Source of the DNA: Desulfurobacterium atlanticum
GTDB lineage: Bacteria > Aquificota > Aquificia > Desulfurobacteriales > Desulfurobacteriaceae
Direction: 5' to 3'
Assembly (NCBI RefSeq): GCF_900188395.1
Contig: NZ_FZOB01000001.1
Coordinates: 262,101 to 308,980, forward strand
DNA length: 46,880 nucleotides
Shown here: piece after piece, positions 1 to 46,880 of the stretch
Layout of the letters: the number at the start of each line of letters is the position of its first letter
How positions within the stretch are numbered: position 1 is the first letter of the stretch
Notes under the pieces: generated by a model
What the model was told of the DNA's origin: nothing
Database searches by the model: none
What the model saw: only the letters and a program-made list of their open reading frames with translations
Translations under genes and position numbers: made by a program

Positions 1-1878
1 AGATATGTTATAAAGATAACAGGAAATAAACATATTAAAACAAAAAAGATTTTAAAGGTCCTTACTTTTAAAGAAGATAAAGCTTTTGATGAATTTGAAA
101 TTGAAAGAAGTATAGAAAATATCAAGAGACTTTATGGAAATAAAGGATTTCCTTATGTTAGAGTCTGGACGGAGTTGAAGGATTTAGATAATAATACTGT
201 GCTGGTTAAGTTTATTATTAATGAGGGGAAAAGAGTAAAAATCAGAAAAGTTGCTTTAACTGTTAAGGGTCATCTTCAGAAAGATGATAAGGAAGAAGTT
301 TTGAATATCTTAAACACTTTAAGATACAGTTATTATTCAGTCAAAAAAATTGAAGATAAGCTGGCAGAGCTTAAACTTTATCTGAAAGATAAAGGGTATT
401 TTGGAATAATTGTTAAATATAAGTTGCAGGGAAGGACACTTCTGTTTGACCTTGACGTTGAGGGAAGAAGAATTGTAAAAGAGATAGTCGGATTGCCCGG
501 AGAGCTTCAAAACGAATTTAAATTGCCCGTTCCTTATAAAGCTGATTTTGAAACAAAACTTAGAATGAAAGTGGTTGAATTTTTCACCTCTAAAGGATTT
601 CTTGATGTAAAAGTAAATGTTGAGAAAAAAGAAACAAAGACAGGAAGCACTATTTATACGACTTTTAAAGTTAATATAAATAAAGGGAAAAGATATAAAA
701 TCGGTTTTGTTATCTTTTCCGGATTAAAAAGAACGAAGGTAGATGTTCTAAATTCTATTACGGTTCTTAATCCGGGAAAGTTTTACAGTAGAAATTCTGT
801 TATTGAACAGTATTCTCTTCTTTCAAGAACACAACTTTTTACAATGATAGATCTTAGAGAGATAAAGGTTTCTGAAGACGGTGTAGTTAATGTCGTGTAC
901 AATTTAGAGGAAGCACCACTGCTTCGTGTAAAGGGATTTGTTGGATATAGTTCTGATGCCGGTATCAGTTTGAAAACCTCTGGCAGTAGCAGTTCTCCTT
1001 TTGGCAGAGGATTTTACTTCTTCCTATCTGGAGAATATAGACAGGATGAAGGTTCAAATATCCTTTTTAAGGTTGGTAAATCGGGTATCTTGGGTAAAAG
1101 GAACAGAGGATATTTAACATTAATTAGGAAAAGGGAAATTTTTGAAAGTTTTGATGTCGTTAGATATATAACAAGGGTTGAGGTATCAAGAAGACAATGG
1201 GGAAAAATAACTCAAAACTACGGACTTGAACTTGCAAGGGAGATAATGACTTCGGAGGGTATGGGAAAAGAGACATTTTATAAAAAAACGTTTTATATAA
1301 CTTCAGATTTTGATTGGAGAAACAGTTTTACAAATCCTGTGAAAGGTCACAGAATCTACAATAAACTGGCATATACAGGTGGTTTATTAGGAGGGGATGC
1401 CAGTTATTTCCTTTTTGAACTTAAAGGTTTGAAACTGAAGCCTTTTTTTAAAAATAAACTTATAGCTGCATTGAGGATAGGTACAGGTTATATAAAACCT
1501 TTAAAAGAAAATGGGGTTCCAATACAGGATAAATTTTATCTTGGAGGAGCTGAAAGCATAAGAGGGTATAGATACGGAACGATTTCTCCTGTTGATAGTG
1601 ATGGGAATTATATTGGTGGAGATTTCTATTCTCTTTTCAGTTTTGAGTTAAGGTATAATTTTCTTTCTTCTGTGCAACTTGCTACTTTTTATGATGCGGG
1701 GCAGGTTTTTCCAGAAATTGGTGATTTTACTTTTAACAACTGGTATAGTTCTGTTGGTATAGGATTCAGGTATTTGACTCCTGTGGGACCTTTAAGGGTG
1801 GATTATGGGTATAAACTTAAAAAGATACCTGGGCAGGGACCAGGTAGGTTTCATATCTCCTTTGGATTTCCTTTTTAG
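1..1878 (+). CDS. bamA: BamA/Omp85-family outer membrane assembly protein (5' partial)
   Basis: This is an outer-membrane beta-barrel protein of the Omp85 family, which folds other barrel proteins into the outer membrane. The reading frame is open from base 1, so the true start lies outside the window and a TTG at 175 is not the real start. About 625 residues are visible. The first ~310 look like successive POTRA domains (for example 'GNKGFPYVRV' and 'SKGFLDVKV'). The rest is a barrel ending in an aromatic C-terminal strand (…ISFGFPF). The loop-6 signature appears as 'GGAESIRGYRYGT'. The family call is firm; choosing BamA over TamA or another Omp85 member is inference, because the N-terminus is missing. 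Its stop codon lies one base from the stop of the convergent pelB-like gene. Confidence 0.85.
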   Translation, partial: RYVIKITGNKHIKTKKILKVLTFKEDKAFDEFEIERSIENIKRLYGNKGFPYVRVWTELKDLDNNTVLVKFIINEGKRVKIRKVALTVKGHLQKDDKEEVLNILNTLRYSYYSVKKIEDKLAELKLYLKDKGYFGIIVKYKLQGRTLLFDLDVEGRRIVKEIVGLPGELQNEFKLPVPYKADFETKLRMKVVEFFTSKGFLDVKVNVEKKETKTGSTIYTTFKVNINKGKRYKIGFVIFSGLKRTKVDVLNSITVLNPGKFYSRNSVIEQYSLLSRTQLFTMIDLREIKVSEDGVVNVVYNLEEAPLLRVKGFVGYSSDAGISLKTSGSSSSPFGRGFYFFLSGEYRQDEGSNILFKVGKSGILGKRNRGYLTLIRKREIFESFDVVRYITRVEVSRRQWGKITQNYGLELAREIMTSEGMGKETFYKKTFYITSDFDWRNSFTNPVKGHRIYNKLAYTGGLLGGDASYFLFELKGLKLKPFFKNKLIAALRIGTGYIKPLKENGVPIQDKFYLGGAESIRGYRYGTISPVDSDGNYIGGDFYSLFSFELRYNFLSSVQLATFYDAGQVFPEIGDFTFNNWYSSVGIGFRYLTPVGPLRVDYGYKLKKIPGQGPGRFHISFGFPF

Positions 1879-1879
1879 T

Positions 1880-4800
1880 TTAGAACCATCTTTTGTAATT
1901 AACTCCAAAATTGATTGTTCTGTCTGCAGGAGATTCAGGATTAATGGTTAACCCTGTTTCAAGGTTTAAATTATCCCTTCCAAATATAGATCCTCCATAT
2001 CCGCCACCTATAGAAATACCCGTTCCATACCTGGAATTATAGCTTATGCAGGTGTTGAAAAAAGGTCTCCATGTTCTTACGAAACTGTTTCTGTTTTCAT
2101 AGCCGAACTCAAATCCTGCTCCAACTTCAAAAGAGCTGTCTGGAAGTGCATCGGCCGGGGGATAAATTGTAAACCTATCAATCAATGTGTTTTTATGATT
2201 TTCCGAGAAGAAAGTTTTTCTTATATAGCTTTTAAATGTAAAGTCAGGATAACCTATTCTGAGTTTGTAATAGCCTGATAAATTTAAAATGGTTACTTTT
2301 CCTATTTTCTCATCAGTTACAGTGTAATAATCAAAGCTTTTTATCTCTGAAGATGTATAAAATCTACTGCTTACAGGATACTGAATGGATGCAGTAATAC
2401 CTGTTTTATATCCTCCTGATATGAGATAGACAGATTCATCTGCCGGTTCTTTAAGATAGAAGCCAAGATCTGTGATGATGTTTCTTTTGAATTTATGAGA
2501 ATATTCGAGTTTAAAGCCGATTTTCTCTTTAACATTTTTAAAGATTGTGGATGATGCTGAGAGTTTGCTTCTGTCAAGAAGTTTCAAAACAGAGATTTCT
2601 AATTTGTTTCTATTTTTAAGATAGGTATAATTTTCTTTTCCGTAGAGTTGTATATTTTCAAGAGAAATTTTAAGGTAGGTATTATTTTTTACATATTTTT
2701 TGTAATTAAAGATATTTGTTAGCTGGTTGTAATCCTGTGAAAGTGTAAAAAAGCTTGATAGATTATAGCTGTTTTTGTAAGCTACCGTAAGATCCCTAAA
2801 CTGTTTATAAAGGAGGGAATCGTAAGGGTTTTGGTCAAGTTTTTCAAATGCTGCATTATAAGCGTTTCCTGTTGCTTTGATTTTTTCAAAGGCATACACT
2901 CTATCTCTTACAGGAAGTGTTTCTCCATATCTGTGCAGAATTTTTTTGATTTTCTCAGTGTTACTTTCTCTTAAAGTAAGAGAAAGTTGAAGCCAGGGTG
3001 AAACTTTCTCTTTTCTTTTTTGTACTTTATATTCCACTTTTTCATCTTCACCGATTTTCATCATGTGAGAATATAAAAGCTCTTTATATGTGTTTTCTGG
3101 AATGTTCTGTTTATATCTATTCAAGAGTTTTAAGTAATGACTGCGGTATAAAGAAGCTACTCTTAAATATGCAAGGAGACTTTGAGGGTTTTCTATAAGT
3201 TTGTTTTCCGATTTATGCAATTTTCTGTATATTAAAAATCTGATTTTATTTGCTTCTTCTACTTTTCCATACACTTCAAGGATATCTGCTTTTAAAAGAA
3301 GTGTTTGGTAATCTGTTTTTTCTATTTTTTTGAATGCTGTAAGAGCTTTCTTGCCATTTTGAAGGTAAAGATATGCATTGGCAAAAATTTCAGGTATTTC
3401 ATTTTCGTAGTTTTTAAACTTTTTGAGAACATTTAGCAATTCTTTTCTACTTTCAGGTGTGTTAATCTCTATCAGGAAATTTATATAGGTTTTTAAAAGT
3501 TCTTTGTTTGGCGAAGAGGTAAGTCTATTTACGATAAGTTCCATCGCTTTATGACGGTTTCCTGTTTTTGAAAGTGCGAGTATGTAAACAGAGAAAGGAT
3601 ATTCCTGAGAGAGAATATTTTTTCTCTCTCTTTCAGGAAGGGAGTTGATGAAATTCACTATTTTTTGCCATTTTCCGATTTGAGCAGCAATGGATATAAA
3701 GTTTAAAATGAAGTCTTCCATCTTTGTTTTTTTGTATGCTTTTAATGTATAGAAAAGGGCTTCTTCAGGATTTTTCTCCGAAAGGTAGAGAATTAACAGA
3801 GAATAGTCATAAGGGGCTCCTTTCCCTGTGTCCATCAGTATTTTTGCCGCTTTTGCTGATGTTTTGTAGTCTCCTGTTATCCAGGCGAGGGAGGATAGAA
3901 ATCTCCAGAACTCATTATCGCTTTCTGGGGCTTTAGGTATAAATTTTTTTAAAATGTGTAGAGCCTTCTGAAATTTTTTCTGAGAAATGTAAATTTTTGC
4001 TTCAGTTATAGCATCTTTATATGTGAAAGCGTTTAGTTCCTTCAAATGTTCAAGATTTTCCAGAGCTTTTTCTTTATTCCCATAAAACCAGTGTATTTTT
4101 GCGATTTCTCTTATAATTTCAGGATTGTTTTTGTATAGTCTTTCGGCAAGTTTTATGGCTTTTTCTGATTCTCCCTCTTTTTGAAAAAGTGAAAATAGTT
4201 TTTTGTAGGTAACAACTTTTCTTCCATTTTTTGCTTCATTTTCTATAATTTTAAGAACAAGTTCGGTTTTTCCGGTGGCTGTTGCTATTGAATACAGTTT
4301 TTCAAAGACTTTTTCATCTTTAAACTTGAAATAAAGGGTGGAGTAAGCTTTAAGTGCTGTGTCCGTGTTGCCTGTCCATGTTGCTATTTGTGCGAGTTGT
4401 TCCCACCAGAATTTCTTTTCCGGATAATTTCTGGTTCCTATTTCTGCAACCTTAAGGGCTTTCTTAAGTTCTCTGTTGGCAAGGAATATCTTTAATGAAA
4501 GTTTGAAAATTTCTTCTCTTTTATCTTTTGTAATTTTTCTCTGGGAAGTTTGATAGTTGTTGCTATTTTTCAATTTTTTTGGGTCTGTGGGAACGAGGAG
4601 GTAGTTGCTTATTCCGCAATTTTTAAGAAATTTTGCTTTTTCTCTTAAATTTTTTACCGTTGGAGCAATTCCATATCTTACAGTTATAAAACCTTTATCT
4701 GTTTTATAAAGGAACGTTTCTTTTTTTAAGCTATCAGGTAAACTTTGAATAAATTTTTTTGCTTTATCAACAGAATCAAATGTTCCAAGCTGAATTGAGT

Positions 4801-5134
4801 ATATTTTTTCTTCAGCGGTTAGTTCCTCTATTTTTTTTACTTTCTTTTTAATTGTTGGGGCTATATATGGGTTTTTGATACCTGCATTTATCAGCACAGG
4901 TTTGAAATTTATTAGTTTTTTTACTTTGTCAGCCAGCTTGTATCTTACAGTTATAAGTCCTGATTGGGTTTTATAGATAAACACCTCTTTTTTTAGATTT
5001 TTTGGCAATTTTGCTACGAATTTTTCTGCTTCTTTAAAAGAGTTGAAAGTTCCAAGTTGCCAGGAGTAAAAGATTTTTCCATAAGCTGTTGCGGTAAAGA
5101 TTAAACAAAAAACAGCTGTTTTAAAGCCCTTCAT
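1880..5134 (-). CDS. pelB: PelB-like outer-membrane exopolysaccharide porin with SPOR-like repeats and TPRs
   Basis: Probable outer-membrane export channel for Pel polysaccharide, 1084 residues. It starts with a signal peptide (hydrophobic run ending near 'TATAYGK'). Two tandem SPOR-like repeats follow at about residues 20-100 and 108-190, each beginning '(Y)S(W/I)QLGTF' and containing 'GLITVRY' or 'GFITVRY'. A long helical TPR array covers about 200-780. The last ~280 residues are beta-rich with alternating aromatics and end in '…NYKRWF', as expected for a barrel. Known PelB combines an inner-membrane anchor, TPRs and a barrel in one chain of similar size. Here the anchor appears to be the separate upstream gene, with which it overlaps by 4 nt. 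The SPOR-like repeats suggest peptidoglycan contact (inference). It is the last gene of the pel operon. Confidence 0.8.
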   Translation of the reverse strand: MKGFKTAVFCLIFTATAYGKIFYSWQLGTFNSFKEAEKFVAKLPKNLKKEVFIYKTQSGLITVRYKLADKVKKLINFKPVLINAGIKNPYIAPTIKKKVKKIEELTAEEKIYSIQLGTFDSVDKAKKFIQSLPDSLKKETFLYKTDKGFITVRYGIAPTVKNLREKAKFLKNCGISNYLLVPTDPKKLKNSNNYQTSQRKITKDKREEIFKLSLKIFLANRELKKALKVAEIGTRNYPEKKFWWEQLAQIATWTGNTDTALKAYSTLYFKFKDEKVFEKLYSIATATGKTELVLKIIENEAKNGRKVVTYKKLFSLFQKEGESEKAIKLAERLYKNNPEIIREIAKIHWFYGNKEKALENLEHLKELNAFTYKDAITEAKIYISQKKFQKALHILKKFIPKAPESDNEFWRFLSSLAWITGDYKTSAKAAKILMDTGKGAPYDYSLLILYLSEKNPEEALFYTLKAYKKTKMEDFILNFISIAAQIGKWQKIVNFINSLPERERKNILSQEYPFSVYILALSKTGNRHKAMELIVNRLTSSPNKELLKTYINFLIEINTPESRKELLNVLKKFKNYENEIPEIFANAYLYLQNGKKALTAFKKIEKTDYQTLLLKADILEVYGKVEEANKIRFLIYRKLHKSENKLIENPQSLLAYLRVASLYRSHYLKLLNRYKQNIPENTYKELLYSHMMKIGEDEKVEYKVQKRKEKVSPWLQLSLTLRESNTEKIKKILHRYGETLPVRDRVYAFEKIKATGNAYNAAFEKLDQNPYDSLLYKQFRDLTVAYKNSYNLSSFFTLSQDYNQLTNIFNYKKYVKNNTYLKISLENIQLYGKENYTYLKNRNKLEISVLKLLDRSKLSASSTIFKNVKEKIGFKLEYSHKFKRNIITDLGFYLKEPADESVYLISGGYKTGITASIQYPVSSRFYTSSEIKSFDYYTVTDEKIGKVTILNLSGYYKLRIGYPDFTFKSYIRKTFFSENHKNTLIDRFTIYPPADALPDSSFEVGAGFEFGYENRNSFVRTWRPFFNTCISYNSRYGTGISIGGGYGGSIFGRDNLNLETGLTINPESPADRTINFGVNYKRWF

Positions 5135-6216
5135 TTTTTCTCCCCGTAGATATCAATAGCTTTCTGTGCGATATGAACAGCGACTTTTCTGTCATTTAAA
5201 GCCATAACTGTGTGCAGTATAAAAAGAGCCATATTGGGGTTTGTAATATATTTTTCTCCATAGTTTTCAAGGAGATGCTTTGCAAGCTCATATTTCCCTG
5301 ACCAGAGGGCAAGCTGAACAGTTTTCTTGAAGTAAAATTTGCTACGGTTTTTTTCAAACATTCTGTATGAAAATTTAAGAGCTGTATTGTAATCTTTTTC
5401 AAAAAGTGCCATATCTATAATCTTTTTTACATCGTCAGTAGAGAGAGCATCAAAAGATAGTAGGTCATTAGCGTATTTATAGCCTCTGCTGTAATCTCCA
5501 ATAGAGACAGAGAGATTAAAAGCCTCTTTTATATATTTTATTTTTCTGGTTCTTTCTGAAGTTTCAATTAATCTATCAAGATACTTGAAAGCGTCATCAT
5601 ATTTTTTAAGTGTAATTGCCGTTTTGTAGGCTCTTTCCAGCCAGATTTTGGATTCATCGGCCTTTTTGCTGCTTATCAGGAGAGCAATATCATGGAAATT
5701 AAAGCTTAAGGCTTTTTTGTAAAGCTTTTCAAGATTTAAGGATGAGAATTCGCTTAAAGCAAGATACTTTATTAGATTTTTTAGCTCCTTCTTTAAAGCT
5801 TCCTTTCTTTTTCTATTTTTTTCTGCGAAAAACATCCTTTCATAAATCTCAAGTTTCATATATGCAATTTCTTTTTTACTAATTTTTTTGCTTTTTTCAA
5901 GTTCTTCTATAAGTTTCAGTGCTTCTTCATAGTTTCCTGCTTTTATATCACTTTTTATCAGAAGAATCATAAGTTCTGGATTTTTTTCTATTTTGAGGAG
6001 TGTTTTTATATAAGTTTTTGAAAGACTTAAGTCCGGATTTCCGTTTTCTGTTTTAAGAAGTGATGATATCTCCTTTTCAGGAAATAGCAAAACTGCGAGA
6101 ATGACAAGAAGCAGAATAAACACAAAAATTTCTATATTTGAAAATACTTTAACGCTTGCAATCTGCTTCCAGAATCCCTTTTTTCCCTTTAAATTTTGCA
6201 ATTGTGTATTTTCCAT
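5131..6216 (-). CDS. membrane-anchored TPR protein of the pel operon (PelB N-terminal counterpart?)
   Basis: A protein of 361 residues with one N-terminal transmembrane helix (about 28-47, 'FVFILLLVILAVLLF') followed only by TPR-like helical repeats. It lies between pelA and pelB, overlaps pelA by about 68 nt and pelB by 4 nt, and is clearly part of the operon. The best interpretation is a separately encoded version of the inner-membrane-anchored TPR segment found at the N-terminus of PelB elsewhere, serving as a scaffold for PelA. This is inferred from position and architecture, not from a diagnostic motif. The start could be the ATG chosen here or a TTG two codons upstream at 6222, which has GGAG at closer spacing. 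Confidence 0.7.
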   Translation of the reverse strand: MENTQLQNLKGKKGFWKQIASVKVFSNIEIFVFILLLVILAVLLFPEKEISSLLKTENGNPDLSLSKTYIKTLLKIEKNPELMILLIKSDIKAGNYEEALKLIEELEKSKKISKKEIAYMKLEIYERMFFAEKNRKRKEALKKELKNLIKYLALSEFSSLNLEKLYKKALSFNFHDIALLISSKKADESKIWLERAYKTAITLKKYDDAFKYLDRLIETSERTRKIKYIKEAFNLSVSIGDYSRGYKYANDLLSFDALSTDDVKKIIDMALFEKDYNTALKFSYRMFEKNRSKFYFKKTVQLALWSGKYELAKHLLENYGEKYITNPNMALFILHTVMALNDRKVAVHIAQKAIDIYGEKK

Positions 6217-8890
6217 TTTCAATCAGCTCCCCATTTTCTGATGTTTTGACATAGCAACCATTCCTTTTTATGAGGGTTACTTCAAGAGAGTTTCCCAATG
6301 TCTCTAAATCTAATATAAAAGTTCCTTTCTCTTTAATATTAATAAATTTTTTAACAACACCGTTTGTTTCAACTATATAAAAGGAATTTCTGTCCTTTTT
6401 TGAGAAGGCTATTTTATAATCTCCCGAAGAGTCAAGGTGGATGTATAACTGGTTATTTATCTTTTTATATCCGATTACGCCTTTTGAGTTTTCAATGTCA
6501 GGATATCCAAAAGATAGAGGCACTTTTACCGTTCTTAAATTTCCATCGTTTTTTATAATCCATTTTTTTCCCTTTTTTGCAAGTGCTGTGGTTCTAAATT
6601 CAAGCACTTTTTGCGCGTATTGTGACAGAAACACAGGAATCGGTTTTTGATTTAAAGTCCATTTGTAAACTTCTTTAAGGGCTTTTAGTGAAGGTTTGAA
6701 CGCTCCTGAATACCAGTGATAATATATACTGAGGGGTTTGAGTCTGTAAGGTTTTTCTGTAAGTTTGAATGTTTGAATGACCTTTTTATAGGCGTCTTTT
6801 ACCCTCCATCCATCGGTGTATATGTTTTCATTTTGAATCGGAGCATATATCTGGAAATAATTCCCGATATTGATTCCCATAGGTGATACATAAGATAAGA
6901 AAGGATGGTTATTTGTTATTGTTGTATCTCCTCCGTTAACATTGTAAACTTTTGCCAGATAAGTGAGCTTAACTGCATTTTCTACAGGAACGCAATCTCC
7001 AGTCCATAGGAAAACTTTGACTTTTTTATTATCAGGCAGCAGGTTTTTGTTTATCCAGTTAATAGAACCTATAATCTCTTCTTTAATAGAAGGCGTATAT
7101 CCTTTAATTTTTAAATAATAGCCATATTTTAGCTCTTTTTTTTCATGAGGATTAATTCCCTGTTCTATGAGGTAAAAATCTTTCCAGCTAAAGGGATGGG
7201 AAAAAGAGTGGCTTGCAGCTTCAACATTTTTCAGGCTGAATATGGATTTTGCTACTTTTATAAGTTTTTCTTTTCCTTCTGAAATTTCTCCAACGATTAC
7301 AGATGCTGTATGAGGTATATCAGGGTATTTCTTTATAATTTCATCTCTTATTATTTGTGCTGGGATTTTATTTTCTGCAAATGTTACCGTTCCGTTGAAG
7401 CCGTCTCCATCAATGTGGACTGTAAGTATTCTCCGTCCGTTTTCTGTCGTTACATCCATTGATGGAATATTCCCAAAAATCTGTGAAAAGAACTTAAAAG
7501 GATTTACAACCCACAGGTCATTATCCATTATGGTTCTTATAAAATACTCTGAGTCGGCATATCCTCCCCATTTTGTTATGGCTATAGGTACATATTCTTC
7601 ATTTACATTATTTACAAGTGTTAACAGAGATGTTCCATTTGCAGGTTTCTTCAGGACTTCCTTTGGTACAGGAGTTGCATCTATTTCAAAATTGAGTATT
7701 CCACTTGAGTATTTAATTTTGAATCCCGATTTGATATCATTTCTATTTTCATAAATTTTTATACCTAATGAATTTAAAAGGAATTTCTCGTCAAACATTT
7801 CAGGATCTACTATAAATATTTTTTTTCTATTGCTTATCTCTTTTTTAATCCAGTTCTGGAGTTTGATTTTTTCCTTCTTAGACCCTTCTTTTTCAAGCCA
7901 CACTATTGCGCCGGTGTATGAATCATCAAGATTGGGAAGATTGTCGCTGTTATAGAAAACAGGCACAAATCCAAGCCATTCAATAGGAAGTTGTACCATT
8001 GTGTGAAGTAAGCTGTCTGAATATGGAAGATTGGAAACAAGAGCTATCTTTCTCGGTATAAAGTGGTAAACTCCTTCTCCAATACCTTTAAGATGTTTGT
8101 CAGTTATCCAGGGAATAAAACCTGTGTTTTCTATCTTTCTGGCAAGTTTTTCTCTCAGATTAGCTTTTGATGGAGGAAGGTAATCTATGATAACAATTGG
8201 AAGGCCATACTTTTTTATCTTTTTGAGTTTTTGGGTGAGCCATTTTATATCTTCTTCGCTTTGATTTTTGTATTCAAGGTTTTTATCAAGACCGTAATGG
8301 AGAGATTCAACAATAATACCATCTATAAAACTATGAATTTTATCTATTATCTTAAAAGGTCTATTTACCAGTATCAGTTTTTTCGGGTATCTACTTTTAA
8401 GATTTTTTATAAACTCAACTTCTGCCTTTTCATAGGAATACCACTCTTTTTCAGGAAGCAAGTTCTGATACGAATCAACAGTATCAAGCATAAATCCGTC
8501 GTAATCTTTTAAAGAGGCTATCTTTCTGTTAAGAAATTCTCTGCATAGAGGTTTTCTAATATCAATAATAAAGCTTTTCCATCGCTTGTTTTCTCCGATG
8601 AAACAGGTTTTTTTGAAGTTTTCACTTAAAGAGCTAATTTCACTTTTTTCAATTTCACCTATACTTACATAAGAAATCAGTTTTCCATATCTTTTTATAT
8701 AGAATTTTTCCTTTTTAAACTTTTCAATCTGAAAAGTTGAAGGGTCAAGAATTATCCAGTCGTATAGATGTAAAATTTCGTCAGGAGGGTTAGAATAGAT
8801 TACTGCAACGGAAGGATTTTTTCCGTGTGCATCTGAAATAAACAGATGAAAAACACTAAATAAGCATAAAAGTCCTGTAATGAATCTCAC
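6149..8890 (-). CDS. pelA: PelA: periplasmic Pel polysaccharide hydrolase/deacetylase
   Basis: A two-domain enzyme of 913 residues that trims and deacetylates Pel polysaccharide during export. A signal peptide occupies about residues 1-23. The N-terminal domain (about 25-265) resembles the TM1410/GH114-type hydrolases, with 'YDGFMLDTVDS' as the acidic strand motif. A central segment is followed by a polysaccharide deacetylase domain at about 480-720: the metal/catalytic motif 'HIDGDGF' begins at H492 (D494 and D496), and 'SHSFSH' supplies H561 and H565. The start is a GTG with AAGGAGG at ideal spacing. It overlaps the upstream pelG by 35 nt. Length and domain order match known PelA. Confidence 0.9.
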   Translation of the reverse strand: MRFITGLLCLFSVFHLFISDAHGKNPSVAVIYSNPPDEILHLYDWIILDPSTFQIEKFKKEKFYIKRYGKLISYVSIGEIEKSEISSLSENFKKTCFIGENKRWKSFIIDIRKPLCREFLNRKIASLKDYDGFMLDTVDSYQNLLPEKEWYSYEKAEVEFIKNLKSRYPKKLILVNRPFKIIDKIHSFIDGIIVESLHYGLDKNLEYKNQSEEDIKWLTQKLKKIKKYGLPIVIIDYLPPSKANLREKLARKIENTGFIPWITDKHLKGIGEGVYHFIPRKIALVSNLPYSDSLLHTMVQLPIEWLGFVPVFYNSDNLPNLDDSYTGAIVWLEKEGSKKEKIKLQNWIKKEISNRKKIFIVDPEMFDEKFLLNSLGIKIYENRNDIKSGFKIKYSSGILNFEIDATPVPKEVLKKPANGTSLLTLVNNVNEEYVPIAITKWGGYADSEYFIRTIMDNDLWVVNPFKFFSQIFGNIPSMDVTTENGRRILTVHIDGDGFNGTVTFAENKIPAQIIRDEIIKKYPDIPHTASVIVGEISEGKEKLIKVAKSIFSLKNVEAASHSFSHPFSWKDFYLIEQGINPHEKKELKYGYYLKIKGYTPSIKEEIIGSINWINKNLLPDNKKVKVFLWTGDCVPVENAVKLTYLAKVYNVNGGDTTITNNHPFLSYVSPMGINIGNYFQIYAPIQNENIYTDGWRVKDAYKKVIQTFKLTEKPYRLKPLSIYYHWYSGAFKPSLKALKEVYKWTLNQKPIPVFLSQYAQKVLEFRTTALAKKGKKWIIKNDGNLRTVKVPLSFGYPDIENSKGVIGYKKINNQLYIHLDSSGDYKIAFSKKDRNSFYIVETNGVVKKFINIKEKGTFILDLETLGNSLEVTLIKRNGCYVKTSENGELIENGKYTIAKFKGKKGILEADCKR

Positions 8891-10238
8891 CTAAAAACCT
8901 CCTTAAAAGGAAAATTCCTACAAGAAAACTTATAAGTAATGAACCTAAAAAGCCGTATCCATAGTAGAAAGGACCTGCGTAAATAGATAGAATAGTAAAA
9001 ATTATGTTTAATAAAGCAAAACTAAAAGTTGTATATAGTGCGTAGGATTTTAAATCAAAGTAGAAATGAATAGCTATAATCGTCATAACAACAAGCTGTA
9101 GGTATGTTCCAAGAAGCAATATGTTAAATAAAGGAAGGTAGAGGGGAGAGTAGTGGAGAAATTTAAAAATTATAAATTCCATCAAATATATAATAATAAC
9201 AGCAATTGCCTGAATTCTCAGTACCTCCTGAACAAGTGCTCTGACAGCGTTTACAAGTTCAACTCCAAGTTCATATATCCTGTCAAGAGTTTCACCTCCT
9301 CTAACTGCAGAGTAGTACCTTTCATAATACTCTGCAAATTCACTTTCAAGTTTCAGAAAGAAGATACCCATACCCGGAGAAATAGCAAGATACGCAAGAA
9401 ATATAGGTATGTCATAAACTATAGAAGCTTTGAAAGGGTCTATCACTTTCTCTCCTGTAAGGGGAGAAAGCCAGAAAATAAACTTATCAGCCCATATTCC
9501 AATATTGTAGAAAAGTCCTGTGAAAGAAAGGGAAATAAATACCTTTTTCCTGTTAAGAAATTCAAATTCAACAATTTTGTCGCTGCTGTACTGGTAGAAA
9601 ATATAGCCTGTAAGAAGGGAAAAAACTATCAGCAATCCTATAAAAAAGCTGAACATTAAACCTGTAAGTTCGTATTTACCAGTATATGGTGCGGTGATTA
9701 TCATAGAACCAAATCCTGCTATAAATGCAAAAAGGATATATTTATAATTTTTAAAGGATGTTAAAAGAGTGTTTATCATCCACAACCCAGTCATTAGAAT
9801 AAGAGATAGAATAAATAGAATTACAAACCAGGGCATTTCATAAAAAATATTTTTTAAAGATGTGAACCATGTGAAACAGATTCCGAAAATAAAGGAGAGC
9901 AAAAGGTTAACAAAAAGAACTCCTGTAAAGTTTGGAAGAAGTTTATTTTCTTTCTTTTCAAAAAGCCTGTCAGCTATGTATCTTGTGAAAAGTAGCTGGA
10001 ATGGCCCTGATATTATCAGGCTAAAGGCGGTTATGTAGGTTACAACTATTTGATATTTTCTTACAATTTCGTGCGGAACTCCTGCTTGTTCTGCTGCAAA
10101 TCCTGCAAAGATAATGCTTAAAATTGATATTATCCAGGGACCGGCACTTAAAGATGTTGAATATGTAAATGCAAGGAGTAGATTTGTAAGTTTTTTTCCT
10201 TTTAGAGTTTTTTTAAGTTCAAATGAGATTCCCGCCAT
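8856..10238 (-). CDS. pelG: PelG: inner-membrane Pel polysaccharide transporter
   Basis: Polytopic membrane protein of 460 residues with about 12 hydrophobic segments. It belongs to the PelG branch of the MOP flippase-like transporters, which pass Pel polysaccharide across the inner membrane together with PelD/E/F. The N-terminus 'MAGISFELKK' and the following 'STSLSAGPWI' are characteristic of PelG. The gene overlaps pelF by 20 nt and pelA by 35 nt, indicating a tightly coupled operon. The length is typical for the family. Confidence 0.93.
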   Translation of the reverse strand: MAGISFELKKTLKGKKLTNLLLAFTYSTSLSAGPWIISILSIIFAGFAAEQAGVPHEIVRKYQIVVTYITAFSLIISGPFQLLFTRYIADRLFEKKENKLLPNFTGVLFVNLLLSFIFGICFTWFTSLKNIFYEMPWFVILFILSLILMTGLWMINTLLTSFKNYKYILFAFIAGFGSMIITAPYTGKYELTGLMFSFFIGLLIVFSLLTGYIFYQYSSDKIVEFEFLNRKKVFISLSFTGLFYNIGIWADKFIFWLSPLTGEKVIDPFKASIVYDIPIFLAYLAISPGMGIFFLKLESEFAEYYERYYSAVRGGETLDRIYELGVELVNAVRALVQEVLRIQAIAVIIIYLMEFIIFKFLHYSPLYLPLFNILLLGTYLQLVVMTIIAIHFYFDLKSYALYTTFSFALLNIIFTILSIYAGPFYYGYGFLGSLLISFLVGIFLLRRFLGEIHYRTFMLI

Positions 10239-11739
10239 TTTTGAAACTCCTGTAAATTAATCTATAATTATCAATAAACTGTTCATACGTATAAAATCTT
10301 TCGACTCTTTCTATTCCTGCACGCTGGCATTTTTTCCATTCTCTTTCATCAGTAAGAAGTTTTATGTAAGCTTTGGCAAGCTGAGATGGGTTTGCAACCT
10401 GGCACACCTCTCCTGCTTTCCCGATTTTTATATCCTCTTCATTTAATCCGCCGTAGATGAGCTGTCTGCATGAACCTACATCAGTTGTAACAGCAGGAAC
10501 TCCGGCAGCAAATGATTCAAGGACAACAAGCGGCATTCCCTCGCTTATTGAGGTTAGAGTTGTAAGGCCGATTTGTGGAAAAATTTCTTTTAAGTTTTGA
10601 AAACCTAAAAATTTTATGTTATTACGAAGCTCAAGAACTTTTGTAAGCTTTTTGCATTCTTCAAAATAGATGGGATCTTCTTCAGTGGGTCCTATAATCC
10701 ATCCTTCAGTTTCCGGGAAATGGTTTACAACTATCCTTATTGCTTTAATAAAAGTTTTTATATCTTTGATAGGGACAACTCTCCCTATTAAACCTATAAC
10801 TCTCGGAATTTTCTTTGCTCTTTTTCTTCTTGATTTTAAGAAATTTTCAACTTTTACACCGTTTGGTATAACCCTGGTCTTTTCAGGTGGAGCTCCAAGT
10901 TTTATTTGAAGCTTTCTTGCATCTTCAAAAAGAGAGATGATTAAATCACTTGCGTCATAGGAGAATTTTCCTATTCCTGCAAAAAAGTTTATCCACATTT
11001 TTTTGAGGTAGTCTATATCGTCAACCTCTTTCTGAAAGAAGAAGGAGCGGTCTTTTATCCAGTCAGCGTTTACTATGTCTATTTTCCGCTCTTTTGTATA
11101 GATACCGTGTTCTGTAAGAATAAAAGGTGTTTTCCTTTCTTCTTTTAAAAGAGATGAGAGAAAACCGGCATAACCTGTTGATGGACTGTGAACAATGGAG
11201 GTATCAGGTATATCTTTCATAATCTTACTGACTCTCCAGATAGGGTCATGGATATTCCTTACTGTCCAGAAATAGTCAACGAAAGGTGAATCAACAGCAT
11301 ATTCAAAGTAACTTTCGGCTATAAAATCCCAGGCTTCTTTGCTGTATAAAAACTCCTCTTCCCTTATTTCTGTCAGATAGAAAGACCTTTTCTGGAGGAT
11401 TTCCAGAAACAGTTTACCTTTTTCTCCTCTAAACCACCTGTGAATCTCTTTTATTCTTTCAAACTTTTCCTTTCCTGCTCTGATAATTTTAGGTGGTGGT
11501 TTTTCTTTATCACTGAAAATGAAATTAACAGAAAGATAAGTTAAATTCTCAGGAAGTTTATATTTAATTTCTCCGTAATCCTCTTCTCTACTTCCAAGAA
11601 AGACAACACCAAAATTAAACTCTTCAAGTCCTGAAATAAGGCTGTGAATCCAGGAGCTGACTCCTCCCTTAACATAGGGATATGTTCCCTCGGCTATAAT
11701 TGCAACATCAACAGGTTTGCCTTTATTCACCTTTATCAT
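10219..11739 (-). CDS. pelF: PelF: cytoplasmic glycosyltransferase of Pel synthesis
   Basis: GT4-family glycosyltransferase of 506 residues that polymerises Pel polysaccharide from a UDP-sugar. The signature 'AEGTYPYVKGGVSSW' (about residues 16-30) forms the acceptor-side glycine-rich loop of PelF. The C-terminal Rossmann domain has 'RVIGLIGRVVPIKDI' and the GT4 donor-site motif 'SISEGMPLVVLESFAAG' with its E-x7-E spacing. It has no signal peptide or membrane helix, consistent with a soluble enzyme recruited to a PelD/E/G membrane complex. It overlaps pelE by 4 nt (ATGA). Confidence 0.93.
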   Translation of the reverse strand: MIKVNKGKPVDVAIIAEGTYPYVKGGVSSWIHSLISGLEEFNFGVVFLGSREEDYGEIKYKLPENLTYLSVNFIFSDKEKPPPKIIRAGKEKFERIKEIHRWFRGEKGKLFLEILQKRSFYLTEIREEEFLYSKEAWDFIAESYFEYAVDSPFVDYFWTVRNIHDPIWRVSKIMKDIPDTSIVHSPSTGYAGFLSSLLKEERKTPFILTEHGIYTKERKIDIVNADWIKDRSFFFQKEVDDIDYLKKMWINFFAGIGKFSYDASDLIISLFEDARKLQIKLGAPPEKTRVIPNGVKVENFLKSRRKRAKKIPRVIGLIGRVVPIKDIKTFIKAIRIVVNHFPETEGWIIGPTEEDPIYFEECKKLTKVLELRNNIKFLGFQNLKEIFPQIGLTTLTSISEGMPLVVLESFAAGVPAVTTDVGSCRQLIYGGLNEEDIKIGKAGEVCQVANPSQLAKAYIKLLTDEREWKKCQRAGIERVERFYTYEQFIDNYRLIYRSFKNGGNLI

Positions 11740-12665
11740 TGAGTATCACCTGACCAGAATTTTTTCATGAAACAGACATCAGGTTGTAAAGGTAACTCAA
11801 CAATGGAAAACAGTTTTTTAACCTTGGAAAAATTCTTTTTCTTAAAGTAAATTTCAGCAAGATAAGGAGCTACTTTAGATTTTAGGTTTTTACTGCCTTT
11901 TCTGAAAGCTTCTTCAAGAAACTTTTCAGCAAGTTCCATTTGAGATTTTTTAAGGTAGATTTTTCCTGCAAGAAAGCAGATTTCGGGATTATCAGTAATT
12001 TCAAGAGCTTTTTCTATATAAAATTCTGTTTCTTTTAAAACAAAATTTTCAAGTTCTTTATCAATTATACCAAGGTAGTACATATCCCAGTATAAGTTTG
12101 CAAGTTCATAATAGATATCTCCTTTTTCCTCTTCAGTTTTGACTTTCTCAAGTTTTTGTTTTAACATTTCAATCTTTTCGTTTATTTCGTTTTCATATTT
12201 TGAAATAACGGCAAAAGCATAAAGTCGAACTTCATCATTTGTAGAAGCAAAAGCCTTTTTCATAGCTTTGACTGTTAGAGGATGGATAAATTTACTTATT
12301 ACGAGCATAAAATTTTCATTTGTTAATTTTTTCTGCTTCACAAATTGAATTAGGGCAGCTTCACCAAATTTTCTTGGTTTTGCTTTAATTTTTTCCATAG
12401 TAATATCTTTTATGGGAAGCTCTGAGTAGTTGGGGAGGCTGATACCTTTTTTAGGGAAAAGAATTAGAAAGTAGAAGGGAATAATAAAATATCCTCCTAC
12501 TGGAATAAGGAATATTAATACAAACAGGATAAATATATTTTTCAGAACTTCAAAAGAGTTTTTTCTTTCAATTTTCTTAAGAAGAAGTATAACAGTGAAT
12601 ATAGCTAAAATAAGAGAAATAAGAGTATGAATAAGAAGCAGGAAAAATAAATTTAAGCTATTCAT
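11736..12665 (-). CDS. pelE: PelE-like membrane TPR protein
   Basis: A 309-residue protein with two N-terminal transmembrane helices (about residues 4-27 and 37-65) and a C-terminal helical TPR-like domain (about 120-305). This is the architecture of PelE, the scaffold of the cytoplasmic-membrane Pel synthase complex. Sequence conservation in PelE is low, so the call rests mainly on architecture and on the position between pelD and pelF. I chose the ATG with GAGG six bases upstream rather than a TTG four codons earlier at 12677. The gene overlaps the pelD end by a few bases. Confidence 0.8.
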   Translation of the reverse strand: MNSLNLFFLLLIHTLISLILAIFTVILLLKKIERKNSFEVLKNIFILFVLIFLIPVGGYFIIPFYFLILFPKKGISLPNYSELPIKDITMEKIKAKPRKFGEAALIQFVKQKKLTNENFMLVISKFIHPLTVKAMKKAFASTNDEVRLYAFAVISKYENEINEKIEMLKQKLEKVKTEEEKGDIYYELANLYWDMYYLGIIDKELENFVLKETEFYIEKALEITDNPEICFLAGKIYLKKSQMELAEKFLEEAFRKGSKNLKSKVAPYLAEIYFKKKNFSKVKKLFSIVELPLQPDVCFMKKFWSGDTQ

Positions 12666-13911
12666 TTTCAACCTCAAACTTTTTTAGATGTTCCACTATA
12701 TAATTGTCAATCTTTAAAAGCTTAACTTCCAGGTTTTGAAAGGCTTTTTCTCCTATATATCTATCTATCTCTTTTTTGACTCTGTTTACAAATCCTTCTG
12801 CTGAAGGCAGAGGGGAAAGTGGCAGGAGAACAAAAAGAAAATATTTATTAGTATTTTTCTCTTTTTTAAAGAAAGCAACATCTATTCCTCTGATTCTTCT
12901 ATGGATAAAGTCTACAAGGTCTGAGAATTCCCTATCTATTTTAAAAACTACAATGTAGCTATCTATACCAAATTTTATATTCATCTTTCTGAGGGTTTCT
13001 ATTTCAGCAGCAAATTCAAGGGGAAGGTAAGGAATCTCTTCTATAACTTTTGTGGCAGATTCACTCTTTTTAAGCTCTGCGAAGAACCATATGAGTGCAA
13101 CGTTTATGGAAAGGATGTTGTCTGCGTTTAAGTATCTAAAAGGAATTTTCCTTACAGCAAAAAGAGCAACTATTTCATCTTCATTTCTGTTATCAAATAT
13201 TGGAATAATAGCAAGGTATTTTGTGTTTTCACTTTTTGAAGATATAAAAACTGTTTTTCCAGATTCCAGTGCTTCTTTTACAAGGGGATCTTCAGTATCA
13301 AGTTCAGCAGAAGTTCCTATGTAACCAACTTCTTTAAACCAATTTTTCTCTTTTAGGTAAAGATTTCCTTCTTCTACATTAAAGGCTTCATTTATGAGAT
13401 TCATTAATTTGTTAGAAGCAGTGCGTTTATCTTTTACTATTTCGTTTCTTATCTGTTCAAGGACGCTTCTTATACTTACAGGCTTAATAAGGTAATGTCT
13501 TTCAAGCTGATCGTGGGAGAGTTTAAGAAGTATAAAATCGTTTATCTGTTTTCTTAATTTATCTTTAAAATAGATGTTTTCCTCTTCAGCAAGCTGTATT
13601 TTCTTTTTCCAGTAGAAGAAGAATTCTCCGGCTATTAAAACAAGAAGCAGGTCCCATAAAAGGAAGTTGACAGGGAAAATGTGATAAAGAAAATAAAATG
13701 CCGGAATAGATGCGGCAATAAATATCAATCCACCTAAAAGGCCGTAGAAGAGTGTTAAGGATAGGGAGAGAATCACAAAAGGATTAACAGAGCTGTGTAT
13801 GAATAGGGGATCTTTACTGCTTGTGTAGAATCCTATTCCTGCAAGAATTACGGCAAAAACAATCGCTTCAGCTATAACAAATTTGACCGCAATGTCTCTA
13901 TTGCCGGCCAT
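12658..13911 (-). CDS. pelD: PelD: c-di-GMP receptor of the Pel synthase
   Basis: Inner-membrane c-di-GMP receptor, 417 residues. Four transmembrane helices (about 10-110) precede a short helical linker, a GAF domain (about 150-290) and a degenerate GGDEF domain (about 300-410). An inhibitory-site RxxD motif is visible as R341-G-I-D344. The position where an active cyclase would carry GG(D/E)EF, five residues later, reads KEKNTN. The domain should therefore bind c-di-GMP but not make it, exactly as known for PelD. Pel production is likely switched allosterically by c-di-GMP. The start ATG overlaps the pelC stop (TAATG). Confidence 0.92.
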   Translation of the reverse strand: MAGNRDIAVKFVIAEAIVFAVILAGIGFYTSSKDPLFIHSSVNPFVILSLSLTLFYGLLGGLIFIAASIPAFYFLYHIFPVNFLLWDLLLVLIAGEFFFYWKKKIQLAEEENIYFKDKLRKQINDFILLKLSHDQLERHYLIKPVSIRSVLEQIRNEIVKDKRTASNKLMNLINEAFNVEEGNLYLKEKNWFKEVGYIGTSAELDTEDPLVKEALESGKTVFISSKSENTKYLAIIPIFDNRNEDEIVALFAVRKIPFRYLNADNILSINVALIWFFAELKKSESATKVIEEIPYLPLEFAAEIETLRKMNIKFGIDSYIVVFKIDREFSDLVDFIHRRIRGIDVAFFKKEKNTNKYFLFVLLPLSPLPSAEGFVNRVKKEIDRYIGEKAFQNLEVKLLKIDNYIVEHLKKFEVENE

Positions 13912-14405
13912 TATTTAACTTCCCCGTTAAGTAATTCCTGATATAAAGTACTGATGGATTTATGTCCCCATGAAGAACTGGAAAGAGTTATTGTTGATAA
14001 AGTACTGTTGGTTGAGGGATTCTCAATGTATATGGTAACACTTACTGCAGGTTCACCATCGATTCCGGTTTTATACCGCCATTCGTTTACATATCCTCCA
14101 ACTATGCAAGTGTAACCTTTCTCTTTTAAAGATTTTTTAAGTTCTTTTATCTCTTTTACGGAAAGATCTTCATCTTTTATTTCAAAAAAGTTTTTCACTC
14201 TATAACCTTTAGATTTTAAAACCCCAAAAGTTATAGATGCAGCACTTTCACCTGCAAGAGGAGTTTCGGAATAATTAACAAATGGGATAACTGCACATAT
14301 TTTGTTTTCAGGAAAAATTACAGGAGTTTTGTTTACCTGGGTTGCACAGCCTGATACCAATCCTATTAATGATATTAGAAATCCGATGTTTAACTTTTTT
14401 TTCAT
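13911..14405 (-). CDS. pelC: PelC: outer-membrane lipoprotein
   Basis: Lipoprotein of 164 residues with a clear lipobox 'LVSGC' (Cys20) after a short hydrophobic signal. PelC is known to form a ring on the periplasmic face of the outer membrane that funnels Pel polysaccharide to the PelB pore. The mature part, with 'AVIPFVNYSETPLAG', fits the lipoprotein fold of PelC. It is the first gene of the operon. AAAGGAGG sits four bases before the ATG, and a promoter lies about 50-75 bp upstream. Placing pelC first is unusual compared with the pelABCDEFG order of Pseudomonas. Confidence 0.85.
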   Translation of the reverse strand: MKKKLNIGFLISLIGLVSGCATQVNKTPVIFPENKICAVIPFVNYSETPLAGESAASITFGVLKSKGYRVKNFFEIKDEDLSVKEIKELKKSLKEKGYTCIVGGYVNEWRYKTGIDGEPAVSVTIYIENPSTNSTLSTITLSSSSWGHKSISTLYQELLNGEVK

Positions 14406-14453
14406 TATACCTCCTTTTATATATTCTTTTACTTTGTTTAATGGATGAATCTG

Positions 14454-14482
14454 ATTTTATATTATAGATAAAAATAAGTCAA
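14454..14482 (-). promoter_or_regulatory. sigma70-like promoter of the pel operon
   Basis: Read on the minus strand, TTGACT (14482-14477) is followed by exactly 17 bases and TAAAAT (14459-14454). This lies in the AT-rich gap between ruvB and pelC, about 50 bases upstream of the pelC start codon. No ruvB terminator hairpin is visible between the two operons, so some read-through from the mazG-ruvB operon is possible. Confidence 0.55.
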
Positions 14483-14518
14483 ATTTGATTTAAATTTCCA
14501 AGCAAAATCTAATTTTAG

Positions 14519-15484
14519 TTAAAAAAGTTCGGAATTTAAGCTTTTCCCTATCGCTTTTAGTCCAAGATTTGTGATTTTTCTTCCCCTTGAAGTTCTTATT
14601 ATAAATCCCATTTTAACAAGGAAGGGTTCATGAACGTTTTCTATTGTATCTTTATCTTCGTTTAGTGCTAAAGAAAGGGCGTTTAAACCTACAGGTCCCC
14701 CTTTAAAAACTTCATAAATAACCTGTAAAATTTTTCTGTCCATTGAATCAAGGCCGTTTTCATCTATACCAAGCTCTTTTAAAATGTGAAGGGATTTTTC
14801 ACGGTCAACCACTTCCCAGTTGTGAACAACAGCAAAGTCTCTTACTCTTTTTAGAAGTTGATTCAAGATTCTCGGCGTTCCGCGGGAACATTTTGCAATT
14901 TCAAAAAGGGCTTCTTCGGTGAGTTTTATGTTTAATTTTATTGTATTTTTTCTGGCAATTTCTATAAGTTCTTCTACACTGTAAAGCTCAAGGCGACAGA
15001 TTATCCCAAATCTTGACCTGAAAGGAGAGGAAAGGAGATTCAACCGGGTTGTTGCACCTATTAGTGTGAATTTTGGAAGATTTATACTGAAGTTTCGTGC
15101 CCTTAATCCTCCCCCTGAAACAATATCTATCCTGAAGTCTTCCATTGCAGAGTAGATGGTCTCTTCTATCTGTTTTGATAGTCTGTGAATTTCATCAACA
15201 AAGAGTATATCTCCTTCCTGTAAAGAGTTTATTAAGGCTACAAGGTCTCCCTTTTTTTCTATCATTGGCGCTGAAACAATTTTAATGTTTTTTTCCATTT
15301 CATTTGCGATAATTGTTGCAAGTGTTGTTTTTCCTGTTCCAGGAGGTCCATAGAAAAGTATATGGTCAAGAGTTGCCTGCCTTTTTTTAGCTGAACTAAG
15401 GGCAATTTCAAGAATTTTCTTTACCTTTTCCTGTCCTGTAAAATCTTTGAGATATAAAGGTCTTAATGCTGACCTATTTTCCAA
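14519..15484 (-). CDS. ruvB: RuvB: Holliday junction branch-migration ATPase
   Basis: AAA+ motor of the RuvAB complex that drives branch migration of Holliday junctions, 321 residues. Motifs: Walker A 'GPPGTGKTT' (about 45-53), Walker B 'DEIH', sensor 1 'GATTR', sensor 2 'RGTPR', and a C-terminal winged helix with 'VKMGFIIRTSRGR'. It is slightly shorter than the usual 330-350 residues because the N-terminal leader is short. The start is a TTG preceded by AGGAGG five bases upstream, overlapping the end of ruvA by 11 nt. It is the last gene of the mazG-uspA-mtnA-ruvA-ruvB operon. Confidence 0.97.
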   Translation of the reverse strand: MENRSALRPLYLKDFTGQEKVKKILEIALSSAKKRQATLDHILFYGPPGTGKTTLATIIANEMEKNIKIVSAPMIEKKGDLVALINSLQEGDILFVDEIHRLSKQIEETIYSAMEDFRIDIVSGGGLRARNFSINLPKFTLIGATTRLNLLSSPFRSRFGIICRLELYSVEELIEIARKNTIKLNIKLTEEALFEIAKCSRGTPRILNQLLKRVRDFAVVHNWEVVDREKSLHILKELGIDENGLDSMDRKILQVIYEVFKGGPVGLNALSLALNEDKDTIENVHEPFLVKMGFIIRTSRGRKITNLGLKAIGKSLNSELF

Positions 15485-16043
15485 ATTTTCCTCCTGAAAG
15501 GAGAGAAGTTGCTTCCTTTATAATTTCTTCAACAGTTTTGTTTTCTGTATCAATCTCTTTTACGACTTTGATTACTTCTCTTCGTGGATAACCGAGATTT
15601 TCCAGCAGGTCTATAATTTCGGCAGTTTCTTCTTTTTCTTCTCTTTTAAATTTTTCTGACAGTTCAAATATGAGCCTTTCAGAAAGTTTCTTTCCAAGAC
15701 CGGGAACAAGGGAAAGAGTTTTTGCATCTTTTCTTGTAACTATTTCTTCAAGCTCTTCAATTGTAAAGTGGGAAAGAATGTTAAGTGCCGTTCTTGAGCC
15801 TATTTTGGGAACTTTTGTAAGAATTTCAAAGAGTTCTCTTTCATTCTGAGTTTTAAATCCGTAAACGGTAGGAGTCCCTTCCTGAGGAAAAACAACTTTT
15901 GTAAACAGAAAAATTTTATCTCCTATCTTTGTTTCGGTTATTAAGTTAAGTGGAACGAGGATTTTAATCCCCATTCCACTGCACTTTACTGCTATTCCGT
16001 CAGAGTATTTAAAAGCGATCTCACCTTCTATAAAATCAAGCAT
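15474..16043 (-). CDS. ruvA: RuvA: Holliday junction DNA-binding subunit
   Basis: Junction-recognition subunit of RuvAB, 189 residues. The N-terminal OB-fold starts 'MLDFIEGEIAFK'. Tandem helix-hairpin-helix motifs follow at about 70-130 ('LTKVPKIGSRTALNILS' and 'SLVPGLGKKLSERLI'). A flexible acidic linker and a C-terminal three-helix RuvB-binding domain ('ENLGYPRREV') complete the family architecture. I chose the ATG that overlaps the mtnA stop (TGATG) over a TTG one codon earlier. Confidence 0.96.
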   Translation of the reverse strand: MLDFIEGEIAFKYSDGIAVKCSGMGIKILVPLNLITETKIGDKIFLFTKVVFPQEGTPTVYGFKTQNERELFEILTKVPKIGSRTALNILSHFTIEELEEIVTRKDAKTLSLVPGLGKKLSERLIFELSEKFKREEKEETAEIIDLLENLGYPRREVIKVVKEIDTENKTVEEIIKEATSLLSGGKFGK

Positions 16044-17107
16044 CAATCTTCTATCTCAAAGAATTTTTTAATTTTGTTTTCATTTGGTGAGAGTATTACT
16101 CCCCTTTCTGTAATTATTCCCGAGATATTTTCATGAGGAGTAACATCAAATGCAGGATTTTTAACTTTTGCATGTTCTGGAGCAATTCTACAGTCCGAAC
16201 AGTGGCAGTAAACAATTTCGTCAGGTGATCTGTCTTCAATAGGAATCTCTGTTCCTGTTTTAATGGAGAAGTCAAAAGTTGATGATGGAGCGGCTATATA
16301 GAAAGGAATACCGTGCTCTTTGGCAAGAACAGATAAAGTGTATGTGCCTATCTTGTTTGCAGTATCTCCGTTTAAGGCGATTCTGTCAGCACCAACTATT
16401 ATGCAACTTATCTCTCCAAGTGCCATGAACCATCCTGCCATGTTGTCTGTAATAAGATAGTAGGGGATTCCTTCCTGTTCAAGTTCCCATGCTGTTAGCC
16501 TTGCTCCCTGAAGGTAGGGTCTTGTTTCATCAACATATACTACTATATCCTTTTCAAGCTGATATGCAGCCCTTATAACTCCAAGAGCGGTTCCAAATCC
16601 GGCTGTTGCAAGAGCACCTGTGTTGCAGTGGGTGAGGATTGTTTCTTTATTTCCAAGAAGTTCTGCACCATACATCCCTATCTTTTTATTTCTATCTATA
16701 TCCTGCATCTCTATGTTTTTTGCTTCAGTTTCAAGGGCAAGAAGTATATCTTCCATATTTGTTCCTGCATCTATAATACTTTTCATTCTTTTTAAAGCCC
16801 AGAACAGGTTAACAGCCGTAGGTCTTGTTGTGGCAAGCCTGTTTATCACAAGCTCCGCGAGCATTTTAAATTCATTTATGTCTTTTGCCCTTTGAGCAAG
16901 TTCTTTTGCTCCAAGAGTTACTCCGTAAGCTGCCGTTACACCTATTGCAGGTGCGCCACGTATCACCATATCTTCTATGGCTTTTGCAACATCTTCATAG
17001 CTTTTGCAGGTTATCCACTCCTCTTTATGGGGAAGTTTTCTCTGGTCAAGGAGTAAAAGAGCATCTCCTTCCCACTTTAAAGGACGAATATCTCTTATCT
17101 GTCTCAT
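16043..17107 (-). CDS. mtnA: MtnA: S-methyl-5-thioribose-1-phosphate isomerase
   Basis: Isomerase of the methionine salvage pathway, converting methylthioribose-1-phosphate to methylthioribulose-1-phosphate, 354 residues (typical length). Family motifs include 'RGAPAIGVTAAYG', 'THCNTGALAT' with the catalytic Cys, 'GADRIALNGDTANKIGT' with the catalytic Asp, and 'YIAAPSSTFD'. This fold is shared with eIF2B-alpha-like proteins, but these motifs identify MtnA. It overlaps uspA by 4 nt and has AGGAGG seven bases before its ATG. No other methionine-salvage gene is in the window. Confidence 0.95.
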   Translation of the reverse strand: MRQIRDIRPLKWEGDALLLLDQRKLPHKEEWITCKSYEDVAKAIEDMVIRGAPAIGVTAAYGVTLGAKELAQRAKDINEFKMLAELVINRLATTRPTAVNLFWALKRMKSIIDAGTNMEDILLALETEAKNIEMQDIDRNKKIGMYGAELLGNKETILTHCNTGALATAGFGTALGVIRAAYQLEKDIVVYVDETRPYLQGARLTAWELEQEGIPYYLITDNMAGWFMALGEISCIIVGADRIALNGDTANKIGTYTLSVLAKEHGIPFYIAAPSSTFDFSIKTGTEIPIEDRSPDEIVYCHCSDCRIAPEHAKVKNPAFDVTPHENISGIITERGVILSPNENKIKKFFEIED

Positions 17108-17586
17108 TTATGCTCCTCCTTTTTTACTACAAGGACAGGACATTTAGCGTTTCTTATTACAGCTTTTGTTGTGCCTCCCATTTCAAGTATCCGTTCAAGA
17201 AGCCCTTTTCCGTGATAACCTATTACTATCACATTAACTTTTTTCTCCTCTGCCGTTTTAACTATTTCTTCCTTGGGGTCTCCAACGGTCATTATAGTTT
17301 CAACTTCAAAACCTGCTTTTTCAAGTTCGTGTTTTACCTGCTGGAGCTGTTCCTGATGTCTGTCAAGTATCGCTTTTTCTATCTCGGGTATGTGAGCGTA
17401 GATTGCTGCAACGTCAAGGGCAAACGGGTCATCAAATTGTGGAAGACTGAATTCAAGAGGGTGGATTACATGAAGAACAACAACTTTTTTGGCATTTGCC
17501 TCTTTCAACTTTAAAACATACTCCTTTGCTACATTTGCAAGGTCTGAAAAGTCTGTAGGGTAAAGCACTGTGTTAAATATTGACAT
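17104..17586 (-). CDS. universal stress protein (UspA family)
   Basis: Small Rossmann-like protein of 160 residues. It starts 'MSIFNTVLYPTDFSDLA' and carries the ATP-binding signature 'VIGYHGKGLLERILEMGGTT' near the C-terminus (G-2x-G-9x-G-S/T type). The role is stress-related nucleotide binding; the exact function is unknown. The frame is open further upstream to 17634, but GGAGG directly before the ATG at 17586 and the family N-terminus fix the start here. It overlaps mazG by 14 nt. Confidence 0.92.
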   Translation of the reverse strand: MSIFNTVLYPTDFSDLANVAKEYVLKLKEANAKKVVVLHVIHPLEFSLPQFDDPFALDVAAIYAHIPEIEKAILDRHQEQLQQVKHELEKAGFEVETIMTVGDPKEEIVKTAEEKKVNVIVIGYHGKGLLERILEMGGTTKAVIRNAKCPVLVVKKEEHK

Positions 17587-18358
17587 CCCTCTCCTCCTTT
17601 TTAACTGATTCCCAGAGTTTATCCATCTCTTCAAGGTTCATCTTTTCAAGAGAACTGCCTTCTATTTTAGCTTTTCTTTCCATCTCTTTAAATCTCTTTA
17701 CAAATTTTTGGTTTGTTCTGTGAAGAGCTATTGCCGGATCAACATTTAAAAATCTTGATAGATTTACTATTGCAAACAGAAGGTCTCCCAGCTCCTCTTC
17801 AATTTTTTCCCTGTTTTCACTCTTTACAGCTTCTTTAAGTTCGTTCCATTCCTCTTCAACCTTCTCCATAACCTGTTCTTTCCTCTTCCAATCAAATCCG
17901 ACCTTTGCAGCTTTCTTCTGAAGTTTTAATGCTCTTTCTATTGGAGGCATGGATTTTGGGACACCGTCAAGAATTGAATCTCCATGTTTTCCTTCAGCTT
18001 TTTTAAATTCATCCCAATTTTTTAAAACATCTTCAGAAGAATTTATATCTTTCCGTTCTCCAAATACATGGGGATGCCTGAATATAAGTTTTCTACAAAT
18101 TTCATCAACCACTTCATCTATAGTAAACTTACTGTGTTCTTTTGCTATCTGTGAGTGAAAAACAACCTGCAACAAAATATCACCAAGTTCCTCTTTCATA
18201 TTTTTAAAGTCTTTGCTTTTAACGGAATCTATGAATTCATAAGTTTCTTCAAGTAAATATGGTAAAAGAGATTCGTGAGTTTGCTCTCTATCCCAGGGAC
18301 ATCCATCATCAGACCTTAGCTTTTCCATGATTTTGACTAAATCTTCAAAAGTGTACAT
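17573..18358 (-). CDS. mazG: MazG: nucleoside triphosphate pyrophosphohydrolase
   Basis: House-cleaning enzyme that hydrolyses (d)NTPs to monophosphates and pyrophosphate, 261 residues. It has the two tandem MazG domains of the full-length form: 'DDGCPWDREQTHESL' with 'EEL(G)DILLQVVFHS' in the first and 'EEELGDLLFAIVNL' with 'ALHRTNQKFVKRF' in the second. The EExxE/ELGD metal-binding elements are present in both. It is the first gene of a five-gene operon; AAGGAGG precedes its ATG, and a TATAAT-like -10 (18386-18381, minus strand) lies just upstream without a clear -35. Confidence 0.95.
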   Translation of the reverse strand: MYTFEDLVKIMEKLRSDDGCPWDREQTHESLLPYLLEETYEFIDSVKSKDFKNMKEELGDILLQVVFHSQIAKEHSKFTIDEVVDEICRKLIFRHPHVFGERKDINSSEDVLKNWDEFKKAEGKHGDSILDGVPKSMPPIERALKLQKKAAKVGFDWKRKEQVMEKVEEEWNELKEAVKSENREKIEEELGDLLFAIVNLSRFLNVDPAIALHRTNQKFVKRFKEMERKAKIEGSSLEKMNLEEMDKLWESVKKEERDVNI

Positions 18359-18446
18359 ATTTTTCCTCCTTGCTTTTCTAATTATAGCAGGCTGCAGGGT
18401 TTAGATGCTAAAATTATAGTTAGCACCGTTTTTTCTGGAGGTTAAG

Positions 18447-19178
18447 GTGAGCAGAAAAATAAGGCTTGGAGTTAATATAGACCATGTGGCAACTGTAAGG
18501 GAAGCGAGAAAAACTTTTGAGCCTGATCCTGTTCATGCTGCTGTTATTGCTGACCTTGCAGGGGCAGACCAGATAACCCTTCATTTAAGAGAGGACAGAA
18601 GACACATACAGGACAGGGATTTAAAGTTGATTAAAGAAGTTGTTCACTCAAAGATAAATCTTGAGATGGCTGCAACAGATGAGATGGTAAAAATAGCTTT
18701 AGACGTTAAACCCCATCAGGTTACTCTTGTTCCAGAAAAGAGGGAAGAGATAACAACGGAAGGCGGTCTTGATGTTGCAGGACAGAAAGAGAGAATTAAG
18801 GATGTTGTGAAAAAATTGAAAGAGGCAGGAATTGTTGTCAATCTTTTTATTGACCCTGAAGAAAAGCAACTTGATGCAGCACTTGAAGTGGGAGCTGATG
18901 CTGTGGAGCTTCACACTGGTGAGTATGCGAATGCTTCTACTGAAGCAGAGAGAGAAAAGGAGCTTGAGCGCTTAAAGGAAGCTGCAAAATACGGAAAAGC
19001 TATAGGTCTTAAAATCTATGCCGGGCACGGATTAACCTATAAGAATGTTGAACCTGTAGCGGCTATAGAGGAGATAGAAGAGCTTAATATTGGTCATTCC
19101 ATAGTTGCAAACGCTGTGCTTAAAGGACTTGCAGATGCAGTTAAAGAGATGAAGGAGATTATAAATAGGGTAAGATGA
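18447..19178 (+). CDS. pdxJ: PdxJ: pyridoxine 5'-phosphate synthase
   Basis: TIM-barrel enzyme that condenses 1-deoxyxylulose-5-phosphate with aminoacetone phosphate to pyridoxine 5'-phosphate, 243 residues. Characteristic motifs: '[15 protein letters not shown]', '[15 protein letters not shown]', '[17 protein letters not shown]', 'VELHTGEYA' and 'AGHGL'. The start is a GTG with GGAGG seven bases upstream. It overlaps acpS by 4 nt. It begins a four-gene + strand operon divergent from mazG. Confidence 0.97.
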
Positions 19179-19528
19179 TAGTTTCTTGCGGAGTTGATAT
19201 AGTTTCAAATAAAAGGATAGAAACGGTTTTAAACAAGTGGGGTGATAAATTTCTTGAGAAAGTTTTCCCTGAAGGAGTTGATTACTGCAGAAAGAAAAGA
19301 AAAGGAGAGTATATTGGCTGTATAGCAGCAAGGTTTGCTCTTAAAGAGGCTGTGATTAAGGCTTTTTCATCGTTGGGGATTTCTGTCTCTTTTTCAGATA
19401 TTGTTATAAGAGATGGCGGAAAAAATATATCCTTGAGTGTGAAGGGACAGAGCTTTAAATTTCTTTTCTCTATATCTCATGAAAAAGAGTATTCCATTGC
19501 ATTTGTAAATGTTGTTAAGGAGAGTTAG
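19175..19528 (+). CDS. acpS: AcpS: holo-[acyl-carrier-protein] synthase
   Basis: Transfers 4'-phosphopantetheine from CoA to apo-ACP in fatty acid synthesis, 117 residues (typical). The metal-binding motifs are '[10 protein letters not shown]' (Asp8) and '[14 protein letters not shown]' (Glu), followed by '[14 protein letters not shown]'. It overlaps pdxJ by 4 nt. Its stop codon abuts the start of the next gene. Confidence 0.95.
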
Positions 19529-20209
19529 ATGCCAGATAAAAAGTACGTTTCAATTTTCCTTGAAGGAAGGAAGATAAAAGTTCCTGAAGGTTATACTGTT
19601 ATAGAAGCTTTATGGGATACAGGTCATGATATAAAAAGGGGAGTTGGATGCTTGTCAGGATTGTGTGGAGCCTGTGCCATTGCTTATCTTGAGCCTGGCG
19701 GTAAAAGAGTGAAGTTTGGACTTGGCTGTCAGACAATTGTTAAAGAAGGTATGAACATTACCGTAATGCCATTTTTCCCTTCTCGAACAGCGCAATATAA
19801 CATTTCTCAGATGGAAAGACCGATAGAAAAGCTTAAAGAGATATATCCTGAGCTTTATATGTGTCAGAGTTGTGGTTTCTGTTCTGTTGCCTGTCCTGAA
19901 TGGATTAATGTATCAAAAGTGATGTCGTTTCTAAAAAGTGGAGAGTATGAGAAAGCAACAGAGATGATGCTTGATTGTATTTTGTGCGGGTTATGTGCGT
20001 CTCGTTGTCCTCGCGGTATTGCTCCTCAGATTATTTCTCTTTTTGTTCAACGGGCTGTAGAGAAGGAACGACCTCTTCCAGAGAATTTAAAGAGAAGATT
20101 GGCAGAACTTGAAGATTTAAAGTATGAGGAGCTTTGGGCAGAGATATTTAAACTGGATGAGAACGGATTAAGAGAGTTTTGTGAAAAAGCACGAAAGGAG
20201 AAGGATTAA
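19529..20209 (+). CDS. frdB: fumarate reductase/succinate dehydrogenase-like iron-sulfur subunit
   Basis: Electron-transfer subunit of 226 residues. The N-terminal plant-type ferredoxin domain has [2Fe-2S] ligands Cys41, Cys46, Cys49 and Cys67. Two clusters follow: CxxCxxCxxxCP at Cys112-122 and again at Cys150-160. In classical SdhB/FrdB the last cluster is a [3Fe-4S]; both motifs here look like full [4Fe-4S] sites, as in thiol:fumarate-reductase-type subunits. It pairs with the flavoprotein encoded directly downstream (TAATG overlap). In an autotroph of this kind it could serve the reductive TCA cycle (inference). No membrane anchor subunit is adjacent, suggesting a soluble enzyme. Confidence 0.78.
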   Translation: MPDKKYVSIFLEGRKIKVPEGYTVIEALWDTGHDIKRGVGCLSGLCGACAIAYLEPGGKRVKFGLGCQTIVKEGMNITVMPFFPSRTAQYNISQMERPIEKLKEIYPELYMCQSCGFCSVACPEWINVSKVMSFLKSGEYEKATEMMLDCILCGLCASRCPRGIAPQIISLFVQRAVEKERPLPENLKRRLAELEDLKYEELWAEIFKLDENGLREFCEKARKEKD

Positions 20210-21804
20210 TGTATCCACAGCAACTAATTGAGAATATATCGTTACTTGAAAAAACACGAGATTTTAGATTAAACGAGAAACCGTCTTCTTTGCATGAGGA
20301 GGAGAAAAAAAGCTTACTTGAAACGTATCATCCAGATTTTAAATTGTCTGCTTTCAGAACTCTAAGGGTTGGAGTTAACAGAGGTGATAGAACTGTTCAT
20401 GAGATAGCTGATCTGCTTGAAGCATTCAGCAGTTTTGATTATAGAGAGATTGATTTTGAAAGTCCCGATATAGAAACGGATGTTCTCGTTTTAGGAGGTG
20501 GCGGTGCTGGTATAACAGCTGCTCTTTTTGCTGAGAGCACCGGTGCTAAAGTTGTTCTTGCAACAAAACTTCGTCTTGGAAACTCCAACACTATAATGGC
20601 TCTTGGTGGCATGCAGGCAAGTGTTGACGAAAACGACTCTCCTGTGAAGCATTTTGCCGATACTATGGTTGCCGGTCAATTTAAAGGCAGAAAGGAGCTT
20701 ATTAGGGTAATGGTGGATGACGGTCCAAGGATTGTTAAATGGCTTCTTGAACTTGGTGTTAATTTTGATAGAGATGAGAAGGGAAACCTTTTAACGAAAA
20801 AAGCAGGAGGGTCTTCAGCTCCAAGAATTCTTTCAATAGGAGACTACACCGGCCTTAACATTATAAAAATATTGAAAGATGAGATAAGAAACCGAGAAAA
20901 TGTAGAAATTCTTGAGTTTTCACCCGCTGTAGAGTTAACCACAAATGAGTTTGGAGAGTGTAATGGTGCTGTTCTTTTTGACCTTGAGAGGAAGCGCTTT
21001 TTCTTAGTAAAAGCAAAAGCGGTTGTTCTTGCGACCGGCGGTTCAGGAAGGCTTCATATTCAGGGATTTCAAACATCAAATAACTTTGGAGCCACAGGTG
21101 ATGCTATAGTTCTTGCTTATAGAGCTGGGGCAAAACTTGAAGGACTTGACTCTTTTCAATACCATCCGACAGGAATCGTCTATCCGGACCATATGGTTGG
21201 TGTTCTCGTAACTGAAGCTATAAGAAGTCTTGGGGCACATCTTGTTAACGGTAGAGGAGAGAGATTTATAAATGAACTTGAAACAAGAGACGTAGTTTCT
21301 GCTGCAATGATAAAAGAGTGTGAAGAGGGAAGGGGAGTAAAAACACCTTCAGGAAGGATAGGTGTATGGCTTGACACTCCTGTTCTGACACTAAAGTTCG
21401 GTAAAGGTTTTCTGATGAAAAACTTCCCTGCTCTTTATAGAATGTTTAAACGGGTCAAAATAGATATTGAGAAAAGGCCTTTGCTCGTTTATCCTACTCT
21501 TCACTATCAAAACGGTGGTGTTCTTATAGATGAAAAAGGAGAAACTACCGTGAAAAATCTTTTTGTTGCAGGAGAAGCTGCTGGTGGAATTCACGGCAGA
21601 AACAGATTGATGGGTAATTCTCTTCTTGATATCTTTGTTTTTGGAAGAAGAGCAGGTCTTGCAGCTGCCCGCAGAAAATATAAAGATGCTGGAAAACAGA
21701 CATTAAAACATGTGGATAGATACTACAATGAACTTAAAAATTTAAGAATAACAACCGTTGCAAAAACACCGAGAATATTCCAGGAATTTATAGTTGTTAA
21801 GTAG
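20209..21804 (+). CDS. frdA: fumarate reductase/succinate dehydrogenase-like flavoprotein subunit
   Basis: Flavoprotein of 531 residues, probably the catalytic partner of the iron-sulfur protein upstream. An unusual N-terminal extension of about 90 residues precedes the FAD-binding 'LVLGGGGAGITAAL'. Substrate and catalytic motifs of the family are present: 'FQYHPTGIV', 'GRGERFINE..TRDVVS', 'LHYQNGG' and 'GRNRLMGNSLLDIFVFGRRAG'. The stretch that normally holds the FAD-linking His (RSH(T/S)xxAxGG) reads 'RLGNSNTIMALGG', so the FAD is probably not covalently bound. L-aspartate oxidase is an alternative for this fold, but the adjacent Fe-S subunit favours fumarate reductase. The hairpin after the stop marks the operon end. 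Confidence 0.78.
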   Translation: MYPQQLIENISLLEKTRDFRLNEKPSSLHEEEKKSLLETYHPDFKLSAFRTLRVGVNRGDRTVHEIADLLEAFSSFDYREIDFESPDIETDVLVLGGGGAGITAALFAESTGAKVVLATKLRLGNSNTIMALGGMQASVDENDSPVKHFADTMVAGQFKGRKELIRVMVDDGPRIVKWLLELGVNFDRDEKGNLLTKKAGGSSAPRILSIGDYTGLNIIKILKDEIRNRENVEILEFSPAVELTTNEFGECNGAVLFDLERKRFFLVKAKAVVLATGGSGRLHIQGFQTSNNFGATGDAIVLAYRAGAKLEGLDSFQYHPTGIVYPDHMVGVLVTEAIRSLGAHLVNGRGERFINELETRDVVSAAMIKECEEGRGVKTPSGRIGVWLDTPVLTLKFGKGFLMKNFPALYRMFKRVKIDIEKRPLLVYPTLHYQNGGVLIDEKGETTVKNLFVAGEAAGGIHGRNRLMGNSLLDIFVFGRRAGLAAARRKYKDAGKQTLKHVDRYYNELKNLRITTVAKTPRIFQEFIVVK

Positions 21805-21830
21805 ATGCTTTGCCCTTTCGGGCAAAGCAT
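21805..21830. terminator. hairpin between convergent frdA-like gene and gatA
   Basis: A perfect 11-bp inverted repeat (ATGCTTTGCCC / GGGCAAAGCAT) with a TTTC loop starts right after the frdA-like stop and ends 8 bp before the gatA stop. No long U-tract follows on either strand, so it may act as a bidirectional RNA-end stabiliser as much as an intrinsic terminator. Confidence 0.7.
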
Positions 21831-21838
21831 TGTGGATA

Positions 21839-23302
21839 TTAAAACTTAGGTGTGTTGTTAATTTTCAACTCTTTTTCAAGCTTATACCCAACAGAGTAAA
21901 GAGTTTCTTCATCAAACGCTTTGCCTATTAACTGAACACCCACAGGAAGACCTTTGCTATCAAATCCGCATGGCATTGAAAGCCCTGGAAGACCGGCAAG
22001 ATTAACAGCAATTGTAAATATATCGGAAAGATACATTTTTATTGGGTCGTCTGTCTTTTCTCCTATCTTAAACGCTGTTGTAGGTGAAACGGGGGTAACT
22101 ATAAAATCAACTTTTTCAAAAGCGTTCTGAAAATCCTGATATATAAGAGTTCTAACCTTTTGAGCTTTTAAATAATAAGCATCGTAATATCCGGCACTTA
22201 AAGTGTATGTTCCTATCATTATTCTTCTTTTCACTTCATTTCCAAAACCTTCGGCTCTTGTTTTGCAGTACATATCTATAAGGTCGGTGTATTCTTTTGC
22301 CCTGTAAGTGTATCTCACACCGTCAAATCTACCGAGGTTTGAGGAAGCTTCAGCCGGAGCGATTATGTAGTAAGTTTCAACAGCATAAGATGTATGGGGA
22401 AGAGAAATCTCTTCCACTTCCACTCCCAACTTTTCAAGTGTTTTTGCAGCTTCCATAACTTTTTCTTTTACTTCCGGGTCAATACCTTCTATGAAGTACT
22501 CTTTTGGAAGACCTGCTTTTAGACCTTTAATTTCGTTATCAAGGGCTTCAAGGTAGTTTGGTACCGGAAGTTTTGCACTTGTTGCGTCTTTTGAATCAAG
22601 TCCAGAGATTATGTTAAGGAGAAAAGCGTTGTCTTCTATATTTTTTGTTATCGGTCCTATCTGGTCAAGAGAAGATGCGAAGGCGGTTAATCCGTATCTT
22701 GAAACTCTTCCGTAGGTTGGTTTCATTCCTACCACACCACACAGAGAACAGGGCTGTCTTATTGAACCGCCCGTGTCAGAGCCAAGGGATGCTAATGCAG
22801 AACGGGCTGCTACAGCAGCTGCAGAACCACCGGAGGAACCTCCTGGAACCCTTTCAAGATCCCACGGATTTCTCGTTACTCCAAAAAAGGAAGTTTCTGT
22901 TGAAGAACCCATGGCAAATTCATCAAGATTGTTTTTTCCTATAAAAATAGCACCTTTTTCACGGAGTTTTTTTATAACTGTTGCATCATACGGTGCAATG
23001 AAATCTTTAAGCATTTTTGAAGCACAGGTCATCTTTTGACCTTCAACAAGAATATTATCTTTTATTGAAAGTGGAATTCCAAAAAGATCTGGAATTTCTG
23101 TTTCAGAAAGCTTCTCAAGTTCTCTATCTTTTAACTTAGCAGCTTCTATGCTTTTTTCCTTTTCTACTGTTATGTAGGCGTTTAGTTTACTTTCGGTTTC
23201 TTCAATTCTTGAAAAAAGCTCTTCAGTTATTTCAGAAGGTTTAATCTCTTTCTTTGCTATGAGAGAGGAAAGTTCTTTTAGCGATTTATTTATCAACTCC
23301 AT
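21839..23302 (-). CDS. gatA: GatA: aspartyl/glutamyl-tRNA amidotransferase subunit A
   Basis: Glutaminase subunit of the GatCAB complex that converts mischarged Glu-tRNA(Gln) or Asp-tRNA(Asn), 487 residues. The amidase signature is intact: catalytic Lys in 'PLSIKDNI', and the serines in '[14 protein letters not shown]' and '[10 protein letters not shown]'. Length and motifs are typical. GGAGG lies before the ATG. gatC is directly upstream, separated by 12 bp; gatB is not in the window. Confidence 0.97.
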
Positions 23303-23314
23303 TGTTTGCCTCCG

Positions 23315-23605
23315 TTATTTTTTAATAACTTTAGGAACTATAAAATGCTTTCCGTCCGTTTCAGGTGCATTGAGGAAAGTTTTTTCATAAGGAAAACTCA
23401 CTCCTGGAACATCTTCCCTTAAAACATTTTCAGGTGGAATAATCTGAAATTTCGGATCAATCCCTTCAGTATCAAGCTCATTTAGCTTTTCCACAAAGTT
23501 TAAAATATCACTCAACTGCTCCTGAAACATTTCAACTTCATCTTCAGTTAATGACAGTCTTGAGAGAAGGGCTATATGTTTTACCTGTTCTTTTGAAAGT
23601 TTCAT
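23315..23605 (-). CDS. gatC: GatC: aspartyl/glutamyl-tRNA amidotransferase subunit C
   Basis: Small stabilising subunit of GatCAB, 96 residues. It starts 'MKLSKEQVKHIALLSRLSL' and ends with the conserved pattern '…NAPETDGKHFIVPKVI'. It lies between a small cREC gene and gatA on the minus strand. Confidence 0.95.
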   Translation of the reverse strand: MKLSKEQVKHIALLSRLSLTEDEVEMFQEQLSDILNFVEKLNELDTEGIDPKFQIIPPENVLREDVPGVSFPYEKTFLNAPETDGKHFIVPKVIKK

Positions 23606-23664
23606 CTATCTTCTCCTTTTTCCTGATTTATCAGTCTAATTATACTCCTATTTTTAGGTTTAAT

Positions 23665-23982
23665 TTAAGAGCTTCGGAGAAATGCTTTTATGATTTTTAT
23701 CGTTTCCTCTATTCTCCTTCTACCTTCTATGCTGGAGGAATGGCACTTAAGTTCTATATTCTTCTTTAATCTTATTTTTCCTGTTAACACCATCTCTTCA
23801 AGCCAGTTTATAAAATCTTCTCCATTTCCCCCGAATTTGTCGTAAATTCCCATATCATAATCTATATCAATGGCTTCAATTCTATCCTGATACTTTTTAA
23901 CAAACTTTTTCAGGTCATCCACAGTTCTTACAAGTTTGTACCCCGGTGGTGGTAGTCTGTTGTCGTCAAGGTAGAGTTTCAT
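23665..23982 (-). CDS. small receiver-like (cREC, cyclic-phosphate processing) domain protein
   Basis: A 105-residue protein starting 'MKLYLDDNRLPPPGY', with 'IDIDYDMG' in the middle and 'CHSSS' near the C-terminus. This pattern matches my memory of the cREC receiver-like domain, which retains Asp pairs resembling a response-regulator pocket and is proposed to handle cyclic phosphates. Function here is unknown. It is the first gene of the run into gatC-gatA. It also borders the divergent CRISPR island, so a link to cyclic-nucleotide signalling is conceivable but unsupported. Confidence 0.6.
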   Translation of the reverse strand: MKLYLDDNRLPPPGYKLVRTVDDLKKFVKKYQDRIEAIDIDYDMGIYDKFGGNGEDFINWLEEMVLTGKIRLKKNIELKCHSSSIEGRRRIEETIKIIKAFLRSS

Positions 23983-24169
23983 GATTTACACCTTTGATTA
24001 TGCTTTTAAATTTTCGTAATTTTAAAAATCTGTCCTTATAGATACAATATAAATTATGTCAGAATAAACGTATAAGTTTCGTTTACTTATAAAGAGAAGA
24101 AGTTTTGTTAAAATAACACTAAATAGGGGAATTTTTAAATTTTAGATGAATTTTAATTTGGAGGTAGCT
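23983..24169 (+). promoter_or_regulatory. upstream region of the CRISPR island with an operator-like dyad
   Basis: An AT-rich gap of 187 bp separates the divergent cREC gene and the first gene of the type III island. It contains a perfect 7-bp inverted repeat, TATAAGT at 24071-24077 and ACTTATA at 24085-24091, about 80 bp before the first start codon. This is a candidate operator. No strong consensus promoter can be fixed; TTGATT (near 23994) with TAATTT 17 bases later is a weak candidate. Confidence 0.35.
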
Positions 24170-25027
24170 ATGGAGGCAATTTCCTTAAAAACAGTACTTG
24201 AAAATTATAGGAAAACGAAAGATGAGGTTCTTACAAGTTTGAGAAAAGCTCTTAATGGTGATGGTAATGTTAATAAAGTTGCTGAAACATTTTCCGTTGG
24301 AGATTTATTTTCTTTTGGAAAATTTCTGGGAATGATTGTTGATGAAGGAGAAAATTGTTATTGGTGTTGTAAAGTTTCAGAATTTATAGAAATGGTCGGT
24401 CCTTATGACGTTATTGTTAACATTGGCAGTAAGAGATTTATAGTGGAAACTTCAAATGCTTTTATCGTGCCTAAAAGTTTAATGGGCAAAGCGTTCAAAG
24501 CAGGAACTCTAAGTGAAACTGACTTTGATTTTGTAATCAAAGCTTATGACGGAGAGAAAATTTCTTCTCATAAAACGGGAGAAGAATTTGTCCCTGATGA
24601 TTTAAGGTTTTTATTTCTAAAAGAGGAAGGGGATTTAGTAAGAAAATTTGCTAAACTTGCTGGGAAAACCCTCTTTTCTTCTACAGAAAAACTTCAGACA
24701 AGTGATAAAGAAGAAAACAATTGTATAATTCTTTCCTTCATTCCTGAAGATGTTTTTGAAATAGTTGCTGCTGATACTGAAAATAAGGTGGAGTATGCAG
24801 ATGACTTTGTCCTTTTAAGAGAAGGAGAGGGAATTAAAATTTTTCCGTCTAAAAAATTTGTAGGAAAAAGAGGAATGATTAGAATATTTGGTAAAGAAAA
24901 ATTTTATGAATCTGTGCCCGGGGAGATAATTTTGAAATCTAAGGATGAAAAATTGTCATCTGTTCCCCTTTCTATTTTGGTTGGAAAAATAAAAATAGAA
25001 AGGGAAAGTGATAAAGATGAAGTTTGA
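24170..25027 (+). CDS. MazF-like protein, candidate CalpT-type substrate of the SAVED-Lon protease
   Basis: A protein of 285 residues. The N-terminal two-thirds look like a divergent MazF/PemK-type domain: 'GDLFSFGKFLGMIVDE', 'YWCCKVSEF', 'YDVIVNIGSKRFIVETSN' and 'KAGTLSETDF'. A low-complexity linker near residue 185 ('QTSDKEENN') leads to a separate ~100-residue beta-rich C-terminal domain. Size, order and position directly before a Lon-SAVED gene match CalpT, which the protease CalpL cuts between a large and a small fragment after cA4 sensing. I infer the CalpT assignment; MazF similarity is by eye. The start is the ATG at 24170 (GGAGG five bases upstream), not the in-frame ATG at 24146. 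It is the first gene of the island. Confidence 0.55.
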   Translation: MEAISLKTVLENYRKTKDEVLTSLRKALNGDGNVNKVAETFSVGDLFSFGKFLGMIVDEGENCYWCCKVSEFIEMVGPYDVIVNIGSKRFIVETSNAFIVPKSLMGKAFKAGTLSETDFDFVIKAYDGEKISSHKTGEEFVPDDLRFLFLKEEGDLVRKFAKLAGKTLFSSTEKLQTSDKEENNCIILSFIPEDVFEIVAADTENKVEYADDFVLLREGEGIKIFPSKKFVGKRGMIRIFGKEKFYESVPGEIILKSKDEKLSSVPLSILVGKIKIERESDKDEV

Positions 25028-26537
25028 TGAATATCCTGTTGATATTGTTATTGAATTTGTTAGAGAAGGGAGAACTATTCCTTTTGAGGAGAATGAAGAA
25101 TATATCAGAGAAATCTTTTTAGGTGAATCAGTCACTGATAAACATTTCTTTCTGCAGAATCTTTTGTTGTTTAGACTTTTAGATGAAATACCTATAAGTG
25201 AAATTGAAAAAGTTATGGCTATGGAAATTGTTGATGTTAAACATTTTGAGTTTCCTGCAATTTCTGTTTCAAACAAACAAAACGATTGTGTGTTGAGGGG
25301 GAAGATCGTTTATACCAGTAAACCACCGAAAAGAAACAGTTTTTTAGTTGACAATAATGTGATTCGGGCGTGTAAAACTTTCAAAAGTTTGTTTAATACG
25401 AAAAATTTTATTTTAGTGTTTGATGGTAGAGAATTTACAGGGACGTCATTTATGCTCTCTGTTGTTGTAGCTCACTTCTTTTCTCAAAAGTTATTTGAGT
25501 ATTTTATGTTTACAGGAGAAGTTCTTCCTTCAGGAAAAATAAACAAAGTGGACTCTATTCTGGAGAAAAAGAAACTTGCACAAAGGTATGGAAAAAAACT
25601 TATATCACCTGAAGACGTTTCTTCTATTGAGGAAGTTGATTTCTGGCTTAACGAAAGCAAACCTCTTCCTGTTCCTTTTTCTGTGATGATAAAGAAAAAT
25701 AATGATGGTTTAAAGCTTCTTGAGAGTGCGATAAAAGAAAGGGAGCCTTTGTTTTCTCTAAAAAATTTGGAGGTTTTTTTTGAGATAAAGCGCGAAGATA
25801 TTTCCATACTGCATTCTGGGTTTTTGTCGGAAAATTATCAGGAGTGGCTGGCTTTTGTTCACAGAATAAGGGAGCAACTTAGGAAGCTTTTTTCTAATGA
25901 GAAGCTGGTAGAGCTAAAAAAACCTGTTATAAACTTAATATGTTCAGAATCCATTATAAGTTTTGTAATTGGAGTGCTTGTTGGTACCAAGAAGAGAGTA
26001 GTTTTTCATTCATATAACCGTGGCGATAACGTTTATGTTCCTTCAATGGAAACAGATGATAGTTTAAGAAGTTTGGATTTTCCAGGGGCTGAATTTTGTG
26101 GAGAGTTGATAGATTACGAATATTTTATATCAGATAAAAATAAAAATGTTCTTCCAGTAATTATTGATATGGCACCGACAACGAGAATAGAGTATGATGT
26201 AAAAGAATTTTTAAAGAAAAATAGGATTGAAAATTTCATCGTTATAAAAATAGATAGAGACAAAATTAAGAACTACATTCCTGAAGATACAAATATACGG
26301 AAAAAATTAGTAAAAGAAATTTATAATTTGTTAAATTGCCAGACTTTTAAGAAATTTTCAAAGTTATGGTTTTTTATGAATCTTCCTGTGGATATAGCTT
26401 TCGGACTTGGAAGCACTTTTCAGGATACAAGGATGATTTCACTATTTAAATTTTTTCCAGGAAAGAAAGATAAATATGTAGAGGTTTTAAATGTTTCTCC
26501 TGGACCTTCCCCTGGTGGTGTTAAAAGTATTTTTTAG
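25008..26537 (+). CDS. calpL: Lon protease-SAVED fusion (CalpL-like cyclic-oligoadenylate-activated protease)
   Basis: A protein of 509 residues in three parts. A helical N-terminus (about 1-95) precedes a Lon-like S16 protease domain (about 95-215), which has 'FTGTSFML' with candidate nucleophile Ser147. It also has 'FTGEVLPSGKI', aligning with the Lon 'TGEI…G' strand, and Lys187-189, about 41 residues after the Ser, as the candidate general base. The C-terminal SAVED-type sensor (about 290-505) has 'INLICSESIISFVIGVLVG' and 'LWFFMNLPVDIAFGLGSTF'. This is the CalpL architecture, in which cA4 binding to SAVED oligomerises and activates the protease. It overlaps the MazF-like gene by 20 nt. 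The start may instead be the ATG at 25017. Confidence 0.75.
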   Translation: MIKMKFDEYPVDIVIEFVREGRTIPFEENEEYIREIFLGESVTDKHFFLQNLLLFRLLDEIPISEIEKVMAMEIVDVKHFEFPAISVSNKQNDCVLRGKIVYTSKPPKRNSFLVDNNVIRACKTFKSLFNTKNFILVFDGREFTGTSFMLSVVVAHFFSQKLFEYFMFTGEVLPSGKINKVDSILEKKKLAQRYGKKLISPEDVSSIEEVDFWLNESKPLPVPFSVMIKKNNDGLKLLESAIKEREPLFSLKNLEVFFEIKREDISILHSGFLSENYQEWLAFVHRIREQLRKLFSNEKLVELKKPVINLICSESIISFVIGVLVGTKKRVVFHSYNRGDNVYVPSMETDDSLRSLDFPGAEFCGELIDYEYFISDKNKNVLPVIIDMAPTTRIEYDVKEFLKKNRIENFIVIKIDRDKIKNYIPEDTNIRKKLVKEIYNLLNCQTFKKFSKLWFFMNLPVDIAFGLGSTFQDTRMISLFKFFPGKKDKYVEVLNVSPGPSPGGVKSIF

Positions 26538-26594
26538 TTGTTACTTTTTTAAAAATTTTGTAAAATTGGAAAAATTCGTTTGGGGGGATTGAGT

Positions 26595-28283
26595 GTGGAG
26601 TCTTACCTTCTCAAAGGAGATATCAATGGAATACAAAATTTTATCTATTCTGTAAAAGAAGGAAAGGGAGGTGTTGCAAAAACGTTAAGAGCAAGAAGTT
26701 TCTTTATTACAACAATTCCCTCTTACATAGCATACTTTTTAAAAGAAAAGCAACATCTTGAGGTTGAAGTTTGTCTTGATGGTGGTGGTGGTTTTATATT
26801 CAAAGTTTCGGGAGAAAATGTTGAAAGTGCATTAAAAGAACTTAAACAAAAAGTGGAAGCAGTTTTTATTGAGAAATTTTCTGGAGAGTTAGGAATTACT
26901 ATTGAGTGGTTGCCTTCTGGGAAGGGAAATTTTTCAGACCTTCATGAAGTTACGTTGAAAGCTAAAAAAAGGAAATTTTCCACCTATTTTGAGAGCGTTA
27001 AGAATCCAATTTTCCTTGAAGATAAAGGAAAAGTTAAATGTGAGGTTTGCGATATTTACTTTACAGATTCAGATGATGGTATATGTAAACTTTGTAAAGA
27101 GTTTATGGAAGTCGGGACAAAACTTCCATCAAAAAAATTCTGGAAGATTACAGATAAAAAAGAAGGAAGAGCGTTTTTCTCTATTAAAGAATTTGGATGG
27201 CTTATTTTTCCAAAAAATGGAGGGCATGAAGCATTCCGGAAGGAGAGTTATAGAGACAGTAAATGCAAAAAATACAGCAATGCTCCTAAAAAATTTGAGA
27301 TAGTTGTACCTGTTATTTCAAGAGATTTAACACAAGAGGATATTAAAAAGTATTCCCTATCAGAGGAGCTTGAAAATCTAAAAGAACATCAAATCGCACC
27401 TTTTGAGATAATAGCCTATCACAGTGAAGGAGATAAAAAACTTGGTTATTTGATGATGGATGTTGATAACCTTGGGTTACTTTTCGGTCAGTTGGATGAT
27501 GTTGGCAAACAGCAAAAGCTTAGCTCTATAATAGATATGTTTTTCTCTGAAAAAATTCCGGAGATAGCAAAAGCAGAAAAGTTCGTTCCTGAAAACTCTG
27601 ATCTTCTAAAAGAAACTCTTATCTACCTTCTATATTCAGGAGGAGATGACCTGTTTGCAATAGCACCGTGGAACGTTCTTATAGATTTTGCTGTGTGTGT
27701 GAGAGAGAAATTCAAAAGTTATATATCAGAATCACTTAAAGGGAAGGATTTACTTGGTAATGATACAAAAAAAGATTCTTACGAATTGATAACTGTTTCA
27801 GCAGGAATTTATATAAGTAAACCGAAATTTAATATAAGAGCAGCTGCAGAAAAATGTAAAGATGCAGAGTACAGAGCAAAAACTGTTACCTCTTTCAGCA
27901 AAAAGAAAGAGAAATCATACTCTAAAGATGCTGTTTGTGTGTTTGATGTTGTTGTTCATTGGGATGATATAAATGATTTGTTGTCGGTTTCCAGAGATCT
28001 GATTTCCTACATTGAAAGTGGAAAGTTATCCCGCGGTTTTGTCTATAAGTTACACTCTCTTTATAAGGAAAAGATTGAAAATCCGGTAAATTCTGGAAAA
28101 AGACCTGATTTAAGTTTTTATCCTCTTATCTATTATTTTGTGGGAAGAAATATAGAAGATGATGAAGTTAGAAATTTTGTTACTGAAAAAGTAATTAAAG
28201 AAGCGGAGGATTTTGAAAACATTGAAAATAATAAACTTAAGTTTATAACAAACTATGTGCTTCTTGCTACAAGGAGGTTATAA
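26595..28283 (+). CDS. cas10: Cas10/Csm1, HD-less, with intact cyclase motif
   Basis: Large subunit of the type III-A Csm complex, 562 residues; it synthesises cyclic oligoadenylates when target RNA binds. It begins directly with Palm 1 ('DINGIQNFIY', then 'DGGGGFIFK'). A CxxC…CxxC zinc finger sits near residues 149-170 ('CEVC', 'CKLC'). Palm 2 carries the cyclase motif G349-G350-D351-D352 ('LYSGGDDLFAIAP'), and a helical D4 domain ends the protein. The N-terminal HD nuclease domain of ordinary Csm1 is absent; the upstream 57 bp contain no coding sequence for it. The start is a GTG with GGGGGGA six bases upstream; TTG at 26589 and 26580 are alternatives. Confidence 0.93.
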   Translation: MESYLLKGDINGIQNFIYSVKEGKGGVAKTLRARSFFITTIPSYIAYFLKEKQHLEVEVCLDGGGGFIFKVSGENVESALKELKQKVEAVFIEKFSGELGITIEWLPSGKGNFSDLHEVTLKAKKRKFSTYFESVKNPIFLEDKGKVKCEVCDIYFTDSDDGICKLCKEFMEVGTKLPSKKFWKITDKKEGRAFFSIKEFGWLIFPKNGGHEAFRKESYRDSKCKKYSNAPKKFEIVVPVISRDLTQEDIKKYSLSEELENLKEHQIAPFEIIAYHSEGDKKLGYLMMDVDNLGLLFGQLDDVGKQQKLSSIIDMFFSEKIPEIAKAEKFVPENSDLLKETLIYLLYSGGDDLFAIAPWNVLIDFAVCVREKFKSYISESLKGKDLLGNDTKKDSYELITVSAGIYISKPKFNIRAAAEKCKDAEYRAKTVTSFSKKKEKSYSKDAVCVFDVVVHWDDINDLLSVSRDLISYIESGKLSRGFVYKLHSLYKEKIENPVNSGKRPDLSFYPLIYYFVGRNIEDDEVRNFVTEKVIKEAEDFENIENNKLKFITNYVLLATRRL

Positions 28284-28714
28284 TGAGTAGGAAAAATCAG
28301 CAGTCGGAAAAAAATTTGCTAAAAGAAATTAATCGCAAATTGTCAGCTGTTGAATCTATTTCTGATGTTTTTAAAGAAAGCGACATATATAAACCTGAAG
28401 GTAAGCTTTTTAAAATTCTTGAACAAAACAAAAATGCGTTTAAAACCACTCAACTAAGAAAGATTTTTTCCGAAATAAAAATGATAGAGATGGAAATAGA
28501 AAGGAAAAAAGAGTTAACGCAGGAGGTAAAGAAAAGAATCTTTCGTCTTTACCCAAAACTTGCTTACTCAAAAGCTCGCGACTTAATCAAAGAAGACTTT
28601 TACCAATTCTTTATCCTTTTACTTGAAAAAATGGAGAAAAACAAAGAAGAAGCTTTAAAAGTATGTGATGTTTTTACCTCTATTGTTGCCTTCAAAAAAT
28701 ATTTAGAATCATGA
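28283..28714 (+). CDS. csm2: Csm2: small subunit of the type III-A complex
   Basis: All-helical small subunit that stacks along the crRNA-target duplex, 143 residues. The family pattern is visible as 'FKTTQLRKIFSEIK' and 'LYPKLAYSKARDLI'. The start overlaps the cas10 stop (TAATG), with AAGGAGG upstream. The presence of Csm2 rather than Cmr5 identifies the system as III-A. Confidence 0.9.
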   Translation: MSRKNQQSEKNLLKEINRKLSAVESISDVFKESDIYKPEGKLFKILEQNKNAFKTTQLRKIFSEIKMIEMEIERKKELTQEVKKRIFRLYPKLAYSKARDLIKEDFYQFFILLLEKMEKNKEEALKVCDVFTSIVAFKKYLES

Positions 28715-28736
28715 AACTTTGAAGTGGGAGGATGAA

Positions 28737-29501
28737 ATGGAAGAGCAAAGATATCATTTTTACGGAAATGTGCTAATACCTTTTAGGCTTGAAGTTGTTA
28801 CAGGACTTCATATTGGTGGATCAAAAGAGGGATTTGACATAGGAGGAGTTGACAATCCCGTTATTAAACTGCCGTTTGACGTAAAAGTTAAGTCTGAGTT
28901 TTCAGGTGAAGAATATGTTGTGCCTCGTGAATTTCCTTACATTCCTGGTTCAAGTTTAAAAGGAAAAATAAGGAGTCTTCTTGAATGGGAAAATAATCTC
29001 GTTAGAGAAGACGGTTCTCCGACTGCCGATCCTGATAGTGCGGTAGGAAAAGTTTTTGGAATCGCTGACAGTGATAGAGAAAAAAGGAAAAAAGCAGGAC
29101 CTGTTAGATTAAGAGTTTTTGACTCCTACATTTCTAAAGATAGCATTGAGAACGATTTTTATACAGAGCTTAAATATGAAAACTCCATAAACCGTATAAC
29201 TTCAGAAGCAAATCCGAGGCCTTTTGAGAGAGTTCCTGCTGGAACAGTTTTTGAAGGGAGATTCCTTCTTAAACTTTTCGCAAGGGAAGATGTTGATTTC
29301 TTAAATCTTATTGAAACAGGAATGAAACTGCTGGAAGATGATTACCTTGGAGGTGGAGGTTCTCGGGGATCTGGAAGGGTAAGATTTTCGGATATTAGAA
29401 TTGTATTCAGGGATAAGAAATTCTATAAAGGTGAGTGTAAAGAGAAAATTTTCACAGATTTCAGGAACGCTATTGAAGAAATAAAAAAAACTATAGGGTG
29501 A
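28737..29501 (+). CDS. csm3: Csm3: Cas7-type backbone and target-RNA nuclease
   Basis: Repeated backbone RAMP of the Csm complex, 254 residues. It cuts target RNA at 6-nt intervals. Motifs: 'TGLHIGGSKEGFDIGGVDNPV', interrupted here as 'TGLHIGG' and 'GGVDNPV', with Asp39 the likely catalytic residue; 'YIPGSSLKGKIRSLLEWE'; and the C-terminal glycine-rich loop 'DDYLGGGGSRGSGRVRF'. The ATG at 28737 has GGGAGG upstream, and a TTG at 28719 is less likely. It follows csm2 by 22 bp. Confidence 0.95.
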   Translation: MEEQRYHFYGNVLIPFRLEVVTGLHIGGSKEGFDIGGVDNPVIKLPFDVKVKSEFSGEEYVVPREFPYIPGSSLKGKIRSLLEWENNLVREDGSPTADPDSAVGKVFGIADSDREKRKKAGPVRLRVFDSYISKDSIENDFYTELKYENSINRITSEANPRPFERVPAGTVFEGRFLLKLFAREDVDFLNLIETGMKLLEDDYLGGGGSRGSGRVRFSDIRIVFRDKKFYKGECKEKIFTDFRNAIEEIKKTIG

Positions 29502-29506
29502 TATAG

Positions 29507-30475
29507 ATGGAAAGTGTAAGAATTCTTATTAAACCGACTTCTCCGTTAAAAAGTGAACTTTCTTCTTACACGCTATTTTCAGCTATCTGTTGGGGATTAA
29601 AGTTTCTATATGGAGATGATTATGTTAAAGAGTTAGTAAATATGGTTTCTTCCAGTAAATTTTTTATATCTTCTTTGATGCCTGTAGATATAGAGAAGAA
29701 AAAATTTTTTTACTTTAAACCAGAACTTGAACCTGTAATAGAGAGAGAAACCGATCCTGAAAAACGCAGCGAAAGAAGAACGATGCAGAAAAAATTTAAG
29801 AAAAAGAAATTCATAGATTTTCTTTCTTTAAAGAAAATATTAGATGGAGTGATAAAAACAGAGCTTGAACTTATGAATTTCCTTGTTGATGAAAATGGAA
29901 ACGAAACATTCTATATAAGTTTAGAATTTCCTCATGTAAGTATAGACCGATTTTCAATGACAGCTAAAGAAGGTCTGTTTTTCTATGAAAGTGCGGTTTT
30001 TATAGAATCCGGGTATTTTATTGTTTTTGCTGAAGAGGAAATTTTAAATGCTGTGGAAAAATCTTTAACTCTTTTAAAGGATTGGGGAATAGGCGGAAAC
30101 AGAAATATAGGTTATGGAGCTTTTAATTTTGAAATTTTGAAGGACGAAGAGCTAAATATTCTTTCCGATTACTTTATCCGATATTTTAATGGAGCGACAA
30201 GCTTTATTACTCTTTCTCCTGTAATTCCAACTTCAAATATAGATTTTTCAAAAAGCATGTATTCTCTTTATACATTCAAAGGTGCAGCGGAATACGATTT
30301 TCAAAAAGATGTTTTATGGAAGAGAAAAGTGTTTTATATGAAGGAAGGTGCGGTTATAAAGAGGAAAAAAACAGATGAGACGGCAGGTGCTATATTGGAT
30401 GTTTCTCCTGAACCTTCAGTTTCTATTTTTCAATACGGTCTTGAATTTCCTTTGTGTTTAAGGGGTGAAATATGA
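29507..30475 (+). CDS. csm4: Csm4: Cas5-type RAMP, crRNA 5'-handle binding
   Basis: RAMP protein of 322 residues that caps the 5' end of the crRNA and binds Cas10. It starts with the Csm4-like 'RILIKPTSPLKSELSSYTLFSAICWG' segment, quoted in part here as 'SYTLFSAICWGLKFLYG'. A G-rich loop 'GIGGNRNIGYGAF' sits at about residues 200-212. Position between csm3 and csm5 supports the call. It overlaps csm5 by 4 nt. Confidence 0.92.
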   Translation: MESVRILIKPTSPLKSELSSYTLFSAICWGLKFLYGDDYVKELVNMVSSSKFFISSLMPVDIEKKKFFYFKPELEPVIERETDPEKRSERRTMQKKFKKKKFIDFLSLKKILDGVIKTELELMNFLVDENGNETFYISLEFPHVSIDRFSMTAKEGLFFYESAVFIESGYFIVFAEEEILNAVEKSLTLLKDWGIGGNRNIGYGAFNFEILKDEELNILSDYFIRYFNGATSFITLSPVIPTSNIDFSKSMYSLYTFKGAAEYDFQKDVLWKRKVFYMKEGAVIKRKKTDETAGAILDVSPEPSVSIFQYGLEFPLCLRGEI

Positions 30476-31610
30476 GATTTCGTTTGACAACTCTGACACC
30501 ACTACATATAGGAACCGGACAAAACATATCCCCTTTTGAGTTTATAATTAAGGATGGAAGATGTTATATTTATGATATTACTGATATTGTAGGTATCAAC
30601 TCAATAGTTGATCTGAAATTGAAAAATATGCTTAAAAATTCTGCAACTTCATTGAGTCTAAAAAAGATAATTACTGATTCATCTATTAAAAAGGTTTTAG
30701 ATAGGATAAAGCCCCTGTATTCTATTGCTATTGAAATAGACTTTCAACAAGGTTCTATGAGATCTGGAAATATAAAAAATATTGAAGAGTTTATAAAAAC
30801 CAATAATCTTGTATATATTCCCGGTAGTGAAATAAAAGGCAGTTTAAGAAGAGCCCTTTTTTATTACATTCTGAGCAAAGAAAAGAAAATCGGTGGTTCA
30901 ATATATATCAAATTTATAAAGAAACTTCAAGGTATTGTGCATCAGTATCAAAAGGAAAAGAAAAATTCAGAGGACTTTAGAGCTTTAAAGAGAAAGTTCA
31001 AAAAGAAGTTAAGTAGACTGGTTCAACAGATAGAGTTTGAAGTGTTTCGTGGAGAAAAGTTTACTGAGGACGCAAAGAGAGATGTTTTAAGATTTGTAAA
31101 AATCAGTGATACTGAATCTAAAAGTCCTGAAGAGGTTCTTTCTTTGCGAGAAATTTACATTTATTATTACCACGGTAAGAGAAAACAGTTCTCAATATTT
31201 TCTGAAACTGTGGACCCAAAAGTTTCTTTTTCATTTAACTTGGATATTGATAAAAGAGGAATAAAAAACTGTGGTTGTCACGAAATTTTAAAAGACATTT
31301 TTATTAACGATAAGCTTTTACGTAGTTGGTGTTCTGCTGAAATATGGACTTTAAATAAGGATGAATATTTAAAGTCTCTGTGTCCCCTGTTGTTAAAAAA
31401 ATGTTTAAAATGCCAATAATAAGAATAGGAAAACATGAAGGATTTTTATCAACAACAATCACAGCCTTGGTAAAAGACGACGAAGAACTTTTTGAAGGAA
31501 TTTTTGAAATAGTTGCTCCTAAAATGAGTGAAATTCCAAATAAAACGAGAAAACTTACGGCAGTTGAGAAATTGCCTCTTGGGATATGTAAATTAGGAGA
31601 AGAAAAATAA
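30472..31610 (+). CDS. csm5: Csm5: Cas7-type RAMP, split by a -1 frameshift at an A7 run
   Basis: Terminal backbone RAMP of the Csm complex. The first frame (30472-31419, 315 codons) carries 'TTLTPLHIGTGQNISPF' and 'VYIPGSEIKGSLRRALFY', then stops. The normal C-terminal part continues in the -1 frame to 31610 with 'MPIIRIGKHEGFLSTT', the usual Csm5 glycine-rich segment, and '…PLGICKLGEEK'. The frames meet at A7 (31395-31401), read as A AAA AAA, a classical -1 slippery heptamer. A -1 slip there, or one extra A, gives a normal protein of about 380 residues. Options are programmed frameshifting, transcriptional slippage, a recent mutation or a sequencing error. The second frame ends in TAATG overlapping cas6. 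Confidence 0.85.
31395..31401 (+). other. A7 slippery heptamer inside csm5
   Basis: The incoming frame reads TTA AAA AAA TGT. Slipping back one base gives AAA AAA ATG TTT AAA ATG CCA, which joins the two halves of Csm5 with no missing residues. No Shine-Dalgarno-like stimulator is seen in the preceding 20 bases, so the programmed nature is unproven. Confidence 0.6.
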
Positions 31611-32380
31611 TGCCTGTTAGTTTCAATTTGAGAGTATCTATTAACAGGAAAATTAACATAGAGGAATTAAACCCCGAAAGAATTCATGCTCTTTTCTTCA
31701 GTTTTCTTCCAGAAAGTATGGCTAAAAGCTTGCATGCGGATAATATAAAACCCTTTTCTCTATCATATCAAAGATTTTTTAACAGTAATAAAGAAAGAGA
31801 GATAGGAAGTTTTATACTAAAAATTTCTTTTCTCAAAGAAAAAATGTTTCCACTGTTTGTTAAAGAAGTTTCCAAAGCTGGAAAAGATAAGAATGTTGTC
31901 ATTGGAAAAGCAAAGGTAGTTAAGACAAAAATCAGTTCTGTTAACTATATTTCTTATGCAGAACTTTTAAATAATGCTGGTTATGAAAAGGATATAGTTT
32001 TTCAGGTTATAACTCCTGCAACTTTTAAAAAAGGAAAATATGATAATCCATCTCCGGTTCCATCTCTTATTTTCAAAAGTCTATTTAGAAAATGGAACCA
32101 TTTTTCCAGACTAAAGCTGCCGATTTCAGAAACAGAGTTTATAAAGTTGGTTAAAAGACATGTTTTAACATCTGGCTTATGGATAAAAACGGAAAAAGTT
32201 TTCATATCTCTTTCTTTTAAAAAACTTATAGGCTTTAAAGGTAGGTTATACTTCTATATTGACACTGACAATAAGCAACTTTTAAAAGTTTTAAATGCTT
32301 TATCTGATTTTTCAGAGTTTAGTGGTATCGGCAGGAAAACAACTATGGGTTTTGGTAGAATAAAAAGAATTAATAGTTAG
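31610..32380 (+). CDS. cas6: Cas6: CRISPR repeat endoribonuclease
   Basis: Processes the long CRISPR transcript by cutting each repeat at the 3' base of its hairpin, 256 residues. It has the two ferredoxin-like-fold signatures: 'NPERIHALFFSFLP' with a candidate active-site His26, and the C-terminal glycine-rich loop 'FSGIGRKTTMGFGRIKR'. It starts in the TAATG overlap with csm5. The array repeat has a hairpin ending exactly eight bases from the repeat end, which fits Cas6 processing. Confidence 0.93.
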   Translation: MPVSFNLRVSINRKINIEELNPERIHALFFSFLPESMAKSLHADNIKPFSLSYQRFFNSNKEREIGSFILKISFLKEKMFPLFVKEVSKAGKDKNVVIGKAKVVKTKISSVNYISYAELLNNAGYEKDIVFQVITPATFKKGKYDNPSPVPSLIFKSLFRKWNHFSRLKLPISETEFIKLVKRHVLTSGLWIKTEKVFISLSFKKLIGFKGRLYFYIDTDNKQLLKVLNALSDFSEFSGIGRKTTMGFGRIKRINS

Positions 32381-32405
32381 CAGTAATGGTAAAGGAGGGA
32401 TTTTT

Positions 32406-34025
32406 ATGAAAGAGGTAAGATGGGATGACCTGATAGAAAAGGTTAGTAAAGTTGAAAAAATTGTAAATGAAATAAAAACTATAGGTGGAATAAATGTTGA
32501 TTGGATAGAGGAGAAACTTGAAAGAACAAAAAAAGATATTTATGGAAAAGTGTTTAAGATTTCTGTTTTTGGTGGATTTTCAGATGGAAAATCTACAATT
32601 ATTTCGTTTCTGCTAAAACGTAATGACATAGAAATATCACCAGAACCGACTACAGATAAAGTCAACTATTATAAATACAAGAATAAAAATGTAGTTATTG
32701 CAGATACTCCTGGGCTATTTTCTGAAAACTTAATTCATGATGAAGAAACAAAGAGATTTATATCTGAATCTGACCTTATTATCTTTGTAACCGATGCACT
32801 CAATCCTTTGAAAGAGAGCCAGCATAGGGTTATAAAGTGGCTTCTTAAAGATCTGGATAAAAAAGACTCAACAGTCTTTGTCATTAATAAAATAGACACA
32901 ATGGATGTTGACCTGTATAACAGGGAGGACTTTGAGAGAGCTTGCAAAATAAAGAAAAAGGTCGTTTCAGAAACTCTTGATAGAATTATTGGGGAAAATG
33001 CAGGAAACTATCGGATTATCTGTGTTGCTGCTGATCCATGGGGGATGGGAATTAAATACTGGATGGAGAATATTGAGGAGTATTTTTCCATCTCAAATAT
33101 GAAGGTTCTTGAAGAAATTATAGAAGAAACCATTAAATCTCCAGAAACAATGAATATTCTTTTTGAAAAAAAGGTAAATTCGGTTATAAAAGATGTTAAA
33201 AACGTTTTTTCTGTGGAATTGAGGAATAACCTGAAAAGTCTTGAAATCTCCCTTGAAGAGCTTGAAGTGGAGCTGGAAGAGCTTGATAGTGAATTAAGAA
33301 AACTTGAAAAGCATATTACAAAGGCCACAAGGGACTTTAAGGAGCGAATTCGTAATTTGAGAAGTTCTATATTAAGGAGAATAAAGTTATGTAACAATAC
33401 AGAAGAGTTGGGACTGGTTGTCCGCGAAGAGTTGGGCCCTGAAGCAGTAGTTTTAAAAAGTAAAATAGAAGATATTTTCTATGAGTGTTTTACTCCAGTG
33501 ACAGAATATCTTGAAAAGTCAGGGGATATTTTTTTAAAAATTGTTGAGGATTACCAGAAGCTTAAGATGGAATCCTCAATTTTCGCCAGCAAGTTTTTAA
33601 CTTCTGCTACAAAAAAGACAGGAGAAATTTTAGGTAAAATTCCTCCTGATAAATTAAGGGATGGTATTTTACAAACAAGAGACCTTTTAAGAATTCCTTT
33701 TAAATTTAAACCGTGGGGGGCTTTGAAACTTGCAAGATTTCTCAATACATTGGGACCCGTTCTCGGTGCCGTTTCTTTAGGTATGGAGCTTTATAATCAG
33801 TATAAATTAAGAAGGGAAAAAGATAATCTTATAGAAGCAGTGGATTCCCTGTTTTCTGTATTTTTAGGAGATTTTAACTCTCAATATATTAAAGAAAACT
33901 ATTTTTCTGCAGTTGTTGAAATGGAAAATTTAAGGGATGCTATTTATGATGATTGTAAGTTTATGAGAGAAAGGATAGAAAATATGAAAAACTTGATTAC
34001 AAAGGTGGAGGAACTTGGGCTATGA
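32406..34025 (+). CDS. leoA: LeoA-like dynamin-family GTPase
   Basis: Dynamin-like GTPase of 539 residues. G-domain motifs: P-loop G56-GFSDGKS63, the 'FSDGKS/T' form typical of LeoA; switch/G3 'DTPG' at 100-103; and G4 'NKID' at 161-164. Long coiled-coil stalk regions follow (about 250-330), then a hydrophobic patch near residues 430-460 ('ALKLARFLNTLGPVLGAVSLG') that could touch membrane. LeoA-type dynamins form the Eleos phage-defence system with LeoBC. Here the gene directly follows cas6 (25 bp gap, strong AAAGGAGGG site) and overlaps the next GTPase gene by 4 nt, so it belongs to the type III operon. Function in this context is inferred. Confidence 0.72.
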   Translation: MKEVRWDDLIEKVSKVEKIVNEIKTIGGINVDWIEEKLERTKKDIYGKVFKISVFGGFSDGKSTIISFLLKRNDIEISPEPTTDKVNYYKYKNKNVVIADTPGLFSENLIHDEETKRFISESDLIIFVTDALNPLKESQHRVIKWLLKDLDKKDSTVFVINKIDTMDVDLYNREDFERACKIKKKVVSETLDRIIGENAGNYRIICVAADPWGMGIKYWMENIEEYFSISNMKVLEEIIEETIKSPETMNILFEKKVNSVIKDVKNVFSVELRNNLKSLEISLEELEVELEELDSELRKLEKHITKATRDFKERIRNLRSSILRRIKLCNNTEELGLVVREELGPEAVVLKSKIEDIFYECFTPVTEYLEKSGDIFLKIVEDYQKLKMESSIFASKFLTSATKKTGEILGKIPPDKLRDGILQTRDLLRIPFKFKPWGALKLARFLNTLGPVLGAVSLGMELYNQYKLRREKDNLIEAVDSLFSVFLGDFNSQYIKENYFSAVVEMENLRDAIYDDCKFMRERIENMKNLITKVEELGL

Positions 34026-35965
34026 CTGCTCGTGAGTTTATAGAAAATAGTATTCAGGAGTTTGAAAAAATTTTAGAAGATTTTGAAGAGAGAAGTGGGG
34101 TTATTCTTAAACGTGTTGCTTCCAAGACAAAAAGAACAAAAAGAAAATATATTGATAAGGAAGATAAGATTTATAAAAAGATAGAAAAGAGAATAAAAGA
34201 TTTTTATCATAACCTTTCCCTTCTTGGAAAGGAGATGGAGTTTGATACTTTAAACGTAGCTTTTTTTGGAGAAACAAATGTAGGTAAAAGCACTCTTATA
34301 GAAGCCCTAACAAAAGGAGATGGTAGCACTATTGGTGATGGAAGAAAAGATTTTACAAAAACATTTAGAGCAAAAAATTTTGGTAGAAAAATATTTCTGC
34401 TTGATATGCCAGGTATTGAAGGAAATGAAGCTATAGTTTCTGAAGAGATTAAAAGGGCAGCTAAAAAATCTCATATTATCTTTATAGTAATTCCTGAAAA
34501 TAAAGAACCAGAAGAAGGATTTCTTGAAAAAGTTAGAACATATATCGGGGATAGCACATTTGTATTTGGTATTATCAATTTAAGAGGAATTTTTCCTTTA
34601 AATGTTCTCGAGAAGAAAAAAAAGAACATTGAGATCGTAAAAAAACGTACTGAACAAAAATTAAAAGGAGAATTTGGTAAAGCTTTTAAAGAAATATTTA
34701 TTGTTCATGGTTTATACGCTTTTTTTGCTATGAATAGTGGAATTCCTGAAAGCCAGAAATCCTCTTACGAGAGGGTTATGAAATTTGTCAAAAATGATAG
34801 AGAGAAGCTTAAGGAGTTTTCTGGAATAAACAAAGTAATAGAAACCATAGGAACATATAAAACTTTCTCAAACAATGTAATTTTATGGAGTAATATTTAC
34901 AAGCTTTTCAAAAAAGAGAAAGAATTAATCATAAGTGTAAGAGAGGAGAGAACTCAGCTTAAAAAAACTATTGAGGATTTTCTGAAAGAAATAGAAAAAC
35001 TTAAGAGAAAATTTGATTCACAAAGTGAATCTTTACTCAGCGATATAAACTCAGAAGTATTTTTCCGTTTAGACGAATTGAGAGATGAACTTGAGGAGCT
35101 TATATGTAACGCCATAGATGCTGGAAGGGATAAAGATGATTTAAATTCAGAGATAGAGGAAAAAATAGATCTCTGTATAGAGGAAATGGAGGAAAATATA
35201 GAATATTATCTTGACGATTTTATAGAGGATGTAAACAAAGATATTGAAAAATTGATTAAGAAATTAAAATTGAAGTTTAAAAGGATAAACCTGGGAACAG
35301 ATATTGGAATTGATGTAGACTTTACAGAAGCATTTAATAGTCTTTCATTGTCTTTTAAGGAAGCAGCGCTTGGAGCATTAAGTATATTGGAAAGTATCGT
35401 TTCTATTTTAACAGGTCCGATAGGTGCAGTTATTGCTGGTATTTTTGGTTTGTTGAACACCTTCCTATCCTGGCTTTTTGGAGGAAATTCAAAGAAAAAT
35501 GAAGCCAAGAGAAAAGCTATAAATGAAGTAAACAAAACTATCAGAAATATACGAAATAAGCTCAGGAGAAAAGTTAATGGTGAACTTAAAAAACTTAGAA
35601 GAGAGATTAACAAAGTTGAAAGAGAGATATTAAAAATAGAAAAACAGATAGAAAATAAAGTGGAGTATTGGGATATTCTAATTTCCTTACTTGTAGAACA
35701 TTACATATCTTTATCAACGAATTTCTTTAAGACCATTACTCAATCTGTAGAGTTTGCTTACGTTGCTCCTGATTCAGGAAAGAATAAAGAACCTGTAGCT
35801 ATTATTGTTGGAGGAGATATAGAAAAAATAGGATATTTTTGTAATAACATTGGAATTAAAGTCTACTTCAAAGATTCTATTGAAAGCGCACTTAAAACTC
35901 TAAAATCAAAGGATAAAAAATTATACAGCGAGATAAGAAGTTTAGTGGAAAAAGAATGTTTTTGA
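34022..35965 (+). CDS. LeoBC-like dynamin-family GTPase with membrane paddle
   Basis: A second dynamin-like GTPase, 647 residues. The P-loop is G83-ETNVGKST91 and G3 is 'DMPG' at 128-131. The G4 position reads 'IINLRG', so a canonical NKxD is missing and nucleotide specificity may be altered. Long charged coiled coils flank a strong hydrophobic hairpin at about residues 447-487 ('SIVSILTGPIGAVIAGIFG'), which looks like a membrane-inserting paddle. Paired, overlapping dynamin genes of unequal type match the LeoA/LeoBC (Eleos) layout and other two-component bacterial dynamins. It is the last gene before the cas1-cas2 block. Confidence 0.68.
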   Translation: MTAREFIENSIQEFEKILEDFEERSGVILKRVASKTKRTKRKYIDKEDKIYKKIEKRIKDFYHNLSLLGKEMEFDTLNVAFFGETNVGKSTLIEALTKGDGSTIGDGRKDFTKTFRAKNFGRKIFLLDMPGIEGNEAIVSEEIKRAAKKSHIIFIVIPENKEPEEGFLEKVRTYIGDSTFVFGIINLRGIFPLNVLEKKKKNIEIVKKRTEQKLKGEFGKAFKEIFIVHGLYAFFAMNSGIPESQKSSYERVMKFVKNDREKLKEFSGINKVIETIGTYKTFSNNVILWSNIYKLFKKEKELIISVREERTQLKKTIEDFLKEIEKLKRKFDSQSESLLSDINSEVFFRLDELRDELEELICNAIDAGRDKDDLNSEIEEKIDLCIEEMEENIEYYLDDFIEDVNKDIEKLIKKLKLKFKRINLGTDIGIDVDFTEAFNSLSLSFKEAALGALSILESIVSILTGPIGAVIAGIFGLLNTFLSWLFGGNSKKNEAKRKAINEVNKTIRNIRNKLRRKVNGELKKLRREINKVEREILKIEKQIENKVEYWDILISLLVEHYISLSTNFFKTITQSVEFAYVAPDSGKNKEPVAIIVGGDIEKIGYFCNNIGIKVYFKDSIESALKTLKSKDKKLYSEIRSLVEKECF

Positions 35966-36202
35966 TTTAGAGTAATTGATGGCATATATGTTTGTTATTT
36001 TAAAAGATTTTCTTCAGTGTTATTGTTTGTTTTACTGCTTTTTTATAATGTCTTGTAGAATTTTTCGTGGTTTCTTTTAAACCTTCTGGGATTGATGTTG
36101 TATGATATTTCCCAGGAGGTTGCTCCATTTTTTCAGCTTATACAAAATATGTTTAACGTTTGATGGAAATTTTTTATAAAATTATAAGGGAAGGGGGAAG
36201 GT
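35966..36202 (+). promoter_or_regulatory. gap before cas1 with candidate promoter
   Basis: A 237-bp AT-rich non-coding stretch separates the effector operon from the adaptation genes. TTGATG (36160-36165), 17 bases, then TATAAG (36183-36188) is one candidate promoter. TTAACG (36153-36158), 16 bases, then TATAAA (36175-36180) is another that leaves a more reasonable leader before the cas1 ATG. No terminator hairpin is evident. This suggests separate transcription of cas1-cas2-cas2. Confidence 0.4.
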
Positions 36203-37135
36203 ATGAGAAACATTTTTGTTACAACTCATGGTGCATCTTTAACTAAAAGAAAATATGAGCTTATTGTTACTCTGAATTCCAAAAAACACACTATACCTTT
36301 TGGAAGTTTTTCAAACTTGTTTATAGTGGCAAATGTTAAAATTTCCACTCCTCTTATAAAAGCGTTAACTGAAAATAAAAAAAGTGTTTTCATACTTAAA
36401 TCAAATGGCACTTTAACTTCAATGATACTTCCTCCTTTTTTGAATTCATCGGCAAGAAGAAGAGTTGCTCAATATAAAAAGTTTGAAGATGAAAGTATTA
36501 AAATATTTATGATTAAAGAACTTCTAAGAAGAAAGTCTCTTCTTACTCAATGGACGCTTGAGAAATTTTACGATTTTTCAGAAAAACACTATCTTGAAAA
36601 AAACATAATAAAAAGTTTTTACAGGTGCACTAAAGATTGGATAGAAAAATCTTCAAGCATTGCAGCACTCAGGGGGATAGACGGCTACATTATGAACACC
36701 CTTTACGATCATTTCGCTCAATCAATTTCAAAATTCTGGGAATTTGAAAAAAGAAGCTACAATCCACCTAAAAATGAAGTGAATAGTGTGCTTAGTCTTG
36801 TCTACACATACACATATTCCATACTTACTTCTATAATAATTTCTTATAATCTTGATCCTTACTGTGGATTTTTCCACGAAAAACATGGAAAACATGCAGT
36901 TCTCGCTTCTGATTTATTAGAACTACTAAGGCCTGGATTAATTTTTTTTGTAGCTGACATTCTAAACAGTAGATACATTGAAGCTACTGATTTTAAAAAG
37001 ACACGAAAATCTATACTGATAAAGCAACCTGCATTAAAAGTAATTTCTAAGTTATACTCAGAAAAAGTATTAAATGGTTCCTTTTTCTATCCAGTTTCAG
37101 CATTTATTCATGAAATAATGTTAAGAGGATTGTAA
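36203..37135 (+). CDS. cas1: Cas1: CRISPR adaptation integrase with Glu-to-Asp active-site change
   Basis: Spacer integrase, 310 residues. It has the beta-rich N-terminal domain and helical catalytic domain of Cas1. The metal-binding residues normally Glu, His, Asp/Glu are Asp160 ('LRGIDGYIMN' instead of LRGxEG), His225 ('GFFHEKHGKH') and Asp237 ('SDLLELLRP'). The Glu-to-Asp change in the first ligand is conservative but unusual and could lower or change activity. It is not fused to a reverse transcriptase. GGGGGAAGG precedes the ATG, and cas2 follows 17 bp downstream. Confidence 0.93.
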   Translation: MRNIFVTTHGASLTKRKYELIVTLNSKKHTIPFGSFSNLFIVANVKISTPLIKALTENKKSVFILKSNGTLTSMILPPFLNSSARRRVAQYKKFEDESIKIFMIKELLRRKSLLTQWTLEKFYDFSEKHYLEKNIIKSFYRCTKDWIEKSSSIAALRGIDGYIMNTLYDHFAQSISKFWEFEKRSYNPPKNEVNSVLSLVYTYTYSILTSIIISYNLDPYCGFFHEKHGKHAVLASDLLELLRPGLIFFVADILNSRYIEATDFKKTRKSILIKQPALKVISKLYSEKVLNGSFFYPVSAFIHEIMLRGL

Positions 37136-37152
37136 AAAGGAGGAAAGTTGCT

Positions 37153-37413
37153 GTGAAATATCTTGTTGTTTACGACATTTCAGATGATAAAATACGTAAT
37201 AAAGTTTCAACAAGGCTTAAAAAATTCGGTATGCGTGTTCAATATAGTGCTTTTGAAATAGAGATAAAGAAAACTGACTATATCAAGCTCTACAAAGAAA
37301 TAGCTTCGATTATAGATAAAACAGACTCTGTGTTCTTTTTTCCATTATCATCCTATTCAGAAAGCTTAATATTAAAACTTGGACAGGTGAAAAGAGAGGA
37401 AGATGTAATATGA
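37153..37413 (+). CDS. cas2: Cas2 (first of two)
   Basis: Structural partner of Cas1, 86 residues, starting 'MKYLVVYDISDDKIRNKV' with the conserved Asp8 of the first beta strand. The family C-terminal strand is present ('SVFFFPLSSYS'). The GTG start has AGGAGG upstream. It overlaps the second cas2 gene by 4 nt (ATGA). Confidence 0.92.
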   Translation: MKYLVVYDISDDKIRNKVSTRLKKFGMRVQYSAFEIEIKKTDYIKLYKEIASIIDKTDSVFFFPLSSYSESLILKLGQVKREEDVI

Positions 37414-37730
37414 AATATAAATTTTCCAATAGGATAACAACTTACATAATAATTTATGACATTTTATCAGATGATGTTAGAGGGTGGGTTTCTCTGGCAA
37501 ACCGTAGAAGGGCAAAAATTTCCAGAATTCTTTTAGAATACGGTATGAGAACTCAAAAAAGTGTATTTGAACTTGAAATAACTTCCAAAAAAGAGTTTTC
37601 CAGAATGATTAAAAGATTAGAGAAAACTATGAATAAACATGATAAAGTATACATCTATCCAATAGATTCTAAAAATAAAAAGAAGATAAAAAGATTGGGA
37701 TATGAAATTGAAACAGATTTTTTCTTTTAA
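37410..37730 (+). CDS. cas2: Cas2 (second, divergent copy)
   Basis: A second Cas2-fold protein of 106 residues with 'TYIIIYDILSDDVRGWVSL', an Arg-rich insertion 'ANRRRAKISRILLEYGMR', then 'KVYIYPIDSK'. It differs strongly from the upstream copy, so it is not a recent duplication. It resembles the R-rich Cas2 type ('RR.k…l..yG.r.Q.SVFE'). Two translationally coupled cas2 genes suggest a Cas2 heterodimer or two alternative adaptation complexes. Confidence 0.88.
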   Translation: MKYKFSNRITTYIIIYDILSDDVRGWVSLANRRRAKISRILLEYGMRTQKSVFELEITSKKEFSRMIKRLEKTMNKHDKVYIYPIDSKNKKKIKRLGYEIETDFFF

Positions 37731-38063
37731 GTTTAAATTTCTACCTGCACAAAATTTCTGGAAACCAGAATATGAGAGTGTTTGAAAATTCTCATTTGTT
37801 TCTAAAAGGTATTGAGATTCTTCGGCTGCAAAGCAGCCTCAGAATGACGAAGAAAGTCATCCTGAGGGCAAAGCCCGAAGGATCTCTTAAAGTTCATAGC
37901 CATTTTTCAAACGGCCTCACCAGAATATTTGAATCTTTCTTTTTTGTGGTATAATTAAAAATATAGATTAGATCTTTTAAAACTGAATAGGTTGTTTATT
38001 CTAATTATCAAATGAACAGGATAGTCTAAAACACACTGTATTACAGTGAGCTTAATAAGTGGT
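37731..38063 (+). promoter_or_regulatory. CRISPR leader region
   Basis: A 333-bp non-coding stretch between the second cas2 and repeat 1. Besides the 73-bp palindromic element (separate entry), it holds a promoter candidate: TTTGAA (37928-37933), 16 bases, TATAAT (37950-37955) preceded by TG (extended -10, TGGTATAAT). This would start the array transcript about 100 bases before repeat 1. A short perfect dyad, CACTGT-ATT-ACAGTG (38034-38048), sits 15 bp upstream of repeat 1 and may be a leader-anchoring element. The degenerate repeats lie at the far end of the array, confirming that this is the leader side. Confidence 0.65.
37814..37886. repeat. 73-bp REP/MITE-like palindromic element
   Basis: An imperfect palindrome running from GAGATTCTTCGG to CCGAAGGATCTC, with the centre CAGAATGAC…GTCATCCTG. 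Each half carries its own small hairpin, GCTGC-AAA-GCAGC on the left and GGGC-AAA-GCCC on the right. Elements of this type (GATTCTTCG…CTCAGAATGAC) are common dispersed repeats in many bacterial genomes. Only one copy is in this window. Confidence 0.7.
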
Positions 38064-41000
38064 GTTGAAATGCCCTTAGAACCGAAAGGGATTACGACTT
38101 ATTTCCAATTTAATTTTGTTCATCTCACACCTCCTTAAGTTGAAATGCCCTTAGAACCGAAAGGGATTACGACTTGTAAATATACAGCATTTTCATAACA
38201 ACCTCCTCTTGTTGAAATGCCCTTAGAACCGAAAGGGATTACGACTATAATATCACTTATATTTGACGCCTCAATCGAATTATGTTGAAATGCCCTTAGA
38301 ACCGAAAGGGATTACGACTATAATATCACTTATATTTGACGCCTCAATCGAATTATGTTGAAATGCCCTTAGAACCGAAAGGGATTACGACTATAATATC
38401 ACTTATATTTGACGCCTCAATCGAATTATGTTGAAATGCCCTTAGAACCGAAAGGGATTACGACAATATCTAGAAGTTTGTTATAACTAATATATGTTTT
38501 TAGTTGAAATGCCCTTAGAACCGAAAGGGATTACGACATTTAATATTATTTTAGTATCTTTCACTATATCCTTATATCCATGTTGAAATGCCCTTAGAAC
38601 CGAAAGGGATTACGACTGTAATCAATACTTTCTAATTCATATGAACTAACTGTTGAAATGCCCTTAGAACCGAAAGGGATTACGACCCGCCAAATGGCGG
38701 CTGACTCTTCTTTCCAATTTTATTGTTGAAATGCCCTTAGAACCGAAAGGGATTACGACGATAATATTTCTAATGAAGTATCACCAACACGTTTCAATTC
38801 GTTGAAATGCCCTTAGAACCGAAAGGGATTACGACACGCATCCCTGGCCACCCCCTTTCACCGGTGGTGCAAACGACCGTTGAAATGCCCTTAGAACCGA
38901 AAGGGATTACGACCCGGGTTTATTTCCCGGCCTCTCTATCTTTGGAGATCCCCTCATGTTGAAATGCCCTTAGAACCGAAAGGGATTACGACTACAACAT
39001 TTTCATGACTTACCACCTCCTATTTTATTTGTTGAAATGCCCTTAGAACCGAAAGGGATTACGACTTTAGCTAACATATTTATACTTGCATATAATGTTT
39101 TTGATAAATGTTGAAATGCCCTTAGAACCGAAAGGGATTACGACATTAAGTATCTTTGTTTATAGATCTTAAAGTATACTTCGTTGAAATGCCCTTAGAA
39201 CCGAAAGGGATTACGACTAAATAATACCGAACTATCATTACCAACACTCTTTTTAACTGTTGAAATGCCCTTAGAACCGAAAGGGATTACGACCCTCAGA
39301 AGAGGGAGGGGGTTGATGCCCAGGGCATAGCCCTGGTTGAAATGCCCTTAGAACCGAAAGGGATTACGACTCGTATCCACCAGCAACGTACAATTTATTA
39401 TCAAAGGACGTGTTGAAATGCCCTTAGAACCGAAAGGGATTACGACATACTCCGTTTCAGATAACTTTTGAGGGAACTGGACTAATACAAAGTTGAAATG
39501 CCCTTAGAACCGAAAGGGATTACGACCGATAAGGAGCATGAAGAGTTCAAACATATTACCTCCTGTTGAAATGCCCTTAGAACCGAAAGGGATTACGACA
39601 GGTAACTTCTCCGGTAACTGAATCATAATATACCTAGTTGAAATGCCCTTAGAACCGAAAGGGATTACGACTCTCATGTTTACCTCCTAAAAATAATAAT
39701 TTATTTCAGTATAGTTGAAATGCCCTTAGAACCGAAAGGGATTACGACATTATATTCTAATATTGTTTGCATGAGCTTAAAGTGGTTGAAATGCCCTTAG
39801 AACCGAAAGGGATTACGACCAGGGTTCGGGATTCTTGATATGAAATAGATCCTCCTTGCGGAGTTGAAATGCCCTTAGAACCGAAAGGGATTACGACACC
39901 GCCAAATGGCGGTCAACCTTTCTTTCTAGTTTTACTAATGGTTGAAATGCCCTTAGAACCGAAAGGGATTACGACCAAAAATATTTTTTTATTGTATAGA
40001 GGAGGACGGGGATTAGTTGAAATGCCCTTAGAACCGAAAGGGATTACGACACACAACAAAAATAACTACTTCTATAAACATAATATATGTTGAAATGCCC
40101 TTAGAACCGAAAGGGATTACGACATATTTTGAGACTGAATAAATATTCAGAATATAATAACTATGAGTTGAAATGCCCTTAGAACCGAAAGGGATTACGA
40201 CATATTATCATTTACATATAGATCTATAAGTCTATTATAAGTTGAAATGCCCTTAGAACCGAAAGGGATTACGACTTATTGGTGGGTATGTCTATTATCA
40301 TGCCATCTTCTATTTTATGTTGAAATGCCCTTAGAACCGAAAGGGATTACGACATCCGATATCTTCAATTTCTTCAACAGTATACTGTTGAAATGCCCTT
40401 AGAACCGAAAGGGATTACGACTATCCCTCTATTCTTTTATAAAGATACAACATTTTCATGACTTTACGTTGAAATGCCCTTAGAACCGAAAGGGATTACG
40501 ACATATTATCATTTACATATAGATCTATAAGTCTATTATAAGTTGAAATGCCCTTAGAACCGAAAGGGATTACGACAAGATGAATAGATATAATTTCATC
40601 AACGGAATTACCGAGTTGAAATGCCCTTAGAACCGAAAGGGATTACGACAATACTACGACGACCAGAGAGGAGAAAACTCTTCCTCGTTGAAATGCCCTT
40701 AGAACCGAAAGGGATTACGACCCCAGGGCATAACCCTGGGCCACTAGACTTGCTATATCAGTGTTGAAATGCCCTTAGAACCGAAAGGGATTACGACAAA
40801 GTTGCTATATCAGTAAGGACCTCTTGAATGAGGTCCTTAGTTGAAATGCCCTTAGAACCGAAAGGGATTACGACTTGGATGTATCTCATCTACATCTATA
40901 ATAAATGGGATATTTTTTAAGTTGAAATGCCCTTAGAACCGAAAGGGATTACGACAATCCAAAATCAGTTAATTTATTTAGAAGAGATATATTAAGTTGA

Positions 41001-41409
41001 AATGCCCTTAGAACCGAAAGGGATTACGACATTTAGCATACTTTGGAAATATATCCATAGATAATCTAAATTTAAATGTTGAAATGCCCTTAGAACCGAA
41101 AGGGATTACGACAGTATGTATTCTCCCATTTTCTTATAAATATACAACATTTTGTTGAAATGCCCTTAGAACCGAAAGGGATTACGACTATCCTTATATC
41201 CATATAACATATCCTTTAAAAAGTTGAAATGCCCTTAGAACCGAAAGGGATTACGACGCTTCAGGTGCGTGTATTCGTGAAGCAGCACTTTTATGGAGTG
41301 TTGAAATGCCCTTAGAGCCGAAAGGGATTACGACCAGGGTGGCGGGTTACCACGATATCTGCCTTTGACACCGTGTTGAAACGCCCTTAGAACTGAAAGG
41401 GATTACGGC
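38064..41409 (+). CRISPR. type III-A CRISPR array, 45 repeats and 44 spacers
   Basis: The repeat is 35 bp, beginning GTTGAAATGC and ending GGGATTACGAC. I counted 45 copies, with spacers of 33-47 bp (average about 40). The repeat holds a CCCTT/AAGGG hairpin ending eight bases before the repeat end, so Cas6 cutting would leave the 5' handle ATTACGAC in crRNAs from the + strand. The last two copies are degenerate (41300: one change, AGAACC to AGAGCC; 41375: three changes), as expected at the leader-distal end. Spacers 3, 4 and 5 are identical (38246-38429), and spacers 29 and 33 are identical (40202-40240, 40503-40541). Transcription on + is also supported by spacers antisense to ribosome-binding sites. 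Confidence 0.97.
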
Positions 41410-41487
41410 CAATTTTAAATTTTTATGTTAGGATATTTGTAAGTTGGAGTGGGAAGTTTTTTGATAAAAATTCTTGTTTTTTTAATA

Positions 41488-42291
41488 TTATTCTATCTCT
41501 ATATTCTCTATGCCAGGTTCAGGATCGGGATATTTCATATTAAGGGATTCAAGTTTTTTAACGATTATTTTTGCCACTATGTAGTTTCTAAACCATTTTT
41601 TGTTTGCAGGGATAATATACCAGGGAGCATAAAATGTGCTTGTTTCAGCGATTACTTCATTGTAAGCATTAATGTAGTCGTTCCAGTATTTTCTCTCTTC
41701 TATATCTTCTTTATGCAATTTCCAGCGCTTTTTTGGATTGTCCCGTCTTTCAATCAAACGCTTTTTCTGTTCATCTTTACTTATATGAAGATAGAATTTA
41801 AGAATAATTGTTCCTTCATCAAAAAGCAGTTTTTCAAAATTTCTGATATGTTCATAACGTTTTATCCAGATTTTTTCAGGGATAAGTTTATGAACTCTTG
41901 TTATAAGAACATCTTCATAATGGCTTCTGTTGAATATTACAATTTCTCCGTTTCCCGGAACTTCTTTATGCACTCTCCAGAGAAAGTCGTGGGCAAGCTC
42001 TGTTGCTGTTGGTGATTTGAAGTTTGCAACTCTTATTCCCTGAAGATGAACTTCTTTGAAAACATGTTTTATTGTTCCATCTTTTCCTGCTGTGTCCATT
42101 CCCTGAAGAACTATTAAAATTCTTCTCTTTCCCTCGGCGTAGAGAATATCCTGTAAGTCACAAAGTTTCTCTTTTAGCTTTGAGAACTCCTTTTCCACAT
42201 CTTTTTTGTTTTTAAAATTCTCGGAAAAATTCGGGTCAATGTTGTTAAGGTCAAATGGAATTTCGGGGGTTACCATATAACGTTCAAACAT
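41488..42291 (-). CDS. ppk2: PPK2-family polyphosphate:nucleotide phosphotransferase
   Basis: Polyphosphate kinase 2 family enzyme, 267 residues, transferring phosphate between polyphosphate and nucleotides. Motifs: Walker A 'GMDTAGKDGTIKHV' (about 68-81), 'FKSPT', and Walker B-like 'IFNRSHYEDVLITRVH', with the lid 'RRDNPKKRWK'. Length fits the single-domain short PPK2s. Whether it prefers AMP, ADP or both cannot be read from these motifs. It starts immediately after the tsaD stop and converges with the CRISPR array. Confidence 0.93.
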   Translation of the reverse strand: MFERYMVTPEIPFDLNNIDPNFSENFKNKKDVEKEFSKLKEKLCDLQDILYAEGKRRILIVLQGMDTAGKDGTIKHVFKEVHLQGIRVANFKSPTATELAHDFLWRVHKEVPGNGEIVIFNRSHYEDVLITRVHKLIPEKIWIKRYEHIRNFEKLLFDEGTIILKFYLHISKDEQKKRLIERRDNPKKRWKLHKEDIEERKYWNDYINAYNEVIAETSTFYAPWYIIPANKKWFRNYIVAKIIVKKLESLNMKYPDPEPGIENIEIE

Positions 42292-43290
42292 CTATCTGAC
42301 TCCGGTAAGAGGGATTGAAGGGTAGGCGTTTAAGGTAAATGGGTCCCCTATTTCTTCATCAAGTTTAAAAAGGTTGTATCCTGTAAAGGCTACCATCGCT
42401 CCGTTATCGGATGTATATTCCATATCAGGCAGATATACTGTTACTTTTTCTTTTTCTTCAAGTTCTGAAAGTTTTTCTCTTAAATAGCTGTTTGCAGATA
42501 CACCTCCTGATACAGAGATACGTTTTATACCTGTTTCCTTTATAGCTTTTCTTAACTTTCCAACCACATAGTCTATTGCTGTTCTCTGAAAAGATGCTGC
42601 TATCTGCTCTTTAGGATGTCCTTTTTCAATAAGTCTTCTGACGGCTGTTTTAAGCCCGCTAAAACTCATAGAAACACCCTGAACCTGAGGTTTTGGAAGT
42701 TCAAGGTATTCTCCGCTATACTCTTTAAAAATTTTATCTATTACCGGTCCTCCTGGATATCCAAGTCCGAGCATTTTCGCAACTTTATCAAACGCTTCAC
42801 CTATTGCATCATCAACAGTTTTTCCAATTACTGTATGGTTTTTGAAGTTTCTTGTGATGGTAAGAATTGTATGTCCTCCACTTACAACAAGAGCAATGAA
42901 GGGAAAATCTATTTTTTGTTTTTTTATGAAAGGTGAAAAGATGTGTGCTTCTATATGATGAACAGCTTTAAAAGGTATATATCTTGCAAAAGCAATTCCT
43001 TTTGCAAAGGTAAAGCCTACTAAAAGTGCAGGAAGTAATCCTGGTGTGTTTGTTACACATACAAGCTCAATATCTGAAACTTCAACATGTGCTTTTTCAA
43101 GGGCTGCAAGAAATACAGGTTCTATGTTTTTTAAATGTTCTCTTGCTGCTATTTCAGGAACCACACCACCGTATGGTTTATGTGCTTCATACTGGGATGA
43201 GATTATGTTGGATAGAACCTGCCCTTTATCTGTATCGTAAACAGCTACTGACGTATCATCACATGAAGTATCAATTCCTATCACTTTCAT
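42292..43290 (-). CDS. tsaD: TsaD: tRNA N6-threonylcarbamoyladenosine transferase subunit
   Basis: Catalytic subunit of t6A37 tRNA modification, 332 residues (typical). Motifs: 'IGIDTSCDDTSVAVYD', metal-binding 'HHIEAH', 'ALVVSGGHT', 'DDAIGEAFDKVAKMLGLGYPGG', and 'YTSDNGAMVAFTG'. It overlaps the transglutaminase-like gene by 4 nt and abuts ppk2, forming one minus-strand operon. Confidence 0.97.
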   Translation of the reverse strand: MKVIGIDTSCDDTSVAVYDTDKGQVLSNIISSQYEAHKPYGGVVPEIAAREHLKNIEPVFLAALEKAHVEVSDIELVCVTNTPGLLPALLVGFTFAKGIAFARYIPFKAVHHIEAHIFSPFIKKQKIDFPFIALVVSGGHTILTITRNFKNHTVIGKTVDDAIGEAFDKVAKMLGLGYPGGPVIDKIFKEYSGEYLELPKPQVQGVSMSFSGLKTAVRRLIEKGHPKEQIAASFQRTAIDYVVGKLRKAIKETGIKRISVSGGVSANSYLREKLSELEEKEKVTVYLPDMEYTSDNGAMVAFTGYNLFKLDEEIGDPFTLNAYPSIPLTGVR

Positions 43291-45160
43291 CTTTCTACCT
43301 TTTTAAGTATAACTATCTGGTTTTGTAGTGTTTTTACTGTAAGGTTAAACAGTTCTCTAAGTTTACCGTATTCTTTCACAGGAATTTCTGCCTTTTCAAG
43401 TTTCATTTTAAAAGACATTTCAATTTTACCATTTGGTAGCTGTTTCCACCAAAGATTTATACTGCCTACACTGTTTTTGTAAGAGAAATTTTCAGGGAGA
43501 AAATAGAGATTATAATCTTCAGGAAGTTTTATTGTAATTTTTGAATCTTTCATCATTTTATAACCGATTACATAAGGATGTGTTCTTTCTTTTGATGCCA
43601 CAAGGGATATCAATCTTGAGTATGTTGGTGCAGGAGCGTGGAATAGCATAAGATGTTTTGTTCTTGTCGCAAATAATGGGCTGCTTCCGTCGGCAGAAAT
43701 GTAAACATTTTTTTGTTAAGATTTTTGTAGTTTGATATTTTGAACTTTTCTACTTCAAATCCGGGAATTACAGAGGAGACAGTTCTTTCAATAAACTGCT
43801 TTTCGTCATAGGGAGTTGTAAAAGAGGATAGTATTGCCCTTTCTCTATGGGCATAAACGCCTGTATAGTTAAAAAGTAGATTGCCTTTCAGATTCCCAGA
43901 ATTATCCACTGTAAAGTTACCGATGAACTCTTCTCTGTTACTTTCTGCAGGGTAAATTGGAGTTTCTTCTATAAAACCTTTTTGATTTTCCACATCAACA
44001 ATAAGAACATGTCTTCCCTGGTCAGATGCTGGTAATTCTCCAAAAGGAACAGTATCTGAAGTTGTGTCAAGATACAGCCATTTTCCATTGAGCTTTATGG
44101 CTGCTATTTCGTGGTTAAATGCTGTTGGAGTTGGCATATCCACATCCATATCAGGTACTCCCTGAGTGGGGATAAGGACAGGATATCCTTTTATTCCTAT
44201 CACTTTAAGCATGGCTATAAGTAGTGTTGCATGGTCTTTACAATCTCCGTAACGGTTTTTAAGAACAGAAGATGCTGTGTGGGGTTTGTATCCGTTTATG
44301 CCGAACTCAAGCCCTACGTATCTTATGTTTTGAGCTACAAAGTTATAAATGGCTTTTATCTGTTCTAATTTACCCTTTTTACCTTTAATCACTTTAAGAG
44401 TGGTTTCTTTTACATAATTATCAGGTTCAACTGCTTCTCTTGCAAGCTCTGAATACCATCTGGCAACCTGATTCCAGGAAGATAAAGAAGTTACAGCAAT
44501 CTTTTTTGCCAGTTCACCTACAGGAGGCATTGAAGGTTCTTCTTTAATGGGTGGAATGTTATGTAGCTCGTAGAAATACTCTATTCTTCCTGCTTTTCTT
44601 TTTATCACAGGTTTTTTATAAAAGTTATACTCTTTTATTTTTATTTTTTTGTCAGCAGGTACAGAAAGCTTGAATGTTGCATGTTCTACAGGATAAACTG
44701 ATTGGAAGAAGTTTGTTGTCCAGAACTGGTTTTTCATATACGGTTTTACAGTTTCTACTTTGAAAGCGTATTTTAAAATTACTCCTGGTTTTACTGCAGG
44801 CATGGAAATTGTTTGATATCTCAGATCTGAATAGATAGGTGCCATTGCCTGAAAGGGTGGATATACTATGTTGAAAGCATTTTTTTGAGGTTTAACCGTT
44901 CTTCCATCTGGCAGGACGGTGTATGCGTAAAGTATTTCAACTTTCTGGTGTTCGTGAGAAAACGGAATTACAATTTCTCCAAATTCCTTAACCCCTTCTC
45001 TGCTGAGAATTTTTATCTCTTTTTCTTCTATCCACTCTTTCCTTCCATCTGAATAACATTTAACTTTTACATTATCTTTTAATATTTTTGCTCCGTATGT
45101 GGATGCGTAAGTGTTTATTGCTACACAAAAGGCAAGAATTGCCAGTATCAAACTTTTCAT
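43287..45160 (-). pseudogene. DUF3857/transglutaminase-like exported protein, frame broken at an A7 run
   Basis: Exported protein normally about 620 residues. The first frame (45160 to 43610, 516 codons) has a signal peptide, a DUF3857 beta domain (about 25-240) and a transglutaminase-like core with 'NRYGDCKDHATLLIAM' (catalytic Cys), 'FNHEIAAIKLNGKWLYLDTT' (His and Asp). The family C-terminal domain continues in the -1 frame down to 43287, reading 'NVYISADGSSPLFATRTKH' then 'PEDYNLYFLPENFSY'. The frames meet at AAC AAA AAA ATG (A7, about 43707-43713). One extra A or a -1 slip restores the full protein. It may be a true pseudogene, a slippage gene or a sequence error; the triad is intact. Function of the family is unknown. 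Confidence 0.8.
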
Positions 45161-45174
45161 CTGCTTCTCCCTGT

Positions 45175-45202
45175 TTGATAAGATTTTAAAATCAACTATA
45201 CC
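45175..45202 (+). promoter_or_regulatory. divergent promoter region with 12-bp palindrome
   Basis: The 56-bp gap between the divergent transglutaminase-like gene and selA contains TTGATA (45175-45180), 16 bases and TATACC (45197-45202) toward selA. A perfect palindrome GATTTTAAAATC (45182-45193) occupies the spacer and could bind a regulator acting on both directions. Confidence 0.4.
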
Positions 45203-45216
45203 AAATCGGGGTAATT

Positions 45217-46611
45217 ATGAAACATAGAAAAGAGGAAATTTTCAGGAAGATTCCTTCTGTTAACAGGTTAATTACGCTTATTCCAGATGAGATTAAAGTA
45301 GAATATAAGCAAGGTTTTTTAACAGAAATAGCAAGAGAATCGCTTGATTTTTTAAGAAAAAAAATTCTGGCTGGAGAAGTGGAAGATTTTGATGATGACT
45401 TTCTAAAAGACTTATTTTTGAAATTTCTTGAAAAGAGAAAGATCTTTAATTTAAGGAGAGTTATCAATGCAACAGGTGTAATAATTCACACAAATCTTGG
45501 AAGGTCTCCAATATCTGAAAAAGTGGCTGAGCATATTGGAAATATAGTTACAGGATACAGTAATCTTGAAATAGACCTTGAAACGGGAAAAAGAGGATTA
45601 AGGTATCAAAACGTTGAGGAACTTCTGAAAAGGTTAACCGGGGCTGAAGCTGTCTGTATAGTAAATAACAACGCTGCAGCAGTTTTGCTTGTTCTTTCTT
45701 CACTTGCATCTGGTAAAGAAGTGATAGTCTCAAGAGGAGAACTGATTGAAATTGGAGGTTCTTTTAGAATTCCTGATGTTATGGAGCAAAGTGGTGCGGT
45801 TTTAAGAGAGGTCGGAACAACAAATAAGACAAAACTTAAAGACTATGAAGCAGCAATAACTGAAAATACCGCTCTTTTGATGAAAGTGCATACAAGTAAT
45901 TACAGGATTTTAGGTTTTACAGAGTCTGTTTCTGGGAAAGAGCTTGTAGCTCTTGGAAAGAAATATGGAATTCCTGTGTATGAAGACCTTGGGAGTGGAA
46001 GTTTTGTAGATGTTAGAAAATTTGGACTTTCTTATGAGCCGACCGTTAATGACGTGCTTTCAGGTGGAGTTGATGTAGTTTCTTTTAGCGGGGACAAACT
46101 GTTAGGTGGGCCCCAGGCTGGAATAATACTTGGAAAGAAGGAGCTGATAGAAAAGATAAGGAAACATCCCCTTAATAGAGCTTTAAGAATAGATAAAATG
46201 ACCCTTGCTGCCCTTGAGGCAACTTTAAAAATCTATTTAGAAGGAAAAGAGCTTGAAGAGATTCCTGTATGGAAAATGGTGTCTCAACCTGTCTCAGAGA
46301 TAGAAAGAAGAGCCGAAAAACTGGTTCAAAAAATCGGCTCTGTAAAAGGCAAAGCCGAAGTGAACATTGAAGAAGTTGTTTCTGAAATAGGAGGTGGAGC
46401 TCTTCCTCTTGAGACGCTACCAAGCTTTGCTGTTACTATAAAGCCAAAGAATACAACTGCTGAAAAGGTATATAGACAGTTAAGGAGATTACCAGAACCT
46501 GTAATAGCACGAATAAAAGATGAAAAAATCGTTTTTGATATGAGAACAGTTTTTGATTCTGAAGTTGAAAAACTTGCAGATAGTATATTAGAAGTTTTAA
46601 AAAAAGACTAA
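45217..46611 (+). CDS. selA: SelA: L-seryl-tRNA(Sec) selenium transferase
   Basis: PLP enzyme that converts Ser-tRNA(Sec) to Sec-tRNA(Sec), 464 residues. Motifs: 'RVINATGVIIHTNLGRSP', 'GYSNLEIDLETGKRG', 'NNNAAAVLLVLSSLA', and the PLP-lysine region 'SFSGDKLLGGPQAG' (about residues 288-301). A short N-terminal helical domain for tRNA binding is present. It implies that the organism makes selenoproteins; selB, selC and selD are not in the window. A strong terminator follows. Confidence 0.97.
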   Translation: MKHRKEEIFRKIPSVNRLITLIPDEIKVEYKQGFLTEIARESLDFLRKKILAGEVEDFDDDFLKDLFLKFLEKRKIFNLRRVINATGVIIHTNLGRSPISEKVAEHIGNIVTGYSNLEIDLETGKRGLRYQNVEELLKRLTGAEAVCIVNNNAAAVLLVLSSLASGKEVIVSRGELIEIGGSFRIPDVMEQSGAVLREVGTTNKTKLKDYEAAITENTALLMKVHTSNYRILGFTESVSGKELVALGKKYGIPVYEDLGSGSFVDVRKFGLSYEPTVNDVLSGGVDVVSFSGDKLLGGPQAGIILGKKELIEKIRKHPLNRALRIDKMTLAALEATLKIYLEGKELEEIPVWKMVSQPVSEIERRAEKLVQKIGSVKGKAEVNIEEVVSEIGGGALPLETLPSFAVTIKPKNTTAEKVYRQLRRLPEPVIARIKDEKIVFDMRTVFDSEVEKLADSILEVLKKD

Positions 46612-46618
46612 AAAAGAG

Positions 46619-46641
46619 GGCCGCCTGAGCGGCGGCCTTTT
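46619..46641 (+). terminator. intrinsic terminator of selA
   Basis: GGCCGCC (46619-46625), a TGAGC loop and GGCGGCC (46631-46637) are followed by TTTT, starting 8 bp after the selA stop. The GC-rich 7-bp stem and U-tract are typical of rho-independent termination. Confidence 0.9.
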
Positions 46642-46647
46642 CATCTA

Positions 46648-46672
46648 TGGGGAGGAGGGAGGGGGATAGGGG
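46648..46672 (+). other. G-rich tract with G-quadruplex pattern
   Basis: Four runs of at least three G (GGGG, GGG, GGGGG, GGGGG) with loops of 4, 1 and 3 bases fit the G3+N1-7 pattern. In this AT-rich genome it stands out sharply. It lies just after the selA terminator and before the next gene's leader. Whether it folds or matters is unknown. Confidence 0.5.
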
Positions 46673-46777
46673 GTTGTATATATCAATAATAGTTCTCAAT
46701 ATGTGTTTGTCAACCCTTCAAAACCTGCATAGGTATACACATACTCCCCACCCACACCAAAGGAAAAAGGCTGCCCA

Positions 46778-46843
46778 CCTGGTAGTTAAAATATTAAGAG
46801 CACTAAACATTCAAATTTTCAGAAAACCAAAACCACTACCAGG
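46778..46843 (+). promoter_or_regulatory. inverted repeat in the leader of the last gene, overlapping its ribosome binding site
   Basis: CCTGGTAGT (46778-46786) and ACTACCAGG (46835-46843) are perfect 9-bp complements separated by 48 bases. The 3' arm runs into the AGGAGG Shine-Dalgarno (46841-46846) of the gene starting at 46853, so pairing would partly hide the ribosome binding site. It could be a translational switch; this is inferred from the sequence only. Confidence 0.4.
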
Positions 46844-46852
46844 AGGACAACC

Positions 46853-46880
46853 ATGCAGCTAAATATAAACCTATACCACG
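46853..46880 (+). CDS. start of a further gene (3' partial)
   Basis: An ATG six bases after AGGAGG opens a frame of nine codons (MQLNINLYH) that runs off the right edge. The strong ribosome binding site supports a real start. Too little is visible to suggest a function. Confidence 0.5.

What the first reader, a model, noticed from the sequence alone, without database searches (positions are those of the whole stretch)
32406..35965. Eleos-like dynamin pair embedded in a type III-A CRISPR operon
Two overlapping dynamin-family GTPases, one with the LeoA-type 'FSDGKS' P-loop and one with a strong hydrophobic paddle, lie 25 bp after cas6 on the same strand. They precede the adaptation genes. LeoA/LeoBC dynamins are known as a stand-alone defence system. 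I do not know of a described role as type III ancillary proteins. They could remodel or disrupt membrane when the Csm complex senses viral RNA, perhaps through cyclic oligoadenylate or through the protease.
Basis: partly seen in the sequence, partly recalled or inferred. Interest (0 to 1): 0.88.

Follow-up and report, generated by a model that had tools for sequence, protein, structure and literature searches.

The report
Dynamin pair inside type III-A CRISPR
A heat-loving Aquificota bacterium carries two membrane-shaping dynamin genes, of a kind known as a free-standing phage defence, inside its RNA-sensing CRISPR gene cluster, and an unrelated bacterium has done the same independently, so such dynamins may be an undescribed helper of type III CRISPR immunity; how they would be switched on is not shown.

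Summary
LeoA1 (32406-34025) and a LeoBC-like partner (34022-35965) start 25 bp after cas6 and lie before cas1-cas2-cas2' in a III-A locus: CalpT-CalpL-Cas10(HD-less, GGDD)-Csm2-5-Cas6-[Leo pair]-Cas1-Cas2-Cas2'-array. Both are full-length dynamin-like GTPases of the Eleos/LeoABC kind.

Leo pairs are rare and mostly not beside CRISPR. Of 21 loci found (20 with readable flanks), 3 are CRISPR-linked and they do not form one clade. In a WOR-3 genome the pair heads a III-B operon and its stop codon overlaps a CARF-nuclease gene. In a Hydrogenothermaceae genome it sits with Cas6, Csx1 and an array. In this genome's second III-A locus cas6 is followed directly by cas1. In two congeners the place after cas6 holds Csx1, a known cOA effector.

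Best reading: an Eleos pair recruited as co-expressed cargo into a variable effector slot. Direct cOA sensing is unsupported (no CARF or SAVED domain; architecture matches stand-alone relatives). Gating through the CalpL/CalpT protease branch, whose usual sigma factor was not found, is possible but unproven. No held paper joins dynamins to type III CRISPR. New variant of a known kind; interest moderate to high.

The parts
24146..25027 (+). CalpT-like protein (293 aa); C-terminal residues 211-247 resemble CalpT10
   Evidence: PADLOC CRISPR-T E 3e-5; weak match to 8b0u CalpT10, E 0.36; aligns over its length to a CalpT-position protein in G120
25008..26537 (+). CalpL-like Lon-SAVED protease (509 aa); Ser147/Lys187 at the positions of S152/K193 of 7qda by alignment
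   Evidence: PADLOC SAVED4 SAVED_LON E 1e-147; 7qda/8b0u CalpL E 3e-26
26580..28283 (+). Cas10/Csm1, 567 aa, without the HD region, cyclase GGDD at 354
   Evidence: TIGR02578 304 bits, match starts at profile position 230
28283..28714 (+). Csm2
28719..29501 (+). Csm3
29507..30475 (+). Csm4
30472..31610 (+). Csm5; ORF ends at 31419, but the conserved C-terminus continues in the -1 frame after an A7 tract near 31391 and runs up to the cas6 start
31610..32380 (+). Cas6
32406..34025 (+). LeoA1: LeoA-type dynamin-like GTPase, 539 aa
34022..35965 (+). LeoA2: LeoBC-type dynamin-like GTPase, 647 aa, with hydrophobic paddle
35966..36202 (.). 237-bp intergenic gap between the Leo pair and cas1; no listed ORF, no listed terminator
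36203..37135 (+). Cas1
37153..37413 (+). Cas2
37410..37730 (+). second Cas2
38064..41409 (+). CRISPR array, 45 repeats of 35 nt, last two degenerate

Best explanation
The two genes are an Eleos/LeoABC-type dynamin pair recruited as an accessory effector cassette into a variable slot after cas6 of a type III-A operon, and probably translated from the operon's transcript. The two GTPases most likely work together on the inner membrane as a heterotypic dynamin-like pair; the LeoBC-type partner carries the stronger paddle. They would give an abortive or membrane-guarding layer of defence beside the Csm complex, which here has an HD-less Cas10 and so must act through target-RNA cleavage and cyclic oligoadenylate. 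Shown: gene identity, order, orientation, family, recurrence beside type III genes elsewhere, and use of the same slot by Csx1 in congeners. Inferred: co-transcription, heterotypic membrane action, antiphage role. Not shown: any switch from Csm to the dynamins. If one exists, the only candidate visible in the locus is the cA4-CalpL-CalpT branch.
For: Same strand, 25-bp gap with a strong RBS after cas6, 4-bp overlap between the pair. No + strand terminator-like site listed between the end of LeoA2 and cas1. The remaining window genes that were checked are housekeeping (gatC/gatA and pdxJ side, PPK2, tsaD, selA), so this is not a general defence island. The second III-A locus of the same genome has cas6 then cas1 with an 8-bp gap; its orthologues in two congeners have a Csx1-type gene directly after cas6. 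Recurrence: WOR-3 III-B operon LeoBC-LeoA-CARF/PDDEXK-Cas4-like-Cas10-Cmr3-Cmr4, with an 8-nt stop/start overlap between LeoA and the CARF nuclease. Hydrogenothermaceae: pair with Cas6, Csx1, an array, and a solitary repeat upstream. The tree needs three changes for the CRISPR-linked label, and the pair order differs between window and WOR-3. Base composition of the Leo genes (30-33% GC) matches the cas genes.
Against: Most Leo pairs are not beside CRISPR. The nearest Cas10 relatives in the family (G018, G001) lack the pair. Crude chance estimate with the window included: P 0.03 for two Cas10-linked loci, 0.003 for three CRISPR-linked loci. The window was chosen because of the adjacency; leaving it out, one further Cas10-linked locus in 20 is not rare (about 0.2, from the same rate). 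The 237-bp gap after the pair could hold a promoter for cas1. No transcript data.
Confidence: 0.5

Rival explanations
1. Passive neighbour: an autonomous Eleos module landed between cas6 and cas1, is expressed by itself and senses phage by itself; the CRISPR locus is only a landing site.
For: Most relatives are stand-alone. The pair is the same length and architecture as stand-alone pairs, without extra domains. 237-bp gap to cas1. Rare in the phylum: 5 of 136 genomes.
Against: Operon spacing with the pair inside the operon and not at its edge. Coupled overlap with a CARF effector gene in the WOR-3 III-B operon. Slot shared with Csx1 in congeners.
Confidence: 0.3
2. Protease-gated effector: cA4 made by Cas10 activates CalpL, which cleaves CalpT (or a Leo protein) and so frees the dynamins; here they replace the sigma factor CalpS as the Calp output.
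For: CalpL with its dyad residues at the catalytic positions and a CalpT-like protein in the same operon. HD-less Cas10 with GGDD. No sigma gene beside CalpT; the genome has only three sigma-70 genes, each with a counterpart in both congeners. The Leo pair is the only other non-cas cargo in the locus.
Against: No direct evidence. The WOR-3 and Hydrogenothermaceae cases show no CalpL beside the pair. CalpT/CalpL pairs in G000 (second locus), G001 and G002 occur beside unknown genes and without Leo. A diverged sigma factor could escape the Pfam model. The window CalpT is weakly matched to the solved CalpT10 (E 0.36).
Confidence: 0.15
3. The dynamins bind cyclic oligoadenylate directly.
For: Position in an effector slot of a cOA-only system.
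Against: No CARF or SAVED hit by family or fold search. The small C-terminal alpha/beta region of LeoA2 is shared by stand-alone LeoBC proteins.
Confidence: 0.05

Closest known systems
LeoABC / Eleos dynamin-like pair (LeoA structure 4AUR; PMC4159319; PADLOC LeoA/LeoBC)
   Same: Two adjacent dynamin-like GTPases, LeoA plus LeoBC; LeoA profile matches 4AUR over its whole length; paddle in LeoBC
   Different: LeoBC is one chain here; ETEC LeoB and LeoC are split. Order is LeoA then LeoBC here and in Aquificota, reversed elsewhere. Lies inside a CRISPR operon.
Campylobacter jejuni Cj-DLP1/2 pair (5OWV/5OXF; PMC6104087)
   Same: Paired bacterial dynamins; 5oxf_C gives a TM score of 0.42 with the LeoA2 model, well above the other dynamins listed (0.2-0.3)
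   Different: About 13% identity; the assembly domain of Cj-DLP1 is said to be specific to Campylobacter; not CRISPR-linked as far as that paper says
Calp system (CalpL/CalpT/CalpS; PMC11417357)
   Same: Lon-SAVED protease and CalpT-like protein head the operon of a type III system
   Different: No CalpS found; the operon carries a dynamin pair
Type III ancillary effectors in the post-cas6 slot (Csx1)
   Same: Same place after cas6 in congeners
   Different: Csx1 has a CARF sensor; the Leo proteins have none detected

Membership tests
Eleos / LeoABC dynamin pair | LeoA-type GTPase full length with the FSDGKS P-loop | tested here: met
   NF041922 370 bits over cut-off 325; 4AUR E 2e-102; motif
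Eleos / LeoABC dynamin pair | Adjacent LeoBC partner with paddle | tested here: met
   PADLOC LeoBC 6e-76, LeoB 1.5e-52; alignment; hydropathy
Eleos / LeoABC dynamin pair | Dynamin fold | tested here: met
   LeoA1: 4AUR rank 1, E 2e-19. LeoA2: BDLP, IniA, Cj-DLP, LeoA among the best; models of medium confidence, pLDDT 78 and 74
Eleos / LeoABC dynamin pair | Anti-phage activity | not testable with these tools
   needs bench work
Type III-A CRISPR-Cas | Cas10/Csm1 with Csm2-Csm5, Cas6, Cas1, Cas2 and array | tested here: met
   Csm5 frameshifted in this assembly
Type III-A CRISPR-Cas | cOA synthesis capacity (GGDD) | tested here: met
   GGDD at residue 354; activity itself not testable
Calp system | CalpL Lon-SAVED protease | tested here: met
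Calp system | CalpT substrate | tested here: inconclusive
   PADLOC CRISPR-T 3e-5, CalpT10 E 0.36, position
Calp system | CalpS ECF sigma factor encoded with CalpT/L | tested here: not met
   none in the locus; three sigma-70 genes in the genome, each with a counterpart in two congeners
cOA-activated ancillary effector | CARF or SAVED sensor domain in the effector | tested here: not met
Type III ancillary protein (by genomic association) | Recurrent presence in type III operons | tested here: inconclusive
   3 of 20 readable Leo loci CRISPR-linked, 2 with Cas10

The most novel reading that the evidence does not exclude
A type III CRISPR system whose output is membrane remodelling by a dynamin pair, switched on when cA4-activated CalpL cuts CalpT: the dynamins take the place of the CalpS sigma factor as the released effector.
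Probability: 0.15. Interest if true: 0.88.

Novelty: new variant of a known kind. Interest (0 to 1): 0.6.

Why it matters
Known type III outputs include nucleases, proteases with a transcription response, translation shut-off and membrane proteins. A dynamin pair recruited at least twice to type III operons in unrelated phyla would tie a eukaryote-like membrane-remodelling machine to RNA-guided immunity. It would also make testable what switches bacterial defence dynamins on, and what the Calp protease releases when no sigma factor is encoded with it.

Tried and rejected
Sensor domain in the dynamins: none by Pfam, NCBIfam, PADLOC or fold search. Leo pair as a core part of the window-type III-A system: rejected, since the nearest Cas10 relatives lack it. 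Finding CalpS: sigma-70 search found only three genes shared with congeners. Promoter scan uninformative: 49 promoter-like sites against 53 expected. Leo relatives in viral contigs: none; plasmids: two distant LeoA hits, context not examined. Whole-genome surveys of four further groups gave few Leo loci. Spacer seeds against viral contigs: no hit. The 237-bp gap has no match in the other fetched loci.

Full report
Observation. The window lies on a 309-kb contig of a 1.74-Mb, 99.7% complete genome of the phylum Aquificota; named relatives in the same class are Aquificaceae and Persephonella. I infer from kinship groups and genome sizes that it belongs to Desulfurobacteriaceae, but no record names it. 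All genes are on the + strand: CalpT-like, CalpL-like, Cas10, Csm2, Csm3, Csm4, Csm5, Cas6, LeoA1, LeoA2, Cas1, Cas2, Cas2', then a 45-repeat array. LeoA1 starts 25 bp after cas6 behind AGGAGGG; LeoA1 and LeoA2 overlap by ATGA; 237 bp separate LeoA2 from cas1. The flanking window genes that were checked are housekeeping genes, so the locus is an isolated CRISPR locus and not a broad defence island.

What the two proteins are. LeoA1 passes the NCBIfam LeoA/HP0731 cut-off, and its family profile matches LeoA 4AUR over its full length. LeoA2 is the LeoBC-type partner and has the stronger hydrophobic paddle. AlphaFold models of medium confidence (pLDDT 78 and 74) retrieve LeoA, BDLP, IniA and the Cj-DLP pair. 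Lengths and domains equal those of stand-alone homologues, so no sensor domain has been added. The paddle of LeoA2 and the reported need for pairing in LeoABC and Cj-DLP1/2 (PMC4159319, PMC6104087) make heterotypic membrane action the natural inference.

What the CRISPR part can do. Cas10 lacks the HD region and keeps GGDD, so it should signal by cyclic oligoadenylate. The receiver in the locus is a Lon-SAVED protease with the two dyad residues in place and a CalpT-like protein. In Sulfurihydrogenibium, CalpL cleaves CalpT to release CalpS (PMC11417357). Here no sigma gene lies near; the genome holds three sigma-70 genes, each with a counterpart in both congeners examined. The output of this Calp branch is therefore open. 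The Leo pair is the only other cargo in the locus, but nothing links them directly.

Empty and occupied slots. The same genome has a second III-A locus with its own CalpL, an 830-aa Cas10, csm2-5 and cas6; there cas1 follows cas6 after 8 bp. Orthologues of that locus in two congeners have a Csx1-type gene immediately after cas6 (the family scan was run on the G001 copy only). The nearest relatives of the window Cas10, in G018 and G001, have no Leo pair. So the place after cas6 is variable in this genus: empty, Csx1, or the Leo pair.

Recurrence. LeoA at E <= 1e-25 was found in 5 of 136 Aquificota genomes, 2 of 147 WOR-3, 1 of 395 Thermodesulfobacteriota, 2 of 391 of the Ignavibacteria class and 3 of 64 Latescibacterota. 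A pattern scan of 84,980 species gave 17 loci. In all there are 21 distinct loci, of which 20 have readable flanks. Three are CRISPR-linked: the window; a WOR-3 III-B operon in which LeoBC-LeoA precedes a CARF-PDDEXK gene with the 8-nt overlap ATGGATAA, then a Cas4-like gene, Cas10, Cmr3 and Cmr4; and a Hydrogenothermaceae locus with Cas6, Csx1, an array and a solitary inverted repeat upstream of LeoA. The other loci were checked with single-sequence cas queries, an array finder and a Cas10 profile search of the genomes, so a very diverged cas gene could have been missed. A maximum-likelihood tree needs three label changes, no bootstrap tree groups the three, and gene order differs. Independent association is therefore likelier than one origin, though one gain with losses is not excluded. 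Statistics are weak: with about 0.28 chance co-localisations expected, P is 0.03 for two Cas10-linked loci and 0.003 for three CRISPR-linked loci. The Cas10 count of one genome was assumed, the window was chosen for its adjacency, and defence genes cluster in general. Without the window, one further Cas10-linked locus would not be rare (about 0.2). The translational overlap in WOR-3 is stronger evidence than the counts.

Literature. No paper in the held library contains both 'type III CRISPR' and 'dynamin', and the 2024 survey of type III effectors has no mention of dynamin or GTPase in its main text. Eleos is described as a dynamin-like defence system (PMC11811056). The library lacks most subscription papers, so novelty is provisional.

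Verdict. Real, well placed, recurrent in at least one other type III operon, and not explained by a known ancillary family. I file the proteins as members of the LeoABC/Eleos pair family in a new context. I do not file them as cOA effectors (no sensor domain) nor the locus as a complete Calp system (no CalpS). The mechanism by which Csm would switch the dynamins on, if it does, is not shown.

Noticed in passing
window 38064-41409 and L041:12485-14261: Spacers are enriched in sequences antisense to translation starts (Shine-Dalgarno plus ATG on the reverse complement): 5 of 41 and 4 of 21 unique spacers, against shuffle means of 0.5 and 0.3 and about 1% of random 40-mers; sense orientation 1 and 0. 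Arrays of six loci in other Aquificota show 1 in 60. May reflect acquisition or selection for mRNA 5' ends.
   Followed up: partly
window 31380-31610: csm5 ends early at 31419; its conserved C-terminus continues in the -1 frame after an A7 tract and runs to the cas6 start codon. Sequencing error, real frameshift or slippage.
   Followed up: partly
L041:786-1854, L099:5729-6764, L106:5142-6189: Two genes of unknown family (about 150 and 200 aa) precede calpT in three congeneric III-A loci, in the place where a Calp partner would be expected; no sigma domain detected in those scanned.
   Followed up: partly
L043:13573-14364 and L068:6982-7518: A DUF445 protein gene directly adjoins the Leo pair in two different phyla; possible third component.
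   Followed up: no
L038:7282-9249: LeoBC of G024 is broken into three frames while LeoA is intact; L107 LeoBC is also split.
   Followed up: no
window 36203-37730 and L041:10781-12364: Cas6, Cas1 and both Cas2 are much closer between the two III-A loci of this genome than are Cas10 and Csm proteins, and the repeats are alike: likely exchange of adaptation and cas6 modules.
   Followed up: partly
window 38246-38429 and 40202-40541: One spacer occurs three times in a row and another twice.
   Followed up: no
L037:8740-8758: A solitary CRISPR repeat copy in inverted orientation lies 220 bp upstream of LeoA in G025, about 6 kb from the array of the same repeat.
   Followed up: partly

Follow-up and report, generated by a model that had tools for sequence, protein, structure and literature searches.

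Antisense Polarity of Translation-Start Motifs in the Spacers of a Type III-A CRISPR Array from Desulfurobacterium atlanticum and of Related Arrays

A Complete Type III-A Locus

The window, by which we mean the whole stretch of 46,880 nucleotides analysed from the heat-loving bacterium Desulfurobacterium atlanticum, carries a complete type III-A locus from Cas10 to Cas6, with Cas1 and Cas2, and all of its genes described below lie on the + strand. The locus displays a GGDD cyclase palm, csm2–csm5 in one operon, and Cas6, Cas1 and Cas2 by the array. The Cas10/Csm1 protein (26580–28283, 567 aa) was recognized by Pfam (PF22335, PF18211) and by PADLOC (Cas10), with the GGDD motif at residue 354. 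The Pfam scan of this protein returned no HD family; the HD nuclease domain of Cas10 is usual for type III-A systems, not defining. The genes csm2 (28283–28714), csm3 (28719–29501), csm4 (29507–30475) and csm5 (30472–31419), all with profile matches including PADLOC, are followed by cas6 (31610–32380; PF10040, PADLOC), the pre-crRNA nuclease gene. The adaptation genes are cas1 (36203–37135; PF01867, E 2.9e-53), which encodes a 310 aa protein free of any fused reverse transcriptase, and cas2 (37410–37730; PF09827, E 8.9e-18).

The HD-less, GGDD-bearing cas10 gene is adjoined by a CalpL/CalpT-like pair (24146–28283 for the three genes). The first member (24146–25027) is a CRISPR-T-like protein resembling CalpT, the protease partner, with a weak PADLOC CRISPR-T match (E 3.2e-5), and the second (25008–26537) is a CalpL-like SAVED-Lon cyclic-oligoadenylate effector (PADLOC SAVED4--SAVED_LON, E 1.4e-147; CRISPR-Lon, E 2.7e-57). 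The arrangement is that of the Calp (CalpL/CalpT) module, a SAVED-Lon gene with a weakly recognized CRISPR-T-like neighbour by cas10, but the window locus differs from it by two dynamin-like GTPase genes (32406–35965; DLP_helical, Dynamin_N, MMR_HSR1) between cas6 and cas1. A tblastn search of the other regions collected gave only weak DLP1 matches, in three of them, and none of the papers searched mentions "type III CRISPR" together with "dynamin".

Another III-A locus of the same genome carries two arrays (positions 5585–7374 and 10218–10784 of that locus), and its Cas1 is 66% identical to that of the window. A search of a genome-contig database with the window Cas1 found no relative.

The CRISPR Array and Its Orientation

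The array (38064–41409, + strand) is made of 45 repeats of 35 bases, GTTGAAATGCCCTTAGAACCGAAAGGGATTACGAC, and 44 spacers, of which 41 are unique. Spacers 3, 4 and 5 are identical and in tandem (38246–38429), and the identical spacers 29 and 33 lie apart (40202–40541), the expected outcome of repeat-spacer duplication. The final two repeats at the high-coordinate end are degenerate, with 1 and 3 mismatches, which places the leader on the low-coordinate side. Degenerate repeats were likewise at the 3' end in 13 of the 22 arrays of this repeat class and at the 5' end in 2. The preliminary description had proposed that the array is transcribed from the + strand, and both the side of the degenerate repeats and the replicated motif polarity reported below support this orientation. 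A scan of the leader for sigma-70 promoters found none. In the gap between cas2 and the array, the segment 37800–37900 has by eye the look of a dispersed repeat (catcctgaggg..cgaaggatc).

Spacers Covering Translation Starts

Five spacers had been described as containing the reverse complement of GGAGG and, at a distance of 4–9 bases, of ATG, and their coordinates proved exact. The target strand, which is the − strand in all five, reads GGAGG-N6-ATG in spacer 1 (38099–38138), GGAGG-N5-ATG in spacer 2 (38174–38210), GGAGG-N9-ATG in spacer 13 (38993–39030), GGAGG-N4-ATG in spacer 20 (39527–39564) and GGAGG-N5-ATG in spacer 22 (39672–39713). Among the 41 unique spacers, 0.12 such strict motifs would be expected from dinucleotide shuffles, and none of 5000 shuffles reached five. 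The accompanying statement that no spacer shows the sense arrangement did not hold: spacer 17 (39294–39335, + strand), which also contains a hairpin, carries GGAGG-N6-ATG in the sense direction, one occurrence against an expectation of 0.11 from shuffling. With five antisense motifs and one sense motif, the polarity within the window alone does not reach significance (binomial p 0.22). The polarity of open frames within the spacers was uninformative (11 to 7).

The gene start covered by spacer 2 encodes MKMLYIY, and four spacers fall on the start of this MKMLY gene family. In addition to spacers 2 and 13, these are spacer 32 (40422–40467, − strand), which is devoid of GGAGG and shares a 19-base match with spacer 13, and spacer 41 (41113–41153, − strand), likewise without GGAGG, which by eye starts just past the start codon. 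Since spacers 2 and 13 cover the start of a single gene family, the five motif-bearing spacers do not represent five independent genes.

Polarity in Other Arrays

Csm2 (PF03750) was found in 50 of the 136 genomes of the bacterial class, and the DNA surrounding every listed site was collected. Contigs from three genomes whose repeats are related were added to these Csm2 loci, and one array (L093) was retained from an earlier round of array finding. Spacers of 28–60 bases were kept, duplicates were counted once, and the overlapping loci L127–L132 were excluded. Of the 35 arrays obtained, that of the window included, 22 have repeats that end in ATTGCGAC or a close variant, and 13 have repeats with GAAAC-like ends. 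Nine arrays that the repeat-end rule had oriented wrongly were reversed before the final polarity count.

In the 21 other arrays of the window's repeat class, 15 of 211 spacers carried the strict motif in the antisense direction and none in the sense direction (p 6e-5); an earlier count made before the addition of the extra arrays had given 13 and 0 in 182 spacers. A looser motif, Shine-Dalgarno plus start, was found 52 times antisense and 6 times sense in the same 211 spacers, and GGAGG alone 31 and 7 times. When the window was pooled with these arrays (252 spacers), the strict motif was antisense in 20 cases and sense in one. In the second III-A locus of the window's genome, 4 of 28 unique spacers carried an antisense ribosome-binding site followed by ATG.

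It could be argued that chance, or purine-rich sequence alone, produces such motifs, as GGAGG by itself is a common element of coding strands (in the pooled spacers it occurs 37 times antisense and 9 times sense). The recurrence of the pattern in independent arrays refutes this explanation, to which we attach practically no credence and against which the shuffles of the window spacers also speak. The polarity is real and now well supported. It is also ordinary for an mRNA-targeting type III system: type III effectors require pairing with mRNA, so a polarity antisense to mRNA is expected, and according to PMC8482600 the coding strand accounts for 65% of type III spacers. The suggestion that the guides are complementary to mRNA thus finds support in the replicated polarity, as far as motifs can indicate the strand of the targets.

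The arrays with GAAAC-like repeats behaved differently. In their 107 spacers the antisense to sense counts were 2 to 0 for the strict motif, 3 to 0 for GGAGG and 8 to 9 for the loose motif; these arrays, which lie near csm genes, show no polarity. A tblastn search with the window Cas1 found no match in their loci; a divergent Cas1 would be missed by this search. As none of these loci matched the window Cas1, the GAAAC arrays fit the case, described in PMC8482600, of type III loci that lack their own cas1-cas2 and borrow type I uptake.

Frequency of Start Motifs Relative to Viral Sequences

For a preference for gene starts, the appropriate null is set by randomly chosen mRNA stretches rather than by shuffled sequence. 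Windows of spacer length were therefore drawn from reference DNA and both strands were summed, which yields an upper estimate for the coding strand. The strict motif was present in 1.9% of such windows in Aquificota-like IMG/VR loci (L231–L246), in 1.8% in provirus contigs and in 1.0% in host loci. The 20 motifs seen in 252 spacers (7.9%) compare with 4.75 expected from the Aquificota-like viruses (P 1.6e-7), 4.55 from the provirus contigs and 2.5 from the host; in the 211 replication spacers, 15 were observed and 4.0 expected. Counting two doubly hit gene families once each left 18 of 250 (P 2.5e-6). The excess varied between families. It was clear in the window's own family f1, which includes genome G019 (11 of 97, 2.0 expected), and in f4 (6 of 73, 1.4 expected). 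Family f5 had 2 of 35 for 0.2 expected from the host reference, and f3 showed no excess (1 of 47, 0.6 expected). A comparison of the ATTGCGAC class with the GAAAC arrays (21 of 252 versus 2 of 107, Fisher p 0.019) was rejected as evidence, being confounded by family: f3 and f4 alone gave no significant difference (z 1.3).

A less probable alternative holds that there is no preference for starts: the genes of the target viruses, or of the early modules at which type III guides have to aim, would be very short and have strong Shine-Dalgarno sites, and even random spacers complementary to mRNA would then often cover a start. The compact phage phiKo (26 genes in 11 kb), the most start-dense of those compared, is of this kind, with a coding-strand rate of 5.3% that predicts 13.3 motifs in 252 spacers, close to the 20 seen (P 0.05), and 11.1 in 211 (P 0.16). 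However, the early repeat of phage phiFa reached only 2.9% (7.2 per 252, P 7e-5), the small-gene region of P23-45 2.1% and GBSV1 0.9%. When proviral and viral contigs of Aquificota were divided into 852 stretches of 2 kb, the highest rate was 8.05%, and only 0.35% of the stretches reached the 7.9% of the spacers. The 20 motifs in 252 spacers stand against an expectation of 1.4 to 13.3 according to the reference. The excess of start regions is likely real, though the reference viruses may not be the true targets, and a preference for gene starts is suggestive, family-dependent and unproven. The hint in the preliminary description that mRNA 5' ends are preferred therefore survives in part, as an approximately fourfold excess over Aquificota-like viral windows that is clear in two of four families; it depends on the reference, and the Thermus arrays described below do not share it.

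The position of the strict motif along the spacer was uniform for the 20 motif-bearing spacers (KS p 0.92), which indicates the absence of PAM-like anchoring.

Thermus Arrays

Arrays of a second phylum were collected with a Thermus type III repeat ending in GGGGATTGCGAC, which matched 26 plasmid records; 159 unique spacers were obtained from stretches of nine plasmids. The Thermus thermophilus type III arrays resemble that of the window in the 3' end of the repeat (ATTGCGAC), in the placement of degenerate repeats toward the 3' side and in their antisense motifs (strict motif 5 antisense and 0 sense; loose motif 22 to 16). Unlike the window's class, they show no excess of start motifs over the Thermus phage background, as 5 in 159 falls inside the range of 1.5 to 8.5 predicted from Thermus phages, for which the comparison with phiYS40 covered 50 of 152 kb.

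Three Thermus spacers matched phiFa with 7–8 mismatches, and the reversed control gave 0 matches. All three were located in the early terminal repeat and were complementary to the early mRNA strand, an observation that favours the small-gene explanation given above. One of them covers the GGAGG of phiFa gene 40 and ends two bases before the ATG. PMC7515739 attributes the strand bias of Thermus spacers to selection, concentrated on the early region, which points in the same direction. One Thermus array stretch compared with phages gave no match.

Protospacer Searches and Hairpin Spacers

Six degenerate spacer patterns were searched in IMG/VR and found no target; one pattern returned four contigs, none of which was a target. 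One spacer pattern searched class-wide in the 136 genomes found the array itself only. None of the 359 unique spacers matched within 8 mismatches in 1.88 Mb of host and provirus DNA, and in 1.5 Mb of IMG/VR terminase loci there was one weak match, as many as the reversed control gave. Searches with five window spacers taken singly found no target among phages or plasmids. Three phage matches of a window spacer (E 3e-4) fell on start regions of unrelated phages and were taken as chance. Since the window spacers have no protospacer match, the position of the target genes, their early timing and their strand are read from the motifs alone.

Hairpins, defined as perfect stems of at least 6 pairs, were present in 22 of the 252 spacers (8.7%) versus 4.5–4.6% of viral windows, and in 6 of the 107 spacers of the GAAAC arrays. 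Compared with shuffles, the window had 7 for 2.9 expected (P 0.02) and the other arrays 15 for 9.9 (P 0.07); relative to shuffled spacers the excess is modest, with P between 0.02 and 0.2. In the window array, a hairpin is common to spacers 9 and 25 and another to spacers 17 and 36, and spacers 36 and 37 overlap, as do spacers 7 and 42.

The presence, in the window array, of both start spacers and terminator-like hairpin spacers would be compatible with a reverse transcriptase copying spacers from RNA ends. Such RNA-derived acquisition was rejected and appears very improbable: unlike in RT-Cas1 type III systems, no reverse transcriptase is fused to or located beside the plain 310-aa Cas1, the family PF00078 (RVT_1) was absent from the window's genome, and among 26 genomes searched one contained it.

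A Proposed Model of RNA-Directed Memory

The most likely reading, to which we give moderate confidence, is an ordinary type III-A memory operating without reverse transcriptase, in which guides complementary to mRNA are filtered for and uptake favours 5' regions together with hairpins and small early genes, in line with publications on other type III systems. In this model, the array would be read on the + strand and Cas6 would cut the transcript, and the Csm complex would pair the guides with viral mRNA. As Csm guides pair with viral mRNA, only spacers antisense to it would be useful and kept, and spacers covering ribosome-binding sites or starts would hence tend to be antisense, which is the tendency of the motifs in the 22 pooled arrays. 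The over-representation of start regions would have two causes: uptake would draw preferentially on hairpins and 5' regions of genes that are transcribed, and the best protection would come from spacers aimed at small early genes, as published type III work and the hairpin excess found here suggest. Judging from domain content, target binding would make the GGDD Cas10 produce cyclic oligoadenylate and so switch on the SAVED-Lon protease. Guides placed on the start site might also block translation, but the model does not require it.

The nearest known counterparts are the III-A systems of Streptococcus thermophilus and S. epidermidis, which likewise operate without reverse transcriptase, possess Cas10, Csm2–5, Cas6, Cas1 and Cas2, and have mRNA-complementary spacers. 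PMC9048733, citing Zhang et al. 2021, reports that the S. thermophilus III-A system takes up spacers from sites 10–50 bp downstream of the start codon and also from attenuator hairpins; start sites combined with hairpins are the pattern suggested here. The present case differs from that account in that the arrays are natural ones of Aquificota and in that the excess lies on the ribosome-binding site itself rather than 10–50 bp downstream; the uniform motif offset speaks against the proposed model to the extent that it lends no support to an uptake hotspot at a set distance downstream of the start.

A functional selection may also be imagined, in which Csm bound to the ribosome-binding site blocks translation, or in which the mRNA is most accessible, or least mutable, at its starts, such spacers giving the best protection and being retained. 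The 20 to 1 polarity and the repeated hits on the MKMLY gene start agree with it, whereas the uniform motif offsets and the Thermus arrays argue against it, and the present data separate retention neither from uptake nor from a targeting of small early genes; we regard it as doubtful. A broader proposal, tentative at best, is that in Desulfurobacteriaceae and related Aquificota those III-A systems that have a Cas1-Cas2 of their own possess an intrinsic preference for the translation starts of viral genes, through uptake or retention, and that some of their guides, being placed on ribosome-binding sites, could both block translation and signal. If the start excess holds, it would be a trace, left in natural arrays, of the uptake from 5' regions that is reported of a laboratory type III-A system, and would raise the question of whether such guides also silence translation. 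A literature search judged by titles and the openings of abstracts found no report of natural type III arrays in which spacers cover ribosome-binding sites or the start codon. In any case, the motif polarity allows a type III array to be oriented even when no protospacer is at hand, an advantage where the viruses are unknown.

In one of the other arrays (locus L109, 2399–5932), pairs of spacers seem by eye to be aimed at paralogous genes, for example two of a zinc-finger-like type (CEGC..GWV), which suggests repeated sampling of one viral gene.
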